Source of the DNA: a virus
DNA: 64,000 nucleotides
Virus record (IMG/VR): IMGVR_UViG_3300042691_027621
Location: 1 to 64,000 of that record
Reading direction: 5' to 3' (one strand)
Of this stretch, positions 1 through 64,000 are shown piece after piece. The notes beneath the pieces are model-generated. The model searched no databases. It worked only from the letters and a program-made list of their open reading frames with translations, and was not told the origin of the DNA. Both the position numbers and the translations under genes were made by a program. How positions within the stretch are numbered: position 1 is the stretch's first letter; each line of letters starts with the position of its first letter.

Positions 1-1633
1 AGGTAAGATTCACATCCGCCCGTGCTATCTGGGCCGTGGTACGATTCTCTACGAATGTAGGATAGTAAATGGTTGTTAGGCCGTTTGTGTCTGTTACATC
101 AACGGTTACAGCATTGACCCCTGTGAGTTGTGAGCCATTACCTAAAATGTAGTTGCCTGAAATGTTAGCAGTAGTTGTAATATTAGCTGCTGAAACTAAC
201 GCACTCACAACGTTGCCACTCAAGCTCAAGCCTGCGGCATTTACGTTACCGCCAGTGATATTGGCTGTGGTTGTGATTGCACTTGTAGTATTGATTGCAC
301 TCACAACATTACCACTTAGACTCAACCCTGCGGCATTTACGTTACCGCCAGTGATATTACCAATTACTGATACCGTTGATCCGTTGTATGTTCCAGTAAT
401 ATTAACATTGCCACCAGCAATATTTCCACTTGCTAGCACATAATTAACGTGAAGATCTCCAGCGGTTACCAAATTGCCACCGCTGATGTTGCCAGTTGTG
501 ATGATGTTAGCTGTATCTGTACCAGAAGCTAGGTAGTTTGCTACATCAGCATTGCCATAGCTTGAAGCAACGCCTGTTAGGAAAGCACCGTTACCTAAAA
601 TGTAATTACCGCTGACGTTGGCACCACTGAGAATGTTACCTGAAGCACTGATTACGCCTGTTACATATTCACCTGTTGCGGCAAATGTAGCAACACTGGT
701 ACCAGCCGCACCCACAGTAACGTTGCCCGAAGCGGCTGCTACCACATTGGATGTGCCATTCACAATCGATGTTGGAGTTCCGCCACCGGATATACCAGTT
801 AGCAACGAACCATTACCAATAAAGAAGTTACCGCTGATGTTGGCTGTGGTTGTGACATTGCCTTGTAGTGCTACCAAGTTGCCCGTGTATGTGGGCAAGT
901 ATGCAGCCACGTTAGCATTTGAATAGTTACCTGCTGGCAAGTTCGTCAGCTGACTACCATCACCAAGAATAAATGCACCAGTTACGTTGCCACTTGCACT
1001 TACATTGGCAGCAGTAATTGCGCCAGAATATGTGGGCAAATAAGCCGCTACGTTGGCATTGCTGTAGTTTGCTGAGATACCAGTTAGTTGGCTACCATTA
1101 CCAAGGAAAAATCCTGCTGTGACGTTGCCTGTGGTTAATATAGGATTTGAACCAAATGCTGCCAAATTGGCTGCTACGTTGGCGTTACCATATGCAGTGA
1201 TTGTGCCAGAACCAGACAACACAGTCTGTTGTCCTGACTCATTGGTCATTATGATTGAAGTTGCGTTGGCGCTGATTGAAGCATTGCCAAGGAAGATAGT
1301 ACCATTGGCTAGGAACAAGTCATTGAACGCATTGGTTGCACTACCAATGTTTTTTAATACGTTGCCAGCAGGCAATAAGTTGCCTGAAATTGTTAAATCT
1401 GTGCTGGAGAATACTGCTACGTTTCCTACACCTGCAACTTGAACTGTTACATTGGCTCCTGATCCACTGATGCTGACATTAGATGATCCATTAGTAATTG
1501 CCGCGCCACCGGATGCTACGATACCAGTAAGTGCAGCACCGTTACCAACAAAGTATGTGGCCAAAACATTTCCAGCCGATTGGATATTACCCGATGCGCT
1601 TATGCCTGTGGTGCCGTCTAGTTGAATTGCCAT
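1..1633 (-). CDS. Repeat-rich tail fiber-like protein (3' end beyond window)
   Basis: The minus-strand frame opens at ATG 1633-1631 and stays open to base 1, so about 544 residues are visible and the C-terminus is missing. The start follows an AAAGGA ribosome site. The sequence is built from degenerate Gly/Asn/Thr-rich units of the type 'SGNITGGNV' and 'LGNGSQLTGI', the same vocabulary as the fiber genes at 2370-5246 and 57934-59670. Such units are usual in T4-like environmental phage fibers and suggest a beta-structured shaft. A nucleotide unit containing 'GCGGCATTTACG' recurs at about 233 and 329, a 96-base (32-codon) period. No adhesin tip or chaperone domain can be judged because the end is cut off. 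Host-recognition function is inferred from family and context. Confidence 0.8.
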   Translation of the reverse strand, partial: MAIQLDGTTGISASGNIQSAGNVLATYFVGNGAALTGIVASGGAAITNGSSNVSISGSGANVTVQVAGVGNVAVFSSTDLTISGNLLPAGNVLKNIGSATNAFNDLFLANGTIFLGNASISANATSIIMTNESGQQTVLSGSGTITAYGNANVAANLAAFGSNPILTTGNVTAGFFLGNGSQLTGISANYSNANVAAYLPTYSGAITAANVSASGNVTGAFILGDGSQLTNLPAGNYSNANVAAYLPTYTGNLVALQGNVTTTANISGNFFIGNGSLLTGISGGGTPTSIVNGTSNVVAAASGNVTVGAAGTSVATFAATGEYVTGVISASGNILSGANVSGNYILGNGAFLTGVASSYGNADVANYLASGTDTANIITTGNISGGNLVTAGDLHVNYVLASGNIAGGNVNITGTYNGSTVSVIGNITGGNVNAAGLSLSGNVVSAINTTSAITTTANITGGNVNAAGLSLSGNVVSALVSAANITTTANISGNYILGNGSQLTGVNAVTVDVTDTNGLTTIYYPTFVENRTTAQIARADVNLT

Positions 1634-1654
1634 TTATTCAGTCCTTTAATCTTA

Positions 1655-1662
1655 TATTTATG
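1655..1662 (-). promoter_or_regulatory. Candidate T4-type late promoter CATAAATA
   Basis: CATAAATA lies on the minus strand 21 bases upstream of the fiber start at 1633 and overlaps the TAA stop of the gene ending at 1658. It differs from the T4 late octamer TATAAATA only in the first base. An AAAGGA ribosome site follows it. Confidence 0.5.
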
Positions 1663-2275
1663 GTACCACATTGAATGTCGATGAGCTGGGTACAGTAATA
1701 GACAATCCGCTAGGGATTGTCAAGGGGCTTACCATCATTGCAGATACATTGGCCTGTACTGTAATGTTAGCTGAAAGTGTACGAGGAGTTGCGATTACAC
1801 CGTTGACAAACAATGATGTTTGACTCACAGTGACTACATTGCCTGTGCCAGAAATGCCAATGGTCACATTGCCGTTGGCCGTGCCAATAGACACATTGGA
1901 GGTACCGTTTACAATGGCCTGACCGTTGCCAGACCCGCCAGAAATACCAGTTAGCAAACTACCGTTACCAACAAAATAACCAGCATAGATTGTGTCAAAT
2001 CGCAAACTGTTGCTGCCAATATCATGCACATTGCTGATATTAGGTAGTATACTGGCGTTGGCTTGTATTACACCAATGCCATTGGGTTTGAGAACAATGT
2101 TGGTATTTGTAGTAGTGGTTGTGATGGTGTTGTTGGCAATTTGTATATTGCTACCAACCGGTCCAGCTGTATAAATTTCAGTGAAATTACTATTGACCGC
2201 TTCAAACGCATTGCGCAACGGTTCGCCAGTGCCATCGTTAGCATTTGCACCAATATCGATTATCTGTTGAGACAT
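1658..2275 (-). CDS. Short tail fiber-like structural protein
   Basis: 205 residues. The N-terminus carries the motif IDIGANANDGTGEPLRNAF followed by NSNFTEIY, a common N-terminal signature of small fiber or baseplate-attached proteins in T4-like environmental phages. The middle has GNGSLLTGI and NGTSNVSIG units shared with the neighbouring long fibers, and the C-terminus is hydrophobic and Ser/Thr-rich with no recognised domain. It lies between two longer fiber genes on the same strand, 24 bases upstream of the partial one, so co-transcription is likely. An AAAGGA site precedes the ATG. A virion-attached fiber or fiber adaptor is the likely role; the exact position in the particle is unknown. 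Confidence 0.75.
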   Translation of the reverse strand: MSQQIIDIGANANDGTGEPLRNAFEAVNSNFTEIYTAGPVGSNIQIANNTITTTTTNTNIVLKPNGIGVIQANASILPNISNVHDIGSNSLRFDTIYAGYFVGNGSLLTGISGGSGNGQAIVNGTSNVSIGTANGNVTIGISGTGNVVTVSQTSLFVNGVIATPRTLSANITVQANVSAMMVSPLTIPSGLSITVPSSSTFNVVP

Positions 2276-2297
2276 TACAATCCAAGTCCTTTGGTTG

Positions 2298-2305
2298 TAT
2301 TTACC
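2298..2305 (-). promoter_or_regulatory. Possible late promoter variant GGTAAATA
   Basis: GGTAAATA on the minus strand, 22 bases before the ATG at 2275. The TAAATA core matches the T4 late octamer but the first two bases do not. The same variant precedes genes at 14878 and 28988, which is the only reason it is listed. Confidence 0.3.
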
Positions 2306-2369
2306 AAAAGGTTTAGACTGCTGTTTTGTGGAAAACTGCGTTAGTAATACCGCAGTTGGCGTTTTTTAA

Positions 2370-5246
2370 TTAGATTCTGCCCACTACCACTTCAATGGTG
2401 CCTTGATCACCGTCAAAGTTTTCCAGGGCTTTGCCTATCACTGCGCCTACTGACGGATTGTCACAGGCCTGTGCTCGGCCGTTGCCTGCGCTGACCATCA
2501 TGTCACCTTTGGCAACAGGGCCTTGTACCAAACAAGGCACACGACCTTGCAGCGCAACCACAGCAGTGTGCTCTGCTTCCAGTCCGGCATTCATGAGATA
2601 GCTGGGTTTGGCAGAAACTACTCCGGCTATTCTGCGATCGTTAGCAGTTGTGCTTGCTGTGACTTCAGCTGTGCCGCCAAAGCTGACCACTGTGCCCGGC
2701 AGATAGAACTGATCTGCTGTGTACTTTTCTGCCAAGTCAGCGTACAGTGCTGTGGTTGCTGTGGCAAAAACTTGGTTGAAATAACTTGAGGCACTACCAA
2801 TGTTGCCCACAGCATTGGTACCTGTGTGAGTGATACTGTTGACACTCAGGATACCTGCGGTGCCGCTGGTTATTAGGTTGCCGCTGGTGATGTTGGCAGT
2901 GACAGTTAAACTGCTCAATGTGCCTACGCTGGTGATGTTGTTTTGTGCTGCTGTTGCGATGGTACCTAATAAATTACCACCCGAAATGTTTGCGGTTGTA
3001 GTGATATTGGCTGCGGTATTGATTGCGCTGACCACGTTGCCACTCAAACTCAATCCGGTAGCTTGTAGATTGCCGCCTATCAAATTACCAGTGGCTGATA
3101 CTAGCCCGCCTGTGTTGATGTTGCCCCCAGTGACGTTGCCACTGACAGAAATAGATGAACCAGTGATTGCAGAGCCAACAATGGTGCCAATTAAGTTGCC
3201 CCCAGTGATGTTACCAGTTCCGCTAACAGAACCAGACCCAAACGCAACACTTCCTACATGCGTACCTAATAAATTACCACCTGAAATATTTGCAGTTGTA
3301 GTGATATTGGCTGCGGTATTGATTGCACTGACCACGTTGCCGCTCAAACTCAATCCAGTGGCTTGTAGATTACCACCTATCAAATTACCAGTGGCCGATA
3401 CCAATCCACCTGTGGTGATATTGCCGCCGCGCACGTTGCCAACTGCTGATACTAGCCCGCCAGTGTTGACATTTCCACCAGAGATATTACCAGTGGCTGT
3501 AACTAACCCTGCTGTGCTCAAGTTGCCAACTGTGGCATTTCCAACAACAATCACAGATGTTAAGTTGCCTACCGATGTAATGTTGGCCTGGGCTGCATTG
3601 GTCACTGTGGCTGCGGTACCTGACACGTTGCCTGTGACGTTAATGGTGTAACTTCCACTCAAACGATCTGAACTTACAGTTCCTGATGTTAGTGCGTTGG
3701 CATTGATGTTATTGGTCAACAACGTACCAATATTAGCTGTACCAGTTACAAGAATGTTGGCTGCGTTTACATTGCCAGTGACACTGACGTTAGCAGAAGC
3801 ATTTACGTTGGCAGCAGAAACGTTGCCAGTGACACTTACCGCTCCAATGAAATTTGCGCCGCCTGGCCATAACACCATAATGTTACCAATAGCGTTGACA
3901 GTGGCAAAAATGTTTCCATTAGGACTAGATACTGCCAAAAGTGTTGTACCGCTAGAGATTTGGCTGACTGCAAGATTAGATACCGCAGTTACGTTTGACA
4001 AGAACCCGCCGTCGCCGATGAAGAAGGCACCGCCTTGAGCAGTAATATTTCCAACTGAATAAACTTGTCCAGCAGAATAAACTGCGCCAGCGTTGACGTT
4101 GCCTGTGGCAGATACTAGACCACCAGTGACTAGATTAGCGCCAGTGACGTTGCCTGTGGCTGTGACGTTGCCTGTGGCTGTGAGCATGCCAGTGCTGACC
4201 ACATTTCCAGCATTTATATTATTGGCAATCACGTTGCCTTGTGCAGTGACAATGCCTTGAGTAATTAAATTTGTGCCAGTGATATTGCCTACGGCAGTGA
4301 TTTGAGCATCACTGACTATGTTACCGCCTCGAACGTTGCCTGTGGCCAGTATACCCCCTGCACCTGCGGTGATTGATCCTGCGGTAATAAGGTTACCACC
4401 ATTGATATTACCTGTAACAGTAACTAGTCCGGCAGTGACAAGGTTGCCGCCAGTGATATTACCTGTAGAGGTTATCAATCCTGCGGTAATTATATTTCCG
4501 CCTGTTAGGTTGCCAACTGCTTGTAGTGTGCTACTAAAATAACCCGTGCCAGTAACACCAAATGTTGTAGTAGGTTCTGCATTAGCAATACCAACATTGC
4601 CATTTGGTAAAACAGTTACCACCACAGATGGAGTAACGGTCGTTCCTGTTAAAATTTCTAGTTTAGCGTTTCCTGTTGCATCAGTATATGTTGAACGTAA
4701 CGCCGTGGCTACACGAGCACCTGGAGTAGTAACGTCAGCAGTAAACCATTCAATTGCACCTACTACTGTGTTGGCCGTAGCTGTAGTATCTGTGTCCTGG
4801 AATCTCATAGTGGGCTGAGCTGCGCTGGCGTCTCGTTGAATTGTAATATTGCCCAAAGAAACTACGTTGCCGCTGCGAACGTTGCCGGTAGCACTAACAA
4901 GCCCGCCGGTGTTGATGTTTGCTCCAGTGACGTTACCTGTAGCCGATAACACTCCACTAATGAAAGCACCAGTATTAGCAAAAACAGCCACGTTGCTGGT
5001 GCCGTAAACACCAATGGTCACATTACCGCCTAGCCCCGACGATAATACTTGAACGTTGGAGTTACCTGAGAAAATTTGACTTACTGAAAGATTACCAGTT
5101 AAACTGGTATTTCCAGTAACAGTTAAATTGCCATCGACTACAACGTCAGCTTGTGCATTTCCTAGACCGCTAGAAAGGGTAATGCTGTCCCCTACTCCCA
5201 GCGTTTGAATGGTGTAGTCACCGTTGACAATTTTATAAGTGGCCAT
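2370..5246 (-). CDS. Long tail fiber-like protein with TGN repeats and a conserved C-terminal domain
   Basis: 958 residues. Residues about 30-800 are dominated by a roughly 16-20 residue unit of the form 'GGNLITAGLVSATGNV', consistent with a repetitive beta-structured shaft. The last ~130 residues change character: beginning at ALYADLAEKYTAD, they form a non-repetitive domain with PGTVVSFGG, RIAGVVSAKPSY and GRVPCLVQGPVAKGD motifs. The protein encoded at 57934-59670 ends in a clearly related domain, so the two share a terminal module. Two internal copies of a ~155-base segment lie exactly 300 bases apart. The gene starts at ATG 5246 with AAGGA six bases upstream and directly follows the gene ending at 5247. 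Probably a host-contacting fiber; the shaft and tip assignment is inference. Confidence 0.85.
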   Translation of the reverse strand: MATYKIVNGDYTIQTLGVGDSITLSSGLGNAQADVVVDGNLTVTGNTSLTGNLSVSQIFSGNSNVQVLSSGLGGNVTIGVYGTSNVAVFANTGAFISGVLSATGNVTGANINTGGLVSATGNVRSGNVVSLGNITIQRDASAAQPTMRFQDTDTTATANTVVGAIEWFTADVTTPGARVATALRSTYTDATGNAKLEILTGTTVTPSVVVTVLPNGNVGIANAEPTTTFGVTGTGYFSSTLQAVGNLTGGNIITAGLITSTGNITGGNLVTAGLVTVTGNINGGNLITAGSITAGAGGILATGNVRGGNIVSDAQITAVGNITGTNLITQGIVTAQGNVIANNINAGNVVSTGMLTATGNVTATGNVTGANLVTGGLVSATGNVNAGAVYSAGQVYSVGNITAQGGAFFIGDGGFLSNVTAVSNLAVSQISSGTTLLAVSSPNGNIFATVNAIGNIMVLWPGGANFIGAVSVTGNVSAANVNASANVSVTGNVNAANILVTGTANIGTLLTNNINANALTSGTVSSDRLSGSYTINVTGNVSGTAATVTNAAQANITSVGNLTSVIVVGNATVGNLSTAGLVTATGNISGGNVNTGGLVSAVGNVRGGNITTGGLVSATGNLIGGNLQATGLSLSGNVVSAINTAANITTTANISGGNLLGTHVGSVAFGSGSVSGTGNITGGNLIGTIVGSAITGSSISVSGNVTGGNINTGGLVSATGNLIGGNLQATGLSLSGNVVSAINTAANITTTANISGGNLLGTIATAAQNNITSVGTLSSLTVTANITSGNLITSGTAGILSVNSITHTGTNAVGNIGSASSYFNQVFATATTALYADLAEKYTADQFYLPGTVVSFGGTAEVTASTTANDRRIAGVVSAKPSYLMNAGLEAEHTAVVALQGRVPCLVQGPVAKGDMMVSAGNGRAQACDNPSVGAVIGKALENFDGDQGTIEVVVGRI
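2961..3416 (-). repeat. Direct repeat inside fiber gene, 300-base offset
   Basis: The segment at about 2961-3116 and that at about 3259-3416 are near identical, with exact stretches such as GTGATATTGGCTGCGGTATT at 3001 and again at 3301. The 300-base offset equals 100 codons, so copies can be gained or lost without a frameshift. Confidence 0.8.
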
Positions 5247-5831
5247 TTACAGATCCTTTGTGTTATTTATTCTGTTCAAGAACTCTGTCATTGGCATGGT
5301 TGTGTAGTTAGTGACACTTTCAAATTCTTTCACGTGCACAGTGGTATCGCCTATGACCCTTACAAACGGTGTTTTAGCGTGATCGCGCATGACCGTGGCC
5401 AGTTGTCTAGCCCAGTTGCCAGTATAGGTGGGCACAGCAGAACTTTTTTTGTAAAATTCTGAATCAGCATACACATTGTTGAATTTATTGTTTACAGGAC
5501 CCATATCAAAGCCCACAAGATAGACAATTTTAGCTCGATCAAAGCAGGCAATGCTGGCAGCAATAGGACCCGAACTGAAGCCATAGTACTTTTGCGGCAC
5601 ACTCAACGCTCCTAGATTTGCTATTGGCCGCCGGGTATAAAATCTATGATTTTTAGCATAGCCTTCGGTTTGTATTCTTTCGCTAATAGGACGGTCAGTG
5701 CTGACTAGTACTGTGGGCACAAAGTCCCTATAGAGAGCGTTGCAGCCATAGATATTGCCCATGTGACGCAGGTTGTTGAGATCTACCTGCTGTCTACTTA
5801 CTCCATTACCTAATACAAATGCTGCGGTCAT
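5247..5831 (-). CDS. MptE/MAF-like (DUF115-type) Rossmann protein, function uncertain
   Basis: 194 residues. The N-terminus reads FVLGNGVSR followed by GCNALYRDF and VLVSTD, the layout seen in small phage and bacterial proteins of the 6-hydroxymethylpterin pyrophosphokinase MptE/flagellar motility accessory factor type: a glycine-rich loop, then a 'CNALY' strand, then an Asp after a hydrophobic strand. A second core, IVYLVGFDMG, lies near residue 105. MAF proteins act in glycan or nonulosonic-acid transfer, so a surface- or virion-modification role is possible, but the family is broad. The ribosome site AGGAGG lies inside the 3' arm of the hairpin at 5837-5863, seven bases from the ATG. It is followed without a gap by the 958-residue fiber gene. 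Confidence 0.6.
   Translation of the reverse strand: MTAAFVLGNGVSRQQVDLNNLRHMGNIYGCNALYRDFVPTVLVSTDRPISERIQTEGYAKNHRFYTRRPIANLGALSVPQKYYGFSSGPIAASIACFDRAKIVYLVGFDMGPVNNKFNNVYADSEFYKKSSAVPTYTGNWARQLATVMRDHAKTPFVRVIGDTTVHVKEFESVTNYTTMPMTEFLNRINNTKDL
5264..5271 (-). promoter_or_regulatory. Candidate late promoter AATAAATA
   Basis: AATAAATA on the minus strand, 17 bases upstream of the 958-residue fiber start, followed by an AAGGA ribosome site. It differs from TATAAATA only in the first base. Confidence 0.5.
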
Positions 5832-5863
5832 AAAAAATCCTCCTAGTAGTTATCTAGGAGGAT
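5832..5863 (-). terminator. Rho-independent terminator that also holds the next gene's ribosome site
   Basis: A perfect 10-base-pair stem (5837-5846 with 5854-5863) and a 7-base loop are followed on the minus strand by six T residues. It sits between the stop at 5881 and the next start at 5831. The 3' arm includes AGGAGG, which is the ribosome site of the downstream gene. Confidence 0.85.
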
Positions 5864-5880
5864 CCTGGAGTTACACCAAA

Positions 5881-6633
5881 TTAGGAGGTAACGTTGTCTA
5901 CCAAAGCCAGATTGACAGTGGTTTGAGCAGTACCAGACTTGATTACTGTGCCTTCGTCTGTGAAGAAGTTGGCAACGTAACGAACATCGTTAGTAACTTC
6001 AGATTGAGTAAATCCTGAACCGCCAGTGAAGTCCAACAAGAATTTGTTGGTTAGCTTGCTGATTGGGGTAGCAGTAGAGTCACCTGTGGCTTCTGTGAAT
6101 GTAATGCACATTAGACCAGCTGCTGGTGTTGTGTCATTGTCCAGTACACAGACCCCAACACTGTAGGCAGAACCATTGCCGCCACCGTCGGCACCAGTTG
6201 CTGTGAAAATTCCGCCTACTGCAAGGTCAGCTTCTGCACCAATTGATTGCCAATTGGTGGTGCCTAACGCAGCAACTTGATATGCTTGTCCAACCACAAA
6301 ACTGCCGTCGTTAACGCCTGTGACATCGCCAACTAGATATTTGCGGGAACCTTTCTGACGAATGACGTAGCCTTGAGCTACACCTATACCTGAGCCCGAA
6401 GGATCAGCAATGTTAACAATTACATCAACACGAGGAAATGTAGCACTAGGGGTGTCTGTAGGTGTTGCTCCGCCGACCACGCCCAAGAATTGGGTAGAAT
6501 TCAGTGTGTCGGATGAATTGACCACAGGATTGGTCAGGCTTGCGAAATTTGGAAAACCAAGGTCAACACTGACGCTAGCGCCGCCGTTGCCTGAACCAGT
6601 GGAAATTTTTTGTATTTTTAGAGGACGTCCCAT
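5881..6633 (-). CDS. Virion structural protein, 'MGRPLK' type
   Basis: 250 residues. It begins MGRPLKIQK, an N-terminus that I recognise from structural proteins of T4-like cyanophages and relatives. Residues about 113-155 form a compact module (VVGQAYQVAALGTTNW, IGA, GIFTATGADG) that recurs near the C-terminus of the giant wedge protein (VVGNSYFIWALGNTNW, ALGA, LFTATAAG). The C-terminal ~60 residues (KFLLDF to VDNVTS) look like a compact beta domain. It has its own ribosome site (AAGGAG), a perfect late octamer upstream at 6725-6732 and a strong terminator downstream, so it can be a separate late transcript. A capsid decoration or head-fiber role is possible; not established. Confidence 0.7.
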   Translation of the reverse strand: MGRPLKIQKISTGSGNGGASVSVDLGFPNFASLTNPVVNSSDTLNSTQFLGVVGGATPTDTPSATFPRVDVIVNIADPSGSGIGVAQGYVIRQKGSRKYLVGDVTGVNDGSFVVGQAYQVAALGTTNWQSIGAEADLAVGGIFTATGADGGGNGSAYSVGVCVLDNDTTPAAGLMCITFTEATGDSTATPISKLTNKFLLDFTGGSGFTQSEVTNDVRYVANFFTDEGTVIKSGTAQTTVNLALVDNVTS

Positions 6634-6724
6634 TTGTTTTCTCCTTAAAGAAGTCCGATGTGGGTTCTAGCCACTACGCGGTGGGTTTAAAGTACCGCAT
6701 AAAACACCGTATTGTGTTGACAAG

Positions 6725-6732
6725 TATTTATA
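6725..6732 (-). promoter_or_regulatory. T4-type late promoter TATAAATA
   Basis: An exact match to the T4 late octamer on the minus strand, 92 bases upstream of the structural gene starting at 6633. In T4 this element is read by RNA polymerase carrying gp55, which is also encoded in this window. Confidence 0.75.
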
Positions 6733-6772
6733 GAAATAGCAGATATACCTCAAGTTGCCATTAAATATCCAC

Positions 6773-7921
6773 ATGAACCCCAACGAACTTATTGAAACTG
6801 GAAACCAATTTAGATCCAAAAACCAACCCGAACAAGCATTAAGTTGCTATGCGCAGGCCTTTGTTCAAGATCGACACTATGCCGCTGCATTCAACAACTA
6901 CGGCAATGTACTGCGAGAAGTTGGAGAACCAGAAAATGCCGTTCCGTTTTTACAACGTGCAATACAGTTGGATCCTAATAACATCACTGCCAAATTTAAT
7001 CTAGCCATTGCTTATTTGTTGGCTGGAGATTACAAACAAGGATGGCCCGCCTATGAACATCGCTGGGACTACGAGCACCTAGCAGGAACCATGCCGCCAT
7101 TTACTAAACCAAGATGGCGTGGAGAAGATCTTCGAGGTAAAACTATTCTAGTTGTAGGCGAACAAGGCCATGGGGACAATATTCAGTTTGTGAGGTTTTT
7201 ATACAACCTGCATGTGATGGGTGCAGAGATTATACTGCAAGTAACTGACGGGCTGATTCCGTTATTGAAATCCAGTGCCATACTAAAACGAGTCACAGGA
7301 TACGATTACAGCATTGACGATTTTGATGTTTGGACTCCCATAATGAGTATTCCCGGACTGCTAGGGGTGGACTTGTCTAACTTACCTCGTCCTGTGAACT
7401 ATCTCAACGCAGATGCTGGGCTACAAAAACAGTGGCTTGCTTACTTTGGTCCAAAAACAAAAATGCGAGTAGGATTCAGTTGGAGTGGTCGTCGAGACAA
7501 CTGGTTGAATCGTCACAAAGGCATGCCATTTGATCAAATGATGGAATTGATCAAATCAAATCCTCAATACGAATGGATTAACTTGCAGGCAGACTGTACT
7601 CCAGAAGAAGAGATGCAGCTCAAACAAGCAGGCGCACATTGTTTGCCGCCTAATCCAAACATGTGGGCTGACACCGCTGCTCAGATGATGAGCATGGATG
7701 TAATTGTCAGCGTCGATACTGCTGTGGCCCATTTGGCTGCGGCCCTGGGTCGTCCTACCTGGCTAATGTTGAATTGGTTTGGGGTTGATTGGCGTTGGTT
7801 AACCAAACGGGAAGATAGTCCTTGGTACTCGACTATGCGTGTGTTTAGACAACCTGCTATGGGAGACTGGGTAAGTGTGACTCGCAAGGTTGGCCAGTAT
7901 CTGTCGTGGTTCAAGGTATAA
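6773..7921 (+). CDS. TPR protein with glycosyltransferase-9-like domain
   Basis: 382 residues from ATG 6773; a TTG at 6755 would add six residues but has no ribosome site. Residues about 3-100 form two to three tetratricopeptide repeats ending in LAIAYLLAGDYKQGWPAYEHRW, a common linker in bacterial TPR-glycosyltransferase proteins. The second half has GEQGHGDNIQFVRFL and, near the C-terminus, VSVDTAVAHLAAALGRPTWLML, which matches the nucleotide-sugar-binding end of heptosyltransferase-like GT-B enzymes. It is the only plus-strand gene between two minus-strand blocks and has its own terminator at 7989-8032. It probably transfers a sugar to a virion or host-surface acceptor; donor and acceptor cannot be inferred. 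A TTGACA at 6717-6722 could be a -35 element, but the -10 is poor. Confidence 0.8.
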   Translation: MNPNELIETGNQFRSKNQPEQALSCYAQAFVQDRHYAAAFNNYGNVLREVGEPENAVPFLQRAIQLDPNNITAKFNLAIAYLLAGDYKQGWPAYEHRWDYEHLAGTMPPFTKPRWRGEDLRGKTILVVGEQGHGDNIQFVRFLYNLHVMGAEIILQVTDGLIPLLKSSAILKRVTGYDYSIDDFDVWTPIMSIPGLLGVDLSNLPRPVNYLNADAGLQKQWLAYFGPKTKMRVGFSWSGRRDNWLNRHKGMPFDQMMELIKSNPQYEWINLQADCTPEEEMQLKQAGAHCLPPNPNMWADTAAQMMSMDVIVSVDTAVAHLAAALGRPTWLMLNWFGVDWRWLTKREDSPWYSTMRVFRQPAMGDWVSVTRKVGQYLSWFKV

Positions 7922-7988
7922 TCTAGTACAATACACATGTATCCAATATAAGATACAATACTAGCAAGGTCGTTAAACTATATTATTG

Positions 7989-8032
7989 ACCCCAACTACT
8001 CCTGGCATGACCCGCCTGGATGTTGGGGTTTT
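7989..8032 (+). terminator. Rho-independent terminator after the TPR-glycosyltransferase
   Basis: An 8-base-pair stem ACCCCAAC (7989-7996) with GTTGGGGT (8022-8029) encloses a 25-base loop and runs into TTTT on the plus strand. It lies 68 bases after the gene stop. Confidence 0.7.
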
Positions 8033-8044
8033 CACATAGACAAT

Positions 8045-8932
8045 TTAGGTGTAATAAACAATCTCACCTGTTGTGGGATTGTATGCCATTTGATAAAAGC
8101 CCGCAGGTAATCCACTGGATCCACCGTTGCGCACAGGTTTCACTGTGAATGTGTTGGCTGTGGTTTGTTGTAGGTCTGTGCCTGTGGCATTGATGATGAT
8201 TGAGTTGTTGCCCTGATTCAATTCACCAGCATAGTAACCAATGGCCACTGCTGAGTTGCCTTGTGCGGTACTGCCAGCCAAGTAACCAATGGCCACTGCA
8301 CGATTTGCTTGTGAAGTAGCACCAGCATCTGTACCAATAGCCACGGCCTGGATGCCTTGTGTGTTAGTACCAGCACCAGCACCAACGGCCACTGCGGCAT
8401 TACCTTGATTGTTTTCTCCAGCTGAGTCCCCAATAGCAACTGCAACTTCTCCCTGAAAACTCAGCCCAGCACTTAATCCAATGGCCACTGCGTTAACACC
8501 TTGTGCATCATAACCAGCCGATGAACCAACGGCTATGGCTCCCGAGCCTTGAAATGTGTTGCCACCAGTATTCAGACCGATTGAAATGGATGCGGCGCCT
8601 TGTCCGCCTTGACCAGCATATTGACCTAGGGCTATGGCTGCATTGGCCTGGCCGTCAAGTCCGGCATTTTGGCCCAGGGCTATGGTATTGGGACCTGCGG
8701 CACCTGTTTTGTTGCTTAACAGTGCCCAGGTTGTTGCGCCACTGGGTGTAGCAACTGCTGTGAGTTCGCCCAGTGCATTGCCTATGTACAAAATAGTTGT
8801 GGCTTGATCTACCACAAGTTCCCCAGGTCTAGCATTGCCGTTGTAGTTTGCCAATGTCTCTTGAGCATTGTCCTTCATTGCGGCACGTGAAATGCCTGTG
8901 ATGTTGTCGTATGGTGGTGGTGGATTGGCCAT
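8045..8932 (-). CDS. Fiber protein with YadA/Hep-Hag-like head repeats
   Basis: 295 residues. After an N-terminal ~75 residues (MANPPPPYDNITG, then a GELVVDQATTILYIGNA segment typical of fiber N-termini), residues about 83-245 hold ten or more copies of a 16-residue unit whose consensus is AVAIGxxAGxxxQGxx. This is the pattern of the left-handed parallel beta-roll head of trimeric autotransporter adhesins such as YadA. The last ~45 residues (TFTVKPVRNGG, MAYNPTTGEIVYY) resemble a fiber C-terminal cap. It follows the major capsid gene on the same strand but beyond a strong terminator. A trimeric decorative or receptor-binding fiber is likely. No chaperone or protease domain is visible. Confidence 0.75.
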   Translation of the reverse strand: MANPPPPYDNITGISRAAMKDNAQETLANYNGNARPGELVVDQATTILYIGNALGELTAVATPSGATTWALLSNKTGAAGPNTIALGQNAGLDGQANAAIALGQYAGQGGQGAASISIGLNTGGNTFQGSGAIAVGSSAGYDAQGVNAVAIGLSAGLSFQGEVAVAIGDSAGENNQGNAAVAVGAGAGTNTQGIQAVAIGTDAGATSQANRAVAIGYLAGSTAQGNSAVAIGYYAGELNQGNNSIIINATGTDLQQTTANTFTVKPVRNGGSSGLPAGFYQMAYNPTTGEIVYYT

Positions 8933-8958
8933 ACTTTACTTATGATATTGTTGTCAAC

Positions 8959-8984
8959 AAAAAACCCGCCGAAGCGGGTTTTTT
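8959..8984 (-). terminator. Strong bidirectional terminator after the major capsid gene
   Basis: A perfect stem AAAAACCCGC / GCGGGTTTTT with a CGAA tetraloop, U-rich on either strand. It lies 20 bases after the gp23 stop and 27 bases before the YadA-like gene start. Confidence 0.9.
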
Positions 8985-9003
8985 GTTTGGGTGCAATCTC
9001 TGA

Positions 9004-10200
9004 TTAGGAGAAAGACAAGTTAGACACGGCGATCTCACCAACGTAGTCACCAGCGTTACCAAAGCTGCTAGCAGTGTTGGTAAGTTCGATGTATCCGTAA
9101 CGAGTCATGAAGCTCACGACTGGTTCGAATGTTGTTGGGTCCAGAACAACACCGCTGCTCATCAATGGAATGTATGGGCAGTAGAATGCTGGAGCGTCAG
9201 CTTCCGAAGAACCTTTGTAACCAACCAACACAGGTGTTGTGTCGCTAGCATAGCTGTCGACGAACACACGCATTGCGCCGTTCAAGGTACCAACAAACTT
9301 GGTGTTTGTAGGAGCTTCGAATGTGCCTTCTGTAGTGCGAGCAAAAGCAGAAGTAGTTGCAGATTGCAACACTGTCAAGCTAGCTGGGCTAACCACAGCA
9401 TAGTTACCAGCGCCACGACGTGTACGCTGAGCGATCAGGTTAGCAACACGGTTGATCAACACGGCCAAAGCAGCGTGTTCGTCACCAACGAATGTAGCAG
9501 TACCAGAAACGGTAGCTTGGTTGTATGTGAACTCGGTAGAAGCCAAGCTGCGCAGACTCAAGAGAATCTCTTGGTCAATTTCAGCTGTAATTTCTTGAGC
9601 CAAAGCTGCCATGATTTCGGCTTCAACGTCGATACCATGCATAGCTTGTGCGTCTTGGGCACTTTCAAATGTCCAACGTGCTTGCAACTTGCGAGTCTTG
9701 GCTTCAACAGCCTGCTTCAAGATTTGCACGGAAATTTGCTTACCGCCATTACCTTCCATAACTGCTGTAGCGCCACCAGTGTAGCTTGTAGCAGTGCCGG
9801 TGTCTTTTGGTACTGTAGAATATGCAGTAGCAATAGTGAATGGGCTCAATGCTTCTTGGCCAGCTGTAACGCTAGTTGCGGCAGCAGAAGAATCAGTCAA
9901 GCTCTGTGCATAACGTACACGCAGAGTGTGGATCTGACCAACTGGGCCAGTCATAGGCTGAACGCCGACCAACTCGTTAGCAATAACGGTTGGCATTACA
10001 CGTCGAATCACGGGAAGAATCACGCGGTTTAGTGTAGCGATGTTACCAGCACTAGTAGAACCTGCAGAAGCGTTTTCTTTGAGGTACTTGCGAGTGTTTT
10101 CAAGGATCACACCCATGGAATTGCGCTTGGTGCCATTCAGACCTTCGAGCAGAGCTTCCTTGGTCTCGCCCCAGCGACTTTCTAACAATTGTTCTGACAT
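9004..10200 (-). CDS. 23: Major capsid protein gp23
   Basis: 398 residues. The protein is recognisably T4 gp23-like: an N-terminal region that would be removed by gp21 (ESRWGETKEALLEG, MGVILENT), then LPVIRRVMPTVIANELVGVQPM, PVGQIHTLR, and a HK97-fold core with EAEIMAALAQEITAEIDQEIL, GAGNYAVVSPASL and the C-terminal VSFMTRYGYIELT. It is shorter than T4 gp23 (521 residues), apparently by loss of insertion sequence in the middle. The ATG has AGGAG with a 7-base spacing. It is the last gene of the head operon gp20-gp21-gp22-gp23 and is followed by a strong terminator, as suits a very highly expressed gene. Confidence 0.97.
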   Translation of the reverse strand: MSEQLLESRWGETKEALLEGLNGTKRNSMGVILENTRKYLKENASAGSTSAGNIATLNRVILPVIRRVMPTVIANELVGVQPMTGPVGQIHTLRVRYAQSLTDSSAAATSVTAGQEALSPFTIATAYSTVPKDTGTATSYTGGATAVMEGNGGKQISVQILKQAVEAKTRKLQARWTFESAQDAQAMHGIDVEAEIMAALAQEITAEIDQEILLSLRSLASTEFTYNQATVSGTATFVGDEHAALAVLINRVANLIAQRTRRGAGNYAVVSPASLTVLQSATTSAFARTTEGTFEAPTNTKFVGTLNGAMRVFVDSYASDTTPVLVGYKGSSEADAPAFYCPYIPLMSSGVVLDPTTFEPVVSFMTRYGYIELTNTASSFGNAGDYVGEIAVSNLSFS

Positions 10201-10221
10201 TTAAGTCTCCTAAAAATTAAA

Positions 10222-11313
10222 TTACAGTCCTGCCAAACGTTTGAGGTCAATCACATTGCTGCGATCTTCTTCAGTTGTTTGCTTAGGAACAGTCTTATCA
10301 CCGGTTACTGCGGAAACGCTTTCTGTGATCACGGGTTTTGCTTTCACAGAACGGTCTTCCAGCACTGCTGGTAGATACTTTTCGAACGCATTCTTTAGAC
10401 GTGAAGTCTGAACACTTTCGAGCAAATTACGCATAACGTCGGCTTTTTCCCGGTTTAAGGGACTTAGCAATTCACGCATTGTGGTTTCACGTTCGTTGCT
10501 TTCCTTGATTACACGCAGTTCGCGTTCTTTTGACTCAACTACGGCGCGAGCCTTTTCGCTGAGTTTAATGGCTTCAGCCAATTGCTGATCTTTGTTCTGC
10601 AATGCAGAATATAGCTTGCGTACTTCGGCTTTCTCATTGAGGTGAGTAGCACCGAATTCGGCAGCATACGCTTCAAAGATTCGACGACCAAAACTGTTCT
10701 CGCGAGCAATTTTGATATCTTCTTGCAATTGATTAAGTTCACTCTTGAGGTGACGACTAACAGCCTGACTCATTTTCTCTGCACTTTCTTTTACGAAACG
10801 TGTCTTGAGAGTTTCAAGTTTTTCACGAGCTTCACGAACTAGGCGGACTTTTGTTTCCACCACATCACGTTTGTCTTGTGCAAATTCTTGAATTTCACGA
10901 GCCAATGCATGCACCATGAAGTTTTCCATTTTCTGTAAACCTTCAGTGTGCATCATGCGATCCTTGCGTAATTCGCCAATTTCTTCAGCTAATTTAGAAA
11001 CCATGAAGCTGTTGAACTTCTGTGCTGATTCCTTCATTTTAGACTGAAATTTGACGCGATCTTCAACTAGTTGTGCTTTTTCAGCAGCAACTGATTGAAT
11101 TTCAGACGCAAGGCCTTCTGTTACCATCTTGTCAAGAGCTTCAACCATGACTGACTTGTCGTGCTCATAGCGTTGTGCGAACTCCTCACGAAGTTCAGCA
11201 CGAGCCTGCTCACGAGCTTCATTCAGCTTGCTTTCCCAAGCCTCATTGATCTCTTGACGAGTTTCCTCGGTGATCAGGTTACTATCTAGCAATGGTTTGA
11301 TAGCATCTAACAT
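10222..11313 (-). CDS. 22: Prohead scaffolding core protein gp22
   Basis: 363 residues, strongly charged and almost entirely predicted helix or coiled coil (repeated Glu/Lys/Arg with heptad-spaced Leu/Met/Val). It opens MLDAIKPLLDSNLITEETRQEINEAWE, characteristic of T4-like gp22, and lies in the invariant position between protease gp21 and capsid gp23. It acts as the internal scaffold of the prohead and is degraded by gp21 during maturation (known for the family). T4 gp22 is 269 residues, so this one is larger. An AAGGAG ribosome site precedes the ATG. The last ~50 residues are polar and less helical (KPVITESVSAVTG). Confidence 0.93.
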   Translation of the reverse strand: MLDAIKPLLDSNLITEETRQEINEAWESKLNEAREQARAELREEFAQRYEHDKSVMVEALDKMVTEGLASEIQSVAAEKAQLVEDRVKFQSKMKESAQKFNSFMVSKLAEEIGELRKDRMMHTEGLQKMENFMVHALAREIQEFAQDKRDVVETKVRLVREAREKLETLKTRFVKESAEKMSQAVSRHLKSELNQLQEDIKIARENSFGRRIFEAYAAEFGATHLNEKAEVRKLYSALQNKDQQLAEAIKLSEKARAVVESKERELRVIKESNERETTMRELLSPLNREKADVMRNLLESVQTSRLKNAFEKYLPAVLEDRSVKAKPVITESVSAVTGDKTVPKQTTEEDRSNVIDLKRLAGL

Positions 11314-11325
11314 GCCTGGTTCTCC

Positions 11326-11958
11326 TTATATTTTGAGTTCCTTGATGAGCTTGACAACCTCGCTCTTCAAGTACCTCTGCACTTTGTTGTCCTGGCCAGC
11401 TTCTTTAGCAATCTCAAGCAGGCGATGACCATATTTCATGTTCATCATACTTTCGTATACTGCCTTGGGATAAGCATTTGGAGCACTGGGCTGGGCAACT
11501 ACATCTACAGTGACAATTTCAAAGTCACTTACATGTCCTGTTCTGTCGTCGACATTTCCAGATCCACGACTTGATACTCCCAGTTTTACGCCAGATTGCA
11601 GCAGAGTCTTGATCAAGTTACCCATGGGGGTAGGCAAAATCTTGAGCTTGCCGCAGCCTGCGGTTCCATCCATCCACATTTCTTCTACACTATGGCACAC
11701 ACGGTCTAAGTTGATTTTCAGATCGTCTGGATGATCTACTTCACCTAGAACCGAATAACCTTCAGAGATCTGTTTGTTAATCGTGTTAACCGCTTTGGTG
11801 ATTTCATGTAGAGGGTACACTCGCTCATTTGCGTTGCGCTTGTTGCCCTCAATACAGATGCCTTTGAGATACAGGTTCTTGCCCCCGTTCATGTCGGACT
11901 CTTCCAAAACTTGGATGTTGGCTTGAGCGAAGGTAAGTTGTTCTCTTAGGGTTTTCAT
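11326..11958 (-). CDS. 21: Prohead core protease gp21
   Basis: 210 residues, close to T4 gp21 (212). The serine-protease core is visible: GEVDHPDDL with the likely catalytic His76, and GVSSRGSG around Ser129, followed by the conserved DFEIVTVDVVAQPSAPNAYP segment. This enzyme cleaves gp22, core proteins and the gp23 N-terminus during head maturation. The start is two bases beyond the stop of the acidic core gene, so translation is probably coupled. The C-terminal 35 residues are basic and helical, and in this family such tails are removed by self-cleavage. Confidence 0.96.
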   Translation of the reverse strand: MKTLREQLTFAQANIQVLEESDMNGGKNLYLKGICIEGNKRNANERVYPLHEITKAVNTINKQISEGYSVLGEVDHPDDLKINLDRVCHSVEEMWMDGTAGCGKLKILPTPMGNLIKTLLQSGVKLGVSSRGSGNVDDRTGHVSDFEIVTVDVVAQPSAPNAYPKAVYESMMNMKYGHRLLEIAKEAGQDNKVQRYLKSEVVKLIKELKI

Positions 11959-11960
11959 GC

Positions 11961-12785
11961 TTAGTTGTGCTTGCTAGGAATTACACTTTTGGTGTTTACA
12001 CCAGACGCCTGGGTTTTAACCGGGGCAGGAGCAGCACTCTTAAATGCTTTCTTGCCGGCTTCTTGTGTAGGTGTTACACCAATGTCTTTGACAGTGTTCT
12101 TATAAGCAGCTGAGTCGTGATGTCCGCCCATGCTAGCACCTGTGTGTACAGGCTTTACTGTGCTGCCGATTGGGCCTTTAGCGCCAGCATTAGCGGCTAC
12201 TGTAGACTTCTTGTTAACGCCGCCTTCTTCAGAAGTCACTGGCTTTGGGGCTGCTTTAAGGTCTAGACCTTCCATCATGCCCATTTCCATTTCTTCGGTG
12301 TCATCCATTTCGATGGCATCTCCGCCTTCATCAGGACCAAAGTCGTCGCCGTCGCCGCCGCCTTCGTCGCCCATAAGGTCTTCAAATTCGGCCATGAGTT
12401 GATCTAACTTGTCTTCTAGATTCATGATGTCGTCTTTGGTAGCTGGCTCATCGCTGCTGCCCATGTCGTCATCCATGTCGTCACCGCCGCCGATTTCGAT
12501 TTCATCGTCGTCGCCTTCGGCTTCCATGTTCATGTCAGATTCTTCTTCCATTTCGACTTCGTCGATCAGGTCGTCACTGGCATCACCGCCCATGGCGCCT
12601 TCTTCTAGCTCTTCGTCAGCAGCTTCTTCCAGCTCTTCGTCAGCGCCTTCGTCTAGCTCTTCTTCGGCCATAATATCTTCGTAGATTTCGCGACTTTTTT
12701 CCACAACAATGTCGTGGAATAGTTCACGTGCTTTTTGTTCTTCGTCGTTGATGACGTACTCAATGAGTTGTTCAAAACGGTTCAT
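11961..12785 (-). CDS. Highly acidic prohead core protein (gp67/gp68-like position)
   Basis: 274 residues with an extreme acidic stretch from about 40 to 180 made of Glu/Asp with Met and Gly (EELDEGADEELEE, GGGDDMDDDMG). The N-terminus MNRFEQLIEYVINDEEQKARELF is helical and resembles the N-termini of prohead core proteins in T4-like cyanophages. The C-terminal third is Lys/Ala/Thr-rich and basic. The gene sits between the small gene at 12882 and protease gp21, where T4 has genes 67 and 68 encoding internal core proteins. It is probably packed inside the prohead and cut by gp21. No sequence motif proves it beyond composition and place. Confidence 0.75.
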   Translation of the reverse strand: MNRFEQLIEYVINDEEQKARELFHDIVVEKSREIYEDIMAEEELDEGADEELEEAADEELEEGAMGGDASDDLIDEVEMEEESDMNMEAEGDDDEIEIGGGDDMDDDMGSSDEPATKDDIMNLEDKLDQLMAEFEDLMGDEGGGDGDDFGPDEGGDAIEMDDTEEMEMGMMEGLDLKAAPKPVTSEEGGVNKKSTVAANAGAKGPIGSTVKPVHTGASMGGHHDSAAYKNTVKDIGVTPTQEAGKKAFKSAAPAPVKTQASGVNTKSVIPSKHN

Positions 12786-12819
12786 AGGGTAAAAACTCCT
12801 TCTAGGTAAAGTGTGTTGT

Positions 12820-12827
12820 TATTTACA
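12820..12827 (-). promoter_or_regulatory. Possible late promoter variant TGTAAATA
   Basis: TGTAAATA on the minus strand, 34 bases before the acidic core gene; AAGGAG follows it as a ribosome site. One base differs from TATAAATA. Confidence 0.35.
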
Positions 12828-12881
12828 CAGTAGAAGAAAAAGACGTGGTTTAAGGACAGAAAATGAAGATAAATGCCAAGT

Positions 12882-13100
12882 TTATGCAGGCGGTGCTGCA
12901 ACTTGTCCGTATTGTTGACGGATCAACTTTAGTTTTTCTTTGTACTCGTAGGTTCTTACGTCATTCATTTTTCTCAACTTATTGAGTTGACGCAGAGTTA
13001 GACGACTTTTGCGCAGGTCACCCAGCTGCGGTTGGCTGTTGTCCTGCGGTAAATCCTGATAGGCTTCAGGTTCTTTTTTCCAAAATTCGTTGAGTATCAT
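12882..13100 (-). CDS. Small conserved head-operon protein
   Basis: 72 residues, basic, with the core SRLTLRQLNKLRKMNDVRTYEYKEKL, a helical pattern that I associate with small proteins between gp20 and the core proteins in T4-like environmental phages. No transmembrane segment or enzyme motif. It begins MILNEFWKK and ends in AAPPA. A perfect TATAAATA lies five bases upstream of its ATG and overlaps the stop codon of gp20; there is no Shine-Dalgarno sequence. Position suggests a role in head assembly, such as core or portal initiation, but function is unknown. Confidence 0.75.
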   Translation of the reverse strand: MILNEFWKKEPEAYQDLPQDNSQPQLGDLRKSRLTLRQLNKLRKMNDVRTYEYKEKLKLIRQQYGQVAAPPA

Positions 13101-13105
13101 AACAA

Positions 13106-13113
13106 TATTTATA
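13106..13113 (-). promoter_or_regulatory. T4-type late promoter TATAAATA overlapping the gp20 stop codon
   Basis: Exact late octamer formed by the last codons of gp20 (GTA-TAA-ATA). The next ATG is five bases away, so the expected T4 late start site (13 bases from the first T) would fall on the A of the ATG. Confidence 0.65.
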
Positions 13114-14878
13114 CCGCAGGAGGTGCAGCGCCACCTGGTGCAACTGGCGCTGGAGCGCCAGCATCTGGTGCACCTGCGGCTGTGGCTGGTTCCATACCGG
13201 CAACATCTTCGCCAGACTGAATGTCAGTTTCTAAACCGCCAGGCGTAATACCCACTGCTCGTAGATCCTGTCCTGTAGTAGGCTGCATTTCTGGAGAATC
13301 GCGTTCTTCGCGCCACATTTCTTCGTTCTTCTTGATTTCGTCTTCGCTGAGTCCCAGGAATCGTTCTAACAAGAAACGTTTTGACATATAAGGCAGTGCT
13401 TCTAGTCCTTGGAAGGCTTGAATGCGAGTGTTGTCTAGTTCGCTTTGACGATAACTTGCAAAGTTCTGCGGTGCACAGAATTTCACTGAGAACAAGCCAG
13501 AATCAATGTTAAAGCCGCGCCACTTCAAGAACATCTTGAATTCATCATCTAGTTTCTGTGCAATCAATGCCTGCAGGCGTTCACAGTACTGATTGAAACG
13601 ATATTCTTGAATCAGAGCTGTACCTACTTTGCCGTCAGTCATAGCACGGTCTGAATCATCAGGACCTGTAGGCAAATAGCTACTAGGCACACGCAGACCA
13701 CGTGCCATCTTGTTGTTGAAATACTTCAAGTCATCAATTTCGCCCAGGTTCTGACCGCCGGGCAGTGTTTCAACACTGGATCCGCGACCGTCGGCTGTTT
13801 GTGGGAAAAAATAATCTTCGTTGATACTGAGTGGGTTGTAGCTGGCATCCATCATGTTGTTGCCGCCGCCTGTTACAGTGGGAATTCGGCGTTGATGCAT
13901 TTCGTTTTTGATGCGCTCAACAAACTGCATAGCAAGGTGACTGGGCATGTTGCCTACGTCAATTTTGAAGATTCGGCGTTCAGGAGCACGTTGCACACGA
14001 TAGATCAAGATAGCATCTTCCAACAGTTCTTTTTGCTTGAATACCTTGTAGATGTTTTCCAGTATTGAACGACCAAAAGGCCAAAACACATCTAGACCTT
14101 CGTTCAAGCTCATATGCACCACGTGCTTGGCATCCAGACAAACCTCGTTCATGGCCTGCATGAAACGACTGTTGCCCACACCACCGCCAGTGCCGCCGTT
14201 GGGCATGGTGTAGTTGGCGCTGCCGGCAATGGTTCCTGTTACTGGGTTGGTCATGTAGTCTGTGGTAGTTTTTGCTGCCACGCTCATGTTTTGGAAGTTG
14301 GGATTGATGTCACGAATCACATACTGTTCAGGACGTTTGCCTTCTGACTCGTTTACAATCACTCGAGCCACTTTGCTCATGTCCACCCAGTACATTTCAA
14401 ATGTTTCTGGATCACGTACAAACACTTGGTCTCCATACTTGATGGTATTGCGAAACAGTTTGAAAATGCGTTGATCCAGCTTGTTGAGCTTGACCCACTG
14501 CTGTAACTGTTTGCGAATGATGTCTATTTCGTGATCAGTGGGCTTGTCAGTGTACTGAATGTCAAATGGCGTGTTGTTTTGTTCGTTTATCTGTGTGCTA
14601 AATTCAGCAATAATATCAAGACACGCATTGATTTCTGAATCCATGTCCATGTTTTCGTACTGATTGTAGCGTTCAATACGATTAGGGTGTCCTGAGTATA
14701 CTTCTGGCAGTCGACTGGCATAGTTACGAAACACTAGATCAGCACGGCTGCTGGTGCCATCGTTTTTTCCGTAGCCTGGATATCCATCAGAATATCTGCC
14801 CGATATTGGACTCATACTACCTGAAGTGTCAGCAACTTTGAAATATTTTTTCCAGCCGGTTTTGTTTTGATCTGCCAT
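13109..14878 (-). CDS. 20: Portal vertex protein gp20
   Basis: 589 residues (T4 gp20 is 524). Family hallmarks are clear: DLVFRNYASRLPEVYSGHPNRIERYNQYENMDMDSEINACLDIIAEF, then FDIQYT, QWVKLNKLDQRIFKLFRNTIKYGDQVFVRD, RAPERRIFKIDVGNMP, FFPQTADGRGSSVETLPGGQNLGEIDDLKYFNNKMARGLRVPSSYL and the GTALIQEYRFNQYCERLQ helix. It forms the dodecameric DNA gate at the head vertex and initiates prohead assembly. A Gly/Asn-rich insert near residues 205-235 and an Ala/Pro-rich C-terminal tail (from about 555) are extra. It lies 14 bases after the tape-measure gene, an order different from T4. Confidence 0.97.
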   Translation of the reverse strand: MADQNKTGWKKYFKVADTSGSMSPISGRYSDGYPGYGKNDGTSSRADLVFRNYASRLPEVYSGHPNRIERYNQYENMDMDSEINACLDIIAEFSTQINEQNNTPFDIQYTDKPTDHEIDIIRKQLQQWVKLNKLDQRIFKLFRNTIKYGDQVFVRDPETFEMYWVDMSKVARVIVNESEGKRPEQYVIRDINPNFQNMSVAAKTTTDYMTNPVTGTIAGSANYTMPNGGTGGGVGNSRFMQAMNEVCLDAKHVVHMSLNEGLDVFWPFGRSILENIYKVFKQKELLEDAILIYRVQRAPERRIFKIDVGNMPSHLAMQFVERIKNEMHQRRIPTVTGGGNNMMDASYNPLSINEDYFFPQTADGRGSSVETLPGGQNLGEIDDLKYFNNKMARGLRVPSSYLPTGPDDSDRAMTDGKVGTALIQEYRFNQYCERLQALIAQKLDDEFKMFLKWRGFNIDSGLFSVKFCAPQNFASYRQSELDNTRIQAFQGLEALPYMSKRFLLERFLGLSEDEIKKNEEMWREERDSPEMQPTTGQDLRAVGITPGGLETDIQSGEDVAGMEPATAAGAPDAGAPAPVAPGGAAPPAV

Positions 14879-14883
14879 GTTGT

Positions 14884-14891
14884 TATTTACC
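14884..14891 (-). promoter_or_regulatory. Possible late promoter variant GGTAAATA before gp20
   Basis: GGTAAATA on the minus strand in the 14-base gap between the tape-measure stop and the gp20 ATG, five bases from the ATG. No Shine-Dalgarno is present in this gap. Confidence 0.35.
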
Positions 14892-14892
14892 G

Positions 14893-17800
14893 TTAATTGC
14901 TAGTGACTTGAAGGATCTTGGTGCTGATGTCATTGGCATTGCGTTGTTCACGTACCAGTTCAGAAATCATGTCAATCAATGTTTTGGTCTGTGCTACGTT
15001 TTCTTTTATTGATTCTGCTACCACATCATCGTTGTATCTGCTTTGTAGATCGACAACATCTGCTTCAGTTTTGGGGCCGGATTTTTTGTCTTCTTCTCCG
15101 TAGTTTTCTAGCATTTCCCGATCAAAACCTTTGGCCATTAACTCTGTTTTCATGTCGCTCAGTTTAGCAAACATCTTGGCTTGACTGGCAGCTACTACAC
15201 TATCAACATCTTGGTAAGTGTCTTTGCCAGTGTCGCCTTTCAAAAATTTCAAATTGTCAACTTGAGATTGAAATTGAAAATATTTCTTGATTTCATCGGG
15301 GAAATCCACAGGAATTCTGTTGCCCTTGAGCGGCATAACTGCTTCAGCGGTGCCACCTTCGCCAATAACAGCTGGTGTACCTCCAGGAGTAGGTTGCACA
15401 ATACCGCCTTCGGCTAGCATTTGCACATGAGGATGATCCTTAGCAATGAAAGGACGGAATAAACCAGCATTGGCCAACAGTTCGTCCATGGGCCCTTTGC
15501 TTTTGCCCATTCCTGCTACGCTGATGTCTACAGCATTGCCAACACCATGCAAACTGCCTTTGCCCGAACCTTTGACATTGTAAGTTTTGCCTTGGTAAGT
15601 TATTTCTTGATCATCTTTGGGAGCAGCAGGCATGTGAACACCCGGTTCATTGAGTATGTGGCCCCTGACCCAGAGTTCTGCCTGCTTCTGGTCTGATCTA
15701 TAAGCACTGTTTACATCTACTGATTTTCCAGTTGACTCTGCAAATTTTTGCAGTCTTGAAATCATTTCATTATTAAGACCAGACATGTCTGCGTTTGGAC
15801 CTATTTTGAGACTACCTTTGCCCCCGCCTTGTGCCTGACCTGCTGGCGTGGGTTGCCCTGGTTGACCGTCAGGTGCGCCTGCTGACGGAGGCGGTGGGGT
15901 CGAACTGCGTGTAGGTGCAGTAGTAGGAGCTGCGCCACCACCTGCTGCACCCCCGCCGCCTGCTGGCACTGCTCCTCCACCTGCTACCGGGGCCAACTTG
16001 CCTTTGAGCGTTGATATCTGTCCTGATCTTGTGTCAATACTAGCTTTGGTGTCAGCAATCTTTTGTTCAACTTTAGCAGTGCTAACTCCTTTGGCAGCAA
16101 GATTGGCTCTTTCTTCATTGAGTTTGGCCAGACGTTCAACTTCGCTGACATTCATGGTTTCCAGGCGAGCCAACTCTCCTTGATCAAGTCGTTGTTGTTG
16201 CCTTACTTTGCGTTCTTCTCTAGCCGCGTCTGCAATTTTCTTTTCTTGATCTAGCAGCGACTGCGAAGCCTTGGCATATTCTTCTTTGTTCTTGGCAATT
16301 TTTTCTTCAAGAGGTTTGAGCTCTTCACCGTACTTGCCTGCACGTTTGGCATCTTTGAGAGATTTTTCGTCAGCTTCTAATTGCTTGGCCAACAGATCTG
16401 CACGTTCTTGCAAAGGTTTAGCAACATCTCTTTCTTTGCTAGTAGCCGCCGCGGCCTTGGTTTCTTGTGCAGTTTTTGGTTGTTCTTTTGCTGGTTCCTT
16501 GACTCCAAGTCCAAAGAAGCCTAGTACTTTGTTCAATGCTTTGCTTAACATAGTAAACTGATCTGCTAGCACATTGGTAACGTTGCCTAGCTTTTCAGTC
16601 ACGCTCAGAGCCTTGTCAATGCCCACAAACACAGCATCTTCCATTTTCTTGTTGAGAGCTTGCTGTTTTTTAATGTTTTCAGCATATTGGTCAGTGATAC
16701 CATCGGCAGCTTTGCCACCGTCACGACCTTGTTTCTTCATGTCTTCTCGAATTTTTTCAGCTTCGGCTGCATTGTCTTTTTGTGTGGCCAATCCTAGCTC
16801 TGCGCCTTCACTGATTTTGAGCATGGTCTCTTCACCTACACCCATTTGGTATAGGTAGTTCATTTCTTTGGTCACTCGGCCTACAGCTTTACCAGTTTGA
16901 TCAAATGCTTCAATGCCTTTGAGTTGTCCTGCTTTTTGTTTGTCTAGGATGTTCAGAGCTTCGCCTTGTGTGCTTTGATACAGTTTCATAGCTGCATCAG
17001 TGCCCATCATGCCTGTGGCCAAATCTCCGTAACCAGTTGCGGCTTCTTTGCTGCGTTTGTACAGCATCTTGTAAGTCACTTCCATTTCGTCAGCGGCTGC
17101 AATCTGTTTGGCATCACCCGAGTTGCGCATTTCCTCCAGCTTGGCACGGAAACGCTGTTGACTACGTGCTGCTTCCAGAGCTTGCTCCTGCTCTTTACGA
17201 CTCATACCTGTGAGTTGAGTCAGTGCGTCTTGTTCTTTAAGATACTTGTTGGCACCTTCAGCTAGCTCCTTGGTAGTTAAATTCTGTGATTGCCCTATGC
17301 GACTTTGCAGGCGCAGATACTGCATGCTGGCATCGTTGATTTCTTGTTGAGTGTAACCAGCTGCCATCAAGCTCTTGCGATAGGGCTCCATGGCTGCGCC
17401 CATGTCTTCAAATTTCTTGCGACCATCTGCTACACTGCCAGCAAACAGGGTCAAATCACCTGCGTTGTCTGCTATTAGCCCAACATAGCTGTCAAGTTCG
17501 TTCATTGACAAGCCTAGTTTTTTGGCTCCTTGGTACACCCCTGTCATGCCATCGCTGGCAGCACCGCCAGCTTTGGCTAATTTGCTGTAGCCATCATAAA
17601 TTTTATCAGCCATGACATTGGCTGCTTTGATGTATTCAGCTGTGGCTGCTGTAACTGCGGTAAGACCAGCAATTAAACCTTTGATTAGTGGGCCGCCAGG
17701 AATCAGCAGTGTAAGAGCAGCACCTGCTAGTTTAGCAGCATTGGATAGCTCATCAATAGAACTGTTGAACGCTGCGGCACCTTTTTTACCCTCGTACATG

Positions 17801-18021
17801 GCCTTGGCGCCTTCTACGCCAGCCTTGGCTACACTGGTTAGCGCATCAGCAGCCGCGGTTGTGCCTTTGGTAAAATTTGTAATGCCATGTTTGCTTTTCA
17901 TTGCAGCATCTTGCACTTCGTCAGCAGTGCTCTGATGCATACGGCCATACAATTCCATCTCCCGGTTTACCCGGCTCATTAAGTCTGCTAATTCTTGTGC
18001 TTGCTGATTTACGTCGGCCAT
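14893..18021 (-). CDS. Tape measure protein with an M15-type peptidase domain
   Basis: 1042 residues. N-terminal ~130 residues contain hydrophobic helices (LAGAALTLLIPGGPLIKGLIAGLTAVTAATAEYI); residues ~150-700 are long Ala/Lys/Glu/Gln helices typical of a tail length ruler. Near the C-terminus AEGGIVQPTPGGTPAVIGEGGTAEAVMPL is the usual tape-measure tail motif. A Gly/Pro-rich linker (about 675-735) leads to a D-Ala-D-Ala carboxypeptidase-like M15 core: VNSAYRSDQKQAELW (~768), SLHGVGNAVDIS (~825, the SxHxxGxAxD zinc motif) and DHPHVQM (~863, the second His pair). It therefore probably both sets tail length and cuts peptidoglycan during DNA entry. It lies just upstream of gp20 and divergent from gp26/gp51. 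Confidence 0.85.
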   Translation of the reverse strand: MADVNQQAQELADLMSRVNREMELYGRMHQSTADEVQDAAMKSKHGITNFTKGTTAAADALTSVAKAGVEGAKAMYEGKKGAAAFNSSIDELSNAAKLAGAALTLLIPGGPLIKGLIAGLTAVTAATAEYIKAANVMADKIYDGYSKLAKAGGAASDGMTGVYQGAKKLGLSMNELDSYVGLIADNAGDLTLFAGSVADGRKKFEDMGAAMEPYRKSLMAAGYTQQEINDASMQYLRLQSRIGQSQNLTTKELAEGANKYLKEQDALTQLTGMSRKEQEQALEAARSQQRFRAKLEEMRNSGDAKQIAAADEMEVTYKMLYKRSKEAATGYGDLATGMMGTDAAMKLYQSTQGEALNILDKQKAGQLKGIEAFDQTGKAVGRVTKEMNYLYQMGVGEETMLKISEGAELGLATQKDNAAEAEKIREDMKKQGRDGGKAADGITDQYAENIKKQQALNKKMEDAVFVGIDKALSVTEKLGNVTNVLADQFTMLSKALNKVLGFFGLGVKEPAKEQPKTAQETKAAAATSKERDVAKPLQERADLLAKQLEADEKSLKDAKRAGKYGEELKPLEEKIAKNKEEYAKASQSLLDQEKKIADAAREERKVRQQQRLDQGELARLETMNVSEVERLAKLNEERANLAAKGVSTAKVEQKIADTKASIDTRSGQISTLKGKLAPVAGGGAVPAGGGGAAGGGAAPTTAPTRSSTPPPPSAGAPDGQPGQPTPAGQAQGGGKGSLKIGPNADMSGLNNEMISRLQKFAESTGKSVDVNSAYRSDQKQAELWVRGHILNEPGVHMPAAPKDDQEITYQGKTYNVKGSGKGSLHGVGNAVDISVAGMGKSKGPMDELLANAGLFRPFIAKDHPHVQMLAEGGIVQPTPGGTPAVIGEGGTAEAVMPLKGNRIPVDFPDEIKKYFQFQSQVDNLKFLKGDTGKDTYQDVDSVVAASQAKMFAKLSDMKTELMAKGFDREMLENYGEEDKKSGPKTEADVVDLQSRYNDDVVAESIKENVAQTKTLIDMISELVREQRNANDISTKILQVTSN

Positions 18022-18046
18022 GCTTGGTTACCTATAAGTAGAAGTA

Positions 18047-18054
18047 TATTTATA
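18047..18054 (-). promoter_or_regulatory. T4-type late promoter TATAAATA for tape measure-head operon
   Basis: Exact octamer on the minus strand, 25 bases before the tape-measure ATG. It would drive the whole minus-strand head operon. On the plus strand TATAAGTA at 18033-18040 is a one-mismatch candidate for gp26. Confidence 0.75.
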
Positions 18055-18062
18055 GGTGACAA

Positions 18063-18905
18063 ATGAACCAAACTGCTAACCCACTACGTCAATATTTTCG
18101 TCGTCCCAGCATCTATCTCAGACTGCCCAGTGGCGGAGATTTTTGGCCTCCGGAGTCGCTGAATTCTACGCAAAACGGTGAGCTTCCAGTTTTTCCCATG
18201 ACTGCCATCGACGAGATCACATATCGCACTCCAGATGCACTGTTTAACGGAGAAGCTGTGGTGTCAGTGATTCAAAGCTGTATTCCCAGCATTACCAACG
18301 CCTGGGACACTCCCGGATCAGACCTCAACAGTATCTTGGTTGCTATTCGAATTGCCAGCTATGGGCATGAATTGGAAATGGCATCCGTTTGCCCGGCCTG
18401 TCAAAACGAAGGTGAATACAAACTAGATCTACGCACAGTATTGGATCAACTACAAACTCCTGATTTCAAGTACAGTGTCAATCACGGTGATCTGCAGATA
18501 TTTTTCCAGCCCATTAGCTACCGACATCAGCAGGAAACCAATGCTACACAATTTGAAGAACAAAAAACAATTCAAATGATTCCTGGATCAGACCTGCCAG
18601 ATGATGAGAAAATAAAGAGACTCAATGCTGCACTCAAGCGCATCACGGAACTCACAGTAAATGCGCTCAAACACAGCATTGCTGGTATTAAAACTCCTAG
18701 TGCACTGGTCACTGAACCAGAATTTATTCAAGAATTTTTGAACAACTGTGATCGAACATTGTTTAACCAAATTAGAGATCATGTGATTGAACTGCGTCAG
18801 GCCAGTGAACTCAAGCCCTTGCAGATCAAGTGTAACAATTGCAACCATGAGTACAGTCAACCATTGACCTTGGACATGGCCAGTTTTTTCGCAGCCGCCT
18901 CCTGA
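18063..18905 (+). CDS. 26: Baseplate hub assembly protein gp26 (T4_baseplate family)
   Basis: 280 residues (T4 gp26 is 208). The N-terminus RRPSIYLRLPSGGDFWPPESL, then GELPVFPMTAIDEITYRTPDALFNGEAVVSVIQSCIP, identifies the T4-like gp26 family. Two Cys pairs, CPAC at 110-113 and CNNC at 257-260, could form one zinc site each or one shared ribbon. It starts 42 bases from the divergent tape-measure gene, with GGTGA upstream. The 3' end contains T-TTT-TTC at 18884-18890, a classical -1 slippery heptamer in the right phase; a shift there continues into the gp51 frame. In T4 gp26 is needed to assemble the baseplate hub; a chaperone role for the tape measure is inferred from this layout. Confidence 0.88.
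   Translation: MNQTANPLRQYFRRPSIYLRLPSGGDFWPPESLNSTQNGELPVFPMTAIDEITYRTPDALFNGEAVVSVIQSCIPSITNAWDTPGSDLNSILVAIRIASYGHELEMASVCPACQNEGEYKLDLRTVLDQLQTPDFKYSVNHGDLQIFFQPISYRHQQETNATQFEEQKTIQMIPGSDLPDDEKIKRLNAALKRITELTVNALKHSIAGIKTPSALVTEPEFIQEFLNNCDRTLFNQIRDHVIELRQASELKPLQIKCNNCNHEYSQPLTLDMASFFAAAS
18884..18890 (+). promoter_or_regulatory. Putative -1 ribosomal frameshift site T-TTT-TTC
   Basis: In the gp26 frame the codons are AGT-TTT-TTC; the heptamer T TTT TTC permits both tRNAs to re-pair one base back. The -1 product reads ...MASFFRSRLLTLSYEEID and runs into gp51. The zero frame stops 13 bases later. I did not find a clear downstream pseudoknot by eye. Confidence 0.6.
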
Positions 18906-19120
18906 CCTTAAGCTACGAAGAAATTGACAAGCTGGTCCAACAAATGGATCAGGAGGCTGACTCATTGCGCAAACAAGGACTCAAAATGTCATGGTACATG
19001 CGAGGAGGAGCTTCTTACGAGGATGTGATGAACATGAGCTATCATGAACGTGCCATGCTCAATGAGTTGATCAAAGAAAACTTAGAAACCACACAAAAAT
19101 CCAAACTACCATTCTTCTAA
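18890..19120 (+). CDS. 51: gp51-like hub assembly protein, probably made as gp26-gp51 frameshift product
   Basis: The frame open from 18851 to the stop at 19118-19120 encodes RSRLLTLSYEEIDKLVQQMDQEADSL and then GLKMSWYMRGGASYEDVMNMSYHERAMLNELIKENLETTQKSKLPFF. The 'SWYMRGG...ENLE.T.K..LPFF' pattern is the small gp51 (baseplate hub assembly catalyst) family of T4-like phages. The first in-frame ATG is 18944, but it has no ribosome site and would discard the conserved-looking LTLSYEEIDKLVQQ. No normal start codon is available upstream within the open frame; entry by -1 frameshift from gp26 at 18884-18890 explains this. The start given here is the first codon read after the shift. The stop overlaps the next ATG (TAATG). 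Confidence 0.7.
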   Translation, partial: RSRLLTLSYEEIDKLVQQMDQEADSLRKQGLKMSWYMRGGASYEDVMNMSYHERAMLNELIKENLETTQKSKLPFF

Positions 19121-19626
19121 TGTTAGATATAGAAAAAGTTAAACGAGATATTGAGCAGTGGATTGTGAACTTTGTAGAAGTTCCGCACCCTGCGTTGGGC
19201 GGATTTCCGCCTTGTCCTTACGCCCGTAGTTCACGACTTAAAAACAGTTATGATGTGATCATTGGCACAGATCCTTACTATGATCTCAATAATCAAGCAC
19301 GCCACGGCATGGGCGACAAAGAAGTTGTTATATATGTTTATGATCCTGTGGAATGGCCACATGACCAGTTTGCAGCAAATATAGATCAGGCCAATCAAGA
19401 CTTTTTGCTGGCTGCTGACTTGTTGTCTTTGGAAGATCATCCTGCTGATCAAGAGATAGTCAACGGAATTTGTATGAATCAAGGCACTTATGCACTAGCA
19501 CTAGTGCAAAGTGTAAGCGATCTTGATGCCAAAGCACGCTTGATGGCACGCAAAGGCTTCTATGATACTTGGCCGGAAGACTATCTTACAGCACTATTTC
19601 AACACAGAGAGGATCCTCGAAAGTGA
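19120..19626 (+). CDS. Conserved hypothetical protein
   Basis: 168 residues, acidic, no signal or membrane segment. The N-terminal third has FVEVPHPALGGFPPCPYAR, with one Cys in a Pro-rich loop, then a mostly alpha/beta pattern (YDVIIGTD, KEVVIYVYDP) and a helical C-terminus ending DPRK. I recognise the 'LGG.PPCPYAR' phrase from hypothetical proteins in environmental phages and bacteria but not a function. It starts within the gp51 stop (TAATG) and overlaps the next gene by four bases (GTGA), so it belongs to a tightly coupled plus-strand operon. Confidence 0.7.
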   Translation: MLDIEKVKRDIEQWIVNFVEVPHPALGGFPPCPYARSSRLKNSYDVIIGTDPYYDLNNQARHGMGDKEVVIYVYDPVEWPHDQFAANIDQANQDFLLAADLLSLEDHPADQEIVNGICMNQGTYALALVQSVSDLDAKARLMARKGFYDTWPEDYLTALFQHREDPRK

Positions 19627-20054
19627 CGTACCAGTTTGCCAGAATCAATTTAGAAAAAACAACATACCAGCCCCAAGTGGATTGGTTCTATATCACTGAG
19701 CCTGATATTGCTGAACTGCAAGACATTTATCGAACCTACTGCATCTACAAACACTTTGGCAGTGTGATGCCGTTGTTTGACAGCCAGTTCACAGAACCAG
19801 GTATGGATCTCATTGGCTACAGGGATCAAGGCCAACTGGTGGCGTTTTCAATGATGAAACGCTACGATGACAAAAATTTATTAGCCGCACAATTTGCCTG
19901 GAACTATCGCAAACCCCGATTACGTTTGGGAATTTCAAGTTTACAGACAGAATGTGCAATCTACAGACAGCGAGGATTTGAATACTTGTATTTGGATCAA
20001 GCGCACTTGTACAAACAGGACCTCGAAGGTTTTGAAATACTAGGACCACTATAA
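19623..20054 (+). CDS. Possible GNAT-fold acyl/aminoacyl transferase-like protein
   Basis: 143 residues from GTG 19623, chosen because AGAGG lies 10 bases upstream and the start overlaps the previous stop (GTGA). The second half, LIGYRDQGQLVAFSMMKRYD followed by KPRLRLGISSLQTECAIYRQRGFEYLYLDQ, has the strand-helix layout of a GNAT domain, like the C-terminal half of bacterial leucyl/arginyl-tRNA-protein transferases. A clear acetyl-CoA loop is not visible. The start of the next gene follows its stop directly. The role in phage biology is unknown; modification of a neighbour protein is only a guess. Confidence 0.6.
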   Translation: MTYQFARINLEKTTYQPQVDWFYITEPDIAELQDIYRTYCIYKHFGSVMPLFDSQFTEPGMDLIGYRDQGQLVAFSMMKRYDDKNLLAAQFAWNYRKPRLRLGISSLQTECAIYRQRGFEYLYLDQAHLYKQDLEGFEILGPL

Positions 20055-20389
20055 TGGACATTTACACAATTTGGGCAGACAAAGAAGGCGACATCTCAGA
20101 CTTGGACTGGGTCAACGGCATGAAAAGTTTCTTTGATCATTTGAAATCAGAAGGCCGGATGGAAGACTATCGCATCACTAGATGCAAGATGGGTTTTAGG
20201 TCAATCGCAGACATGCCGGAATGGATGATACTGATGGAGTTCCGAGACATGGCGCAGATGGACTCAGCATTTAAACGTGTTGCTCCTCTTGAAGGCGAAC
20301 TAGAAACCAAACACAAGTCATTCAATCAGTTTGTTTCTGGAACCATACAACATGCACTGTTCCGTGACTGGCCGGACCAGAATCTATGA
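20054..20389 (+). CDS. Small alpha/beta protein, DUF6616-like
   Basis: 111 residues. Pattern MDIYTIWADKEGDISDLDWVNGMKSFFDHLKSEGRMEDYRITRCKMG then EWMILMEFRDMAQMDSAFKRV matches small bacterial proteins with a ferredoxin-like dimeric barrel fold (I associate it with DUF6616). No catalytic residues are evident. It starts immediately after the preceding stop and overlaps the next gene by four bases (ATGA). It was probably acquired from a bacterium, since such proteins are cellular; its use to the phage is unknown. Confidence 0.6.
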   Translation: MDIYTIWADKEGDISDLDWVNGMKSFFDHLKSEGRMEDYRITRCKMGFRSIADMPEWMILMEFRDMAQMDSAFKRVAPLEGELETKHKSFNQFVSGTIQHALFRDWPDQNL

Positions 20390-20760
20390 AAGTCATGGCA
20401 CCTATATCAGTAGGTGAACTGATTGACAAAATCACCATTCTAGAAATCAAACAACTCAGTGCTCGCACAGATCAACAGCGTGGCAACATTGATCGTGAAC
20501 TAGAACAGCTGATCAACATACTTGACTCATTGAGTCTGACTGAAGAGATTGCTGATTTACGAGCCAAGCTACGCGGGGTCAATCAAGCATTGTGGTACAT
20601 TGAAGACTACAAACGCCAATGCGAACGAGCTGACAGTTTTGAAGCTGGTTTTATCACGGCCGCAAGACAAGTTTATATCAAGAACGATCAACGTGCTGAC
20701 ATCAAACGCAAGATCAACGAGCTGTGTGGCAGTGATATCGTAGAAGAAAAAATTTACTAA
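20386..20760 (+). CDS. DUF6165 family protein
   Basis: 124 residues. SVGELIDKITILEIK near the N-terminus, then LRGVNQALWYIEDYKRQCE and VYIKNDQRADIKRKINELCGSDIVEEKIY at the C-terminus match the DUF6165 family closely. It is all-helical and soluble. In bacteria such genes often lie near TPR and glycosyltransferase genes of surface polysaccharide loci, and this window also has a TPR-glycosyltransferase (6773-7921) and a glycosyltransferase cluster (61010-63797), though not adjacent. Function is unknown. Coupled to the preceding gene by an ATGA overlap. Confidence 0.7.
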   Translation: MKVMAPISVGELIDKITILEIKQLSARTDQQRGNIDRELEQLINILDSLSLTEEIADLRAKLRGVNQALWYIEDYKRQCERADSFEAGFITAARQVYIKNDQRADIKRKINELCGSDIVEEKIY

Positions 20761-20772
20761 CAATATCAAATC

Positions 20773-21843
20773 ATGACAACAAAAATCATTGCTTTTTTAA
20801 CTGGAACAAATACTGGTTGCACATTTCTTGATTGGAGTGTGTTGTATTTGTCAGGGCAGACTGAGTTTTATTCATTCTTAGACCAAGATTACATACCATT
20901 GACACATAATCCAGTGACTCCGCTCAATGCGCACGGACACAAGAAAAATCATCTATGTGGGTTTGATCGAAACTCCGAAGAAGTCAAAACATTTTTGAAT
21001 CATTGTCAGGGGTTGTTGACCTTGTACCCTTGGACCTTGCGTTTTTCACAGGCTGCTGAACAAAACGGTATAGACATAGAATCTTCAATTCTTACGCAAG
21101 ATTTGATTGACAAGATTGAAGATTCCATGGCTCAGGATTTAAAAAAACTTTGGTTGTATTTGCATTCATTACAAGCCAAAGTGGTGTACGTAGAAGACGA
21201 TCCTAATCTGTCCTTGGCACATGTGGACCGTCGCAGTACTGAAGGTGGCATTAAAATGTTTAAGCCATCAACTCTAGAAGAAATTGACAAAGAATATCAA
21301 GAAATATTTTATTCAGACAGTATAAAAGCCTGGCAAGATCTTGGACTAAACAACATCTGGGATGACAGAGAACGGCGTGCATTAGACTTTCGACATCACC
21401 TTGACTACACACAAGCTAGGCAGCATATGATGCCATTTGATCTACCTCATCTAAGAGTCAACACCTCTGAGCTTTGGACGCAAGGAGAATGGGTAATAAA
21501 ACAGGTCATGGCTTTTTGTGAGCTTGAGATTGACCAATCTCGTTGGGAACACTGGACGGTTATGTATCAGCAATGGAAAGATAAACTGCAACAGAGAATA
21601 TTATTCTGTTATAGATTACCAACAATATTGAAATCCATAGTTAATAATTGGTATTACGACATTGGTGAGCTGACATTCATGCAAGAAGTTGTAGTGCAAC
21701 ATCTGTTGATTTACAAACATCAGTTGAATCTCAAAACATGGGAATTGTCTAAATTTCCACGCAATGCACAAGACCTACACAAACTTCTGGAACCAAATAT
21801 ACATTCAGTGCCAGACATCTACAATATAAGATCTACTGCGTAG
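20773..21843 (+). CDS. Uncharacterised protein, possibly sulfotransferase-like
   Basis: 356 residues. It opens TTKIIAFLTGTNTGCTFLDWSVLYLSG, a strand-loop-helix that could be the phosphosulfate-binding loop of a P-loop sulfotransferase-like fold, but the canonical lysine is absent. It continues with Trp/His-rich helices and the C-terminal YKHQLNLKTWELSKFP and LHKLLEPNI phrases I associate with hypothetical proteins of T4-like cyanophages. The gene is clearly A+T-richer than its neighbours (one counted line, 21601-21660, is 25% G+C), suggesting separate origin. It is the last plus gene before the noncoding block. Confidence 0.6.
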   Translation: MTTKIIAFLTGTNTGCTFLDWSVLYLSGQTEFYSFLDQDYIPLTHNPVTPLNAHGHKKNHLCGFDRNSEEVKTFLNHCQGLLTLYPWTLRFSQAAEQNGIDIESSILTQDLIDKIEDSMAQDLKKLWLYLHSLQAKVVYVEDDPNLSLAHVDRRSTEGGIKMFKPSTLEEIDKEYQEIFYSDSIKAWQDLGLNNIWDDRERRALDFRHHLDYTQARQHMMPFDLPHLRVNTSELWTQGEWVIKQVMAFCELEIDQSRWEHWTVMYQQWKDKLQQRILFCYRLPTILKSIVNNWYYDIGELTFMQEVVVQHLLIYKHQLNLKTWELSKFPRNAQDLHKLLEPNIHSVPDIYNIRSTA

Positions 21844-22275
21844 ATCAGTTGTTTTCGCTATCGCTCAACAACTATTTTATTTAAAGAGCGAAGCGATTAA
21901 GTATTCATCCAGATCCAATGGTCACACTTTGCCCGCACAGGGCAAAGAAACTTCATCCGAGTCGGGCAAGTCACTTAGCGTTACAGCATTGCAGAGGCGG
22001 TTGTCCGGTACCTCGAGCTGCGTCTTTATCACAACGGCGGTTTGTATCACATACGCTAACATGCATACAAACGTGTACTATCACTAGTACGTCTTTTTCC
22101 CTTTTAAAATTCTGTTCAAACAATCAAACCGCAGGTGTTAAGCGATCGTGGTCCTGTCAAGGATACTGATTGAGTGCTCGCTGGCGCGGCGAGGCTTCGG
22201 ATCCCTGCGACACTGGGCCCAGGTTTCTACTGTTCGGCACACGAGGTTGACCTGTGCGAGTCCTAACTGCCTAGT
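21844..22275 (+). ncRNA. Structured noncoding region between convergent genes, candidate RNA
   Basis: 432 bases with no convincing gene on either strand. It contains several clear hairpins: AGTTGTT/AACAACT (about 21846-21872); CTTTGCCC-GCACA-GGGCAAAG, a perfect 8-pair stem (21927-21947); GTACTA-TCAC-TAGTAC followed by GTCTTTTT (22075-22096); CTCGC/GCGAG (22177-22193); the palindrome CTGGGCCCAG (22213-22222); and GCACA-cga-GG-TTGA-CC-TGTGC (22237-22257). The last 100 bases are visibly G+C-rich compared with flanking coding DNA. I could not fold it as a tRNA on either strand. It may be a small RNA, a packaging or replication site, or decayed sequence; the strand given is only a guess, based on the U-rich terminator-like hairpin. 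Confidence 0.4.
22073..22096 (+). terminator. Terminator-like hairpin in the noncoding block
   Basis: Perfect 6-pair stem GTACTA/TAGTAC (22075-22080 with 22085-22090), TCAC loop, two G-T wobble extensions, then CTTTTT. It could end transcription from the plus operon or of a small RNA. Confidence 0.5.
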
Positions 22276-22704
22276 TTAGATTTTGTTGATTATGTGACTG
22301 CCATGTACACGAACTTGGATGTGTCCGTTATACCAGTCTTTTGATTCTAGCACTCTGCGTGAAAATTGTTCTCTTGCTTCGATATAGCTGCACTCTGATT
22401 TGCTTTTACAGTAATAAAGTATTTCTCTTGTAAAATTGTCTTTGCCTAAAAGTTCTACATCCTTGGACAGTTCTGGTGAGCTACCGTAGTAGTCTCTCCA
22501 GTCTGAATCCACTTTGGTGCGAATCTTCTTTTTCTTTTTAGTGCCGTTCTTGAGTTTGACTGTACGTTGTGTGGTACGAGAGAATTTTGCTAGTTTTTTG
22601 CCTATGTATTTGCGTTGATTGGTGACGTTGGTTATAAGATACACAAAGCCTACGCAGTCTTCGGGTAGCTCCTCTACAAGTTGATTGTTGTAAAACCATG
22701 TCAT
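22276..22704 (-). CDS. GIY-YIG family nuclease
   Basis: 142 residues. The motif pair VYLI (21-24) and KYIG (32-35), Arg70 in DWRDYYGS, and Glu109 in CSYIEAREQF reproduce the GIY-YIG catalytic layout; a basic insert (38-65, with a run of five lysines) could bind DNA. The family includes Seg-type homing endonucleases and repair nucleases; closely similar small proteins occur in T4-like environmental phages. It is the last gene of the minus replication operon, 37 bases after gp46, and lies against the structured noncoding region. No separate DNA-binding domain is visible, so mobility (homing) is possible but not shown. Confidence 0.7.
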   Translation of the reverse strand: MTWFYNNQLVEELPEDCVGFVYLITNVTNQRKYIGKKLAKFSRTTQRTVKLKNGTKKKKKIRTKVDSDWRDYYGSSPELSKDVELLGKDNFTREILYYCKSKSECSYIEAREQFSRRVLESKDWYNGHIQVRVHGSHIINKI

Positions 22705-22741
22705 CCATGTTAGTTATCTGCTGCCTGTCTAAATGTTATTT

Positions 22742-24505
22742 TTATGCCAAATCTACGTCAGTATTGTATTGTGTAAAGCCGTTTTCTTTGATCACTTTGA
22801 GAATGTTCTCAACACGACCAGCTAGTTCGTCTTTGTGACTCACAAGCCAGATACTCTTGTGGCGTTCGCGACTCATCTTCTTCAACAAGCCCAGACCGTT
22901 TTCTACACCCTGTGTGTCCAGACCATTGTCCATGAGCTCGTCGATGAACAGCAAGTTGATGGGATGATATAGGCTTTCCCAAACATCGCGGAATGCCCAG
23001 CTCATTGAAAGTATCAATCGGGTACGTTCGCCGCGACTCAAGTTATCAAAGTCCAGTTCTCGACCCAGTTCTTCAATGCTCACAGAAAGATCATTCTGGA
23101 ACTTTACTGTGTGTGGAAGACCAATACGATCCAAGTAGTGTGTGAGACGTTGATTGAGATAGCTCAAGTTTTGGTCAATGATTTTCTTGCGCACAAAGCT
23201 GTCTTTTGATGTTAACAGTTTTAGCAAGAAGTCTTGATGCTCTTGCAGCCTGGTAAGATCATTCAGTGTATCGTAGCTTACTGTCTGTAGAGCTTGGCCT
23301 TGCATGTCAGAAATTTGTTCGCCATACGGGTCTACCTCATTTTGACGAGTTTCTAGACTGTTTTTAAGTGTGCTCAAAGTATTGCGATGGTTTAGTGCAT
23401 TTTCCAAGGTATCGTAGAACACAATGGGTGCTGTGCCCAACGGACCCAGTTTGGACAATGTGTCTTGATGTTCTTGCCTTTGAGTATCATTGGCCAGGAG
23501 TTGCAGTGCAATTTCCTGTAGGCTTTTTTCGCGATCAGCACGAACTTTGTCTAAACTGTTGTCGTGTATCTCTGTACCACAAGCAAAACACCGATGTTGT
23601 TGGATCTCTTTAAGATCTTTGTCTAGTTGTTGTTTTTGTTTTTGTAGCTTGATGTCGTCAGTGGCAATTTGTCGTATCCAAAGATTCAAGTCATCAATGG
23701 ATTTTTTCTTGACGTGATAGGCGTCAAGATCACGATGGGCCTGGATTTCAACGTCAATGTTGATGTGTTCTAGGTCTGTGATAGCTTGTGCAAAATTTGC
23801 ACAATCCTCAGTTTGTTTTTTCAACCAAAGTGTCTGGCGCTTGCGCAGGCTTTCTATCTGCTCTTCAATGCGCTTGTTGGCTTCTTGTACTGCACGAATG
23901 CGAAATTCTTCTTGCGAGATAGCATCCTTGGTTTGTCGATTTAACTCTTTGACACGATCTGCACGTTCGCTGAGTTGCGTAATACCCAACAACTGTTCAA
24001 TGATGATTCTTTGTTCATTGGCTTTCAGACTCAGGAACGGTTCGGTATAAGTGTTCAGAGCCAGTACATGTTTAAACATGTCATGACTCATACCTAGTAT
24101 ATGCTCAATAGCATCCTGCGTTTCTCTGCTGTCACCTTGTGCTTCATCAGTAGCAGACTGTTCTTCGTTGTTGACGTAAAACTTCAGCACATTGGGTTTG
24201 CGTCCACGTTCAATCTTGTATTCTTTGCTGCCAACTGAAAAATCCAAACTCACCAACATGTGTTTAGCATTGGTCTTGTTCACAAGATTGTCCTTGCGAA
24301 TGTTTGACAGTGCATTGCCATACAAGGCATAGCTCAGTGCATTGATGATGGTGGTCTTACCAGTGCCGTTGCGACTGCCATCGCCACCTAGGTCAAGGTT
24401 CTCGCCTAGTACTAGAGTAAGGTCTCTGCGGTCAAAGTCAATGCCTTGTGTGGCATTGCCCACACTCATAAAGTTTTTTACAGTTAAATTTTTAAAACGA
24501 ATCAA
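22742..24505 (-). CDS. 46: Recombination endonuclease subunit gp46 (SMC/Rad50-like ATPase)
   Basis: 587 residues (T4 gp46 is 560). A Walker A loop is present in GSRNGTGKTTI (around 43-53), a Rad50-type zinc hook CFAC near residue 305 between two coiled-coil arms, an ABC signature LSRGERTRL near 487, and Walker B NLLFIDELMDNGLD near 515, followed by WLVSHKDEL. With gp47 it resects double-strand ends for recombination-dependent replication. The start is TTG at 24505, supported by GGAG six bases upstream; no ATG fits. Unlike in T4, gp46 is separated from gp47 by two cargo genes. Confidence 0.95.
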   Translation of the reverse strand: MIRFKNLTVKNFMSVGNATQGIDFDRRDLTLVLGENLDLGGDGSRNGTGKTTIINALSYALYGNALSNIRKDNLVNKTNAKHMLVSLDFSVGSKEYKIERGRKPNVLKFYVNNEEQSATDEAQGDSRETQDAIEHILGMSHDMFKHVLALNTYTEPFLSLKANEQRIIIEQLLGITQLSERADRVKELNRQTKDAISQEEFRIRAVQEANKRIEEQIESLRKRQTLWLKKQTEDCANFAQAITDLEHINIDVEIQAHRDLDAYHVKKKSIDDLNLWIRQIATDDIKLQKQKQQLDKDLKEIQQHRCFACGTEIHDNSLDKVRADREKSLQEIALQLLANDTQRQEHQDTLSKLGPLGTAPIVFYDTLENALNHRNTLSTLKNSLETRQNEVDPYGEQISDMQGQALQTVSYDTLNDLTRLQEHQDFLLKLLTSKDSFVRKKIIDQNLSYLNQRLTHYLDRIGLPHTVKFQNDLSVSIEELGRELDFDNLSRGERTRLILSMSWAFRDVWESLYHPINLLFIDELMDNGLDTQGVENGLGLLKKMSRERHKSIWLVSHKDELAGRVENILKVIKENGFTQYNTDVDLA

Positions 24506-24527
24506 TATCTACTCCGCAATAGTACAT

Positions 24528-24556
24528 AGTGTAGCAATTTTTAAGAAGTTAAGCAA
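24528..24556 (-). promoter_or_regulatory. Candidate sigma-70-type promoter upstream of gp46
   Basis: TTGCTT (24551-24556) and TACACT (24528-24533) on the minus strand, separated by 17 bases, lie between the AMP-ligase stop and the gp46 TTG start. It could keep gp46 expressed independently of the cargo genes. Confidence 0.4.
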
Positions 24557-24565
24557 GTTTTTCGA

Positions 24566-26035
24566 TCATTTGCACTGTCTAAAATACCGCATCAATTTTT
24601 GTCTATCAATTTTTCTACTTACAGTGTACTCGATTGGATTAAGATGCCTGGCAATTTTGTTAACCTTGACATGGTCAAAATGCCTGTCAAGGTACTGCAA
24701 AAACTCATGCTCGGCAGATTGACTTGGCGCCCATACGCTGAGATACAACTGTTGTTCTTCGTTGTCGATTACAACTGTAGCTCCGTCTACGCCAAACAAA
24801 TCATGAACCATCTTGTCAATGTCACCAAGATTTATCCACTCGTCACCAATTCTGAAATTAGTACCGCGGCCGTAAAAATAATAGTCGTTGTTTATTTTTT
24901 CAAATTTATCTGAACTGGTCTTCCACTGAGTTTCTCCTAGACCAAGAGCTCTAACATAGAGAAAACCGTCAATGATATCAAATTCAAAAAAATCATCTAG
25001 CTGTGGCCCAATGCGATTGGTAATATATTTGTCAGGATCAGTGTCTTGGTCAACGACCTTGACCAAAAATCCATATCCAATGGTAGTATCACCAAATACA
25101 TTTCGAATTGATGCAATATTTTTTTCTTGCATGAGTCGAACACATTGTTCGTTGACATAGAACAACGTAACAATATCCAAATTAAAATCAATCTTTGGAG
25201 TCTGTTCTAAGAAATTGATTAGTTTTTCTGAGCTATAGAGTAAGATTTTGTTGATCTGATGGTCAGTCACATATTTGCACAAATTTTTGTAGTAATTTGA
25301 ATCAGGATAATGGTTAAACACGTAGTGGTTTTTGCTTGTTATAAAACTAGGCAAAAAGTGATAACACATACTAGCACCGTGATGTAAATTATTGGTATGT
25401 AAAGTGTTTTCGTTGGGTTGAAAATTCAAATGTTTACACAGTCGCAGAGTTTGCAAAACAATTTCCTGATGAGTAATTTTGATTTGTCGCGGCAATCCAG
25501 TGGTCCCGCCTGTGGCAGTCCACACAGCATCTACATCGGGAGTTGCAAACGCAGTATTGAGTATTCTCGATACTAGACTATGATTTTGAATTTGATAGTT
25601 GTCAAAGTCTTGTTCAGTTATTATGACATTGCAATTGAGTCGATTCCGTTCGTGATCCCAGAAAGAATAGAAATCTTTGTCGTTGGGATCAGTTTGTCTG
25701 CTGTAAACTATGGCAAAATCAACTTTACCGTGCATGGTCATTCTATGACTAGTTGCATCTTCCAAACTGTAAGCATGCGGCCAATCTACAATCATGATCA
25801 TGCCTAATTCCCACACAGCAAAAACTGCACTATAGTAGTATGCGTTGGTGAGATTAAATTCTAACATCACTGTCTGCCCTGGCCGAGCCTTGTATTTTTC
25901 TACCAGCAGTATTTTCCAGTAGTCAATCATCTCACAGAATTCATCTCTGTCGATTTGAAAAATTTCTCCTGTGTTTAGATTTTCTTGGTGCAGAACAAAG
26001 TCTGCAGATATTAGATTCCTCGAAAGAATGTTCAT
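24566..26035 (-). CDS. AMP-forming acyl-adenylate/acyl-CoA synthetase-like enzyme
   Basis: 489 residues. Core motifs of the ANL superfamily are in order: TGGTTGLPRQIK (175-186, phosphate loop), FGDTTIGYG (314-322, adenine-side motif), YGRGTNFRIGDEWIN (388-402, hinge region, where the usual Asp after GR is replaced) and SRKIDR with candidate catalytic Lys475. The enzyme should activate a carboxylic acid with ATP; whether CoA is the acceptor cannot be told. Its ATG overlaps the tctC stop (ATGA), so the two are translated together. Two hand-counted lines here are 37% and 32% G+C against 52% in a gp46 line. Its place between gp47 and gp46 marks it as acquired cargo. Confidence 0.8.
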   Translation of the reverse strand: MNILSRNLISADFVLHQENLNTGEIFQIDRDEFCEMIDYWKILLVEKYKARPGQTVMLEFNLTNAYYYSAVFAVWELGMIMIVDWPHAYSLEDATSHRMTMHGKVDFAIVYSRQTDPNDKDFYSFWDHERNRLNCNVIITEQDFDNYQIQNHSLVSRILNTAFATPDVDAVWTATGGTTGLPRQIKITHQEIVLQTLRLCKHLNFQPNENTLHTNNLHHGASMCYHFLPSFITSKNHYVFNHYPDSNYYKNLCKYVTDHQINKILLYSSEKLINFLEQTPKIDFNLDIVTLFYVNEQCVRLMQEKNIASIRNVFGDTTIGYGFLVKVVDQDTDPDKYITNRIGPQLDDFFEFDIIDGFLYVRALGLGETQWKTSSDKFEKINNDYYFYGRGTNFRIGDEWINLGDIDKMVHDLFGVDGATVVIDNEEQQLYLSVWAPSQSAEHEFLQYLDRHFDHVKVNKIARHLNPIEYTVSRKIDRQKLMRYFRQCK

Positions 26036-26976
26036 TGTTGCGAGCTAATGTTAAATTTGGAAATAATTGCGTTGTACTGTGTTTGATCGTTCTTGACTTT
26101 TTGTTTAAAATTGTTCAACGACATGGTGTGTAAAGAAATGTAGTCAAATCTTGACATAGTTTCTTGTACCCGTTGATCTTTTACTGCGTCACGTAGATCT
26201 CTTTCCAGTTGTTCTTTTACTGCTCGGGGAGCAGAGCTTGGCACATAAAAAGCACACCATGCAATTAGAGTAGTGATATTTTTACCAGTTAGTTCTTTTA
26301 CTGTTGGAATGTTAGGATAGCGAGAATCTCGTTGCTCGGCAGCAATAGCAAACCATTTGTTTTTGCCAGCTTGGACCATGCTTTTGGTTGTTCCGGTACT
26401 GCCAAATCCATATGCTACTTGTTTGGTAGAAATATCAGCTTGCCAAGTACCAAAATCTTTATAAGGTACGTGAGTGGCCTTGTCTGTGAACAACAAACCA
26501 TATTCAGCTCCTAATATATGACCCACTGAACCAATGTTCCAAGAGCTATAGGAAGGATTTTTCAAAATTTCTTGTTTAAGATCGTTGTAGGTCTGAATGC
26601 TAGCTGATGCAAACAAAGCCATGTTAGCGTCCAATACTGGAGCAACAGGTTCCAATCGACTAATAGGTTCGCTGTTCTTGAACAAAGAAGAATATGCAAC
26701 CACAGTGCCGCCGTCTAAAAAACCAATGGTGTAGCCGTCAGTGGGTTGATCATTGATATGATTCAACCCAATAACTCCAGCGCCCCCGGGTTTGTTTTCT
26801 ACAATCACAGGTTGTTTCCATTTTTCAGTTAGGACTTCAGAAATTTTTCTTGCCATGACATCAGGACCTGAGCCTACTCCAACTGACAAGACAATTTTCA
26901 CAGGTTTCTCGGGCCATGTTTGTGCATTAACAGCAAGAGTTGCAGTCAATGATAGAAGTGATAAAAATTTTTTCAT
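26032..26976 (-). CDS. TctC/Bug-family periplasmic substrate-binding protein
   Basis: 314 residues, full length for the family. It begins with a signal peptide (MKKFLSLLSLTATLAVNAQ) and then TWPEKPVKIVLSVGVGSGPDVMARKI, the standard mature N-terminus of Bug proteins; PVIVENKPGGAGVIG follows at the expected place, and ELTGKNITTLIAWCAFYVPSSAP near 225 completes the fold. Bug proteins capture carboxylates and other small metabolites in the periplasm for tripartite tricarboxylate transporters. No TctA or TctB membrane gene is present. It has an AAAGGA site, starts 12 bases after the gp47 stop and overlaps the AMP ligase. A virus-encoded copy is unexpected; a metabolic or host-surface role is inference. 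Confidence 0.9.
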   Translation of the reverse strand: MKKFLSLLSLTATLAVNAQTWPEKPVKIVLSVGVGSGPDVMARKISEVLTEKWKQPVIVENKPGGAGVIGLNHINDQPTDGYTIGFLDGGTVVAYSSLFKNSEPISRLEPVAPVLDANMALFASASIQTYNDLKQEILKNPSYSSWNIGSVGHILGAEYGLLFTDKATHVPYKDFGTWQADISTKQVAYGFGSTGTTKSMVQAGKNKWFAIAAEQRDSRYPNIPTVKELTGKNITTLIAWCAFYVPSSAPRAVKEQLERDLRDAVKDQRVQETMSRFDYISLHTMSLNNFKQKVKNDQTQYNAIISKFNISSQQ

Positions 26977-26988
26977 TTGATTTTTCCT

Positions 26989-28005
26989 TTAGAGATTTTG
27001 ATAAATCTTCAGCAACAGTTTGTTGTCGTAAAATTCAGATTCAATGTTGGTGAGCTGGTCTGTCACAATTTGATCCACTGATTCGAACTTAACATCACCA
27101 GGAGCCATGTCTTCGTCTACACCTACAGCTTTGTTTGGAATCAGGGCCATCTCACGCAGGGTGTAGTCCCGCACAAAAGTTTCTTTGATGAAGTTGGCTT
27201 CTTCGTATGAAATCTCAATGTCTAAGTTAACTCTAACATGCATCTTGGGTCGAAGCAGAGACGCAGCGTTGTCGATAAGATTTGCAAGGCCGTAAACCCT
27301 GTAGGTAGGCTGATCGGGCCAAGCATGATATACTGGATCTTTGCCCCATTCTAACACAGCGAGTCCGCGTTCGTCGTCACCGGCGTCTGCGTAGTTGTGA
27401 GGGAACGCATTTCCAATGTAGGTGATATTCTTTTTAGTCTGGCGTTTGTGAAAGTGCCCAGTGAACACATGACCAAAGCCTCCAAGATCTTCGCGACGAA
27501 TTTCGCCATGATCCGGCATCTCTACCATGGCATTCATCAGGTAACCGGGCAGTTCAAAGTGTCCAAACAGGTAATCGCCTTTTAGTTTGGCCAAGCGTCG
27601 ATGATCGTCCCCACATAACCAAGGGGCAATAGTGACATTACCATCGCTGAACCAATCATTGCAGATTTCCACACGAGGGAGGTGCTTCGCCCACTCCACG
27701 CTTTGAATGTCACGTTTATCGCGATAATATAGATCGTGGTTACCAGGAATAAAATACACACGTTCAAAGTTGTCATTCATGTGCTCCAGGGCTCGTAGGC
27801 TGTAGTTCAGGGTGACAATGTTCAGACTAGCACGATTGTTGTGCCAGTCGCCTAGGAACAAACAGGTTTCACAACCCTCTTGCTTGGCTTTTTCGGTAGC
27901 CCACTTCACAAAAGCCAAACAGTCTTCGTTGTGAACGGTGCTGTTTGACTTGAGCCCAAAATGTATGTCTGTGAAGATTGCGGCTTTTTTAAATAGATTA
28001 CTCAT
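26989..28005 (-). CDS. 47: Recombination endonuclease subunit gp47 (Mre11-like nuclease)
   Basis: 338 residues (T4 gp47 is 339). All metallophosphoesterase motifs are visible: D13 and H15 in FTDIHFG, D53 and H55-N56 in GDWHNN, N89-H90-D91 in PGNHD, H149 in GHFE, and H184/H186 in GHFHKRQ. It forms the gp46-gp47 complex, the phage Mre11-Rad50 equivalent. It follows gp55 after 12 bases and is directly followed by tctC. The end is complete, so the cargo genes did not disrupt it. Confidence 0.96.
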   Translation of the reverse strand: MSNLFKKAAIFTDIHFGLKSNSTVHNEDCLAFVKWATEKAKQEGCETCLFLGDWHNNRASLNIVTLNYSLRALEHMNDNFERVYFIPGNHDLYYRDKRDIQSVEWAKHLPRVEICNDWFSDGNVTIAPWLCGDDHRRLAKLKGDYLFGHFELPGYLMNAMVEMPDHGEIRREDLGGFGHVFTGHFHKRQTKKNITYIGNAFPHNYADAGDDERGLAVLEWGKDPVYHAWPDQPTYRVYGLANLIDNAASLLRPKMHVRVNLDIEISYEEANFIKETFVRDYTLREMALIPNKAVGVDEDMAPGDVKFESVDQIVTDQLTNIESEFYDNKLLLKIYQNL

Positions 28006-28017
28006 CTACTGATTATA

Positions 28018-28914
28018 CTACTCATCTAGACTAGAAACAACCGGTCCGGACATTTCTGCTGCACTCTTACCGCCGGCATTTTGACGAGTCCATGATGGGT
28101 TCAGGCCGTTGATTTCCAGGATGTCATCTCGTATGTTTTGCATTTTCTTCTCAATGTTGAGAATACGAGTAAAACTGTTGGTGATTGCGGCGGTATAGTA
28201 AGCGAATGGGTTCTGGCTTTTTGATTCGTCGAATTGTAGACCAATTTGACTGAGTTGAAGAAGAGCTTGTCCGCGCATTTCCTCGTTGTAGGTGTAGCCA
28301 CGCCAGTTTGATCTTGTGGCATAGCGTTCACACAGTTTCATAAACATCATAGCAAGCTTGCGGGTCATGTTGCCGTGTTCTCTCGAAAACTCGCCAGTTT
28401 CTAAATCGCCCCGCCAATGACTACGGCCAACCAGATAGGGATTTTTATCTTCATCTATGCGATAGTGTTCAAACGGCGGGAAATTCAATCTTACATAGTT
28501 CATGTCCAGCACCGGAACCTCTACTAGGTCATCCAAGGGGTCTGTTTCGACATCGTCTAGTTCAAAGATTTCATCCAGTTTCTTTTTCTTTTGCTCAGCT
28601 TTGGTAAGTTTTTTAGGTGCTTTGGGAATGTGATCCCAACAGGTAATACGAAACACTAGATCAGTGTTGGCAATTTTCTTCTGATCAATTACTTCGCCTG
28701 TTTCGCGCTTGATGCGGTCTGCACGGTTCTTACGTGCTTCAACCACAGTGCGTTGATTGATTTTGTCTACGCTGGGCAGTATCAAATCAAATTGATGATC
28801 CAATACTCTATCTCTGTACCAACAGTAGGTATTTTTACTGAGGTGAATTTCTTTGAGAATGTCTCGATTGTTAAGGTAGTTGACCTTGGCAGGGGTTTTT
28901 GTTAGTAATGTCAT
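28018..28914 (-). CDS. 55: Late-transcription sigma factor gp55, enlarged
   Basis: 298 residues from ATG 28914; T4 gp55 is 185. The N-terminus KVNYLNNRDILKEI aligns with the T4 gp55 N-terminus (KYNYVNNKELLQAI), which supports this start over ATG 28986. The sigma region-2-like part is RKLAMMFMKLCERYATRSNWRGYTYNEEMRGQ then FDESKSQNPFAYYTAAITNSFTRILNIEKK. Between these lies about 150 residues absent in T4, including a Lys/Glu segment (KAPKKLTKAEQKKKKLDEI) and LNFPPFEHYR. gp55 directs RNA polymerase to TATAAATA late promoters, which are abundant here. It is first in the operon gp55-gp47-tctC-ligase-gp46-nuclease. Confidence 0.92.
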   Translation of the reverse strand: MTLLTKTPAKVNYLNNRDILKEIHLSKNTYCWYRDRVLDHQFDLILPSVDKINQRTVVEARKNRADRIKRETGEVIDQKKIANTDLVFRITCWDHIPKAPKKLTKAEQKKKKLDEIFELDDVETDPLDDLVEVPVLDMNYVRLNFPPFEHYRIDEDKNPYLVGRSHWRGDLETGEFSREHGNMTRKLAMMFMKLCERYATRSNWRGYTYNEEMRGQALLQLSQIGLQFDESKSQNPFAYYTAAITNSFTRILNIEKKMQNIRDDILEINGLNPSWTRQNAGGKSAAEMSGPVVSSLDE

Positions 28915-28924
28915 AGATGTATGT

Positions 28925-28952
28925 ATTGTAGCATTTACGCAACAGTTGTCAA
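28925..28952 (-). promoter_or_regulatory. Sigma-70-type promoter for the gp55-gp47-gp46 operon
   Basis: TTGACA (28947-28952) and TACAAT (28925-28930) on the minus strand with a 16-base spacer. The expected start site lies only a few bases before the gp55 ATG at 28914, so the leader would be very short. Confidence 0.65.
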
Positions 28953-28961
28953 CCAGAATTT

Positions 28962-28969
28962 GGTAAATA
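28962..28969 (+). promoter_or_regulatory. Possible late promoter GGTAAATA for the tail operon
   Basis: GGTAAATA on the plus strand, 18 bases before ATG 28988 and upstream of an AGGAG ribosome site. It lies back-to-back with the sigma-70-type promoter of the minus operon. Confidence 0.4.
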
Positions 28970-28987
28970 TGGTAAACAGGAGCCATT

Positions 28988-29887
28988 ATGCTTACAGCAC
29001 CGGACTATTACTATTATCAACAACAGCAACAGGCAAACGCCTACAATGCTTATATTCAACAACAGCAACAAGCCCAGCAACAAGCCCAGCAACAGGCCTA
29101 TCTGCAACAACAAGCCTATCTTGCACAACAACAAGCATACTATGCTTATCAAGCTCAACAGCAACAAATTGCGCAACAACAAGCCTATCAACAGTATTTA
29201 CAACAGCAACAACTGGCCGCGCAACAAGCAGCTCAAGCAGCCGAACAGGCTCGTCAGTCTGCTGAAAACGCCGCTATTGAACAGGCTCGTGCTGCCCAGG
29301 CCGCACAGGTCGCTGCTATTCAGGCCGCTGCCCTGGCTGCTCAAGACATACTGGCTGCGCAGACTGCACAGGCTGCACAAGCCGCTCAAGATTTGGCAGC
29401 CGCACAGATACAGGCACAAATTGCTGCACAACAGTCAGCTGCCGCTGCCGCTGCTGCCGCGCAACAACAACAACAATTACAACTGGCATTGCAGGCACAA
29501 GGACAAGAACAATTTGCTGCTTCGGTGGCTGTGGCTGTAGGACAAGCATCCAACAGTGTGACAGCCAGCATTGAACAAGCTCAGGTAGCTGCTGGTCGTA
29601 CTCTGTTTTTGATTGATGTGTCTGACATAGTGGTCACTCAACCTGAACAGAGCTTCTATTCAGATCCGCAGTACACAGCGCAACAACCAGTAAACGTGCG
29701 AATTGGACCCACTTCCACAGTATATGATCCCAGTGTGCCCACGGTTACAACATCAGCTGCAACCACAGGATCAGTAAACACCAACTACAGTATAAATGTT
29801 GGATCAGATTACAATCTGGCTTTGCAACAGCTGGACAACCAAATCTACGCAGGACCTGCGGTTAGACTAACACCTGTTGCAGTGTAA
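28988..29887 (+). CDS. Glutamine/alanine-rich low-complexity protein of the tail operon
   Basis: 299 residues. After MLTAPDYYYY, residues ~10-75 are mostly Gln with Ala and Tyr (repeats of 'QQQAY'), residues ~75-200 are Ala/Gln/Ile helix-forming sequence, and the last ~100 residues are a mixed domain (GRTLFLIDVSDIVVT, PVNVRIGPTSTVYD, LALQQLDNQIYAGPAVRLT) with normal composition. A clear AGGAG ribosome site and a late-type octamer precede it. It is the first gene of the plus tail/baseplate operon, immediately before gp48. The C-terminal domain may be the folded, virion-bound part; the N-terminal part resembles prion-like or coiled polyQ tracts. I do not recognise a family. Confidence 0.75.
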   Translation: MLTAPDYYYYQQQQQANAYNAYIQQQQQAQQQAQQQAYLQQQAYLAQQQAYYAYQAQQQQIAQQQAYQQYLQQQQLAAQQAAQAAEQARQSAENAAIEQARAAQAAQVAAIQAAALAAQDILAAQTAQAAQAAQDLAAAQIQAQIAAQQSAAAAAAAAQQQQQLQLALQAQGQEQFAASVAVAVGQASNSVTASIEQAQVAAGRTLFLIDVSDIVVTQPEQSFYSDPQYTAQQPVNVRIGPTSTVYDPSVPTVTTSAATTGSVNTNYSINVGSDYNLALQQLDNQIYAGPAVRLTPVAV

Positions 29888-29914
29888 TCAGTTATCTACG
29901 CCTTTTTTGTTTTG

Positions 29915-29922
29915 AGTAAATA
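29915..29922 (+). promoter_or_regulatory. Possible late promoter variant AGTAAATA
   Basis: AGTAAATA, 20 bases before the gp48 ATG at 29943, followed by an AAAGG ribosome site. One base differs from AATAAATA. Confidence 0.35.
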
Positions 29923-29942
29923 ACATATAAAGGTCAGTAGAT

Positions 29943-32408
29943 ATGCCATGGATAACAATTGAAGCCGGTGAAGGATATATAAACGTTTGGGAAGAAGACC
30001 CCAAACCGACGCCTGTATCTGCGGCCTCAGATCCTGAATTACCGCAACCAGATCCCCCACCACCTGCTCCAACAGCGACCAGCACCACTGCATCCAACAA
30101 TGCTGCTACCACAGGCAACGGCACATCAACGCCAGCAGGAGATCAGTCAGGACCGACAGCTACCACCAGCACGGCAGATATTACTGCGCAGATTCGCGGC
30201 GAATTGTCTGGCGGTCCGCAAAATCAGGGCTATCTAAATCTAATTCTCAACAAATACAGCGCAGAAGATTTGGCACGAGCATATCCTGAGTTTGGTAATG
30301 CTGAGGATTATCGAGTTGCAAAAAATGGCTTGCCCAAGGATCTCATAGTGCCAGGAAGCTTGGACGCCGAAGGCCGACTACAACTAGTTCAAGGCACTCC
30401 TGAGTTTATTCGAGCAGAACAGCTTTCAAGACAAGCCAGCCGCGACGCTATACGAAAAGCAGCCATTGCCAATGGATTTCCGCCTGATGCAGCAATTCCT
30501 ACCACCGGCGACATCAACGGCCGGGTTTATATTACGCTAGAAAATGGTAAAAATATTGACATCACTGACTACTTTGAAGGCAACCCAAAGCCTCCAGTGA
30601 ATATACCTCTCAATGTGGCCACATACGGCACTTCTACAGTGACTACTCCGTTTAGAGAAGTAGAAATAACAGCTCTGCCTGCAGTATCTATAACTGTGAA
30701 CACTTCTGAAGGTGCAATAGTAGTTGATCCTAACTCTGAAACAGCTAGATTTATTCAGTGGCAAGGTTCTCAGCCTGGTATTGATGGACGCCCACTTAGA
30801 GAAACGTGGGCTCGACAAGGTATCTCTGATCCTTACAGCAATCCTGCAATTGTTGGTCAGGCGGTTAAACAAATTGATCGTGCAGATGCGCGAACAGAAC
30901 TGTTCAATCAAAGTGGAGTGACACCCCCGGCTGGACAAATTGCACCTTGGAACGATCCAAAATGGCCAGAATATCAAGGCAGCAACCGAGAAGCCTACGC
31001 ATCCGCTAGTGCAGCTCTCGCGGATGTTGATGTTAAAAATCAACTCAAAGCCGAAAACGGTTGGGACGAAGCCACTTTTCAAAGCTGGGCGTTGAGAGCT
31101 ACCAATCCTGAAGAGTGGGGTCGTCAGGCTGCTGCTTATGATGCAGCCAACGGCATTGTAGTAGGACCAAGTTCAGGTGCAACCACTGCTCTATCAGCCA
31201 ATGGTGCCACAGCGGTGACCACAACTGGCCAAGTCAACAGCCAGGGCTTTGCGGTGACTGCATATTCAGCAGTAAACAACGCCGCTGGTGCGGTTGATGC
31301 AGCGACTGGAGGATTGATTACCACAGGGGCAGGTGCTATTAACACAGCAACAAATATAGTTAATACAGCAATACCTGTGGCCACAGCGGCACTGGCAGGT
31401 TTTGCTAGTGCCTCAGCCGCCGCTGATGCTGCACAGTCGCTGATCAGCGGAGCCGTTAAATCAGCAGTGGCATTGCCATCGTCGCTGAGTCCATTTGTGA
31501 CTGCGGCCACTGATGCTTTTAGTGCCGCTGCCAGCACAGGATTGACCACAGTTGAAAACTTGTTTAGTGGTCAAGCGGCTACCTTGTTGTTGGCCAAAAA
31601 TCAAGCCACTCTGCAGGCCAGAAACAACGAAGCGGCCACAGCCGATTGGCGAGTGCGATTGCAATTGGGGACACAAGCTGACTATCTGTACAAGGATGCT
31701 GAACCTGGAATTTTGGCACCATTGTACGACACTGACGGTGTGATATTTCCCTACATGCCCACGATTGAAACTTCCTATGCTGCCAACTATGACAAATTTG
31801 ATCTCACGCATTCCAACTATCGCGGCTATTTTTACAAAGGCAGCAATGTCAATGACATCAATCTTCGTGCCACATTTACAGCACAAGACACACAGGAAGC
31901 TAACTACTTGTTGGCAGTGATACACTTTTTTAGATCAGTAACCAAGATGTTTTATGGCCAGGATGCGTATCGTGGCGCACCACCGCCCTTGGTGTTTTTG
32001 AATGGACTGGGCAATTATCAGTTCAATGAACATCCTTGTTTTGTGTCTAATTTTAGTTACAGTTTGCCCAACGATGTTGATTACATTCGAGCCCAGGCTC
32101 CCAACAACTACGGTAACTTGTTTAGCAAACGCGAACGCACTGGCAGCACCAGTGGAGGACTATTAGGCAGTGTAGCAACCAGATTGCTGGGTCTAGGAGT
32201 GTCTACCGTAAATCCAAGCATGCCCAATGTACCATCGCCGGGTATGATACAAAGCAATGTCACCAACATCAATGATGCCACTTATGTGCCTACCAAAATG
32301 GAAATCAACATTACTCTACTGCCAACAAACACTCGAGCTCAAGTCAGTCAACAGTTTAGCCTTACAGAGTTCGCCAATGGTAACCTGCTCAAAGGAGGAT
32401 TCTGGTAA
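29943..32408 (+). CDS. 48: Baseplate tail-tube cap protein gp48 with long N-terminal extension
   Basis: 821 residues; T4 gp48 is 364. The gp48-like region is the last ~275 residues: DWRVRLQLGTQADYLYK, GVIFPYMPTIETSYAANYDKFDLTHSNYRGYFYKGSNVNDINLRATFTAQ, then LAVIHFFRSVTKMFYGQD and NEHPCFVSNFSYSLPNDVDYI. It would cap the baseplate hub and start tail-tube polymerisation. The first ~540 residues are extra: a Pro/Thr-rich linker (~20-80), a mixed region, and an Ala/Thr-rich helical region with hydrophobic stretches (~430-530). The stop overlaps the gp53 start (TAATG). The extension could be a membrane-active or scaffold part; unknown. Confidence 0.85.
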   Translation: MPWITIEAGEGYINVWEEDPKPTPVSAASDPELPQPDPPPPAPTATSTTASNNAATTGNGTSTPAGDQSGPTATTSTADITAQIRGELSGGPQNQGYLNLILNKYSAEDLARAYPEFGNAEDYRVAKNGLPKDLIVPGSLDAEGRLQLVQGTPEFIRAEQLSRQASRDAIRKAAIANGFPPDAAIPTTGDINGRVYITLENGKNIDITDYFEGNPKPPVNIPLNVATYGTSTVTTPFREVEITALPAVSITVNTSEGAIVVDPNSETARFIQWQGSQPGIDGRPLRETWARQGISDPYSNPAIVGQAVKQIDRADARTELFNQSGVTPPAGQIAPWNDPKWPEYQGSNREAYASASAALADVDVKNQLKAENGWDEATFQSWALRATNPEEWGRQAAAYDAANGIVVGPSSGATTALSANGATAVTTTGQVNSQGFAVTAYSAVNNAAGAVDAATGGLITTGAGAINTATNIVNTAIPVATAALAGFASASAAADAAQSLISGAVKSAVALPSSLSPFVTAATDAFSAAASTGLTTVENLFSGQAATLLLAKNQATLQARNNEAATADWRVRLQLGTQADYLYKDAEPGILAPLYDTDGVIFPYMPTIETSYAANYDKFDLTHSNYRGYFYKGSNVNDINLRATFTAQDTQEANYLLAVIHFFRSVTKMFYGQDAYRGAPPPLVFLNGLGNYQFNEHPCFVSNFSYSLPNDVDYIRAQAPNNYGNLFSKRERTGSTSGGLLGSVATRLLGLGVSTVNPSMPNVPSPGMIQSNVTNINDATYVPTKMEINITLLPTNTRAQVSQQFSLTEFANGNLLKGGFW

Positions 32409-32710
32409 TGGCTGCTATCTATAACACCGCTAGTCCTTATTATTCCACTGGGTTCACACAGTTCTACCTTGACGTCATGGTCAACCGGCCTATACCACGG
32501 GAAACTGATGATAAAGAAGTCATAATCAATCAAACCTATCAATACAGACCAGATCTCATGGCCTATGACTTTTATGGCGATGGCAGTTTGTGGTGGGTTT
32601 TTTATCAACGCAATCCTAATACATTGACTGCTCCAGTGATAGATTTTACAGCCGGCAAGAGAATTTTTGTGCCCAAAATTTCTGTGTTGCAACAAAGTCT
32701 TGGAATATAA
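32408..32710 (+). CDS. 53: Baseplate wedge protein gp53
   Basis: 100 residues. RPDLMAYDFYGDGSLWWVFYQRNPNTLTAPVIDFTAGKRIFVP is the LysM-like core of gp53. T4 gp53 is 196 residues, so this is a short form consisting of the N-terminal arm plus LysM-like domain. In T4 gp53 binds the wedge (gp6/gp7) to the hub region and is among the last wedge proteins added. GGAGGA precedes the overlapping start. Confidence 0.88.
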   Translation: MAAIYNTASPYYSTGFTQFYLDVMVNRPIPRETDDKEVIINQTYQYRPDLMAYDFYGDGSLWWVFYQRNPNTLTAPVIDFTAGKRIFVPKISVLQQSLGI

Positions 32711-32713
32711 TCA

Positions 32714-35410
32714 ATGACCAATCCAGCAGCAGTTGCATCACAAATTAACTATTTAGAAAGCTTGATCGCGGGCTACGCATCAACTTTGAGAGATCCTACA
32801 TCCAGCCCGCAACAAAAATCTCAAGCACAGCGCGAAATTCCTCAGCTTGAATTGACCATAGAGTCTCTACGAACTCAGTTGACTCAACTGTCATTGACTG
32901 TGGCCAAAGATGCTGGAGTTGTGCCACCACCACCAAAAACTGCTGGTCAAACAGTCAACGACGACGCGGTGCCCAACCCAATCAAAACTGCGCCACTGGA
33001 AGCAGATCCAGTTACCGGTAGGATACGTCCTATTAAAACAGTGACGGAACCCAGCAACGCCGATATACCGTCTACGGCCGAAACCGGTGATGTCGATCGC
33101 AACATTGATGGCCCTGTAAAAGCATTTTTTACCACACAGGCTATATTTTCTCAACCTGGAGTGCTTGCTGGGCGTGCACTCTTTGATCCATCTACTATTA
33201 ACTATCCCAACACTGACGTCAGTTTTGGTATCAGACTACCTGGCAGCAACAGTGATTCAGGATTGTTCACTGGAGGCAGTGCTCCGATACAGCCAGGCAT
33301 TGGGTCCAATGACGATTTTCCATCTCCTAGCCCGCAAAAAACAGCCACAGAAGTCAACAACACCTACAACAATGCGCTGCCTATTCAACCGCAGCCCAAT
33401 GGCCTGGACCAATTTGGCAGCTATACATATTCAGTTAGCCTGTATTTGATGACTCCTCAACAGTACTCAATCCTGGTGCAGAGTAAAACCAAAACAGTGG
33501 TTGGCTATAATCTATTGATACAGAGTGCAGGTGCGCCCACAGAAGGTCGTAATCCTTATTTTGGCGATGATTTTTATATTGAAAGTCTAACAGTAGAAAG
33601 CAATTTTCCTGGCGGCGGCACACGCATGGCACATTCGGTGTCTAGCATGAAAATAACTATCACAGAACCTGCTGGTATTACTCTGTTAGATAGACTATAC
33701 AAAGCTGTGCAGGATTTTATTCCCAAGGATGGTGCTGGCGCCATTAACTATACCTCAGTGCAATACCTGTGTGTGATACGCTGGTATGGCTGGGACCTTG
33801 ACGGCAAATTGATAAAAAATCCTGGTGGTGGTACAACATTGTCAGACCCCAATGCAGCTTTTGAAAAATTTATTCCGTTTAACATTCGAAAAATAAACTG
33901 GGGTGTCAGCAACAAGTTGGTGAGCTATGAATTAGATTGTGCACCCATTGGACAAACGCTGGGTGCATCTACTGCTCGAGCAACCATACCTTATGACATT
34001 GAACTCAGTGAGAGCACAGTCAAAGGTCTGCTGAGCGGCGATGCTGTGACAACCACAACTTTTACACCTACAAATAATTCTACTACAACGTCTACACCAG
34101 CACCTGACAAGGCCAATGCTGCACCCAGTACCAAAACAGTGATACGGCAGGGTCTCATGGGCGCCATGAATGATTTTCAACAAAAGTTAGTGTCAGACGG
34201 CATCTATGAAGTTGCTGATCAGTATGAAATTGAATTTGTCAACGGGGCAGAAGTCATTGCCAATGCCAGCGTGACCAAACCTGGTAACGTAATAAAAAAT
34301 CAAAGCGCCACTCCCATGGCTCCGCCAGTGACCAAAAGTCCCGGTGGTGTAGATCCTAAAAAAACCAGTGTGGATAACACTGTAAGGAATTTTGCTATCA
34401 CTGCCGGACAACAACTCATGCAGGTCATAGATCTGGTGATTCGCAACAGTACTTTTATCACAGACCAGGCCAGAGTAAGCGAACAAGAAGAAACTGAAAT
34501 TTTTGAAGATGAACTGGGCAACGTAGTAGAGATACCAAAAAACACCGCAACCAAGGCCACAATTTTATGGCACAATGTAACCATGGATGCGGTGCCTATC
34601 AAGTATGACAAAAAACGCAATGACTATGCTTACAAAATAACCTATGTTGTAAGCACCTATGTGGCGCCAAACTTTGACAGCAAGTACTTTCCGATACCAA
34701 ACTTCAATGGCGTTCACAAGAGTTACAAGTATTGGTGGACAGGCGAAAACATTGGAATTTTAGATTATCAAGTTTCCTTCAATGCTTTGTACAACATGAC
34801 TATCTCTGGTAGTGAGCCAGGAAATTCAGCCACAGAACGCATACGCCAACAGCGTAGTTCCAGCATGCGAGACATTCCCAAATACACCTACCAAGCTCGT
34901 AGTACTGAAAGTTCATCTGGTGCCAAAGGCACCGGCAATGAAGTAGCGGCCAATGCAGCCGAATACCTGTACAGTCCCAATGACTTGAGTCAGGTCAAAC
35001 TACGCATTGTTGGAGATCCAGCCTGGATCATGCAAGGCAGCTTGGCCGAAGGTATAAATGCAAAAAATTTCAATCGCTCAGGATTTTTGCCTGACGGTAC
35101 TATAAACTTTGACAGCCAGCAGGTGTTGTTTGAAATAGCCTGGCAGCGTCCTCAAGACTACAATCTTGACACAGGTCTAGCAGATCCTTACGCATTGGTA
35201 AGTGGAGCGCGGGAACCTATTCAAAGTAACATCTATCATGCAAGAAAATGTCTTAGCGAATTCCGACAAGGCAAATTTGAACAAACCATTGAAGGTGCTC
35301 TATACTCCTGGCCAATCCCTGCAGGACAGAACACACCGGCTACAACAGTACGCAGCAATGCTGCGGTAAATCAAGCCAACAGTGGGCAGCCCGCAGGTGG
35401 CGGAGTGTGA
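32714..35410 (+). CDS. Large baseplate-region structural protein
   Basis: 898 residues, not securely recognised. It begins with a helical segment (~1-65), then a Pro/Thr-rich linker, and from ~235 folded sequence: SYTYSVSLYLMTPQQYSIL, GDDFYIESLTVESNFPGG, SSMKITITEPAGITLLDRLYKA, YLCVIRWYGWD and KLVSYELDCAP. A second folded part, ~560-760, has TKATILWHNVTMDAVPIKYDKKRNDYAYKITYVVSTY and GVHKSYKYWWTGENIGILDYQVSFNALYN. Proteins with these phrases lie next to gp53 and gp5 in T4-like cyanophages. Location between gp53 and gp5 suggests a baseplate hub part, perhaps in the place of gp27, but I cannot show homology. Confidence 0.65.
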   Translation: MTNPAAVASQINYLESLIAGYASTLRDPTSSPQQKSQAQREIPQLELTIESLRTQLTQLSLTVAKDAGVVPPPPKTAGQTVNDDAVPNPIKTAPLEADPVTGRIRPIKTVTEPSNADIPSTAETGDVDRNIDGPVKAFFTTQAIFSQPGVLAGRALFDPSTINYPNTDVSFGIRLPGSNSDSGLFTGGSAPIQPGIGSNDDFPSPSPQKTATEVNNTYNNALPIQPQPNGLDQFGSYTYSVSLYLMTPQQYSILVQSKTKTVVGYNLLIQSAGAPTEGRNPYFGDDFYIESLTVESNFPGGGTRMAHSVSSMKITITEPAGITLLDRLYKAVQDFIPKDGAGAINYTSVQYLCVIRWYGWDLDGKLIKNPGGGTTLSDPNAAFEKFIPFNIRKINWGVSNKLVSYELDCAPIGQTLGASTARATIPYDIELSESTVKGLLSGDAVTTTTFTPTNNSTTTSTPAPDKANAAPSTKTVIRQGLMGAMNDFQQKLVSDGIYEVADQYEIEFVNGAEVIANASVTKPGNVIKNQSATPMAPPVTKSPGGVDPKKTSVDNTVRNFAITAGQQLMQVIDLVIRNSTFITDQARVSEQEETEIFEDELGNVVEIPKNTATKATILWHNVTMDAVPIKYDKKRNDYAYKITYVVSTYVAPNFDSKYFPIPNFNGVHKSYKYWWTGENIGILDYQVSFNALYNMTISGSEPGNSATERIRQQRSSSMRDIPKYTYQARSTESSSGAKGTGNEVAANAAEYLYSPNDLSQVKLRIVGDPAWIMQGSLAEGINAKNFNRSGFLPDGTINFDSQQVLFEIAWQRPQDYNLDTGLADPYALVSGAREPIQSNIYHARKCLSEFRQGKFEQTIEGALYSWPIPAGQNTPATTVRSNAAVNQANSGQPAGGGV

Positions 35411-35431
35411 TTATGAAAAGGAAATGTCAAA

Positions 35432-35704
35432 ATGCGTTCTAATCCTGTTGGCTCTCCATCACGACTCAAAATACCAGGAGCAGGTCCAATGATTGATCCT
35501 CAATCGCCAATCTTGGTTCCACGACAATCTGCTCCTGGACTGCTTGCAACACGTGATACCAATGCTCCGGCACGCCAGAAAAATAATCCCCCAACCAGTA
35601 ATGGAGAACTGGTTGGAGTTAATGTGCCCTTGCCCCCGCCGCTACTGATAAATTCATCAACGCTGACAACTGAACCATTACAGTTAATCAGCAGTTCACC
35701 TTAA
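35432..35704 (+). CDS. Small Pro/Ser-rich protein of the baseplate operon
   Basis: 90 residues, with many Pro, Ser and Asn and no hydrophobic core; contains RSNPVGSPSRLKIPG and GVNVPLPPPLLIN. AAAGGAAA lies upstream of the ATG and the gene fits tightly between its neighbours (21 bases before, 10 after), which favours a real gene. It may be a flexible virion linker or assembly factor attached to gp5. No family recognised. Confidence 0.6.
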   Translation: MRSNPVGSPSRLKIPGAGPMIDPQSPILVPRQSAPGLLATRDTNAPARQKNNPPTSNGELVGVNVPLPPPLLINSSTLTTEPLQLISSSP

Positions 35705-35714
35705 AGGATAAAGC

Positions 35715-37211
35715 ATGGCAGAAGACGTCCAAAGAACACGCGGTCGGCCGCAGAATTACAAGCAAGACCGAGGCGGCGTACCAGCAGAATATGGTCCATA
35801 CCTAGGCAAAGTAATGAGCAATGTGGACCCTACTCGTGCTGGACGTCTACGTGTGTTTATTGAAGCGTTTGCTGACGGACCACAGGATGATGACAACAAA
35901 TGGATCACAGTGAGTTACCTGCCTAACTACTACGGTTCCACTCCCAACGCAGGTACAGGCACAGGTACAGGCACGTACCCTGGCAACCGTAACAGCTACG
36001 GTATGTGGTTTACTCCGCCAGACGTGGGCATAACAGTGATATGTATTTTTGCCAACGGTGATCGCAACCAGGGCTTTTATATTGGTGTGGTGCCTGAACA
36101 AGCATCTACACACATGGTTCCGGCTATTGGAGCCAGCAAAAAATTTGCAGTGGCCAACCAAACTCAACAAAAATTTTTCTATGGTGCTACTCAACTGCCA
36201 GTGGCTGAAATCAACGTCAACGATCCAGACATTGTTAATCAGCCTCGGTATTTTGAAGAAACCAAGCCTGTACAAAGTTACCAGGCTGCAATTATGTTTC
36301 AGCAGGGATTGATTCGTGATGTTAATCGTGGACCTATTTCCAGCACCAGCCAACGTGAAACTCCCAGTCAGGTGTTTGGTATCAGCACTCCTGGACGCCC
36401 AATTTATCTGGGTGGAAAAACACAAGAAGAAGTTATACAAAATCTTGACAACATACAGTCAGGAGAACTAAAAGTAATTGGACGTCTAGGCGGTCACACT
36501 TTGGTCATGGATGATGGCGCCACTGATGGTAAAGATCAACTGGTAAGAATTCGTTCAGCCAAAGGTCACCAGATAACCATGCATGACAGTGAAGAATTTT
36601 TCTACATCACACATGCCAACGGCAAAACCTGGATTGAATTTGGCAAAGAAGGCACCGTAGATGTTTACAGTACTAATTCTGTGAATGTTCGTACCGCAGG
36701 CACAATAAATCTGCACGCCGACCAAGACATCAACATGTTTGCCGGTAGAAAAATCAACATGAGAAGTTTAGATGACATCAACGTTGAGTCGGTGAAAAAT
36801 ATCAACATCAGTTCTGAAGCTAACTTGACTGTGTATGGAAAAACTGCGGTGCGAGTCAAATCTGACGGCACATTGGCCATACAAAGTGCCAGCACCGGAT
36901 CCTGGGGAGCCAGTGCATTGGTCTTCAAAGGAGACACTATTGATTTGAATGGTCCATGGGCGCCCACGGTTACCAAACCTGCACCAATTGTGATATCCTC
37001 ACTGGATGACACCGAATTCAATGCCAGCGAAGGATGGCAGGTCAAAGCAGCCGCGATTAAAACATCAGCCACACGAGCACCCACGCACGAACCGTATCCA
37101 TATCACAATCAAGGTGTATCTACTGCCGGTCCGGCTGCATCTTCAGTCAGCAACACGCCTCCGGGATCTCAGTCGGTGCCGTCTGGGGTCTCAGTGGGCA
37201 GAAATTCTTGA
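35715..37211 (+). CDS. 5: Baseplate hub spike protein gp5, no lysozyme domain visible
   Basis: 498 residues (T4 gp5 is 575). The N-terminal OB-fold: YGPYLGKVMSNVDPTRAGRLRVFIEAF, WITVSYLPNYYG, MWFTPPDVGITVICIFANGDRNQGFYIG. After a central region (~130-235) comes GRLGGHTLVMDDGATDGKDQLVRIRSAKGHQITMHDSEEFFYITHANGKTWIEFGKEGTVDVYSTNSVNVRT, leading into a triple-stranded beta-helix with repeated 8-residue 'INLHADQDINMFAGRKINM' spacing. The C-terminus has RAPTHEPYPYHNQG, conserved in related phages. The T4 lysozyme insert, with its Glu-Asp-Thr catalytic residues, is not visible. It pierces the outer membrane at infection. AAAGGA precedes the ATG. Confidence 0.9.
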   Translation: MAEDVQRTRGRPQNYKQDRGGVPAEYGPYLGKVMSNVDPTRAGRLRVFIEAFADGPQDDDNKWITVSYLPNYYGSTPNAGTGTGTGTYPGNRNSYGMWFTPPDVGITVICIFANGDRNQGFYIGVVPEQASTHMVPAIGASKKFAVANQTQQKFFYGATQLPVAEINVNDPDIVNQPRYFEETKPVQSYQAAIMFQQGLIRDVNRGPISSTSQRETPSQVFGISTPGRPIYLGGKTQEEVIQNLDNIQSGELKVIGRLGGHTLVMDDGATDGKDQLVRIRSAKGHQITMHDSEEFFYITHANGKTWIEFGKEGTVDVYSTNSVNVRTAGTINLHADQDINMFAGRKINMRSLDDINVESVKNINISSEANLTVYGKTAVRVKSDGTLAIQSASTGSWGASALVFKGDTIDLNGPWAPTVTKPAPIVISSLDDTEFNASEGWQVKAAAIKTSATRAPTHEPYPYHNQGVSTAGPAASSVSNTPPGSQSVPSGVSVGRNS

Positions 37212-37227
37212 CAAGGCATAGTCTACC

Positions 37228-38634
37228 ATGGCAACATATAATTTTCGCAATGTAGATAACGGTCTTTCTTATTTTGTAAGAGGACCAGCTTCTCTCACCA
37301 AAGAACAGGCAGAAAGAATTTTTAATCAACAGCAGTCAGCAGGCGCCTTGATTGCTATCCAGCCTGGGCAAGCAATCACAGCAGAATTTCAATTGTCCAA
37401 TGGTCTTACTACGGCTCAATCAGCAGTGACCAAAGATATTGCACAGTTTTCAAATGTTATTGCCAACAAGTTAGGAGAACTGCCCAAGATTGGTGTGACC
37501 GATGGAATAACTATTGCAAACTACGCCAAGCAAGCCCCGGTTGTAGAAGGTATAAAAAACATATCCAGCGTTGAAGTCACAGGGGTATTGGCACAGTGCC
37601 AAAATCTCACACAACAAAAAGCCACAGAAGCTACCAATTTGGGAGCAGGCAAGTATGCATTTACTGTTTCGCAATTGGAACGTGCAGGGTATGTCAAGCC
37701 TGGCACCACAACCACTTACATGACTTCAGGCACACGCAGTACTCTCACAGTGTTGAATATGACAGAAATTTGGTCAGGCAAAGATGGCATATCTAATCTA
37801 ACTCAGTTGTTGTCTAACTCATCGTTGCAAGATACAATTCAACAATTTTTAATGAGTTCAGGCCTGGACCAGCTGGCTGAAGTGGGCATTGATGTAGATC
37901 AGTTGCCCTCAAAAACTCAGGCTGGCCTGGCATGTCTCAGCGCCATTGATCCAGCACTAGCAGTGAACTGGGTTAAAAATACATCGGCAACCGCATCTAT
38001 TGCAGTACTTGGACGAATTGGTCCAGCGACATCGGCTGCAATTACAGCTGGAGGTTTTAAAAATTGGCAAACTCCAGATCGCATTGTCAGAGACGCAGCA
38101 TTTGCCTGTGAATTTTCTGTTACAAAAACCAACAATGCCATGCGCAACGAAACAGCAGAAGTTTTTGTGATCAACCCCGAAACTATTGTTGAGCAGCAGG
38201 TGATAAATTTTGCCTGTAATCAAATTGTGGGCAATGATAAAGTGGCAAAAATAGGCTACGGAGGCACCCTACCTCCTGCTGACTTGGTCCAGACACTGAC
38301 AGAACTTACACAGGAGCTGACCAGTATCAGCAACCAAACCACAGCGGCACTAGAGCAAAAAATCACAGTGTTTAATGCATCAGTTCGCCGTACTCAGTTA
38401 GAAACGTATCGTAAAGAACTGGTAAATCTCAATGCCAATTTTTCTTTACTGACCAACAAGGCCTTGACAGCTACACCGGTGTCTGCACAGTTTTTAGCTG
38501 ATATCGAAGTGCAACGTTTGTCTATCCAAAATTTAGTTTTAAGGATAGATCAAGTACTACAAGTGATAGCGCAGGTACTAGGTCAACGCACAATTAGAAC
38601 ACTAGGCGATATAGTCACTGGTGCTGGTGTATAA
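37228..38634 (+). CDS. Virion structural protein between gp5 and gp25
   Basis: 468 residues. It starts MATYNFRNVDNGLSYFVRGPASLTKEQAERIFNQQ; residues ~130-215 contain LGAGKYAFTVSQLERAGYVKPGT, EIWSGKDGISNLTQLLSN and LQDTIQQFLMSSGLDQL, a helical module common in structural proteins of T4-like cyanophages. The rest is helical (LTELTQELTSISNQTTAALEQKI near 360, and a Leu/Ile/Gln-rich C-terminus). Its stop codon is embedded in a TATAAATA late octamer that leads into gp25. Conserved place between gp5 and gp25 suggests a baseplate role. Function not known. Confidence 0.7.
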   Translation: MATYNFRNVDNGLSYFVRGPASLTKEQAERIFNQQQSAGALIAIQPGQAITAEFQLSNGLTTAQSAVTKDIAQFSNVIANKLGELPKIGVTDGITIANYAKQAPVVEGIKNISSVEVTGVLAQCQNLTQQKATEATNLGAGKYAFTVSQLERAGYVKPGTTTTYMTSGTRSTLTVLNMTEIWSGKDGISNLTQLLSNSSLQDTIQQFLMSSGLDQLAEVGIDVDQLPSKTQAGLACLSAIDPALAVNWVKNTSATASIAVLGRIGPATSAAITAGGFKNWQTPDRIVRDAAFACEFSVTKTNNAMRNETAEVFVINPETIVEQQVINFACNQIVGNDKVAKIGYGGTLPPADLVQTLTELTQELTSISNQTTAALEQKITVFNASVRRTQLETYRKELVNLNANFSLLTNKALTATPVSAQFLADIEVQRLSIQNLVLRIDQVLQVIAQVLGQRTIRTLGDIVTGAGV

Positions 38635-38637
38635 ATA
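38630..38637 (+). promoter_or_regulatory. T4-type late promoter TATAAATA overlapping a stop codon, before gp25
   Basis: Exact octamer formed by GTA-TAA-ATA at the end of the 468-residue gene. The gp25 ATG is five bases away, so a canonical late start site would fall on the ATG itself. Confidence 0.6.
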
Positions 38638-38642
38638 TTATC

Positions 38643-39017
38643 ATGACCGTATTTGTTGGATTCAATACTATTAACCAGTTCAAAAAGTTTACACTGACAG
38701 ACTTTGATCTAATCAAGCGTGATCTACTGAACGCATTTAATATTCGCCAAGGACAACTGCCTGGACGTCCTGCATATGGCAGTTCAATCTATGATTTTGT
38801 GTTTGAGCCACAGACTCAAAAAACACAACAAGAAGTAATTCAAGAAATACAGAGAGTGGCCGGCGGCGATCCAAGAATTTATGTCAGTGACCTCAAATGC
38901 TATCCACAAGAAAATGGCCTGTTGGTAGAATTACAAATACAGGTCATTCCATCTAAAAACGCCGAACGCCTGAGCATCTTTTTTGATCAACAACAACGCA
39001 ACGCCAGCTACGTATAA
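38643..39017 (+). CDS. 25: Baseplate wedge protein gp25
   Basis: 124 residues (T4 gp25 is 132). LLNAFNIRQGQLPGRPAYGSSIYDFVFEPQ and VVAGGDPRI-like RVAGGDPRIYVSDLKCYPQENGLLVELQIQVIPS match the gp25/GPW family, with a lysozyme-like fold but no catalytic role. It attaches the tail sheath to the baseplate wedge. It lies five bases downstream of a perfect late octamer and has no obvious Shine-Dalgarno sequence. Confidence 0.95.
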   Translation: MTVFVGFNTINQFKKFTLTDFDLIKRDLLNAFNIRQGQLPGRPAYGSSIYDFVFEPQTQKTQQEVIQEIQRVAGGDPRIYVSDLKCYPQENGLLVELQIQVIPSKNAERLSIFFDQQQRNASYV

Positions 39018-39036
39018 CTGAGCCGTTTTTTGTCAC

Positions 39037-39044
39037 CATAAATA
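39037..39044 (+). promoter_or_regulatory. Candidate late promoter CATAAATA before gp6
   Basis: CATAAATA lies in the 54-base gap between gp25 and gp6, 27 bases before the gp6 ATG. It differs from TATAAATA only in the first base. Confidence 0.55.
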
Positions 39045-39071
39045 CTTCAAGGTGACTTAAGGTTAACAAGC

Positions 39072-42000
39072 ATGGCAAAAACCACTAGACAAACGGCAAT
39101 ATTTGGCGTAGAAGACTGGAAACAGATCTATCAAACCTATCGTGAAGCTGACTTCCAAAGCTACGATTTTGAGACTCTTCGCAAGAGTTTCATTGACTAT
39201 CTACGTTTGTATTATCCCGAAACGTTCAACGACTACATCGAAAGCAGTGAGTTTATTGCACTGTTAGACGTAATTGCGTTCATGGGGCAAAGTCTTGCAT
39301 TCCGTACTGACCTTAACACTCGCGAAAACTACCTAGACACTGCTGAACGTAGAGATTCAGTGGTACGACTTGCCAACCTTGTTAGCTACAGTCCAAAGCG
39401 TAATACTGCGGCGCAGGGCCTGCTCAAAGTTTTTAGCATGAGCACCACCGAAAATGTTGTGGACTACAACGGTGTAAATCTTAGCAATGTCACAGTTAAC
39501 TGGGCCGACCCAACCAATCCAGACTGGCAAGAGCAATTCACTGCTATTATAAATGCCAGCTTGGTAGACAGTCAACGCATAGGTCGCCCAGGCAACCGTC
39601 AGACTATACTGGGTGTGCGCACTGACGAATATGCTATTAACCTGCTGCCAGGATTTTTGCCTGTAATTCCTTACACAGCCACAGTGGATGGCGTGAGCAT
39701 GCCTTTTGAAGCAGTTACATCAACGTCTATCAATCGTGACTACATCTACGAACCAAGTCCTCAGCCCAATTCGCCATTTAATATTTTGTTCCGCAATGAT
39801 CAGCTGGGGTTTGACAGCGCCAACACAGGATATTTCTTTGCGTTCAAGCAAGGCACACTGACCAACACAGACTTTAACCTAGCTGAACGTATCAGTAACC
39901 GCACAGTAAACATCAACGTAGAAGGCGTCAACAACGAAGATCGTTGGTTGTTCCAACTTGACAACATTGGCAACATTGCTCGCGAGTGGGCCTACGTAGA
40001 AAGTGTGTACACAGCCGCTGCTGAACAACAAGTAGAACTACGTCCAATTTTTTCTACAACCAGTAGAACCAATGACCAAATTACCCTGGTTTTTGGCGAC
40101 GGTGTGTTTTCAGAAATTCCTGTGGGTATTTTCCGTTGTTATACTCGTGCTAGCAACGGTTTAGAATACATCATCAACCCAGAAGAAATGCAGGCAGTAT
40201 CACTGCCTATCAGCTACACTGACCGCAATGGCAACCTGCAGACCATAACATTTACTTGTGGAATCACTCAGCCAGTGACCAATGCACAGGCACGTGAAAC
40301 CATTGATGCTATCAAACAACGTGCCCCTGCTCGTTACTACACACAGAACCGCATGGTCAACGGCGAAGACTATAATATCTTCCCGTTCACAGCCTACAAC
40401 TCAATTATCAAGAGCAAGGCCTTGAACCGTTCAAGTATTGGTACTAGTCGCTATCTTGATCTTGTGGACAACACTGGCAAATATTCCAGTACCAACACAT
40501 TCTCCAGTGACGGAGCACTGTGGGAACAAAACATATTACCGGCCATACTGTTCTCGTGGATCAATCGCAATGACATCGCTGACTTTGTGACCAATCAGGT
40601 GCAACCACAGCTGAGTGAAGCCACCATGAAGCAGTTTTACTATGCTAATTTTCAACCTAGGCCACAGCTCAACACCGCACCTACTGCACTGAGTACCTGG
40701 AATCAAAGCACTACACTGGCCAACGAAACCACTGGCTATTTTAAAAATGCCACAGGCACACCTATTCCTGTGGGCACAAATACCACAACAAATTTCAAAT
40801 ATGTGCAGGTAGGAAGCTTGATCAAGTTTACCGCGCCCACAATCAATGAGCAGTCCTACTACTTTGACAAAAACAATCGATTGCAACCTGGTACACCCAC
40901 CCGACCTGATGAGCGACTGGACATTTGGGCCAGTCCCATGGCCATCATTGGCGACGGCTATAACAACGGACTGGGCAATTTGATCAACGGCCAAGGACCA
41001 GTTACACTCAACAATTTTGTGCCCACAGGTGCCATAGTCAGCGAAGTGATACCAGTATTTGTTACTGATTTGTCGGTGACACTGGAACAAGAAATTGGAG
41101 ATCAAATTGAACTGCTACGAAACTTTGGACTGGGCTACGACTGGCTAGGTACAATAACTGGTACTATAGGATCCTGGTATTTGATTACACAGCAAAATCT
41201 AGCTACTGATGCAGAGTTTAGTTTGACCAACGCTGGTTCTACTTCAGGTACGGGCCAAGATGCCAGCTGGTTGGTACAGTTTGAAGTTGAAAATCAAAAC
41301 TACACAGTGACATTCCGTGGCCTGGCCTATTACTTTGGTTCAGTGCTACAGACACGATTCTTCTTTTATGACAATCAACTGATCTACGACAGCCGCACAG
41401 GAACAGTGATCAAGGACTTTGTGAATGTGTTGGCTATGAACACACAGCCTGACAGTACTAGTCCGTTGCCAGGCGACGTATACATGACCATTATTGGACA
41501 ACCTGTGGAGTCAGATGGCTACGTTGACGACTTCCAGGTCCTGGTCAGCTATCGAGATTCAGACAATGATGGTGTACCTGATGATCCAGATTTCTTTAAT
41601 GAAATTGTTGCCCCCAATGTCAACGCCAACCAGAAACTGATATTTTTACAACAAACTGTGGACTTTGACAATCTACAACGTTATCTTCTAGTAGAAGAAG
41701 GTGTGGTCAACAGTGACTATGCTACCTATGATGAAATAGAGTTAGCAAAAAGCGAGTGGTCGCCGGGTCAGGTGTTCTATGCCTACAACGAAGGTACTTT
41801 CTGGTTGCTGAGTGTCAACGTAGCCGGAGTTCGCACATTGGTGCAGCAGTCAGGCTGGATTGCACGCAATGGCCGACAAGACCTCTACTTCCAGTATCGT
41901 CACAACTCTCCGTTGACAGCAAGAATAGATCCAGGTACTACCAACATTATCGATCTTTACGTGGTCACACAGGCCTACTATACAGCCTACCAAAACTGGA

Positions 42001-42515
42001 TCAGAGATACTACAAACACAGTGACAGAACCCAGTGTGCCTACCATTGATGAGTTGAGCACAGCATATCAAGGTCTGCAGGACTACAAAATGATTTCAGA
42101 CAACGTGGTTCTAAATTCAGTGGTATTCAAACCACTGTTTGGTGCCAAGGCTGCACAACAGCTACGGGCCACTATCAAAGTGATTCGTGCACAAGGATCA
42201 ACCGCCAGCACCAGCGAAATAAAAAGCTCTGTGGTAGCTGAACTCAACAAATATTTCAGTATTGATAAATGGAATTTTGGCGATACATTCTACTTCTCAG
42301 AACTGGCAGCGTATCTGCATCGTCAGCTGGGTAGTATCATTAGTTCTGTTGTGTTGGTACCATTGGATCCACAAAAGAGTTTTGGTGACTTGTATGAGAT
42401 TAGATCTGCTCCCAACGAAATTTTCGTTAATGCAGCAGACATAACTAATATAGATGTGATTGAGGCTTTAACCAGCACCAATCTCCGAACAGCTCCTGGT
42501 AGCGGGGTAATTTAA
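39072..42515 (+). CDS. 6: Baseplate wedge protein gp6
   Basis: 1147 residues (T4 gp6 is 660). The N-terminus has LRLYYPETFNDYIESSEFIALLDVIAFMGQSLAFRTDLNTRENYLDTAERRDSVVRLANLVSYSPKRN, diagnostic for T4-like gp6. ITLVFGDGVFSEIPVG and RAPARYYTQNRMVNGEDYNIFP follow. The C-terminal GYDWLGTITG, SIDKWNFGDTFYFSELAAYLHRQLGSIISSVVLVP is the J-like wedge domain. It forms the inner iris ring of the baseplate. The extra length lies mainly between ~480 and ~900. Its stop overlaps the ATG of the giant wedge gene (TTTAATG). Confidence 0.95.
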   Translation: MAKTTRQTAIFGVEDWKQIYQTYREADFQSYDFETLRKSFIDYLRLYYPETFNDYIESSEFIALLDVIAFMGQSLAFRTDLNTRENYLDTAERRDSVVRLANLVSYSPKRNTAAQGLLKVFSMSTTENVVDYNGVNLSNVTVNWADPTNPDWQEQFTAIINASLVDSQRIGRPGNRQTILGVRTDEYAINLLPGFLPVIPYTATVDGVSMPFEAVTSTSINRDYIYEPSPQPNSPFNILFRNDQLGFDSANTGYFFAFKQGTLTNTDFNLAERISNRTVNINVEGVNNEDRWLFQLDNIGNIAREWAYVESVYTAAAEQQVELRPIFSTTSRTNDQITLVFGDGVFSEIPVGIFRCYTRASNGLEYIINPEEMQAVSLPISYTDRNGNLQTITFTCGITQPVTNAQARETIDAIKQRAPARYYTQNRMVNGEDYNIFPFTAYNSIIKSKALNRSSIGTSRYLDLVDNTGKYSSTNTFSSDGALWEQNILPAILFSWINRNDIADFVTNQVQPQLSEATMKQFYYANFQPRPQLNTAPTALSTWNQSTTLANETTGYFKNATGTPIPVGTNTTTNFKYVQVGSLIKFTAPTINEQSYYFDKNNRLQPGTPTRPDERLDIWASPMAIIGDGYNNGLGNLINGQGPVTLNNFVPTGAIVSEVIPVFVTDLSVTLEQEIGDQIELLRNFGLGYDWLGTITGTIGSWYLITQQNLATDAEFSLTNAGSTSGTGQDASWLVQFEVENQNYTVTFRGLAYYFGSVLQTRFFFYDNQLIYDSRTGTVIKDFVNVLAMNTQPDSTSPLPGDVYMTIIGQPVESDGYVDDFQVLVSYRDSDNDGVPDDPDFFNEIVAPNVNANQKLIFLQQTVDFDNLQRYLLVEEGVVNSDYATYDEIELAKSEWSPGQVFYAYNEGTFWLLSVNVAGVRTLVQQSGWIARNGRQDLYFQYRHNSPLTARIDPGTTNIIDLYVVTQAYYTAYQNWIRDTTNTVTEPSVPTIDELSTAYQGLQDYKMISDNVVLNSVVFKPLFGAKAAQQLRATIKVIRAQGSTASTSEIKSSVVAELNKYFSIDKWNFGDTFYFSELAAYLHRQLGSIISSVVLVPLDPQKSFGDLYEIRSAPNEIFVNAADITNIDVIEALTSTNLRTAPGSGVI

Positions 42516-45500
42516 TGTCAAGAATTAGAAGTGTAGATTTTTTACCTGAGATTTTTCAAACTGATGTCAACAAGCAGTTTTTTGCTGCTACTTTGGATCA
42601 GTTGATACAAGAACCTCAATTTAAGAAGACCCAGGGCTTTATTGGCCGCACAGTGGGACCTGGGGTCAACCCCAACGACCGTTATGTGATCGAGCCTAAT
42701 CGTGTTCGCGCTGACTATCAGCTAGAAGCAGGTGTGATCAGTCTTGAACCAGGCACAGGTAAAATTCAAGATGCTATTACCTATCCTGGTCTGCTGGATA
42801 GCATAGCTTATCAGACGGGTAGTCCTGGACTGACTAGTGGCATTATCTCTACCGAAGGTGGCGACAGTATTCGTCCAGACCGACTGTTCGAAAGCCAATA
42901 CTACACTTGGGACCCGTTCATTAACTGGGATACCTTTATCAACTTCAGTCAGTATTTCTGGTTGCCCAATGGCCCAGATGCTGTGACTGTGGCTGCTTCT
43001 ACTGTACCAGCTACCAACAACTTCACAGTTACTCGTTCTAACGATTATTATAACTTTTCTGGAGTACAAGGCAACGATCCTACTATTGATCTTGTGCGTG
43101 GCGGCAGCTATACTTTCCAAGTAGCTCAAAATCAAAAGCAAACCATAAACTACGGAGTAGGAAACAACGGCACCAGTGCTTATATAATAAATCTGGCAGC
43201 TAACCCCACTGTGTCTCTGGTACGGGGGAACACCTACACCTTTACATTGAGTCTAACAGGCGACTATCCGTTTTACATCAAAACATCGCCTACCACTGGT
43301 CTGACCAATATCTACAGCGATGGCGTAACCAACAATGGCGCTGTCACAGGCGTGATCACTTTTGTTGTACCACAAAATGCTCCAGACGTATTATACTATG
43401 CCGCTGCAAATCAAAGCAACATGCGTGGACAATTCAATGTCATTGACGCATCATCAGGCACTGGTTCCGGCTTCTGGATCCAAACAGCACCAGGGGTAAG
43501 CGGGCGAATTCCAGCTACACCAAACATCAGCAGTCGTGATGTACTGGGAGTGACCAACAACGGTGAAGACCTTGGCACAATCACTTTCAATGTGCCCACT
43601 AAAACTGCTCAACAATTCTATTACGGCCTACCTAACGTAGGTGGCGGTACTAGTCCTTACAATGTTGACTTAATTACAGATCTTAAATTCAATCAAATTG
43701 ATGGAATAAAAGTCACTGATTTCCTAGCTACCTATGGTGGCATCGATGGCATCACTGAACTCAATGGTCGCACATTAGTTTTTGATCAACCCATTGTGGA
43801 CGTTGACCAAGGTGGCTGGTACAGCACTTCAATGTTTGATCCATTGAGTGCAGGCAGCACCAACAATGGTCTACCTGGTAGCTTTGACAGCTTGCCTTAT
43901 GCTCTGCAAACCACAGTACCGGTGAACGAACGATATAGCGTATGGCAAATCAACTATGTAGACAACGATGGCTATGTGACTATTCAGTTGGTTAGTACTC
44001 AGTTGATTGGCAATTTAGAAAAATTTAATATTCTGTACGGTACTACATACGCCAGCACTAGTTGGTACAAAAACGATGCTGGTTTCCTGCGACAAATACC
44101 TTTGCTCAGTGCTATTCAAGATACTTTGTACTATCAAGACGGTACTAACCCAGAAATTTTTGGACGTATTCGACTAATTGAACAACCGTTGGCATCAACA
44201 CTGTTCATAGAAGAAATACTAGGCAAAAAAACTTATACCAGCCCCAATGGAATTACATTTACCAACGGACTAAAAATTATTTTACGTGGTGAAGTAGTAC
44301 CAGCCAGCTATGCTGACAAAGAATACTATGTATCAGGCGTGGGCACAGCCATTGAACTGTTGCTGGTATCAAACTTTGTTGTGCCTGAAACTTATGTAGT
44401 TGACGCCAACGACAGTACCGCTGCGGTAGAACCAGCTGAGCTTGACTACTTGACTATAAACCGTGCCAGCAAAGATCTCAATGCCTGGACACGCAGCAAT
44501 CGATGGTTCCATATTGACGTTATCAATGCCACAGCTGAATACAACAGCACCACAGCTGATATCGACAACAGCTACAGAGCCAAACGACCAATCATTGAGT
44601 TTCGTCCTGGACTGCGCCTGTTTGACATGGGCACTGAAGGCAAGCAACCCGTTGATATAATAGATTTTGAAGAAACTGATGCGTTTTCTAATATTCAAGG
44701 TGCCACAGCCTACAGTGTTGATGGTTACAATTTAGTCAACGGCAGTCGAGTTATTTTTGCTGCTGACGAAGATGCAGATGTACGAAACAAAATTTGGGTG
44801 GTAAACTTTGTTGATCCAGACTCGATACCTCCACTAATTGCACAGCCAATTATTAACCTGACCTTGGCCACCGACGGCATAGTGCTGTTTAATCAATGTA
44901 CAGTTTGCACAGAAGGTACCACACTCAAAGGACTAACTTTCTGGTATGACGGTGTTGATTGGATCCGAGCACAACAAAAACAAGGTGTTCAACAATCTCC
45001 GTTGTATGATGTTTACGATGCCAACGGTGTTAGCTTTGGCAATAGAGCTGTATACCCATCGTCTACGTTTGTAGGCAGCAAGTTGTTTAGCTATGCGGTG
45101 GGCGACACAGGAATACTAGATCCTATATTACAGTTTCCTTTGCAGTATCTCAACCTCAACAACGTTGGCGATATTGTGTTTGAAAACAACTTGTACAAAG
45201 ATACATTCTTGTATGTTCGGGACAACGTGTCTGTTACTGAACCTATCAGTGCAGGTTTTGTTCAAGAATTTTTAACCAGAACAACAAGTGTTCGAGACAT
45301 TGGATGGAAAGTGGCAGCCACTGACACCCAGATTCGACAACAGTTTAAATTTACCTACACTGGTGAGTCATTGAAGTTAGACATCAAAGTTGAGTCAACA
45401 GTGGCACCTTTACAAAATCCTGTGCCTCCAGTTAAAGTATATGTTGGTTCAGAATTCAAAGACCCGGACACATATACTGTTGTTACCACAGACAACACTA

Positions 45501-48500
45501 CCACTATTACACTAGACGAAACCTATTTTGTTGGTGATATAATTGAAGTTTTAGCTTTGAGCAATCAAAGCAGTGCAGTGGCTTTTTATCAGGTGCCTAT
45601 TAACCTTGAAAAGAACCCACTCAATGGAAACAGTGCAAGTTTTACACTGGGTACAATTCGCACACACTACGAAAGTATCTGCGAAAATTTGTTGGATCTG
45701 ACTGGATCAATCAACGGTGCCAACAACACTAGAGACCTTGGTGACATTGGCCCGTATGGCTTGATAATTCTTCAACAGAGTGCTCCGTTGACGTTGGCTG
45801 GTTACTTTAATCGCAGCAAAGAATACAATATCTTTGCCAGCCTTCAATACAACAGTCGCGAGTATACCAAGTTTAAAAACCTGCTGATGAAAGAAGTTAC
45901 TCAACTAGAGATTAACTTTCAGACCACGGCTGAACTGCTCACAGAAGCCATGGCAAATATCACCGCTGGCAGAGTAGAAACCAACCCATTCTATTGGAGC
46001 GACATGTTGCCCAGTAGTTCAGTGTTTACTCAAACAGTGTACACAGTGAGCCTGATAACGACCAACGTATTTGATACAGTACAGGTATATAATTACACTT
46101 CTGCTAACTATCTTGGCCTGCTGGTTTACAAAAACAATCAACTGTTGATTCGCGGCATTGACTATGTTGTTGCCACAGATGGTCCACGAATCACAATCAC
46201 AACAACTCTGGCAGTGGGTGATAAAATCACCGTACAAGAGTTTCCAGCTACCTACGGCAATTTTGTGCCAAACACACCAACCAAATTGGGACTATACCCA
46301 GCATGGAAACCCGGCATAGTCACAGTAGACACCACCACTGGCACAGCTCAAGTAATCGTAGGACACGACGGCAGCCAAACACCTGTGTTTGGTGACGTGC
46401 GCGACGATGTGTTGTTGGAATTTGAAAAACGTATCTACAATAACCTCAAGGTAGACGGAAATCCAGTACCACTCAGTGTGTACGATGTATTGCCTGGACA
46501 ATTCAGAGACACTGGTTATAGTTTTTCAGAGATCAATCAGATTCTAGCACAAGATTTTTTAAGCTACGTTGGTTGGAACAAACTAGACTACAACAATCAG
46601 AATTACATTGCCAGCAATGAATTTAGTTGGAATTATTCTAATGCTACCAACAAGCTCAACGGAGAAAATCTTCTAGGTGCCTGGCGCGGGATCTATCGTT
46701 ATTTCTATGACACTCAAGATCCTTCCCGCACACCATGGGAAATGCTGGGCTTTACTATTGAACCTACCTGGTGGATCTCTACCTATGGTCCAGCACCTTA
46801 TACTAATACCAACCTGGTACTGTGGGATGATTTAGAAGCTGGCCTGATACGTGATCCTGCTGGCTCGTATTTCTTGCCGCAATATGTAAGGCCTGGTCTT
46901 ACTGATGTAATTCCAGTGGACTCAGAAGGCAACTTACTGAGCCCATTTGATTGTGTTGTTCAAGACTACGATGACCAGCAATGGCAACGAAGCTGGGTAG
47001 CAGGCGACGGCGGACCAGTAGAAGCATCTTGGTGGAATTCTAGTTCTTATCCTTTTGCTGTAATGCGACTGTTAGCATTGACTCGTCCAGCTAAATTTTA
47101 CAGCCTGTTTGCTGACCGAGATCTTTACAAGTTCAACGATGCGTTTAGCCAGTATCTTTACAATCAACGTTACCGCTTGGACGCCAACGGCATTGAAGTC
47201 TACGGCGACGGCGTCAGCAAAGCCAGTTATATCAACTGGATTGTGGATTACAATCAGCAGTTGGGTCTAAATTCTACAAAACGATTACAAGACGACTTGG
47301 CCAATTTAGATGTTCGTCTGTGCTATCGCATGGCCAGTTTCAGCGACAAGCAGTATATCAAACTATACACAGAAAAATCTAGCCCCAACAGTCTCAACAG
47401 CACGTTGCAGATCCCAGACGAAAGCTACGATTTACTGTTGTACAAAAATCAACCTGTTGAGCGATTGATTTACAGTTCTGTGGTAGTCCAAATAGTCGAA
47501 GGCGGGTACGCAGTCTATGGTTATTCAACTTCTCAACCCTATTTTAACATTGCAGTAAGCCAAGGTATTGGTAGGTTACGTCCTATCACCGTTGGTGATG
47601 TCACGGTCAGAGTTCCTACACAGTACACCAATTCAGTGGCTCAGGTTCCCTATGGCTTTGTGTTCACCAACCCCACCAGTGTGTGTGATTTCTTGTTGAG
47701 TTATGGCAAATTGTTGAAAGATCAAGGGTTGACCTTTGATGATCGCGCCAACGGATTCATACTAGACTGGGATCAAATGGCTCAGGAATTTTTGTATTGG
47801 ACACAGCAAGGATGGGAAAATGATAGTCTTATCAATCTTAACCCATTGGCAGGAAAGTTGATCATCACTAAACCAGGTTTGGTTGCTGACAGTATCGTAA
47901 CGCAGACCAGCGAAAACATTTTGTTGAATCAAAACAAACGTGAACTGAATACTCGCAACTTGAACATTGTACGTTTGGGCAACACACTGAGCCTTGAGCC
48001 ATTGACAGACGAAAGTTTGAGTTTTGCTGATTTTAGATTTACCAATTTTGAACACATGATTGTGCTAAACAATCGTAGTGTGTTCGGAGACTTGATCTAT
48101 GAACCAGTAACCGGAGCTAGACAAAGTCGTCTTGACCTAGTTGCCTTTAACTCAACACAGTGGAATGGTGTTGTTGATGCCCAGGGCTTTATTCTCAATC
48201 AAGACAACGTTGAAGAATGGACTGGATTTAAGAAATACACCAAAGGCCAAATTGTCAAATACAAAGATCAGTTTTGGAGTGCGCAAACCATAGTGAACCC
48301 AAAATCAAACTTTGATTTCAATGATTGGGTCAAGAGCGATTATGAACAAATTGAGCAAGGTTTGTTGCCTAACATTGCCAACAAATCCAATCAGTTGCAA
48401 CAGACCTACAGTGTTAATTCTGCTAACTTGGAACAAGATCAGGACTTGTTGAGTTATGGTCTAATTGGATTCCGACCAAGGCAGTATATGGCTGCACTGA

Positions 48501-51500
48501 ATCTAGATGATGTCAGTCAAGTCAACATATATCAGCAGTTCCTTAAGACCAAAGGAACTATTCTATCTGCCGAATTGTTAAGTCGAGCAAACCTAGGCAA
48601 AGAAGCAGCCGACTACAATATCTATGAAAATTGGGCAGTTCAGCGTGCGGTGTACGGCGCCAACGCCAACCGTAGTTTTGTTGAACTACGCCTTAACCGA
48701 GCACTGTTGAGTAGTAATCCAAGCCTGGTACAAGTGATTGAACCACAGCAAGTAAGTCAAGCTGACCAACAAATTTTGTTGAGTGATGTTTGGAAACAAA
48801 GTTACAAACTCACCGGAACAAACTTTTTGCCTACCACCGAAGAAACCATCACTGATACTGCTTTGCCCAGTGCCGGTTATGTAAATCTTAATGATGTAGA
48901 TATTACTGCATTTTCACTGACTGATGATAGTTCTGCCATTGAGGCAGCCCTTGGTGCAGTCAAGGTTGGATCAGATCTGTGGGTAGCCAAGGTCAACACC
49001 TATGATTGGGATGTATTCCGTTGCGTACAAGTTCCTGGATATATTGATCACGTCTGTGACAATCTTGACGGAACCAGTATTGCAAGATTTACCAAGGCAC
49101 ACGGACTAGTTCCAAGTGACCAACTGATCATCAGAGAATTTGATCCGTTGGTAGACGGTGTCTACACAGTGTTAGAAACACCAGACATCAACAGTGTTGT
49201 TATTGCGTATACGTTTGTTGGATCGCAGAGCGTGATTGAAGGTGTGGGCATTGGTTTTAGCTTGCAATCAGAGCGAGTAGCACAGGCCAGTGATATAATC
49301 AATCTTCCCTACGCTAATGATATTACCACAGGCAACAAAGTCTGGGTAGACAACAACGGCAACGGTCGCTGGGCAGTACTGGAAAAACAAAATCCGTTCT
49401 CAGACATTACTGAACTTGCGCCGCAACTTTTAGATGCCACAGAAGAGTACGGAGTAGCTGTAGCCCAGGCCAAAAATAGATTGGCAGCATTGGTAGGCAG
49501 TCCACGATACGGATTTAACGTTGGTGCTGAAAAAGGCGGAGTGTATGTTTACGTTAAAAACTACGGTGATCAATACATTCCTGTCAGTCCGCTAGATCAA
49601 GGAGATGCTGTACTCACACTTGACGTTACTGGAGCCCTAGGCTACGGTAATGCGGTGGACTTTGGAAATCAAACCTGGGCTATAGCTGGCGCCAGCAAGA
49701 GTCTAGGACCCGCAGGACAAGCAGATGTAGGTTATGCTGCAATCATTTATCGTGATCCTACACTGGGAGAACCAGGAGTAAATCCATATGCACAATGGCA
49801 ACTCATTGTGCCTGAAGATTTAGATACCCTGGGAGAGTTTGGTCACAGTGTTACCGTGAGCACAGATGAGCGCTGGGCTTATGTTGGAGCACCAGGAGCC
49901 AACAAAGTCTATGCCTATGGACGTGTGGATTGGGAAGACCAATTTGTACAGGCATTGGGCAACGGAACAACCAAGACTTATCAAATTGGTAATGTTATTC
50001 AAATCAATGCCAACACACAGTTAACAGTCACACTTGACGACACTGTGCAGTTTCTCACCACTGACTATACTGTAGCCGCTGATTTCAACTCTGTAACATT
50101 TACAACTGCTCCAGCAGCAGGTGTAGTGGTCAAAATACAAAGAATCAATCGTCTTAACGTGGATGGTGGTACCTATTTCAACGTAACTCAAAGCTCTACC
50201 ACTGGTGGCGGCTCTGGAGCAACATTTACAATTGAACGAATCAGAGGCCAAGTAGGACAGCTTCCGGGAGCTCCAACTATCAAGGGTAGAGTGGGTCTAG
50301 TGGCTGGAGGTATAGGTTACGCAGCCGGCAATACTGTTAGATTTGCTCCAAGCAAATTTGGCGGAACTGGAACCAGTCCCAGCAATGATATTGTTTTAAC
50401 AATCACTGGAGTCAACGCAACCACCGGTGCTATCGAAGCATATACTATTGCGTATAGTGCTCCAATAACAAACACATTCTCATTGAATGAATATTTCTTC
50501 ACAGCAACCAACATATATTCGTTCTCAGTGTATGTTGACGGTGTGTTGCAACGCCCACAGATTGATTACACATTTGGAGAAGATTCAACCTACGACCTTA
50601 CTTTGACTTCCAGCAGTTCTGGCTACAATGTTTATGGAACTGTAATTGAAGTACAAGCACAAAGTTACTTTGATTATGTTTACACGTTGACTGTTGCTGG
50701 ACTTGACGCTGGTGCAAGATTTGGTCACAGTGTGGCCACATCCACTGACGGTCGTCAAGTACTAGTCGGAACTCCTGACCGCACTGTTAGTGGCAAAGTA
50801 GAAGCCGGTAGTGTCTATGTATTTGATCGTAACGTGCAAAGATTTATCTACGGAACCGATCCAAGCTCAGTTGCATTTACAGTACTCGGAACAGTGACAG
50901 AACCAGTGAGTGTTATTGTAAACAATCAATTTTTGGTCAACGAAGCCAACGATGTTCTCAATGGCACCAATACCTTTACTGTGGCAGGGAATCTTGTGAC
51001 AGTAAACACTGATTTGGCAGTTGGCGACACAGTTGAAATAGAAACCAACCAATTTAGATTGATGCAGGCTATCACACAAAATACTGTTGCAGAATTTTCT
51101 AATTTTGGACAAGCGGTAGACCTTTGTGCTTACAATTGCAGCTTGTATGTTGGAGCACCACAAGATAGTACCGCCACCTGGAAAGCAGGTGCAGTGCAAC
51201 GCAGTGTAAATCAAAGTCGCAGCTATGGTACAATCACTGCCACAGTGGCCAACCCAAGTATCACAGTCGGCGACACACTGAGAGTCAACAACATTGACGT
51301 TGCAGTACCGTCAGCTGGCACACTGACCAGTTTTGCTTCGGCTATCAATGCTGATGTTCCCAATGTGATTGCAACTGTCAACAACGGTTTGTTGACTTTG
51401 AAAGTAAAAAATGCTGCCGCAGCCTCGCCTACAGACCTACTACAAGTTGCACCGGGCTCAGTTGGCACTGCATTTAATGCGTTTGGATTCCAGACGTTTA

Positions 51501-54500
51501 CCTACTCTCAGACACTGTACAGTCCTTACCCAACAGAATTTGCTCAGTTTGGTTACAGCGTGTCTGTGGATGAAACTGCGGTGAACCTAGTAGTGGGATC
51601 GCCACAGGGAACTTTGTGGGTGCTAACAATATGGGACGATGGACTGGTAGACTGGGACGGCAACAGTACCACATTCTTTAGTACCGTGGAGCAGAGCGGT
51701 AGTGTATACACCTACGATTATTTGCCTGCTGCCAACGAAAGCGCAGCCAACACAGGAAAATTTGTGTTTGGAATTCAAATAATTGATTCCAATGTAAGAC
51801 CGTTGGACGGTTATGGTACTTCGGTGAGCTATGTAGACGGGGTGCTGATGTTAGGTGCTCCGGGCAGCGATGCTGTGGCCAGTGACAGTACCGCTGCTGA
51901 TTACGGCCGAGTTTTTGTGTCACAAAACCCAAATAGAATTCCTGCGTGGACCACATTAAGACAACAACAACCAGTGGTTGACATTGGACTAATCAATGGA
52001 GTATTCACATACGATCGAATCACCAGTGCTCGTACTGAACAGTTTGATTTCTTTGATCCTTTGCAAGGCAAAATACTTGGCGCAGCAAGACAAAACATCG
52101 ATTACATTGGAGCTGTTGATCCAGCACAGTACGACAACGGTCCAACCAACAACAATGGCACAACATGGTTTGCAGAGCATGTGGGAGAAATTTGGTGGGA
52201 TATTGGTACAGTAAGATTTATTGACCCCAACCAAGATGATATCGTATATGCCAGCCGACGCTGGGGACAACTGTTCCCTGGTAGTACTGTAGACATTTAT
52301 CAGTGGGTCGAAAGCACAGTACCGCCAGCGTCTTACTCAGGACCTGGAGTACCTCTCAACATAAATTCGTTTAGTTTCAGCGCTCGTCTCAGCACAGACG
52401 GTGTTGTGAACACATATTATTATTTCTGGGTTCGAGGTATAACCACAGTGGCCACTAACAAAGGTAAAACTTTGAGTGCTACAACTGTAAGTCGCTACAT
52501 TGAAAATCCAAAAAGCAGCGGTATTCCGTACATTGCTCCTATCAATGCCAGCACAATTGCCTTGTATAATGCCGCAAACATCATCGAAGCGCAGGATACC
52601 ATAATCAACATTGAGTATGATCGTGAGTATACCACCAACAATGTTCACGTAGAGTATGAGCTGATTGCGCAAGACAAGTCCGACGGCTTCTTGAGCGACG
52701 GATTATATCGTAAATTACAGGACAGTTTCTGCGGAGTTGACACAGCAGGTAATCTTGTACCAGATCCTAACTTGAACGCAGCAGAACGATACGGTGTCCA
52801 ATTCCGTCCGCGCCAGTCAATGTTTGTGGATCGCTTTGAAGCTCTGAAAAATTATTTACAACGTGCCAATGCAGTGTTGGCCATGTACACTATTTCCGAA
52901 AGTAGAAGTTTTAATCTGCTGAATTCCAGCGATCCTGAGCCAGATTCCACCACCCCTGGACAGACTGAGCCAAACTGGAACATGCGTGTAGCCAACTTGG
53001 AAATTTTGAGTTTCCAAAACATATATGCTGTGCCAATTGGTTATAGATATCTAGTAGCCAGCGACAGTAGCAACAACGGTCTGTGGACAATCTATCAAGT
53101 GCAATACGTACAAAACGGACTATTTGATGCTCGAGAGTTAGTACTAATCAAGGTACAAAACTATGACACCAAACGTTACTGGAGTTACATTGACTGGTAC
53201 TTGCCGGGATACAACCCATCTACTAAAGTAACTGCAGAAGTTCCTAACTTCAGTACGTTAGACACCTTGTCTGTTCCTGTGGGAACCAGTGTGCGAGTGA
53301 CTGCTAACGCACAAGGTAAATTTGAAATTTATCTCAGGTCGTTGACTGGCTGGGATCGAGTGGCTTTAGAAGACGGTACCATTGCATTCTCGGCTGAATT
53401 GTGGGATTATGCACTGGGACGTTTTGGATTTGACGTTGAAGTGTTTGATGCGCAGTACTTTGATCAAGAGCCAGTGATTGAAACTCGCAAGATCATTCAG
53501 GCCATCAATCAAGAACTGTTCATCGACGACCTGCTGTTAGAACGCAATCGCAGCTTGACGCTGATGTTTAACTATGTGCTCAGTGAGTTTGCAGCCCCTG
53601 AGTGGTTGGTTAAAACTTCGTTGATTGACGTTGATCACCGAATTCGAAATCTAGAACCCTTCCAGAACTATCGTCAAGATAATCAGGAATTCGTTCTTGA
53701 CTATATTCAAGAAGTCAAGCCTTATCACGTACAAATTCGTGAATTTAATCTGTTGTACAATGGTCAAGACCAGTACGGCGGCGACGTCACTGACTTCGAT
53801 GTGCCAGCATACTACAACACTAGTTTGCCAATACCGCAGTACACAAGTCCAATATTAAACATCAGCGACACAACTGATCCACGTTACCAATCGCCATATT
53901 TGCTCAGCACTCCTGAACCTGATAACACACTCAGCGACGCTGATCCAGGTGCGTTAATTTGGCAAACTTGGCCTTACACACAATGGTATGGCAACTATTT
54001 GCTGAACTTACAAAGAATTGAGATAGTAGATGCAGGCTCAGGCTATACAGATGTTCCAACTGTGATTATCACTGGTGATGCTGATGTTCCTGCTACTGCT
54101 GAAGCTTTCTTGACCAGCTTTGGATCTATTGCTTTTATTACTATAACTGATCCAGGATCAGGATATTTTGCCACTCCAGTGATTACATTTGACGGGGGCA
54201 ACGGCACAGGCGCAAGAGCTTATCCTATAATGGGCAATGATCTTGTTCGTAGCTTTAAGACAGTGATCAAGTATGACCGTTGTTCGTATCAAACACAAGT
54301 TCTTACTTGGGATCCTAGTGGCACGTATGAAGACGGCACACTGGTACGATTCACTGATCGTGTATGGAGAGCATCTAGTCTAGATTCAACGGCTGTAGTA
54401 GGACCAACGTTTAATCTTGAAGATTGGACTCTAGTACCTGCCAGCGAACTTGGCGGCATAGACCGAACAGCTGGTTATTATGTTCCTGGGGTCAACGAGC

Positions 54501-57133
54501 CTGGTATAGATTTGCCTTTGTTGATTGATGGCATAGACTATCCTGGTGTACAAGTTTATGGTAAAGAGTTTGTGTCTGGGGAGACCCTGGATGTTGAGTA
54601 CAGCAGCAGTTTTACTGACGTATATCTTGGCACACGAGTTACAGACATCAATGTTGATGGTGGCGAGTTCATTGGACTGTACGAAGGCCATGCACCTGAA
54701 GAACTAGTAAATGGCAGCGAGTTTGACACTGTTGATATCAAAGTGTTCACACGCCCGGGCAGTGATTGGTCTTTGCTTGACGGTGTTGCAGGAAATGACG
54801 GTCATGGATTTCAAATAGCTAGCCGTCGCTACACAGTGTCTGATGTGGGTAATGCTGTGTTTAACTGGGACGGTATTGAAGAACATCCTGTTTATCTTGA
54901 TGTTGCAAACATTACTACTGGCGTAAATCTGGATCTCAGTACAGACTATACAGTTGATTGGGTAGCAAAAACTGTTACAGTTACTGGTAATATCAGTGTC
55001 AACGATTCTATATCAATCACAGCTTATGAAGTTGGCGGTGGTAGTCAGCTATATCGAGCCAATGCCATAGGTGATAACGAAGATTTCTTAATAGTACCTG
55101 TAGCAGCTAACGAAATTTACGATGTTGTGCTATTTGTCAACGGCGTGTTGACTCAGGTCAACACATGGGAAGCTTACTACCCAGCTGACGTTTGGAATCA
55201 ACTCACAGCCTACAACAGATTAGATGTAGTCTATACCACAGGTCCTAGCTATTACCGTGCTATTCAAAATGTTCCTGCTGGTATTGCAATCACCAACACT
55301 GATTATTGGCAGTCTTTTGTGCCTGGGCAGTTAAGCAAGGTCAACTTGTCTACTGCTTACACCGCCAGCGACTATTTGACTTTTGTTGTACTAGGCATCA
55401 CTACACCAATTCAATATTCCTGGAGCACTCCACAAACTGAATATTTTACAGTTGATGCAGCAATCAATGCGGCTCGCACTGTAAATCTTTCCAACAACAC
55501 TGGCGGCACCAATCCTTGCAACGCCATTGTTGAGATCAATGGCTTACGCCTGCGTCCTTCGGAAGGCGCAGAATACATTGGAGACAACACTACCACAGGA
55601 TTTGCTTTGCCAACCCGAGGTGGATATTCCCAAGGTATTGTTAATGCACTAACTGATGTGACGGTGTATGTTAACAATGTGCTGCAACAGCAAAACACTG
55701 GCGCAGGCGGAGCTTATGTAGTAACTCCCTGGAACAGCGTCAGTAATGACCGTGAAGTAGTGTTTGCAGTACCTCCGGCAGTTGGTGATCGTATATTGAT
55801 TGCTGTAAGTACAGTAGCTGAATACCTTATTGTGAACTCACAACTACAACTAGTTACTGCACCCACAATTGGCGCAACTATTGCAGTGACCACTTATAAC
55901 GACACAAGTCAACAAAATATTCTTACCTTGGTATTCCAGGGTCCATTGAATACTGGTATCACTGTAACTGAAAGCTATGACAGCACTACTTTTGATGCTG
56001 GCAGCACAACCGGTGCTCCAGGATCTTATGATTATTCTGCTGGTGCAATAATTCCAGACAACAATCTTGATCTTCAGCGATTGGGAGTACAAGCTGGTCG
56101 TTTGTGGGTCACACTCAACGGCTATAGACTGTTTGACGGTGTAGATTACACTGTACAGGGCCAGTATCTCATACTGGCATCTGGACCAATGGCCAGTTCT
56201 GATATTGTTGTGATAACTGAGTTCACAGAAAGCGTGGTGCCTGAGGCATTGGCTTTCCGTATTTTCCAAGACATGCGCGGAGTGCAGGCAACCTATCGCA
56301 TGACTACCGCAACAACCACATTCTTAACAGCCAATGTCACTGCCAGTGCTGATATCATTTATGTTAATAATGCCAGTGCGCTGACCGAACCAGATTTGCC
56401 CAACGGAATTTTTGGTGTGTGCATGATAGAAGGCGAACGTATTATGTATCGCAACAGAAATACAGCATTGAACACCATCAGTGGACTCATGCGTGGCACA
56501 GCAGGAACTGCTACAACTGGCCACAGTGCTGGTACTGTGGTCTATAACATGGGACGCGGCAATTTGATGTATGAAGAATACCAAGATCGTATTGTAAAAG
56601 ATACATCGTTGGGCGACGGTTCTACTACTATTTTCTATGCACCCAACATCAATGCTGTGCCAGAATATCCACGTGACAGCAGTACTGCTTATATTGATCA
56701 CAGCATTGAAGTGTATGTAGGCGGAATTAGACAGTATCCTATCACTGAGCTTGAAACCCCAAGTCAGTATAGATACACTGTGTCTATGATAGAGCCATTG
56801 AGCATTGAGTTTATCACTGACAATGATCCAGTTAGTCCGCTGCTGGCACCAGCTGCTGGTGAAGAAGTTTCAATAACTCAACGAGTAAGCAAGAGCTGGT
56901 ACGATCTTGGAACTATTTCTCCAGTCACCAGCATCGTGGTTGGAAACAGCTACTTTATCTGGGCTCTAGGAAATACCAACTGGATTGCACTGGGCGCTGA
57001 AGACGCTAGAGAAGGTGCGTTGTTTACAGCTACCGCAGCAGGAACGGGAACAGGACAAGTGCGTACTGCCAGCGATGGTATAGCTCTGCAGGAAACTGAC
57101 ACTCAGGCTGCAAGGTTCCTGCGTGGTTTATAA
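42515..57133 (+). CDS. 7: Giant baseplate wedge protein in the gp7 position (4872 residues)
   Basis: 14.6 kb uninterrupted; T4 gp7 is 1032 residues. The N-terminus MSRIRSVDFLPEIFQTDVNKQFFAATLDQL with NFSQYFWLPNGPD near 150 is a type I associate with giant wedge proteins of environmental T4-like phages; the name gp7 rests on position after gp6. Residues ~1090-1900 include HYESICENLLDLTGSINGANNTRD, EFSWNYSNATNKLNGENLLGAWRGIYRYFYDTQDPSRTPWEMLGF and RYRLDANGIEVYGDG, wedge-like sequence. From ~2309 to ~3140 seven FG-GAP-like repeats indicate a beta-propeller. Residues ~3990-4700 contain several 'VYVNGVLQ..DY' type beta modules. The end holds the VVGNSYFIWALGNTNW module seen in the gene at 5881-6633. 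It probably links wedge and fibers. Confidence 0.85.
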   Translation: MSRIRSVDFLPEIFQTDVNKQFFAATLDQLIQEPQFKKTQGFIGRTVGPGVNPNDRYVIEPNRVRADYQLEAGVISLEPGTGKIQDAITYPGLLDSIAYQTGSPGLTSGIISTEGGDSIRPDRLFESQYYTWDPFINWDTFINFSQYFWLPNGPDAVTVAASTVPATNNFTVTRSNDYYNFSGVQGNDPTIDLVRGGSYTFQVAQNQKQTINYGVGNNGTSAYIINLAANPTVSLVRGNTYTFTLSLTGDYPFYIKTSPTTGLTNIYSDGVTNNGAVTGVITFVVPQNAPDVLYYAAANQSNMRGQFNVIDASSGTGSGFWIQTAPGVSGRIPATPNISSRDVLGVTNNGEDLGTITFNVPTKTAQQFYYGLPNVGGGTSPYNVDLITDLKFNQIDGIKVTDFLATYGGIDGITELNGRTLVFDQPIVDVDQGGWYSTSMFDPLSAGSTNNGLPGSFDSLPYALQTTVPVNERYSVWQINYVDNDGYVTIQLVSTQLIGNLEKFNILYGTTYASTSWYKNDAGFLRQIPLLSAIQDTLYYQDGTNPEIFGRIRLIEQPLASTLFIEEILGKKTYTSPNGITFTNGLKIILRGEVVPASYADKEYYVSGVGTAIELLLVSNFVVPETYVVDANDSTAAVEPAELDYLTINRASKDLNAWTRSNRWFHIDVINATAEYNSTTADIDNSYRAKRPIIEFRPGLRLFDMGTEGKQPVDIIDFEETDAFSNIQGATAYSVDGYNLVNGSRVIFAADEDADVRNKIWVVNFVDPDSIPPLIAQPIINLTLATDGIVLFNQCTVCTEGTTLKGLTFWYDGVDWIRAQQKQGVQQSPLYDVYDANGVSFGNRAVYPSSTFVGSKLFSYAVGDTGILDPILQFPLQYLNLNNVGDIVFENNLYKDTFLYVRDNVSVTEPISAGFVQEFLTRTTSVRDIGWKVAATDTQIRQQFKFTYTGESLKLDIKVESTVAPLQNPVPPVKVYVGSEFKDPDTYTVVTTDNTTTITLDETYFVGDIIEVLALSNQSSAVAFYQVPINLEKNPLNGNSASFTLGTIRTHYESICENLLDLTGSINGANNTRDLGDIGPYGLIILQQSAPLTLAGYFNRSKEYNIFASLQYNSREYTKFKNLLMKEVTQLEINFQTTAELLTEAMANITAGRVETNPFYWSDMLPSSSVFTQTVYTVSLITTNVFDTVQVYNYTSANYLGLLVYKNNQLLIRGIDYVVATDGPRITITTTLAVGDKITVQEFPATYGNFVPNTPTKLGLYPAWKPGIVTVDTTTGTAQVIVGHDGSQTPVFGDVRDDVLLEFEKRIYNNLKVDGNPVPLSVYDVLPGQFRDTGYSFSEINQILAQDFLSYVGWNKLDYNNQNYIASNEFSWNYSNATNKLNGENLLGAWRGIYRYFYDTQDPSRTPWEMLGFTIEPTWWISTYGPAPYTNTNLVLWDDLEAGLIRDPAGSYFLPQYVRPGLTDVIPVDSEGNLLSPFDCVVQDYDDQQWQRSWVAGDGGPVEASWWNSSSYPFAVMRLLALTRPAKFYSLFADRDLYKFNDAFSQYLYNQRYRLDANGIEVYGDGVSKASYINWIVDYNQQLGLNSTKRLQDDLANLDVRLCYRMASFSDKQYIKLYTEKSSPNSLNSTLQIPDESYDLLLYKNQPVERLIYSSVVVQIVEGGYAVYGYSTSQPYFNIAVSQGIGRLRPITVGDVTVRVPTQYTNSVAQVPYGFVFTNPTSVCDFLLSYGKLLKDQGLTFDDRANGFILDWDQMAQEFLYWTQQGWENDSLINLNPLAGKLIITKPGLVADSIVTQTSENILLNQNKRELNTRNLNIVRLGNTLSLEPLTDESLSFADFRFTNFEHMIVLNNRSVFGDLIYEPVTGARQSRLDLVAFNSTQWNGVVDAQGFILNQDNVEEWTGFKKYTKGQIVKYKDQFWSAQTIVNPKSNFDFNDWVKSDYEQIEQGLLPNIANKSNQLQQTYSVNSANLEQDQDLLSYGLIGFRPRQYMAALNLDDVSQVNIYQQFLKTKGTILSAELLSRANLGKEAADYNIYENWAVQRAVYGANANRSFVELRLNRALLSSNPSLVQVIEPQQVSQADQQILLSDVWKQSYKLTGTNFLPTTEETITDTALPSAGYVNLNDVDITAFSLTDDSSAIEAALGAVKVGSDLWVAKVNTYDWDVFRCVQVPGYIDHVCDNLDGTSIARFTKAHGLVPSDQLIIREFDPLVDGVYTVLETPDINSVVIAYTFVGSQSVIEGVGIGFSLQSERVAQASDIINLPYANDITTGNKVWVDNNGNGRWAVLEKQNPFSDITELAPQLLDATEEYGVAVAQAKNRLAALVGSPRYGFNVGAEKGGVYVYVKNYGDQYIPVSPLDQGDAVLTLDVTGALGYGNAVDFGNQTWAIAGASKSLGPAGQADVGYAAIIYRDPTLGEPGVNPYAQWQLIVPEDLDTLGEFGHSVTVSTDERWAYVGAPGANKVYAYGRVDWEDQFVQALGNGTTKTYQIGNVIQINANTQLTVTLDDTVQFLTTDYTVAADFNSVTFTTAPAAGVVVKIQRINRLNVDGGTYFNVTQSSTTGGGSGATFTIERIRGQVGQLPGAPTIKGRVGLVAGGIGYAAGNTVRFAPSKFGGTGTSPSNDIVLTITGVNATTGAIEAYTIAYSAPITNTFSLNEYFFTATNIYSFSVYVDGVLQRPQIDYTFGEDSTYDLTLTSSSSGYNVYGTVIEVQAQSYFDYVYTLTVAGLDAGARFGHSVATSTDGRQVLVGTPDRTVSGKVEAGSVYVFDRNVQRFIYGTDPSSVAFTVLGTVTEPVSVIVNNQFLVNEANDVLNGTNTFTVAGNLVTVNTDLAVGDTVEIETNQFRLMQAITQNTVAEFSNFGQAVDLCAYNCSLYVGAPQDSTATWKAGAVQRSVNQSRSYGTITATVANPSITVGDTLRVNNIDVAVPSAGTLTSFASAINADVPNVIATVNNGLLTLKVKNAAAASPTDLLQVAPGSVGTAFNAFGFQTFTYSQTLYSPYPTEFAQFGYSVSVDETAVNLVVGSPQGTLWVLTIWDDGLVDWDGNSTTFFSTVEQSGSVYTYDYLPAANESAANTGKFVFGIQIIDSNVRPLDGYGTSVSYVDGVLMLGAPGSDAVASDSTAADYGRVFVSQNPNRIPAWTTLRQQQPVVDIGLINGVFTYDRITSARTEQFDFFDPLQGKILGAARQNIDYIGAVDPAQYDNGPTNNNGTTWFAEHVGEIWWDIGTVRFIDPNQDDIVYASRRWGQLFPGSTVDIYQWVESTVPPASYSGPGVPLNINSFSFSARLSTDGVVNTYYYFWVRGITTVATNKGKTLSATTVSRYIENPKSSGIPYIAPINASTIALYNAANIIEAQDTIINIEYDREYTTNNVHVEYELIAQDKSDGFLSDGLYRKLQDSFCGVDTAGNLVPDPNLNAAERYGVQFRPRQSMFVDRFEALKNYLQRANAVLAMYTISESRSFNLLNSSDPEPDSTTPGQTEPNWNMRVANLEILSFQNIYAVPIGYRYLVASDSSNNGLWTIYQVQYVQNGLFDARELVLIKVQNYDTKRYWSYIDWYLPGYNPSTKVTAEVPNFSTLDTLSVPVGTSVRVTANAQGKFEIYLRSLTGWDRVALEDGTIAFSAELWDYALGRFGFDVEVFDAQYFDQEPVIETRKIIQAINQELFIDDLLLERNRSLTLMFNYVLSEFAAPEWLVKTSLIDVDHRIRNLEPFQNYRQDNQEFVLDYIQEVKPYHVQIREFNLLYNGQDQYGGDVTDFDVPAYYNTSLPIPQYTSPILNISDTTDPRYQSPYLLSTPEPDNTLSDADPGALIWQTWPYTQWYGNYLLNLQRIEIVDAGSGYTDVPTVIITGDADVPATAEAFLTSFGSIAFITITDPGSGYFATPVITFDGGNGTGARAYPIMGNDLVRSFKTVIKYDRCSYQTQVLTWDPSGTYEDGTLVRFTDRVWRASSLDSTAVVGPTFNLEDWTLVPASELGGIDRTAGYYVPGVNEPGIDLPLLIDGIDYPGVQVYGKEFVSGETLDVEYSSSFTDVYLGTRVTDINVDGGEFIGLYEGHAPEELVNGSEFDTVDIKVFTRPGSDWSLLDGVAGNDGHGFQIASRRYTVSDVGNAVFNWDGIEEHPVYLDVANITTGVNLDLSTDYTVDWVAKTVTVTGNISVNDSISITAYEVGGGSQLYRANAIGDNEDFLIVPVAANEIYDVVLFVNGVLTQVNTWEAYYPADVWNQLTAYNRLDVVYTTGPSYYRAIQNVPAGIAITNTDYWQSFVPGQLSKVNLSTAYTASDYLTFVVLGITTPIQYSWSTPQTEYFTVDAAINAARTVNLSNNTGGTNPCNAIVEINGLRLRPSEGAEYIGDNTTTGFALPTRGGYSQGIVNALTDVTVYVNNVLQQQNTGAGGAYVVTPWNSVSNDREVVFAVPPAVGDRILIAVSTVAEYLIVNSQLQLVTAPTIGATIAVTTYNDTSQQNILTLVFQGPLNTGITVTESYDSTTFDAGSTTGAPGSYDYSAGAIIPDNNLDLQRLGVQAGRLWVTLNGYRLFDGVDYTVQGQYLILASGPMASSDIVVITEFTESVVPEALAFRIFQDMRGVQATYRMTTATTTFLTANVTASADIIYVNNASALTEPDLPNGIFGVCMIEGERIMYRNRNTALNTISGLMRGTAGTATTGHSAGTVVYNMGRGNLMYEEYQDRIVKDTSLGDGSTTIFYAPNINAVPEYPRDSSTAYIDHSIEVYVGGIRQYPITELETPSQYRYTVSMIEPLSIEFITDNDPVSPLLAPAAGEEVSITQRVSKSWYDLGTISPVTSIVVGNSYFIWALGNTNWIALGAEDAREGALFTATAAGTGTGQVRTASDGIALQETDTQAARFLRGL
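49443..51930 (+). other. Seven FG-GAP-like repeats (predicted beta-propeller) within the giant wedge gene
   Basis: Repeat heads of the form (F/Y)Gxx(V)...(V)GxP occur at about 49450 (EYGVAVAQ), 49640 (GYGNAVDF), 49834 (EFGHSVTV), 50716 (RFGHSVAT), 51101 (NFGQAVDL), 51545 (QFGYSVSV) and 51808 (GYGTSVSY), each followed by an aromatic or aliphatic strand and GAP, GSP, GTP or GAS. Seven is the usual number of blades of integrin-type propellers. Gaps between repeats 3-4, 4-5 and 5-6 are larger and hold other beta modules. Confidence 0.65.
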
Positions 57134-57151
57134 CAAGGTAAATAAGTGATC

Positions 57152-57301
57152 ATGTCAAATACAGTACCAAACAAGCAACAACCACCAAAAATGCCGGCTG
57201 CACCGCGCCGGCCCAACGAGCACGGTACAATCAGCGTACAGGGTTATTTTAGAGTGTTTGATCCAAAAACACAAAAAACCATTGTGGAGGGTCGCTCATG
57301 A
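57152..57301 (+). CDS. Small protein related to the N-terminus of the next gene
   Basis: 49 residues, MSNTVPNKQQPPKMPAAPRR then GTISVQGYFRVFDPKTQKTIVEGRS. The second half resembles residues 6-32 of the following gene (AKIEGFVKIHNPETGEVFVDKK), so the two share a small beta motif. The stop overlaps the next ATG (ATGA), and it fits the gap after the giant wedge gene, so it is very likely a real gene. AAGG lies 11 bases upstream and coincides with a GGTAAATA sequence. Small proteins of this sort occur at this place in T4-like environmental phages. Function unknown, probably virion-associated. Confidence 0.7.
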   Translation: MSNTVPNKQQPPKMPAAPRRPNEHGTISVQGYFRVFDPKTQKTIVEGRS

Positions 57302-57903
57302 TAGTTCCTGGATTGGCCAAAATTGAAGGTTTTGTAAAAATTCACAACCCAGAAACCGGCGAAGTTTTTGTTGACAAGAAAAATGCTATTCACTACGAAA
57401 ATATTAGTATCAGCATGGCACAAACACTGAGTGATCGCAACACCGGCTACATCTATGCTATGGCGTTTGGCAACGGTGGTAGCTCGGTAGATCCCACTGG
57501 TGTTATTACATACTTGCCGCCTAACACAACTGGCCAAAACGCTGACTTGTATAATCAAACTTATATTAAAGTTGTCAACGATAATTCAGCAGCCGACACT
57601 GACCCTGAAAACAACAAAATGACTGTGATTCACACTCCAGGCACAGTGTATACAGACATTCTTGTTACTTGTTTGTTGGACTACGGGGAACCTCCTGAAC
57701 AGCAGGCATTTGACAATTCAACCAATTTCAATGGTGAATATGTTTTTGACGAGCTTGGACTCAAAGCCTGGAATGGCAGCGCAGACAATTTAAGATTGAT
57801 CACTCATGTGATTTTTCACCCTGTGCAAAAGAGCTTGAACCGTCAAATTCAAATTGACTATACCTTGCGTATTCAAACGCTCAGCAACATAAATGCTGTA
57901 TAA
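57298..57903 (+). CDS. Virion structural protein downstream of the giant wedge gene
   Basis: 201 residues: IEGFVKIHNPETGEVFVDKKNAIHYENISISMAQTLSDR, then YIYAMAFGNGGSSVDPTGVITYLPPNTTG and a C-terminal LNRQIQIDYTLRIQTL. This pattern is common to structural proteins following the wedge genes in T4-like environmental phages. It lies where T4 has gp8, but it is shorter (T4 gp8 is 334) and I see no convincing gp8 motif, so I do not use that symbol. GGAGGGTCGCTCATG gives a strong ribosome site. Its stop GTA-TAA is part of the late octamer at 57899. Confidence 0.75.
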   Translation: MIVPGLAKIEGFVKIHNPETGEVFVDKKNAIHYENISISMAQTLSDRNTGYIYAMAFGNGGSSVDPTGVITYLPPNTTGQNADLYNQTYIKVVNDNSAADTDPENNKMTVIHTPGTVYTDILVTCLLDYGEPPEQQAFDNSTNFNGEYVFDELGLKAWNGSADNLRLITHVIFHPVQKSLNRQIQIDYTLRIQTLSNINAV

Positions 57904-57906
57904 ATA
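57899..57906 (+). promoter_or_regulatory. T4-type late promoter TATAAATA overlapping a stop codon
   Basis: Exact octamer formed by GTA-TAA-ATA at the end of the preceding gene, 27 bases before the fiber ATG at 57934. An AGGAACAGG ribosome site lies between. Confidence 0.75.
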
Positions 57907-57933
57907 TGATATAATTAGGAACAGGTAACTGAC

Positions 57934-59670
57934 ATGGCTTATGTAATCAACCTTACCGATGGTGCTACTTTTGCTACCATTGCAGATGGTACTATCAATA
58001 CTTCTAGCTCAATGACGCTGGTAGGTAAAAACTACGCCGGCTACGGTGAGTTCTTAGACGAAAACTTTATTCACTTGTTGGAAAACGGTTCTAACACCAC
58101 TGCACCCCCAGCACCGTTGACTGGTCAGCTTTGGTGGGACAAAACCAATAACTTGCTGAAAGTTTACAACGGCTCAACATTCAAAACTATTTCAGCAGCT
58201 ACAGCCAGTGCCAGTGCACCTGCATCTAATGTCACAGGAGATTTGTGGTACGACACGGTTAACCAGCAACTTAAGGTGTGGACTGGTTCTGCTTTCTTAG
58301 TAGTTGGTCCGGCCTTCTCTAGTGCTACAGGCACAGCTGGCGCTATTCCTGAAACTATTAACGATTCAGGCGGCAGCCCGCACTTTGTTACCACTTTGTA
58401 CGTAAACAACAGCAGACAGGCTATTGTCAGTTTAGACTCGGCTTTTACACCTGCGTCGCCAATTAACACCAACTTCCCAACTATCTATCCAGGTATAACC
58501 GTGACCAAGAACGCCAGCAGTGTTCTCAGCGGAAACGTGGTCAACACTGGTAACCTTACTTTAGGCGCAGGCGGCGCAACCACTGTTACTGTAACTAGCA
58601 CAGGCGGCAACATTTCTGGCTATGTTAGTGCTAGTGGAAACGTTACAGGTGGCAATTTAATCACAGCTGGCCTGGCCACAGTGTCTGGCAACGTTACAGG
58701 TGGCAATTTCTTAACCAGCGGCATTGTCAGTGCCACAGGCAACATCACCGCCGGCAACGTTGCAGCAACCAATTACACTGGTACCGTAGTTAGCGTGACT
58801 GGCAACGTCACCGGCGGTAATGTACTAACAGGTGGAATTTTGAGTGCTAGTGGTAACATCACTGGTGGCAATATTGCTGCTACATTGCACACTGGTACCG
58901 CAGTTAGTGTTACAGGAAACGTCACTGGTGGTAATTTGATTACTAGTGGTCTAGTGACTGTGACTGGTAATATCAACAGTTCAGCTAACATTGCAGGTAG
59001 TTACTTCTTGGGCAACGGTGCATTACTAACTGGTATCAGTGCAGCGGTTAGTGTTCAAAAGATCTCTGCTGGCACAACCGAAGTTAACATTCCTAGCTCA
59101 GGTGGATCAATTTTTGCCAACGTAGCAGGAACTTCCAACGTCATGGTTGTTTCTAGTTCAGGCGCTACCTTCAGCGGCATTACTGTGCCCAGCATTGGTA
59201 AAAGCGGTTCAAATGCTGTGGGCAACATTGGATCTAGCTCAAACTATTTTAACCAGGTATTTGCCACAGCAACTACAGCACTGTACGCTGACGTTGCAGA
59301 ACGATTTGAAGCTGACGAAGTCATGGAACCAGGTACAGTGGTCGAACTTGGTGGCGAAAAAGAAATTACCAAATCTCGTGCAGAACTCAGCGACTTAGTG
59401 TTTGGTGTGATAAGTACAAAGCCCGCATTTACTATGAACGGTGGAGCAGGCGAAAACGATACTCATCCTCCTGTGGCAATGACTGGTCGCGTTCCAGTTA
59501 AAGTTTCAGGTATAATACACAAAGGCGATCGATTAGTTTCAGCAGGAGATGGGTTGGCCCGTGCAGCTCGCCCAGGCGAAGCAACATCATTTAATGTGAT
59601 CGGGCGTGCATTGACATCCAAGCTGAGCACAGATATTGGTACCGTTGAAGCAATTGTGAGTATCAAATAA
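57934..59670 (+). CDS. Tail fiber-like protein with conserved N-terminus and shared C-terminal domain
   Basis: 578 residues. N-terminal ~125 residues (VINLTDGATFATIADGTIN, GKNYAGYGEFLDENFIHLLENGSNTT, then two 'TGQLWWDKTNNLLKVYNGSTF'-like copies) form the attachment domain widespread in T4-like environmental phage fibers. Residues ~200-345 repeat 'VSVTGNVTGGNLITSG'. The last ~140 residues, from ALYADVAERFEADEVMEPGTVVELGG to VGTVEAIVSIK, are related to the end of the minus-strand fiber at 2370-5246. Likely a virion fiber; a direct late promoter and ribosome site precede it. Confidence 0.88.
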   Translation: MAYVINLTDGATFATIADGTINTSSSMTLVGKNYAGYGEFLDENFIHLLENGSNTTAPPAPLTGQLWWDKTNNLLKVYNGSTFKTISAATASASAPASNVTGDLWYDTVNQQLKVWTGSAFLVVGPAFSSATGTAGAIPETINDSGGSPHFVTTLYVNNSRQAIVSLDSAFTPASPINTNFPTIYPGITVTKNASSVLSGNVVNTGNLTLGAGGATTVTVTSTGGNISGYVSASGNVTGGNLITAGLATVSGNVTGGNFLTSGIVSATGNITAGNVAATNYTGTVVSVTGNVTGGNVLTGGILSASGNITGGNIAATLHTGTAVSVTGNVTGGNLITSGLVTVTGNINSSANIAGSYFLGNGALLTGISAAVSVQKISAGTTEVNIPSSGGSIFANVAGTSNVMVVSSSGATFSGITVPSIGKSGSNAVGNIGSSSNYFNQVFATATTALYADVAERFEADEVMEPGTVVELGGEKEITKSRAELSDLVFGVISTKPAFTMNGGAGENDTHPPVAMTGRVPVKVSGIIHKGDRLVSAGDGLARAARPGEATSFNVIGRALTSKLSTDIGTVEAIVSIK

Positions 59671-59683
59671 TTAGGACAAAAGC

Positions 59684-60649
59684 ATGACATACGTAAGCGG
59701 TGGTTTAATACAGGCCACAGACTATAATGGATTCGTAAGTACCAATGCCAATGCCAACGTCAACGACGTTTGGGGCACTGGATCGGGAGACAAAGGCTGG
59801 GGGCAAAGTGCGCTGGCCACTGTGAGTGCTACCAATACAATCACTGCTACTCAATGGGGTAGTTTGGTCAACACTCTTGCCAGCATGGGAAGCCAGACCA
59901 ACACCGCAATCACTGCAAGATCAGCACCCACCACTGGGCAAACCATTGGCATACTATCAGCTCTCAACACTGATCTAACCAACATAACCACTAACCGCGC
60001 ATTTGCAGCAGCCAACGGTAGTCAATTTACAGGATGGACTGGCACCAATTCTAAAACCGCTGCCACATCGGGCGCACCCTGGAGCATTACTTTTACCAAT
60101 ACAGTAACTTTTGCTAGTGCAAATGCTGCTCGCTGGTTTTTCAATGCTGGAGGTCGAATCAAACTAGACGTAAGCAAAACAGCCACAGGTGCCACAGGCG
60201 ATCCAGAATGGAACGATCTGGCCAATACCTTGTGTGGTGATATATTTTTCACCGGCATTGCTGCCAGCAAAACTATTGCTGGTGCTGCATACACTGGAAC
60301 TACCAAAGTTGGCGGTTCGGGTACGCCCAACACACTGAGCACTGCTACTGGTTTTTATGCTTTGACCCCTGGTGCAGCAGCCACTATTATCTATAAACAG
60401 TTTGCCGATACTGCTCCGTACACCGCAAACTTTATTCAACACAGTGTGGCGCTGAACGCCGCTTCGACTGTTTTAACATTTACTACACTTTGGTCAGCAT
60501 CAGACGGCGACCCAATTTCGGGCGGTACTGCAAGTACAGGAGCCACTCCCGGAACTGCACCTACTACTATTTGTACATATTTCCCGCCCTCAACAACATA
60601 TTTGAGCAACAGTTGGGGAACACCAGCTGTAGCTGCTACAACAGTTTAA
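59684..60649 (+). CDS. Virion structural protein, 'MTYVSGGLIQATDYN' type
   Basis: 321 residues, Thr/Ala/Ser-rich. Starts MTYVSGGLIQATDYNGFV and continues NVNDVWGTGSGDKGWGQ, a common N-terminus of small structural proteins in environmental phages. The middle has a beta domain (TFASANAARWFFNAGGRIKLDVSKT, EWNDLANTLCGDIFF) resembling conserved tail-adhesin modules, and a C-terminal VLTFTTLWSASDGDP part. It is preceded by TAGGA and ends just before a strong terminator, so it closes the plus tail operon. Probably a tail tip or baseplate-attached adhesin. Confidence 0.8.
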   Translation: MTYVSGGLIQATDYNGFVSTNANANVNDVWGTGSGDKGWGQSALATVSATNTITATQWGSLVNTLASMGSQTNTAITARSAPTTGQTIGILSALNTDLTNITTNRAFAAANGSQFTGWTGTNSKTAATSGAPWSITFTNTVTFASANAARWFFNAGGRIKLDVSKTATGATGDPEWNDLANTLCGDIFFTGIAASKTIAGAAYTGTTKVGGSGTPNTLSTATGFYALTPGAAATIIYKQFADTAPYTANFIQHSVALNAASTVLTFTTLWSASDGDPISGGTASTGATPGTAPTTICTYFPPSTTYLSNSWGTPAVAATTV

Positions 60650-60652
60650 TCA

Positions 60653-60690
60653 AAAGGGCCGCAAGGCCCTTTACTTTTCTCTTTTTTTCC
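60653..60690 (+). terminator. Rho-independent terminator closing the tail operon
   Basis: A perfect stem AAAGGGCC/GGCCCTTT (60653-60660 with 60665-60672) and GCAA loop, then a T-rich run. A TATACT at 60693-60698 just downstream could be the -10 of a promoter for the next genes. Confidence 0.88.
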
Positions 60691-60704
60691 TGTATACTAA
60701 CATC

Positions 60705-61013
60705 ATGGATACTGATGCCCTTGTTGCTCACGCACGAGCAAGATTTAATCATGCTGTTGCAAAACGGCTACTAAAAGAAAAATACCTGGCCAAAATGACC
60801 TTTGCTTATCGCGGTGGCATGTGGCGTGCTGGTCCTGAACTGCTGGCTGTGTTACAAACTGTGCCAGTAGAAGATGAAGTGGTTATTGTTGACTTATACG
60901 AAAACCCTGTTAAAATTGATCCACTAGAACTACAGCACTTGGCATTTGACCGTTGGCAAGAACAAATGAATGCCTGGCACGTGGAGTTTGAAGAAATGAG
61001 CAAACGTCGATGA
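60705..61013 (+). CDS. Small conserved phage protein
   Basis: 102 residues. AYRGGMWRAGPELLAVLQTVPVEDEVVIVDLYENPVKIDPLELQHLAFDRWQEQMNAWHVEFEEMSK resembles a small protein family in T4-like environmental phages ('Y.GG....PEL...L.......VI.D.Y.NPIKI'). The N-terminal third is helical and basic; no enzyme motif. Leads a plus-strand operon just after a terminator and overlaps the next gene by four bases (ATGA). Function unknown. Confidence 0.75.
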   Translation: MDTDALVAHARARFNHAVAKRLLKEKYLAKMTFAYRGGMWRAGPELLAVLQTVPVEDEVVIVDLYENPVKIDPLELQHLAFDRWQEQMNAWHVEFEEMSKRR

Positions 61014-61813
61014 CCACCGGCGCACTGATATTTGCATTTAACAATGAACAAACCGACTACCTTGCTATGGCTCGATGGAATGCTGCAAACATTCGTAGGC
61101 ACCTTAACATTCCAGTGGCCGTGGTCACAGACCAAACAGGATCTGATATTGTGGAAGGATTTGATCACGTCATTCATGCAGACCCCAAAGCGGGAGGAAC
61201 CCGTTATTTCCAGGATTATGATGCCACTGTTACGTGGCATAACGCAGGCCGAGTTGATGCTTATAGTTTGTCCCCTTGGGACTGCACACTAGTATTAGAT
61301 GCTGATTATGTTGTGGCCAGTGCTGCACTGCGCAATGTAATCAACGCTGATCGTGACTTTATGTGCTATCGCTGGGCCACAGACATGACCACTGGACGGG
61401 AGTTAGAAGCTCTCAACACATTTGGGCGCCATCAAATGCCCATGCGTTGGGCCACAGTAATGATGTTCCGTAGATCAAACACAGCACAATATATATTTGA
61501 CTGTATGCAAATGATTCAAGACAACTGGCAACACTATCGCGATTTGTATGCCATAGACAAAAGCACATATCGCAACGACTTTGCATTGAGTATTGCTCTG
61601 GGCATTGTAAGTGGACACACCAACCATGTAAGTGATATTCCATGGCCCATGATGAGCGTCATGCCTGAACATACTTTAAAGCAAGTGGACGCTGACAGTT
61701 ACGAGATTACATTTGTAGATGCTGATCGAAAACCTCAAACAGTAGGCTGGATTGGTTTTGATTTCCATGCCATGGGCAAACGTCATTTGGAGAATATCGT
61801 TGCGTCCTGTTGA
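61010..61813 (+). CDS. Putative GT-A glycosyltransferase (DAD motif)
   Basis: 267 residues. The layout is GT-A-like: ALIFAFNNEQTDYLAMARWNAANIRRHLNIPVAVVTDQ at the N-terminus, WDCTLVLDADYVV with a DxD-type metal/nucleotide motif near residue 95, and MCYRWATDM later. Proteins like this recur in T4-like phages as hypothetical proteins. It could glycosylate a virion protein or the host surface; donor and acceptor are unknown. It overlaps the next gene by 14 bases. Confidence 0.65.
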   Translation: MTTGALIFAFNNEQTDYLAMARWNAANIRRHLNIPVAVVTDQTGSDIVEGFDHVIHADPKAGGTRYFQDYDATVTWHNAGRVDAYSLSPWDCTLVLDADYVVASAALRNVINADRDFMCYRWATDMTTGRELEALNTFGRHQMPMRWATVMMFRRSNTAQYIFDCMQMIQDNWQHYRDLYAIDKSTYRNDFALSIALGIVSGHTNHVSDIPWPMMSVMPEHTLKQVDADSYEITFVDADRKPQTVGWIGFDFHAMGKRHLENIVASC

Positions 61814-62564
61814 AGAACAAGGTTACATTATTCCTGCGTTCAATGTAGACAAGATAGACTACGTTGATTGTGCTCGTACCTTGGCAAAAACTTTACTGGC
61901 ACAACATCCCAGGGCACGTATCTGTTTGCTGACCAACGAACCCTATGCAGCGGACTATAGTTTGTTTGCCTACACACACGTTGTAGACATCAATCGAGAA
62001 AATCCCTATGCCAACGACCCTTTGGTATTTGCTCAAACACCCTTCCGCGAAACTATCAAGCTAGAAGCAGACATGCTGATTGCCAGTCCAATAGATCACT
62101 GGTGGACCATGTTTAGGCATCGTGATGTGGTGTTGTCCACTGGCTGCCGTAACTGGCGCGACGAAATCAGCACAGCTCGAGACTACCGAACAGTTTTTGA
62201 TCAAAACAATTTGCCAGACGTGTACAATGCTATTACCTATTGGCGTCGCAGTGAAATGGCCAAAGAGTTCTTTGACACTGTGCGCAATATATTTGTTCAT
62301 TGGACAGAATATCGTCGGCTCATCAAATACTCGCCCGATGTACCAGATACAGATTTGGTCTATGCCATGGCTGCACAGGTTATAGGGCCTGAATTGGTTA
62401 CTATTCCAGGATCGCCCTCAATTGTACACATGAAACAAGCACATGCAGGCACAGCCACAAAAGACTGGACACAAGAATTGGTTTGGGAAATGAATCCATT
62501 GAGAATCAATACCGTTGCTCAATGGGGTGCGTTCCACTATAATGTTAAAAGGTGGCAACCATGA
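61800..62564 (+). CDS. Putative GT-A glycosyltransferase-like protein
   Basis: 254 residues from TTG 61800, chosen because GGAG lies seven bases upstream. RPVEEQGYIIPAFNVDKIDYVDCARTLAKTLLAQHPRARICLLTNEPY gives the first Rossmann-like half; IKLEADMLIASPIDHWW holds an acidic EAD motif in the position of DxD, followed by VVLSTGCRNWRDE and DTDLVYAMAAQ. It resembles the preceding gene in fold plan (acidic motif in a hydrophobic strand, then W-rich turn), so both may be related transferases. It ends at ATGATG with the next start. Confidence 0.6.
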   Translation: MRPVEEQGYIIPAFNVDKIDYVDCARTLAKTLLAQHPRARICLLTNEPYAADYSLFAYTHVVDINRENPYANDPLVFAQTPFRETIKLEADMLIASPIDHWWTMFRHRDVVLSTGCRNWRDEISTARDYRTVFDQNNLPDVYNAITYWRRSEMAKEFFDTVRNIFVHWTEYRRLIKYSPDVPDTDLVYAMAAQVIGPELVTIPGSPSIVHMKQAHAGTATKDWTQELVWEMNPLRINTVAQWGAFHYNVKRWQP

Positions 62565-62887
62565 TGACCCCAGATGAATTCTTTGGTGTATTAGAAAGTA
62601 TGCCACAACCTCAGTCTGTATTTTATAGACTGTATTATGAAGGTGAACGCCCACTATTCTACAGCATGGAAGACTTGCCCGGTACATACATTGAAGTTAC
62701 CCCTGAACAGTATGCTAGGAGCCAAATGAAAGTGCGTATTCGCAACGGAAGGATAATTCCTATCACTTGGCAAACGGCACAAAAACTCGCACCCAGCAAC
62801 GCAGGCACACTGTGCCATTTGCAAGATGTTGCTATTGTTGTAAAAGAAAACGGAACCTATTGGAGCAAACGGACTTATGAAAGTTGA
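62561..62887 (+). CDS. Small hypothetical protein
   Basis: 108 residues from ATG 62561, with AAAGGTGG upstream. MMTPDEFFGVLESMPQPQSVFYRLYYEGERPLFYSMEDLPGTYIEVTPEQYARSQMKVRIRNGRIIPI is an alpha/beta pattern typical of small conserved phage proteins. No recognised domain. Overlaps both neighbours by a few bases inside the glycosyltransferase operon. Function unknown. Confidence 0.65.
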   Translation: MMTPDEFFGVLESMPQPQSVFYRLYYEGERPLFYSMEDLPGTYIEVTPEQYARSQMKVRIRNGRIIPITWQTAQKLAPSNAGTLCHLQDVAIVVKENGTYWSKRTYES

Positions 62888-63797
62888 TATCGCAGATTTA
62901 GACTGCATTTACTTAACCTATGACGAACCACAAAAAGAAGAGTTTTGGATCAAAATTCGCAACATGGTGCCTTGGGCAAAACGGGTGGATGGCGTTAAGG
63001 GCAGCGATGCTGCTCACAAAGCGGCGGCGCAGGCCAGTGACAGTGATAGATTCATTCTCATTGATGGCGACAATCTCCCCAACCCGTCGTTTTTTAATCA
63101 GACGCTTGTTCTTCCTAATGAAGAATACAAGAACGCTGTGTTCCGGTGGCGGGCACGTAATCACATTAACGGTTTGATGTACGGCAACGGAGGCCTAAGT
63201 TCATGGACAAAGGAGTTTGTGATGAACATGCAAACTCATGAAGCCACAGACGGACGAGATGAAACTCAGGTAGAGTTTTGTTTTGATCCCTTGTATTGGC
63301 CCATGCATGATTGTTATTCAACAACTTACCCCAACGGTGATGATTTCCATGCGTGGCGTGCAGGATTTCGAGAAGGCGTTAAGATGTGCCTGCAACGCGG
63401 TCGCAAACCCACGGTAGAAGAATTTAAAAATCAAGTGCTACGAAACTTAGACAATCTCACAATCTGGCACAACGTGGGCACAGATGTAGAATATGGCGAG
63501 TGGGCCATCGCTGGCGCACGTCAAGGCACCTATATGACCATGCTTACTAATTGGGATCATACCTTGGTGCAAAGTTTTGATGCCTTGGCCGAACTATGGC
63601 TCACAGTGAAAGATGGCCAACCAAGATTGCTCAGTAATCGGTTGGCCGAGGACTTGCACACACAATTGGATCTGCCAATGGCCATCCTAGAATGTGAACA
63701 AAGCGCATTTTTTAAACATCACTATCGTTTGAACTGGCACAATCAAGGTGTTATGGTTCGAGAAATTGACGTTATTCGCAAGATAGAAGGTTGGTAA
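62877..63797 (+). CDS. Putative glycosyltransferase-like protein (DGD motif)
   Basis: 306 residues. VDIADLDCIYLTYDEPQKEEFWIKIRNMVPWAKRVDGVKGSDAAHKAAA followed by RFILIDGDNLPNPSFF has the GT-A layout with a D-G-D metal-binding motif near residue 65. FRWRARNHINGLMYGNGGLSSW and DYCFDP-like FCFDPLYWPMHDCYSTTYPNGDDFHAWRAGFREGVKMCL follow; these phrases recur in hypothetical proteins of T4-like environmental phages. The acceptor is unknown. Its stop overlaps the next ATG (TAATG). Confidence 0.65.
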   Translation: MKVDIADLDCIYLTYDEPQKEEFWIKIRNMVPWAKRVDGVKGSDAAHKAAAQASDSDRFILIDGDNLPNPSFFNQTLVLPNEEYKNAVFRWRARNHINGLMYGNGGLSSWTKEFVMNMQTHEATDGRDETQVEFCFDPLYWPMHDCYSTTYPNGDDFHAWRAGFREGVKMCLQRGRKPTVEEFKNQVLRNLDNLTIWHNVGTDVEYGEWAIAGARQGTYMTMLTNWDHTLVQSFDALAELWLTVKDGQPRLLSNRLAEDLHTQLDLPMAILECEQSAFFKHHYRLNWHNQGVMVREIDVIRKIEGW

Positions 63798-64000
63798 TGA
63801 GCAAAGGCGACCAAAGCCGATTCATGAGCAGTGCGGAACAAATGTCGCAGGACCTAGGTCCTGCGCTGTGTTTGGCTAAATGGAAGCAGGTCAGCTTTCA
63901 CTTGCCCACAGGTCTAAACAACTCATGTTACCATCCGCCCCTGCACCAAATTACCGCAGACGATTTGACACGCCCTGGTGGCCTGCACAATACAGCACAC
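63797..64000 (+). CDS. N-terminus of a probable radical SAM (twitch-type) protein, cut by window end
   Basis: 68 codons are visible from ATG 63797. LGPALCLAKWKQVSFHLPTGLNNSCYHPPLHQI followed by RPGGLHNTAH matches my memory of the N-terminus of radical SAM/twitch domain proteins found in T4-like environmental phages. The CxxxCxxC cluster would lie at the Cys in ALCLAK or later and is not resolved here. The tight linkage to three glycosyltransferase-like genes suggests a joint modification pathway. The identification is tentative because most of the gene is outside the window. Confidence 0.5.
   Translation, partial: MSKGDQSRFMSSAEQMSQDLGPALCLAKWKQVSFHLPTGLNNSCYHPPLHQITADDLTRPGGLHNTAH

Follow-up and report, generated by a model that had tools for sequence, protein, structure and literature searches.

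A YadA-head-like roll on a conserved anchor, encoded next to the major capsid gene of an uncultured T4-like phage: a putative modular virion fibre

The sequence analysed here (hereafter the window) comprises 64,000 nucleotides, positions 1 to 64,000 of the IMG/VR record IMGVR_UViG_3300042691_027621, which is a 75-kb virus contig. The record contains genes coding for a gp23-type major capsid protein, a portal protein and a prohead protease and is therefore placed among the T4-like phages. The best matches of its gp23 in cultured phages all belong to jumbo phages, namely Vibrio phage 2.275, Sinorhizobium phage Phosso, PA5oct and its relatives, and Serratia BF (61-66%). The gene under study, hereafter called the fibre gene for its proposed role, starts 71 nt after gp23, its next gene upstream, on the same strand, in agreement with the initial annotation, which had located it next to the major capsid gene. 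Its parts and neighbours are listed in Table 1. A short linker separates the anchor of about 62 residues from the roll, and the padloc and NCBIfam libraries gave no match for the protein.

Table 1 Features of the fibre gene region (window coordinates)
Feature	Position	Strand	Basis
Fibre gene, 295 aa	8045..8932	(-)	ORF and sequence; ATG start, open to stop
N-terminal anchor, residues 1-62, common to all tip types	8747..8932	(-)	Alignments
YadA-head-like roll, residues 83-243, ten 16-residue units	8204..8686	(-)	Motif spacing, profile match, structure re-alignment
Roll end piece, residues 244-268 (NSIIINATG...TANTFTVKPVR), conserved	8129..8203	(-)	Alignment of 14 sequences
C-terminal tail, residues 269-295, 27 aa	8048..8128	(-)	Near-identical in the tip-less ~92-aa form
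Terminator-like hairpin between gp23 and the fibre gene	8956..8987	(-)	Fold of 8945-9003
gp23-type major capsid gene, neighbour	9004..10200	(-)	Pfam PF07068, 324.6 bits; phrog_138, 330.9 bits
TPR/glycosyltransferase-9-like gene, convergent neighbour bounding the capsid-side position	6755..7921	(+)	Pfam TPR and PF01075, 24.6 bits (cut-off 22)

The two genes are separated by a hairpin with a T-run, the 59-nt segment containing it being predicted to fold at -22.4 kcal/mol (z -4.95; folding was performed for the window and three relatives). A like hairpin was read by eye in 10 loci with the fibre gene, one of which (L001) is the same phage, and in four loci without it, and it is therefore considered to belong to the capsid gene. 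It was not listed by a simple promoter and terminator scan, which also found no promoter on the strand of the fibre gene. As for the head operon to which the gene had been assigned, the same-strand capsid neighbour is indeed there but the operon itself is uncertain because of this strong terminator-like hairpin. Since it lies behind the hairpin of the capsid gene, the fibre gene is probably expressed in smaller amounts than the capsid protein.

Several other genes of the window are worth recording. The CDS at 5247-5831 (-) matches a phage alpha-2,3-sialyltransferase family (phrog_4603, 9.8e-6) and, together with the TPR/glycosyltransferase-9-like gene, flanks the fibre region, so that both are possible glycan-modifying genes beside fibre genes. 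Two large repeat-rich fibre-like proteins are encoded far apart and on opposite strands, at 2370-5246 (-) and 57934-59670 (+), and share a stretch with about 40% identity over 185 residues, as measured in near-identical loci. A giant structural protein is represented by a 4,872-aa ORF (42515-57133, +) with an FG-GAP repeat above the cut-off and a weak match to the T7 tail-fibre N-terminus below it. Host-type metabolic genes, possibly auxiliary ones, include a TctC-type tricarboxylate-transporter receptor with an apparent signal peptide (26032-26976, -; PF03401, 115.2 bits, cut-off 27) and the adjoining AMP-binding enzyme (24566-26035; PF00501, 39.9 bits).

The central part of the fibre protein consists of regular AIG-type repeats of the kind found in YadA-like heads. 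The loose motif [ASTV][ILV][AST][ILVF]G begins at residues 83, 99, 115, 132, 148, 164, 180, 196, 212 and 228, which gives ten units with a spacing of 16 residues and one exception of 17; the "ten or more" 16-residue units reported initially are thus ten and not more. The stricter motif [AS][IV][AS][ILV]G occurs nine times, whereas 2,000 shuffles of the same protein gave 0.06 occurrences on average and never more than two. The self-identity of the repeat region is 0.41 at a lag of 16 and 0.33 at a lag of 32, the remaining lags between 8 and 35 giving 0.05-0.17, so the periodicity is far beyond chance. In the DNA a period of 48 nt was recognised for no more than 3.6 copies, with 69% matches, which means that the array has diverged in DNA and has been kept in protein. 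Across 19 distinct complete roll proteins the roll contains from 7 to 27 motif-bearing units, mostly spaced by 16 residues and in a few cases by 15, 17, 18 or 32. The conserved end piece closing the roll can also be written as NNSIIINATG...TTANTFTVKPVR.

A profile of 14 family members compared with PDB sequences gave a single match at E ≤ 10, the YadA head 1p9h (E 5e-4), located in the repeat region and aligned with a low accuracy (0.50), so that no residue-level correspondence is claimed. The predicted model, which is of low confidence (pLDDT 60.2, pTM 0.52), has one strand per unit at a spacing of about 16 residues. When this low-confidence model was re-aligned with 220 chains, the BoaA head 3s6l (Z 11.9) and the YadA head 1p9h (Z 11.0) took the first two places, followed by SadA (Z 8.8), with unrelated hexapeptide-repeat enzymes reaching 8.4 at most. 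Foldseek gave no match to the model in the PDB at E ≤ 0.001 and 38 matches among viral models at the same threshold, among them proteins from uncultured Caudovirales, one from a Marseillevirus that is labelled YadA-like head, and one each from a Chlorovirus, a virophage and Tenacibaculum phage pT24. The Pfam family YadA_head (PF05658) was matched by all 14 family members at E ≤ 0.1 (best 1.6e-15); the window protein stays below the gathering threshold of that family (16.3 versus 25 bits) and a relative with 27 units, L083, exceeds it (35.8 bits). On the profile match to 1p9h, the structure re-alignment with the BoaA and YadA heads and the Pfam matches of the relatives, the roll is YadA-head-like, and the YadA-like repeats named in the initial annotation are borne out, a beta-roll being their probable fold.

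With the heads of Yersinia YadA (1p9h) and Burkholderia BoaA (3s6l) and with PF05658 the roll shares the AIG-type units, one modelled strand per unit and the best re-alignments. It differs from the YadA heads, the period of which is shorter (14-15 residues), in having mostly a 16-residue period and neither a stalk nor a membrane anchor, and in being borne on a phage anchor. The further designation of the protein as trimeric autotransporter-type does not hold: in a Pfam scan of the window protein at E ≤ 1 YadA_head was the only family found, with no translocator/YadA anchor or any other autotransporter family, and the C-terminus consists of the short tail, so the fibre protein is not an autotransporter. 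That it might nevertheless serve as a trimeric adhesin on the surface of the infected cell rather than in the virion is extremely improbable, as this idea is favoured by the likeness of the roll to the YadA and BoaA heads only, while a 92-aa form without any roll exists and relatives of the anchor are absent from one scan of 84,980 species genomes, none of the 19 pattern matches there being a relative.

The first 60 or so residues of the protein are near-invariant among relatives, with 32 invariant columns in an alignment of 18 sequences and 30 in an alignment of 29. Pfam gave no above-cut-off match for this anchor. It weakly resembles the N-terminal domain of the major tropism determinant (Mtd_N, PF18454; 1yu0) in the stretch ARPGELVVDQxTDxVYIGNxxG: 13 of 29 members match at E ≤ 1 (best E 0.0024) but below the curated gathering threshold (12.6 versus 26.3 bits for the first member), and the low-confidence model of the anchor (pLDDT 58.4) aligned to 1yu0 with Z 2.5, the highest Z to any structure being 3.3. 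Among viral folds the whole model is likewise matched best by a protein named for the major tropism determinant. No homologue of the anchor was found in 50,697 cultured phage records, which yielded one chance-level match (E 7), and PHROGs gave no match for the short, tip-less form. No description of the anchor family was recognised in the open-licence literature of PubMed Central, so this base with its set of swapped tips appears to be undescribed, though related fibres are known.

The relatives were collected by a whole-protein scan (51 loci) and an anchor scan (the best 80 of 254 relatives). After 22 loci repeating contigs of the whole-protein scan had been removed by hand, 96 anchor genes from 91 uncultured viral contigs were counted; loci without the gene start in their stretch were left out, and some of the contigs look like copies of one virus. 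With the anchor scan represented by the best 80 of 254 relatives, the counts of tips and positions describe the most similar part of the family. Out of the 96 counted genes 39 have no tip and 39 have a roll, the remainder being divided between a 202-aa type, a type of about 220 aa and two single types, which makes four non-roll kinds among the matches listed. In our own reading of the sequences the ~220-aa type may be jelly-roll-like; its sole Pfam match is BclA_C (E 0.076), and the 202-aa type was likewise defined by our reading and not by a family match. The tip-less forms are 91-99 aa long and most of them end in nearly the C-terminal tail of the window protein. With 39 of the 96 listed genes lacking a tip, this part can be dispensed with, and the anchor may serve some function by itself.

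The anchor genes occupy two positions. Among the same 96 genes (best 80 of 254 relatives), 72 are located on the terminase side and 23 on the capsid side, after gp23, with one assigned to neither position. Those listed on the terminase side include 37 short genes (~92 aa), 20 with a roll, eight of the 202-aa type, six of the ~220-aa type and one other, and those on the capsid side 19 with a roll, two short (99 aa), one other and one cut by the contig end. In five contigs among the matches listed, two anchor genes stand in tandem and bear different tips, and record G017 harbors a roll gene on the capsid side together with a 202-aa-type gene on the terminase side. The conserved anchor, the exchange of tips and the two gene positions had escaped the initial annotation, which caught the repeats and the capsid neighbour.

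The nearest relative other than the same phage, locus L003 (97% amino-acid identity to the window protein), has no visible gp23, and its copy of the fibre gene lies between small unknown genes and a cluster of nuclease, radical-SAM and TerL genes. When window positions 7645-10332 were compared with the DNA of L003, a single homologous block of 904 nt with 90.8% identity was found, which begins with the start codon and runs on for 16 nt after the stop, with no DNA homology of the flanks at E 1e-5. As the two genes stand in different places and their homology ends at the gene edges, the gene moves as a unit. TerL was not found in the 75-kb record of the window itself, so the terminase-side position is unseen there. 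Downstream of the terminase-position gene in L003 there are a staphylococcal-nuclease-like protein, the start of which resembles a signal peptide (5898-6335; PF00565), and a radical-SAM/SPASM protein (6277-7497), both of which recur in many related contigs.

Out of 30 large records searched, 17 contain gp23, and the anchor gene lies within 1.5 kb after it in three of these (G005, identical to the window here, G017 and G028), while in eight of the other 14 a TPR/glycosyltransferase gene is found no more than 400 nt after gp23, six of the eight looking like one virus; the records having been selected for the anchor gene or a relative, these fractions are not population frequencies. Among the matches listed, eight contigs (L009, L011, L092, L094-L097, L099) have more than 840 nt between gp23 and the fibre gene. 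In the two that were scanned, L009 and L097 (the same as G017), the intervening gene codes for a homing endonuclease according to PHROGs, with NUMOD3 exceeding its cut-off in each and L009 having a GIY-YIG domain as well, and it may be these endonucleases that drive the movement of the fibre gene.

Comparison of the window with L003 gave dN 0.016 and dS 0.369 for the whole fibre gene (dN/dS ~0.04) and dN 0.022 and dS 0.404 for the roll alone (dN/dS ~0.05). This purifying selection on the roll between the two loci indicates that it is maintained and not decaying. Phage adhesion fibres typically show this pattern of a base that stays constant and a tip that varies while being held under purifying selection.

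Taken as a whole, we consider it probable that the protein is a modular surface fibre of the virion, in which the N-terminal anchor is a docking module that would hold the fibre on the particle and the distal tip is exchangeable. In this phage the tip would consist of ten 16-residue turns wound into a left-handed beta-roll like that of the YadA head, together with the conserved end piece, and the analogy with YadA heads leads us to expect a homotrimer. Such a roll would project a few nanometres from the particle and might bind a surface, be it a host glycan, an envelope or other particles, thereby aiding reversible adsorption. The rolls of relatives differ mostly by whole turns, and tips would be changed by recombination behind the constant anchor.

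A place in the virion is suggested by the context: one terminase-side neighbour is homologous to PA5oct 0202 (29.5% over 105 aa), which has been recorded as a virion protein by mass spectrometry, and in Synechococcus S-B05 a roll protein is encoded between the terminase genes, its matches including virion PHROGs of the head class as well as of the tail class. For the docking site we favour the head over the tail or the neck. Both gene positions border capsid or packaging genes, and capsid hairs exist in this phage group, as described below for phAPEC6. The capsid fibre suggested in the initial annotation is thus a candidate reading, with members of the family also lying beside the terminase gene. 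It is less probable, though a serious possibility, that the anchor docks on the tail or the collar, making the protein a tail, baseplate or neck (whisker-type) fibre whose gene happens to lie near head genes, with the roll as a receptor-binding or spacer domain; this differs from the head-docked fibre in the docking site only, and the probabilities given to the two therefore overlap. The best PHROG of the window protein is indeed a tail-spike family (phrog_4636, 3.1e-5), the best stretch of the match covering residues 134-201 within the roll and not the whole protein. Five of 21 cultured-phage records with a roll-like protein say tail and none says head, but some of the roll-like cultured proteins match the head-class family phrog_6002. 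A tail-fibre gene is located no more than five genes downstream of gp23 in Serratia BF, PA5oct, PBECO4 and GAP32. The published virion proteome of phAPEC6, in the part consulted, has no entry from between gp215 and gp225 (the latter being the capsid protein), an interval into which the tail-fibre gene of PBECO4 would fall judging from gene order. The weak likeness of the anchor to Mtd_N, the N-terminus of a tail-tip protein, also points to the tail but stays under the family cut-off, and the vicinity of capsid or packaging genes in both positions argues for the head.

It is unlikely that the protein is mainly a capsid decoration (cement) whose anchor plugs or stabilises the shell, with the tip as an optional ornament of little binding capacity. 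Among the counted genes, to which the anchor scan contributed the best 80 of 254 relatives, tip-less forms equal roll forms in number, and no part of the protein is more conserved than the anchor, both of which would suit such a role; against it, the roll is under purifying selection and several unrelated tips are kept behind the same anchor, as expected of binding modules.

The proposed adhesion fibre has several counterparts among known phages. Pelagiphage tail fibres with YadA-type tips (PMC3909814) and pelagimyophage structural operons with YadA domains (PMC7029224) have been described previously, and according to the consulted parts of these papers the proteins concerned, like ours, combine a conserved N-terminus with a variable YadA-like distal part. 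The N-terminus of the pelagiphage fibre is, however, of the T7 type, whereas here a separate anchor family is encoded beside capsid or terminase genes. Head fibres and decoration proteins such as phi29 gp8.5, SPP1 gp12 and T4 Hoc (PMC7602432) and those of phage 7-7-1 (PMC12796354) are described in the sections consulted as accessory capsid-surface proteins aiding adhesion, some of them trimeric, which is the kind of protein proposed here; they are capsid-bound, as ours may be, and have other folds (coiled coil, collagen-like or Ig-like).

The jumbo coliphages phAPEC6 and 121Q belong to the same broad phage group, the gp23 of 121Q being 60.0% identical to that of the window. The centres of the phAPEC6 capsid hexamers bear a fibrous protein with two arms in the cryo-EM density and a trimeric look in negative stain, the gene of which is left unassigned in the part of the report consulted (PMC7247149). 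These hairs are two-armed as described there, and the present anchor has no homologue in the cultured phage records. The phAPEC6 "hemagglutinin repeat-containing protein" gp211 (69.9% coverage in the virion, as given in the part of the source consulted) was considered as the same thing and dropped; its likely counterpart PBECO4 gp505, paired with it on size and gene order alone, has neither a roll nor a relevant match in Pfam. A protein of cyanophage S-SZBM1 reported in virions (PMC9146016, consulted in part) was likewise dropped as virion evidence: the deposited protein (L181 8885-10219) contains two scattered motif matches, has no Pfam match at E ≤ 0.01 and belongs with phrog_692. Its name in Synechococcus phage S-SZBM1, "YadA domain-containing structural protein", looks inherited.

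On the scale of the family a wider and rather doubtful proposal can be made, namely that in a large uncultured family of jumbo T4-like phages the anchor is a standard capsid docking module with exchanged tips, be it no tip at all, a YadA-like roll adjusted in length, or a jelly-roll-like or other domain, that the gene moves whole between the capsid and terminase clusters, perhaps helped by the neighbouring homing endonucleases, and that the head surface is a fast-evolving binding array. If the anchor does dock on the capsid, it would constitute a natural display system in which a constant module of about 60 residues accepts the roll, four other tips or none, and the anchor genes would rank as candidates for encoding the capsid hairs of this jumbo-phage group. 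The family also lends itself to studying how wild phages swap tips and lengthen them one turn at a time.
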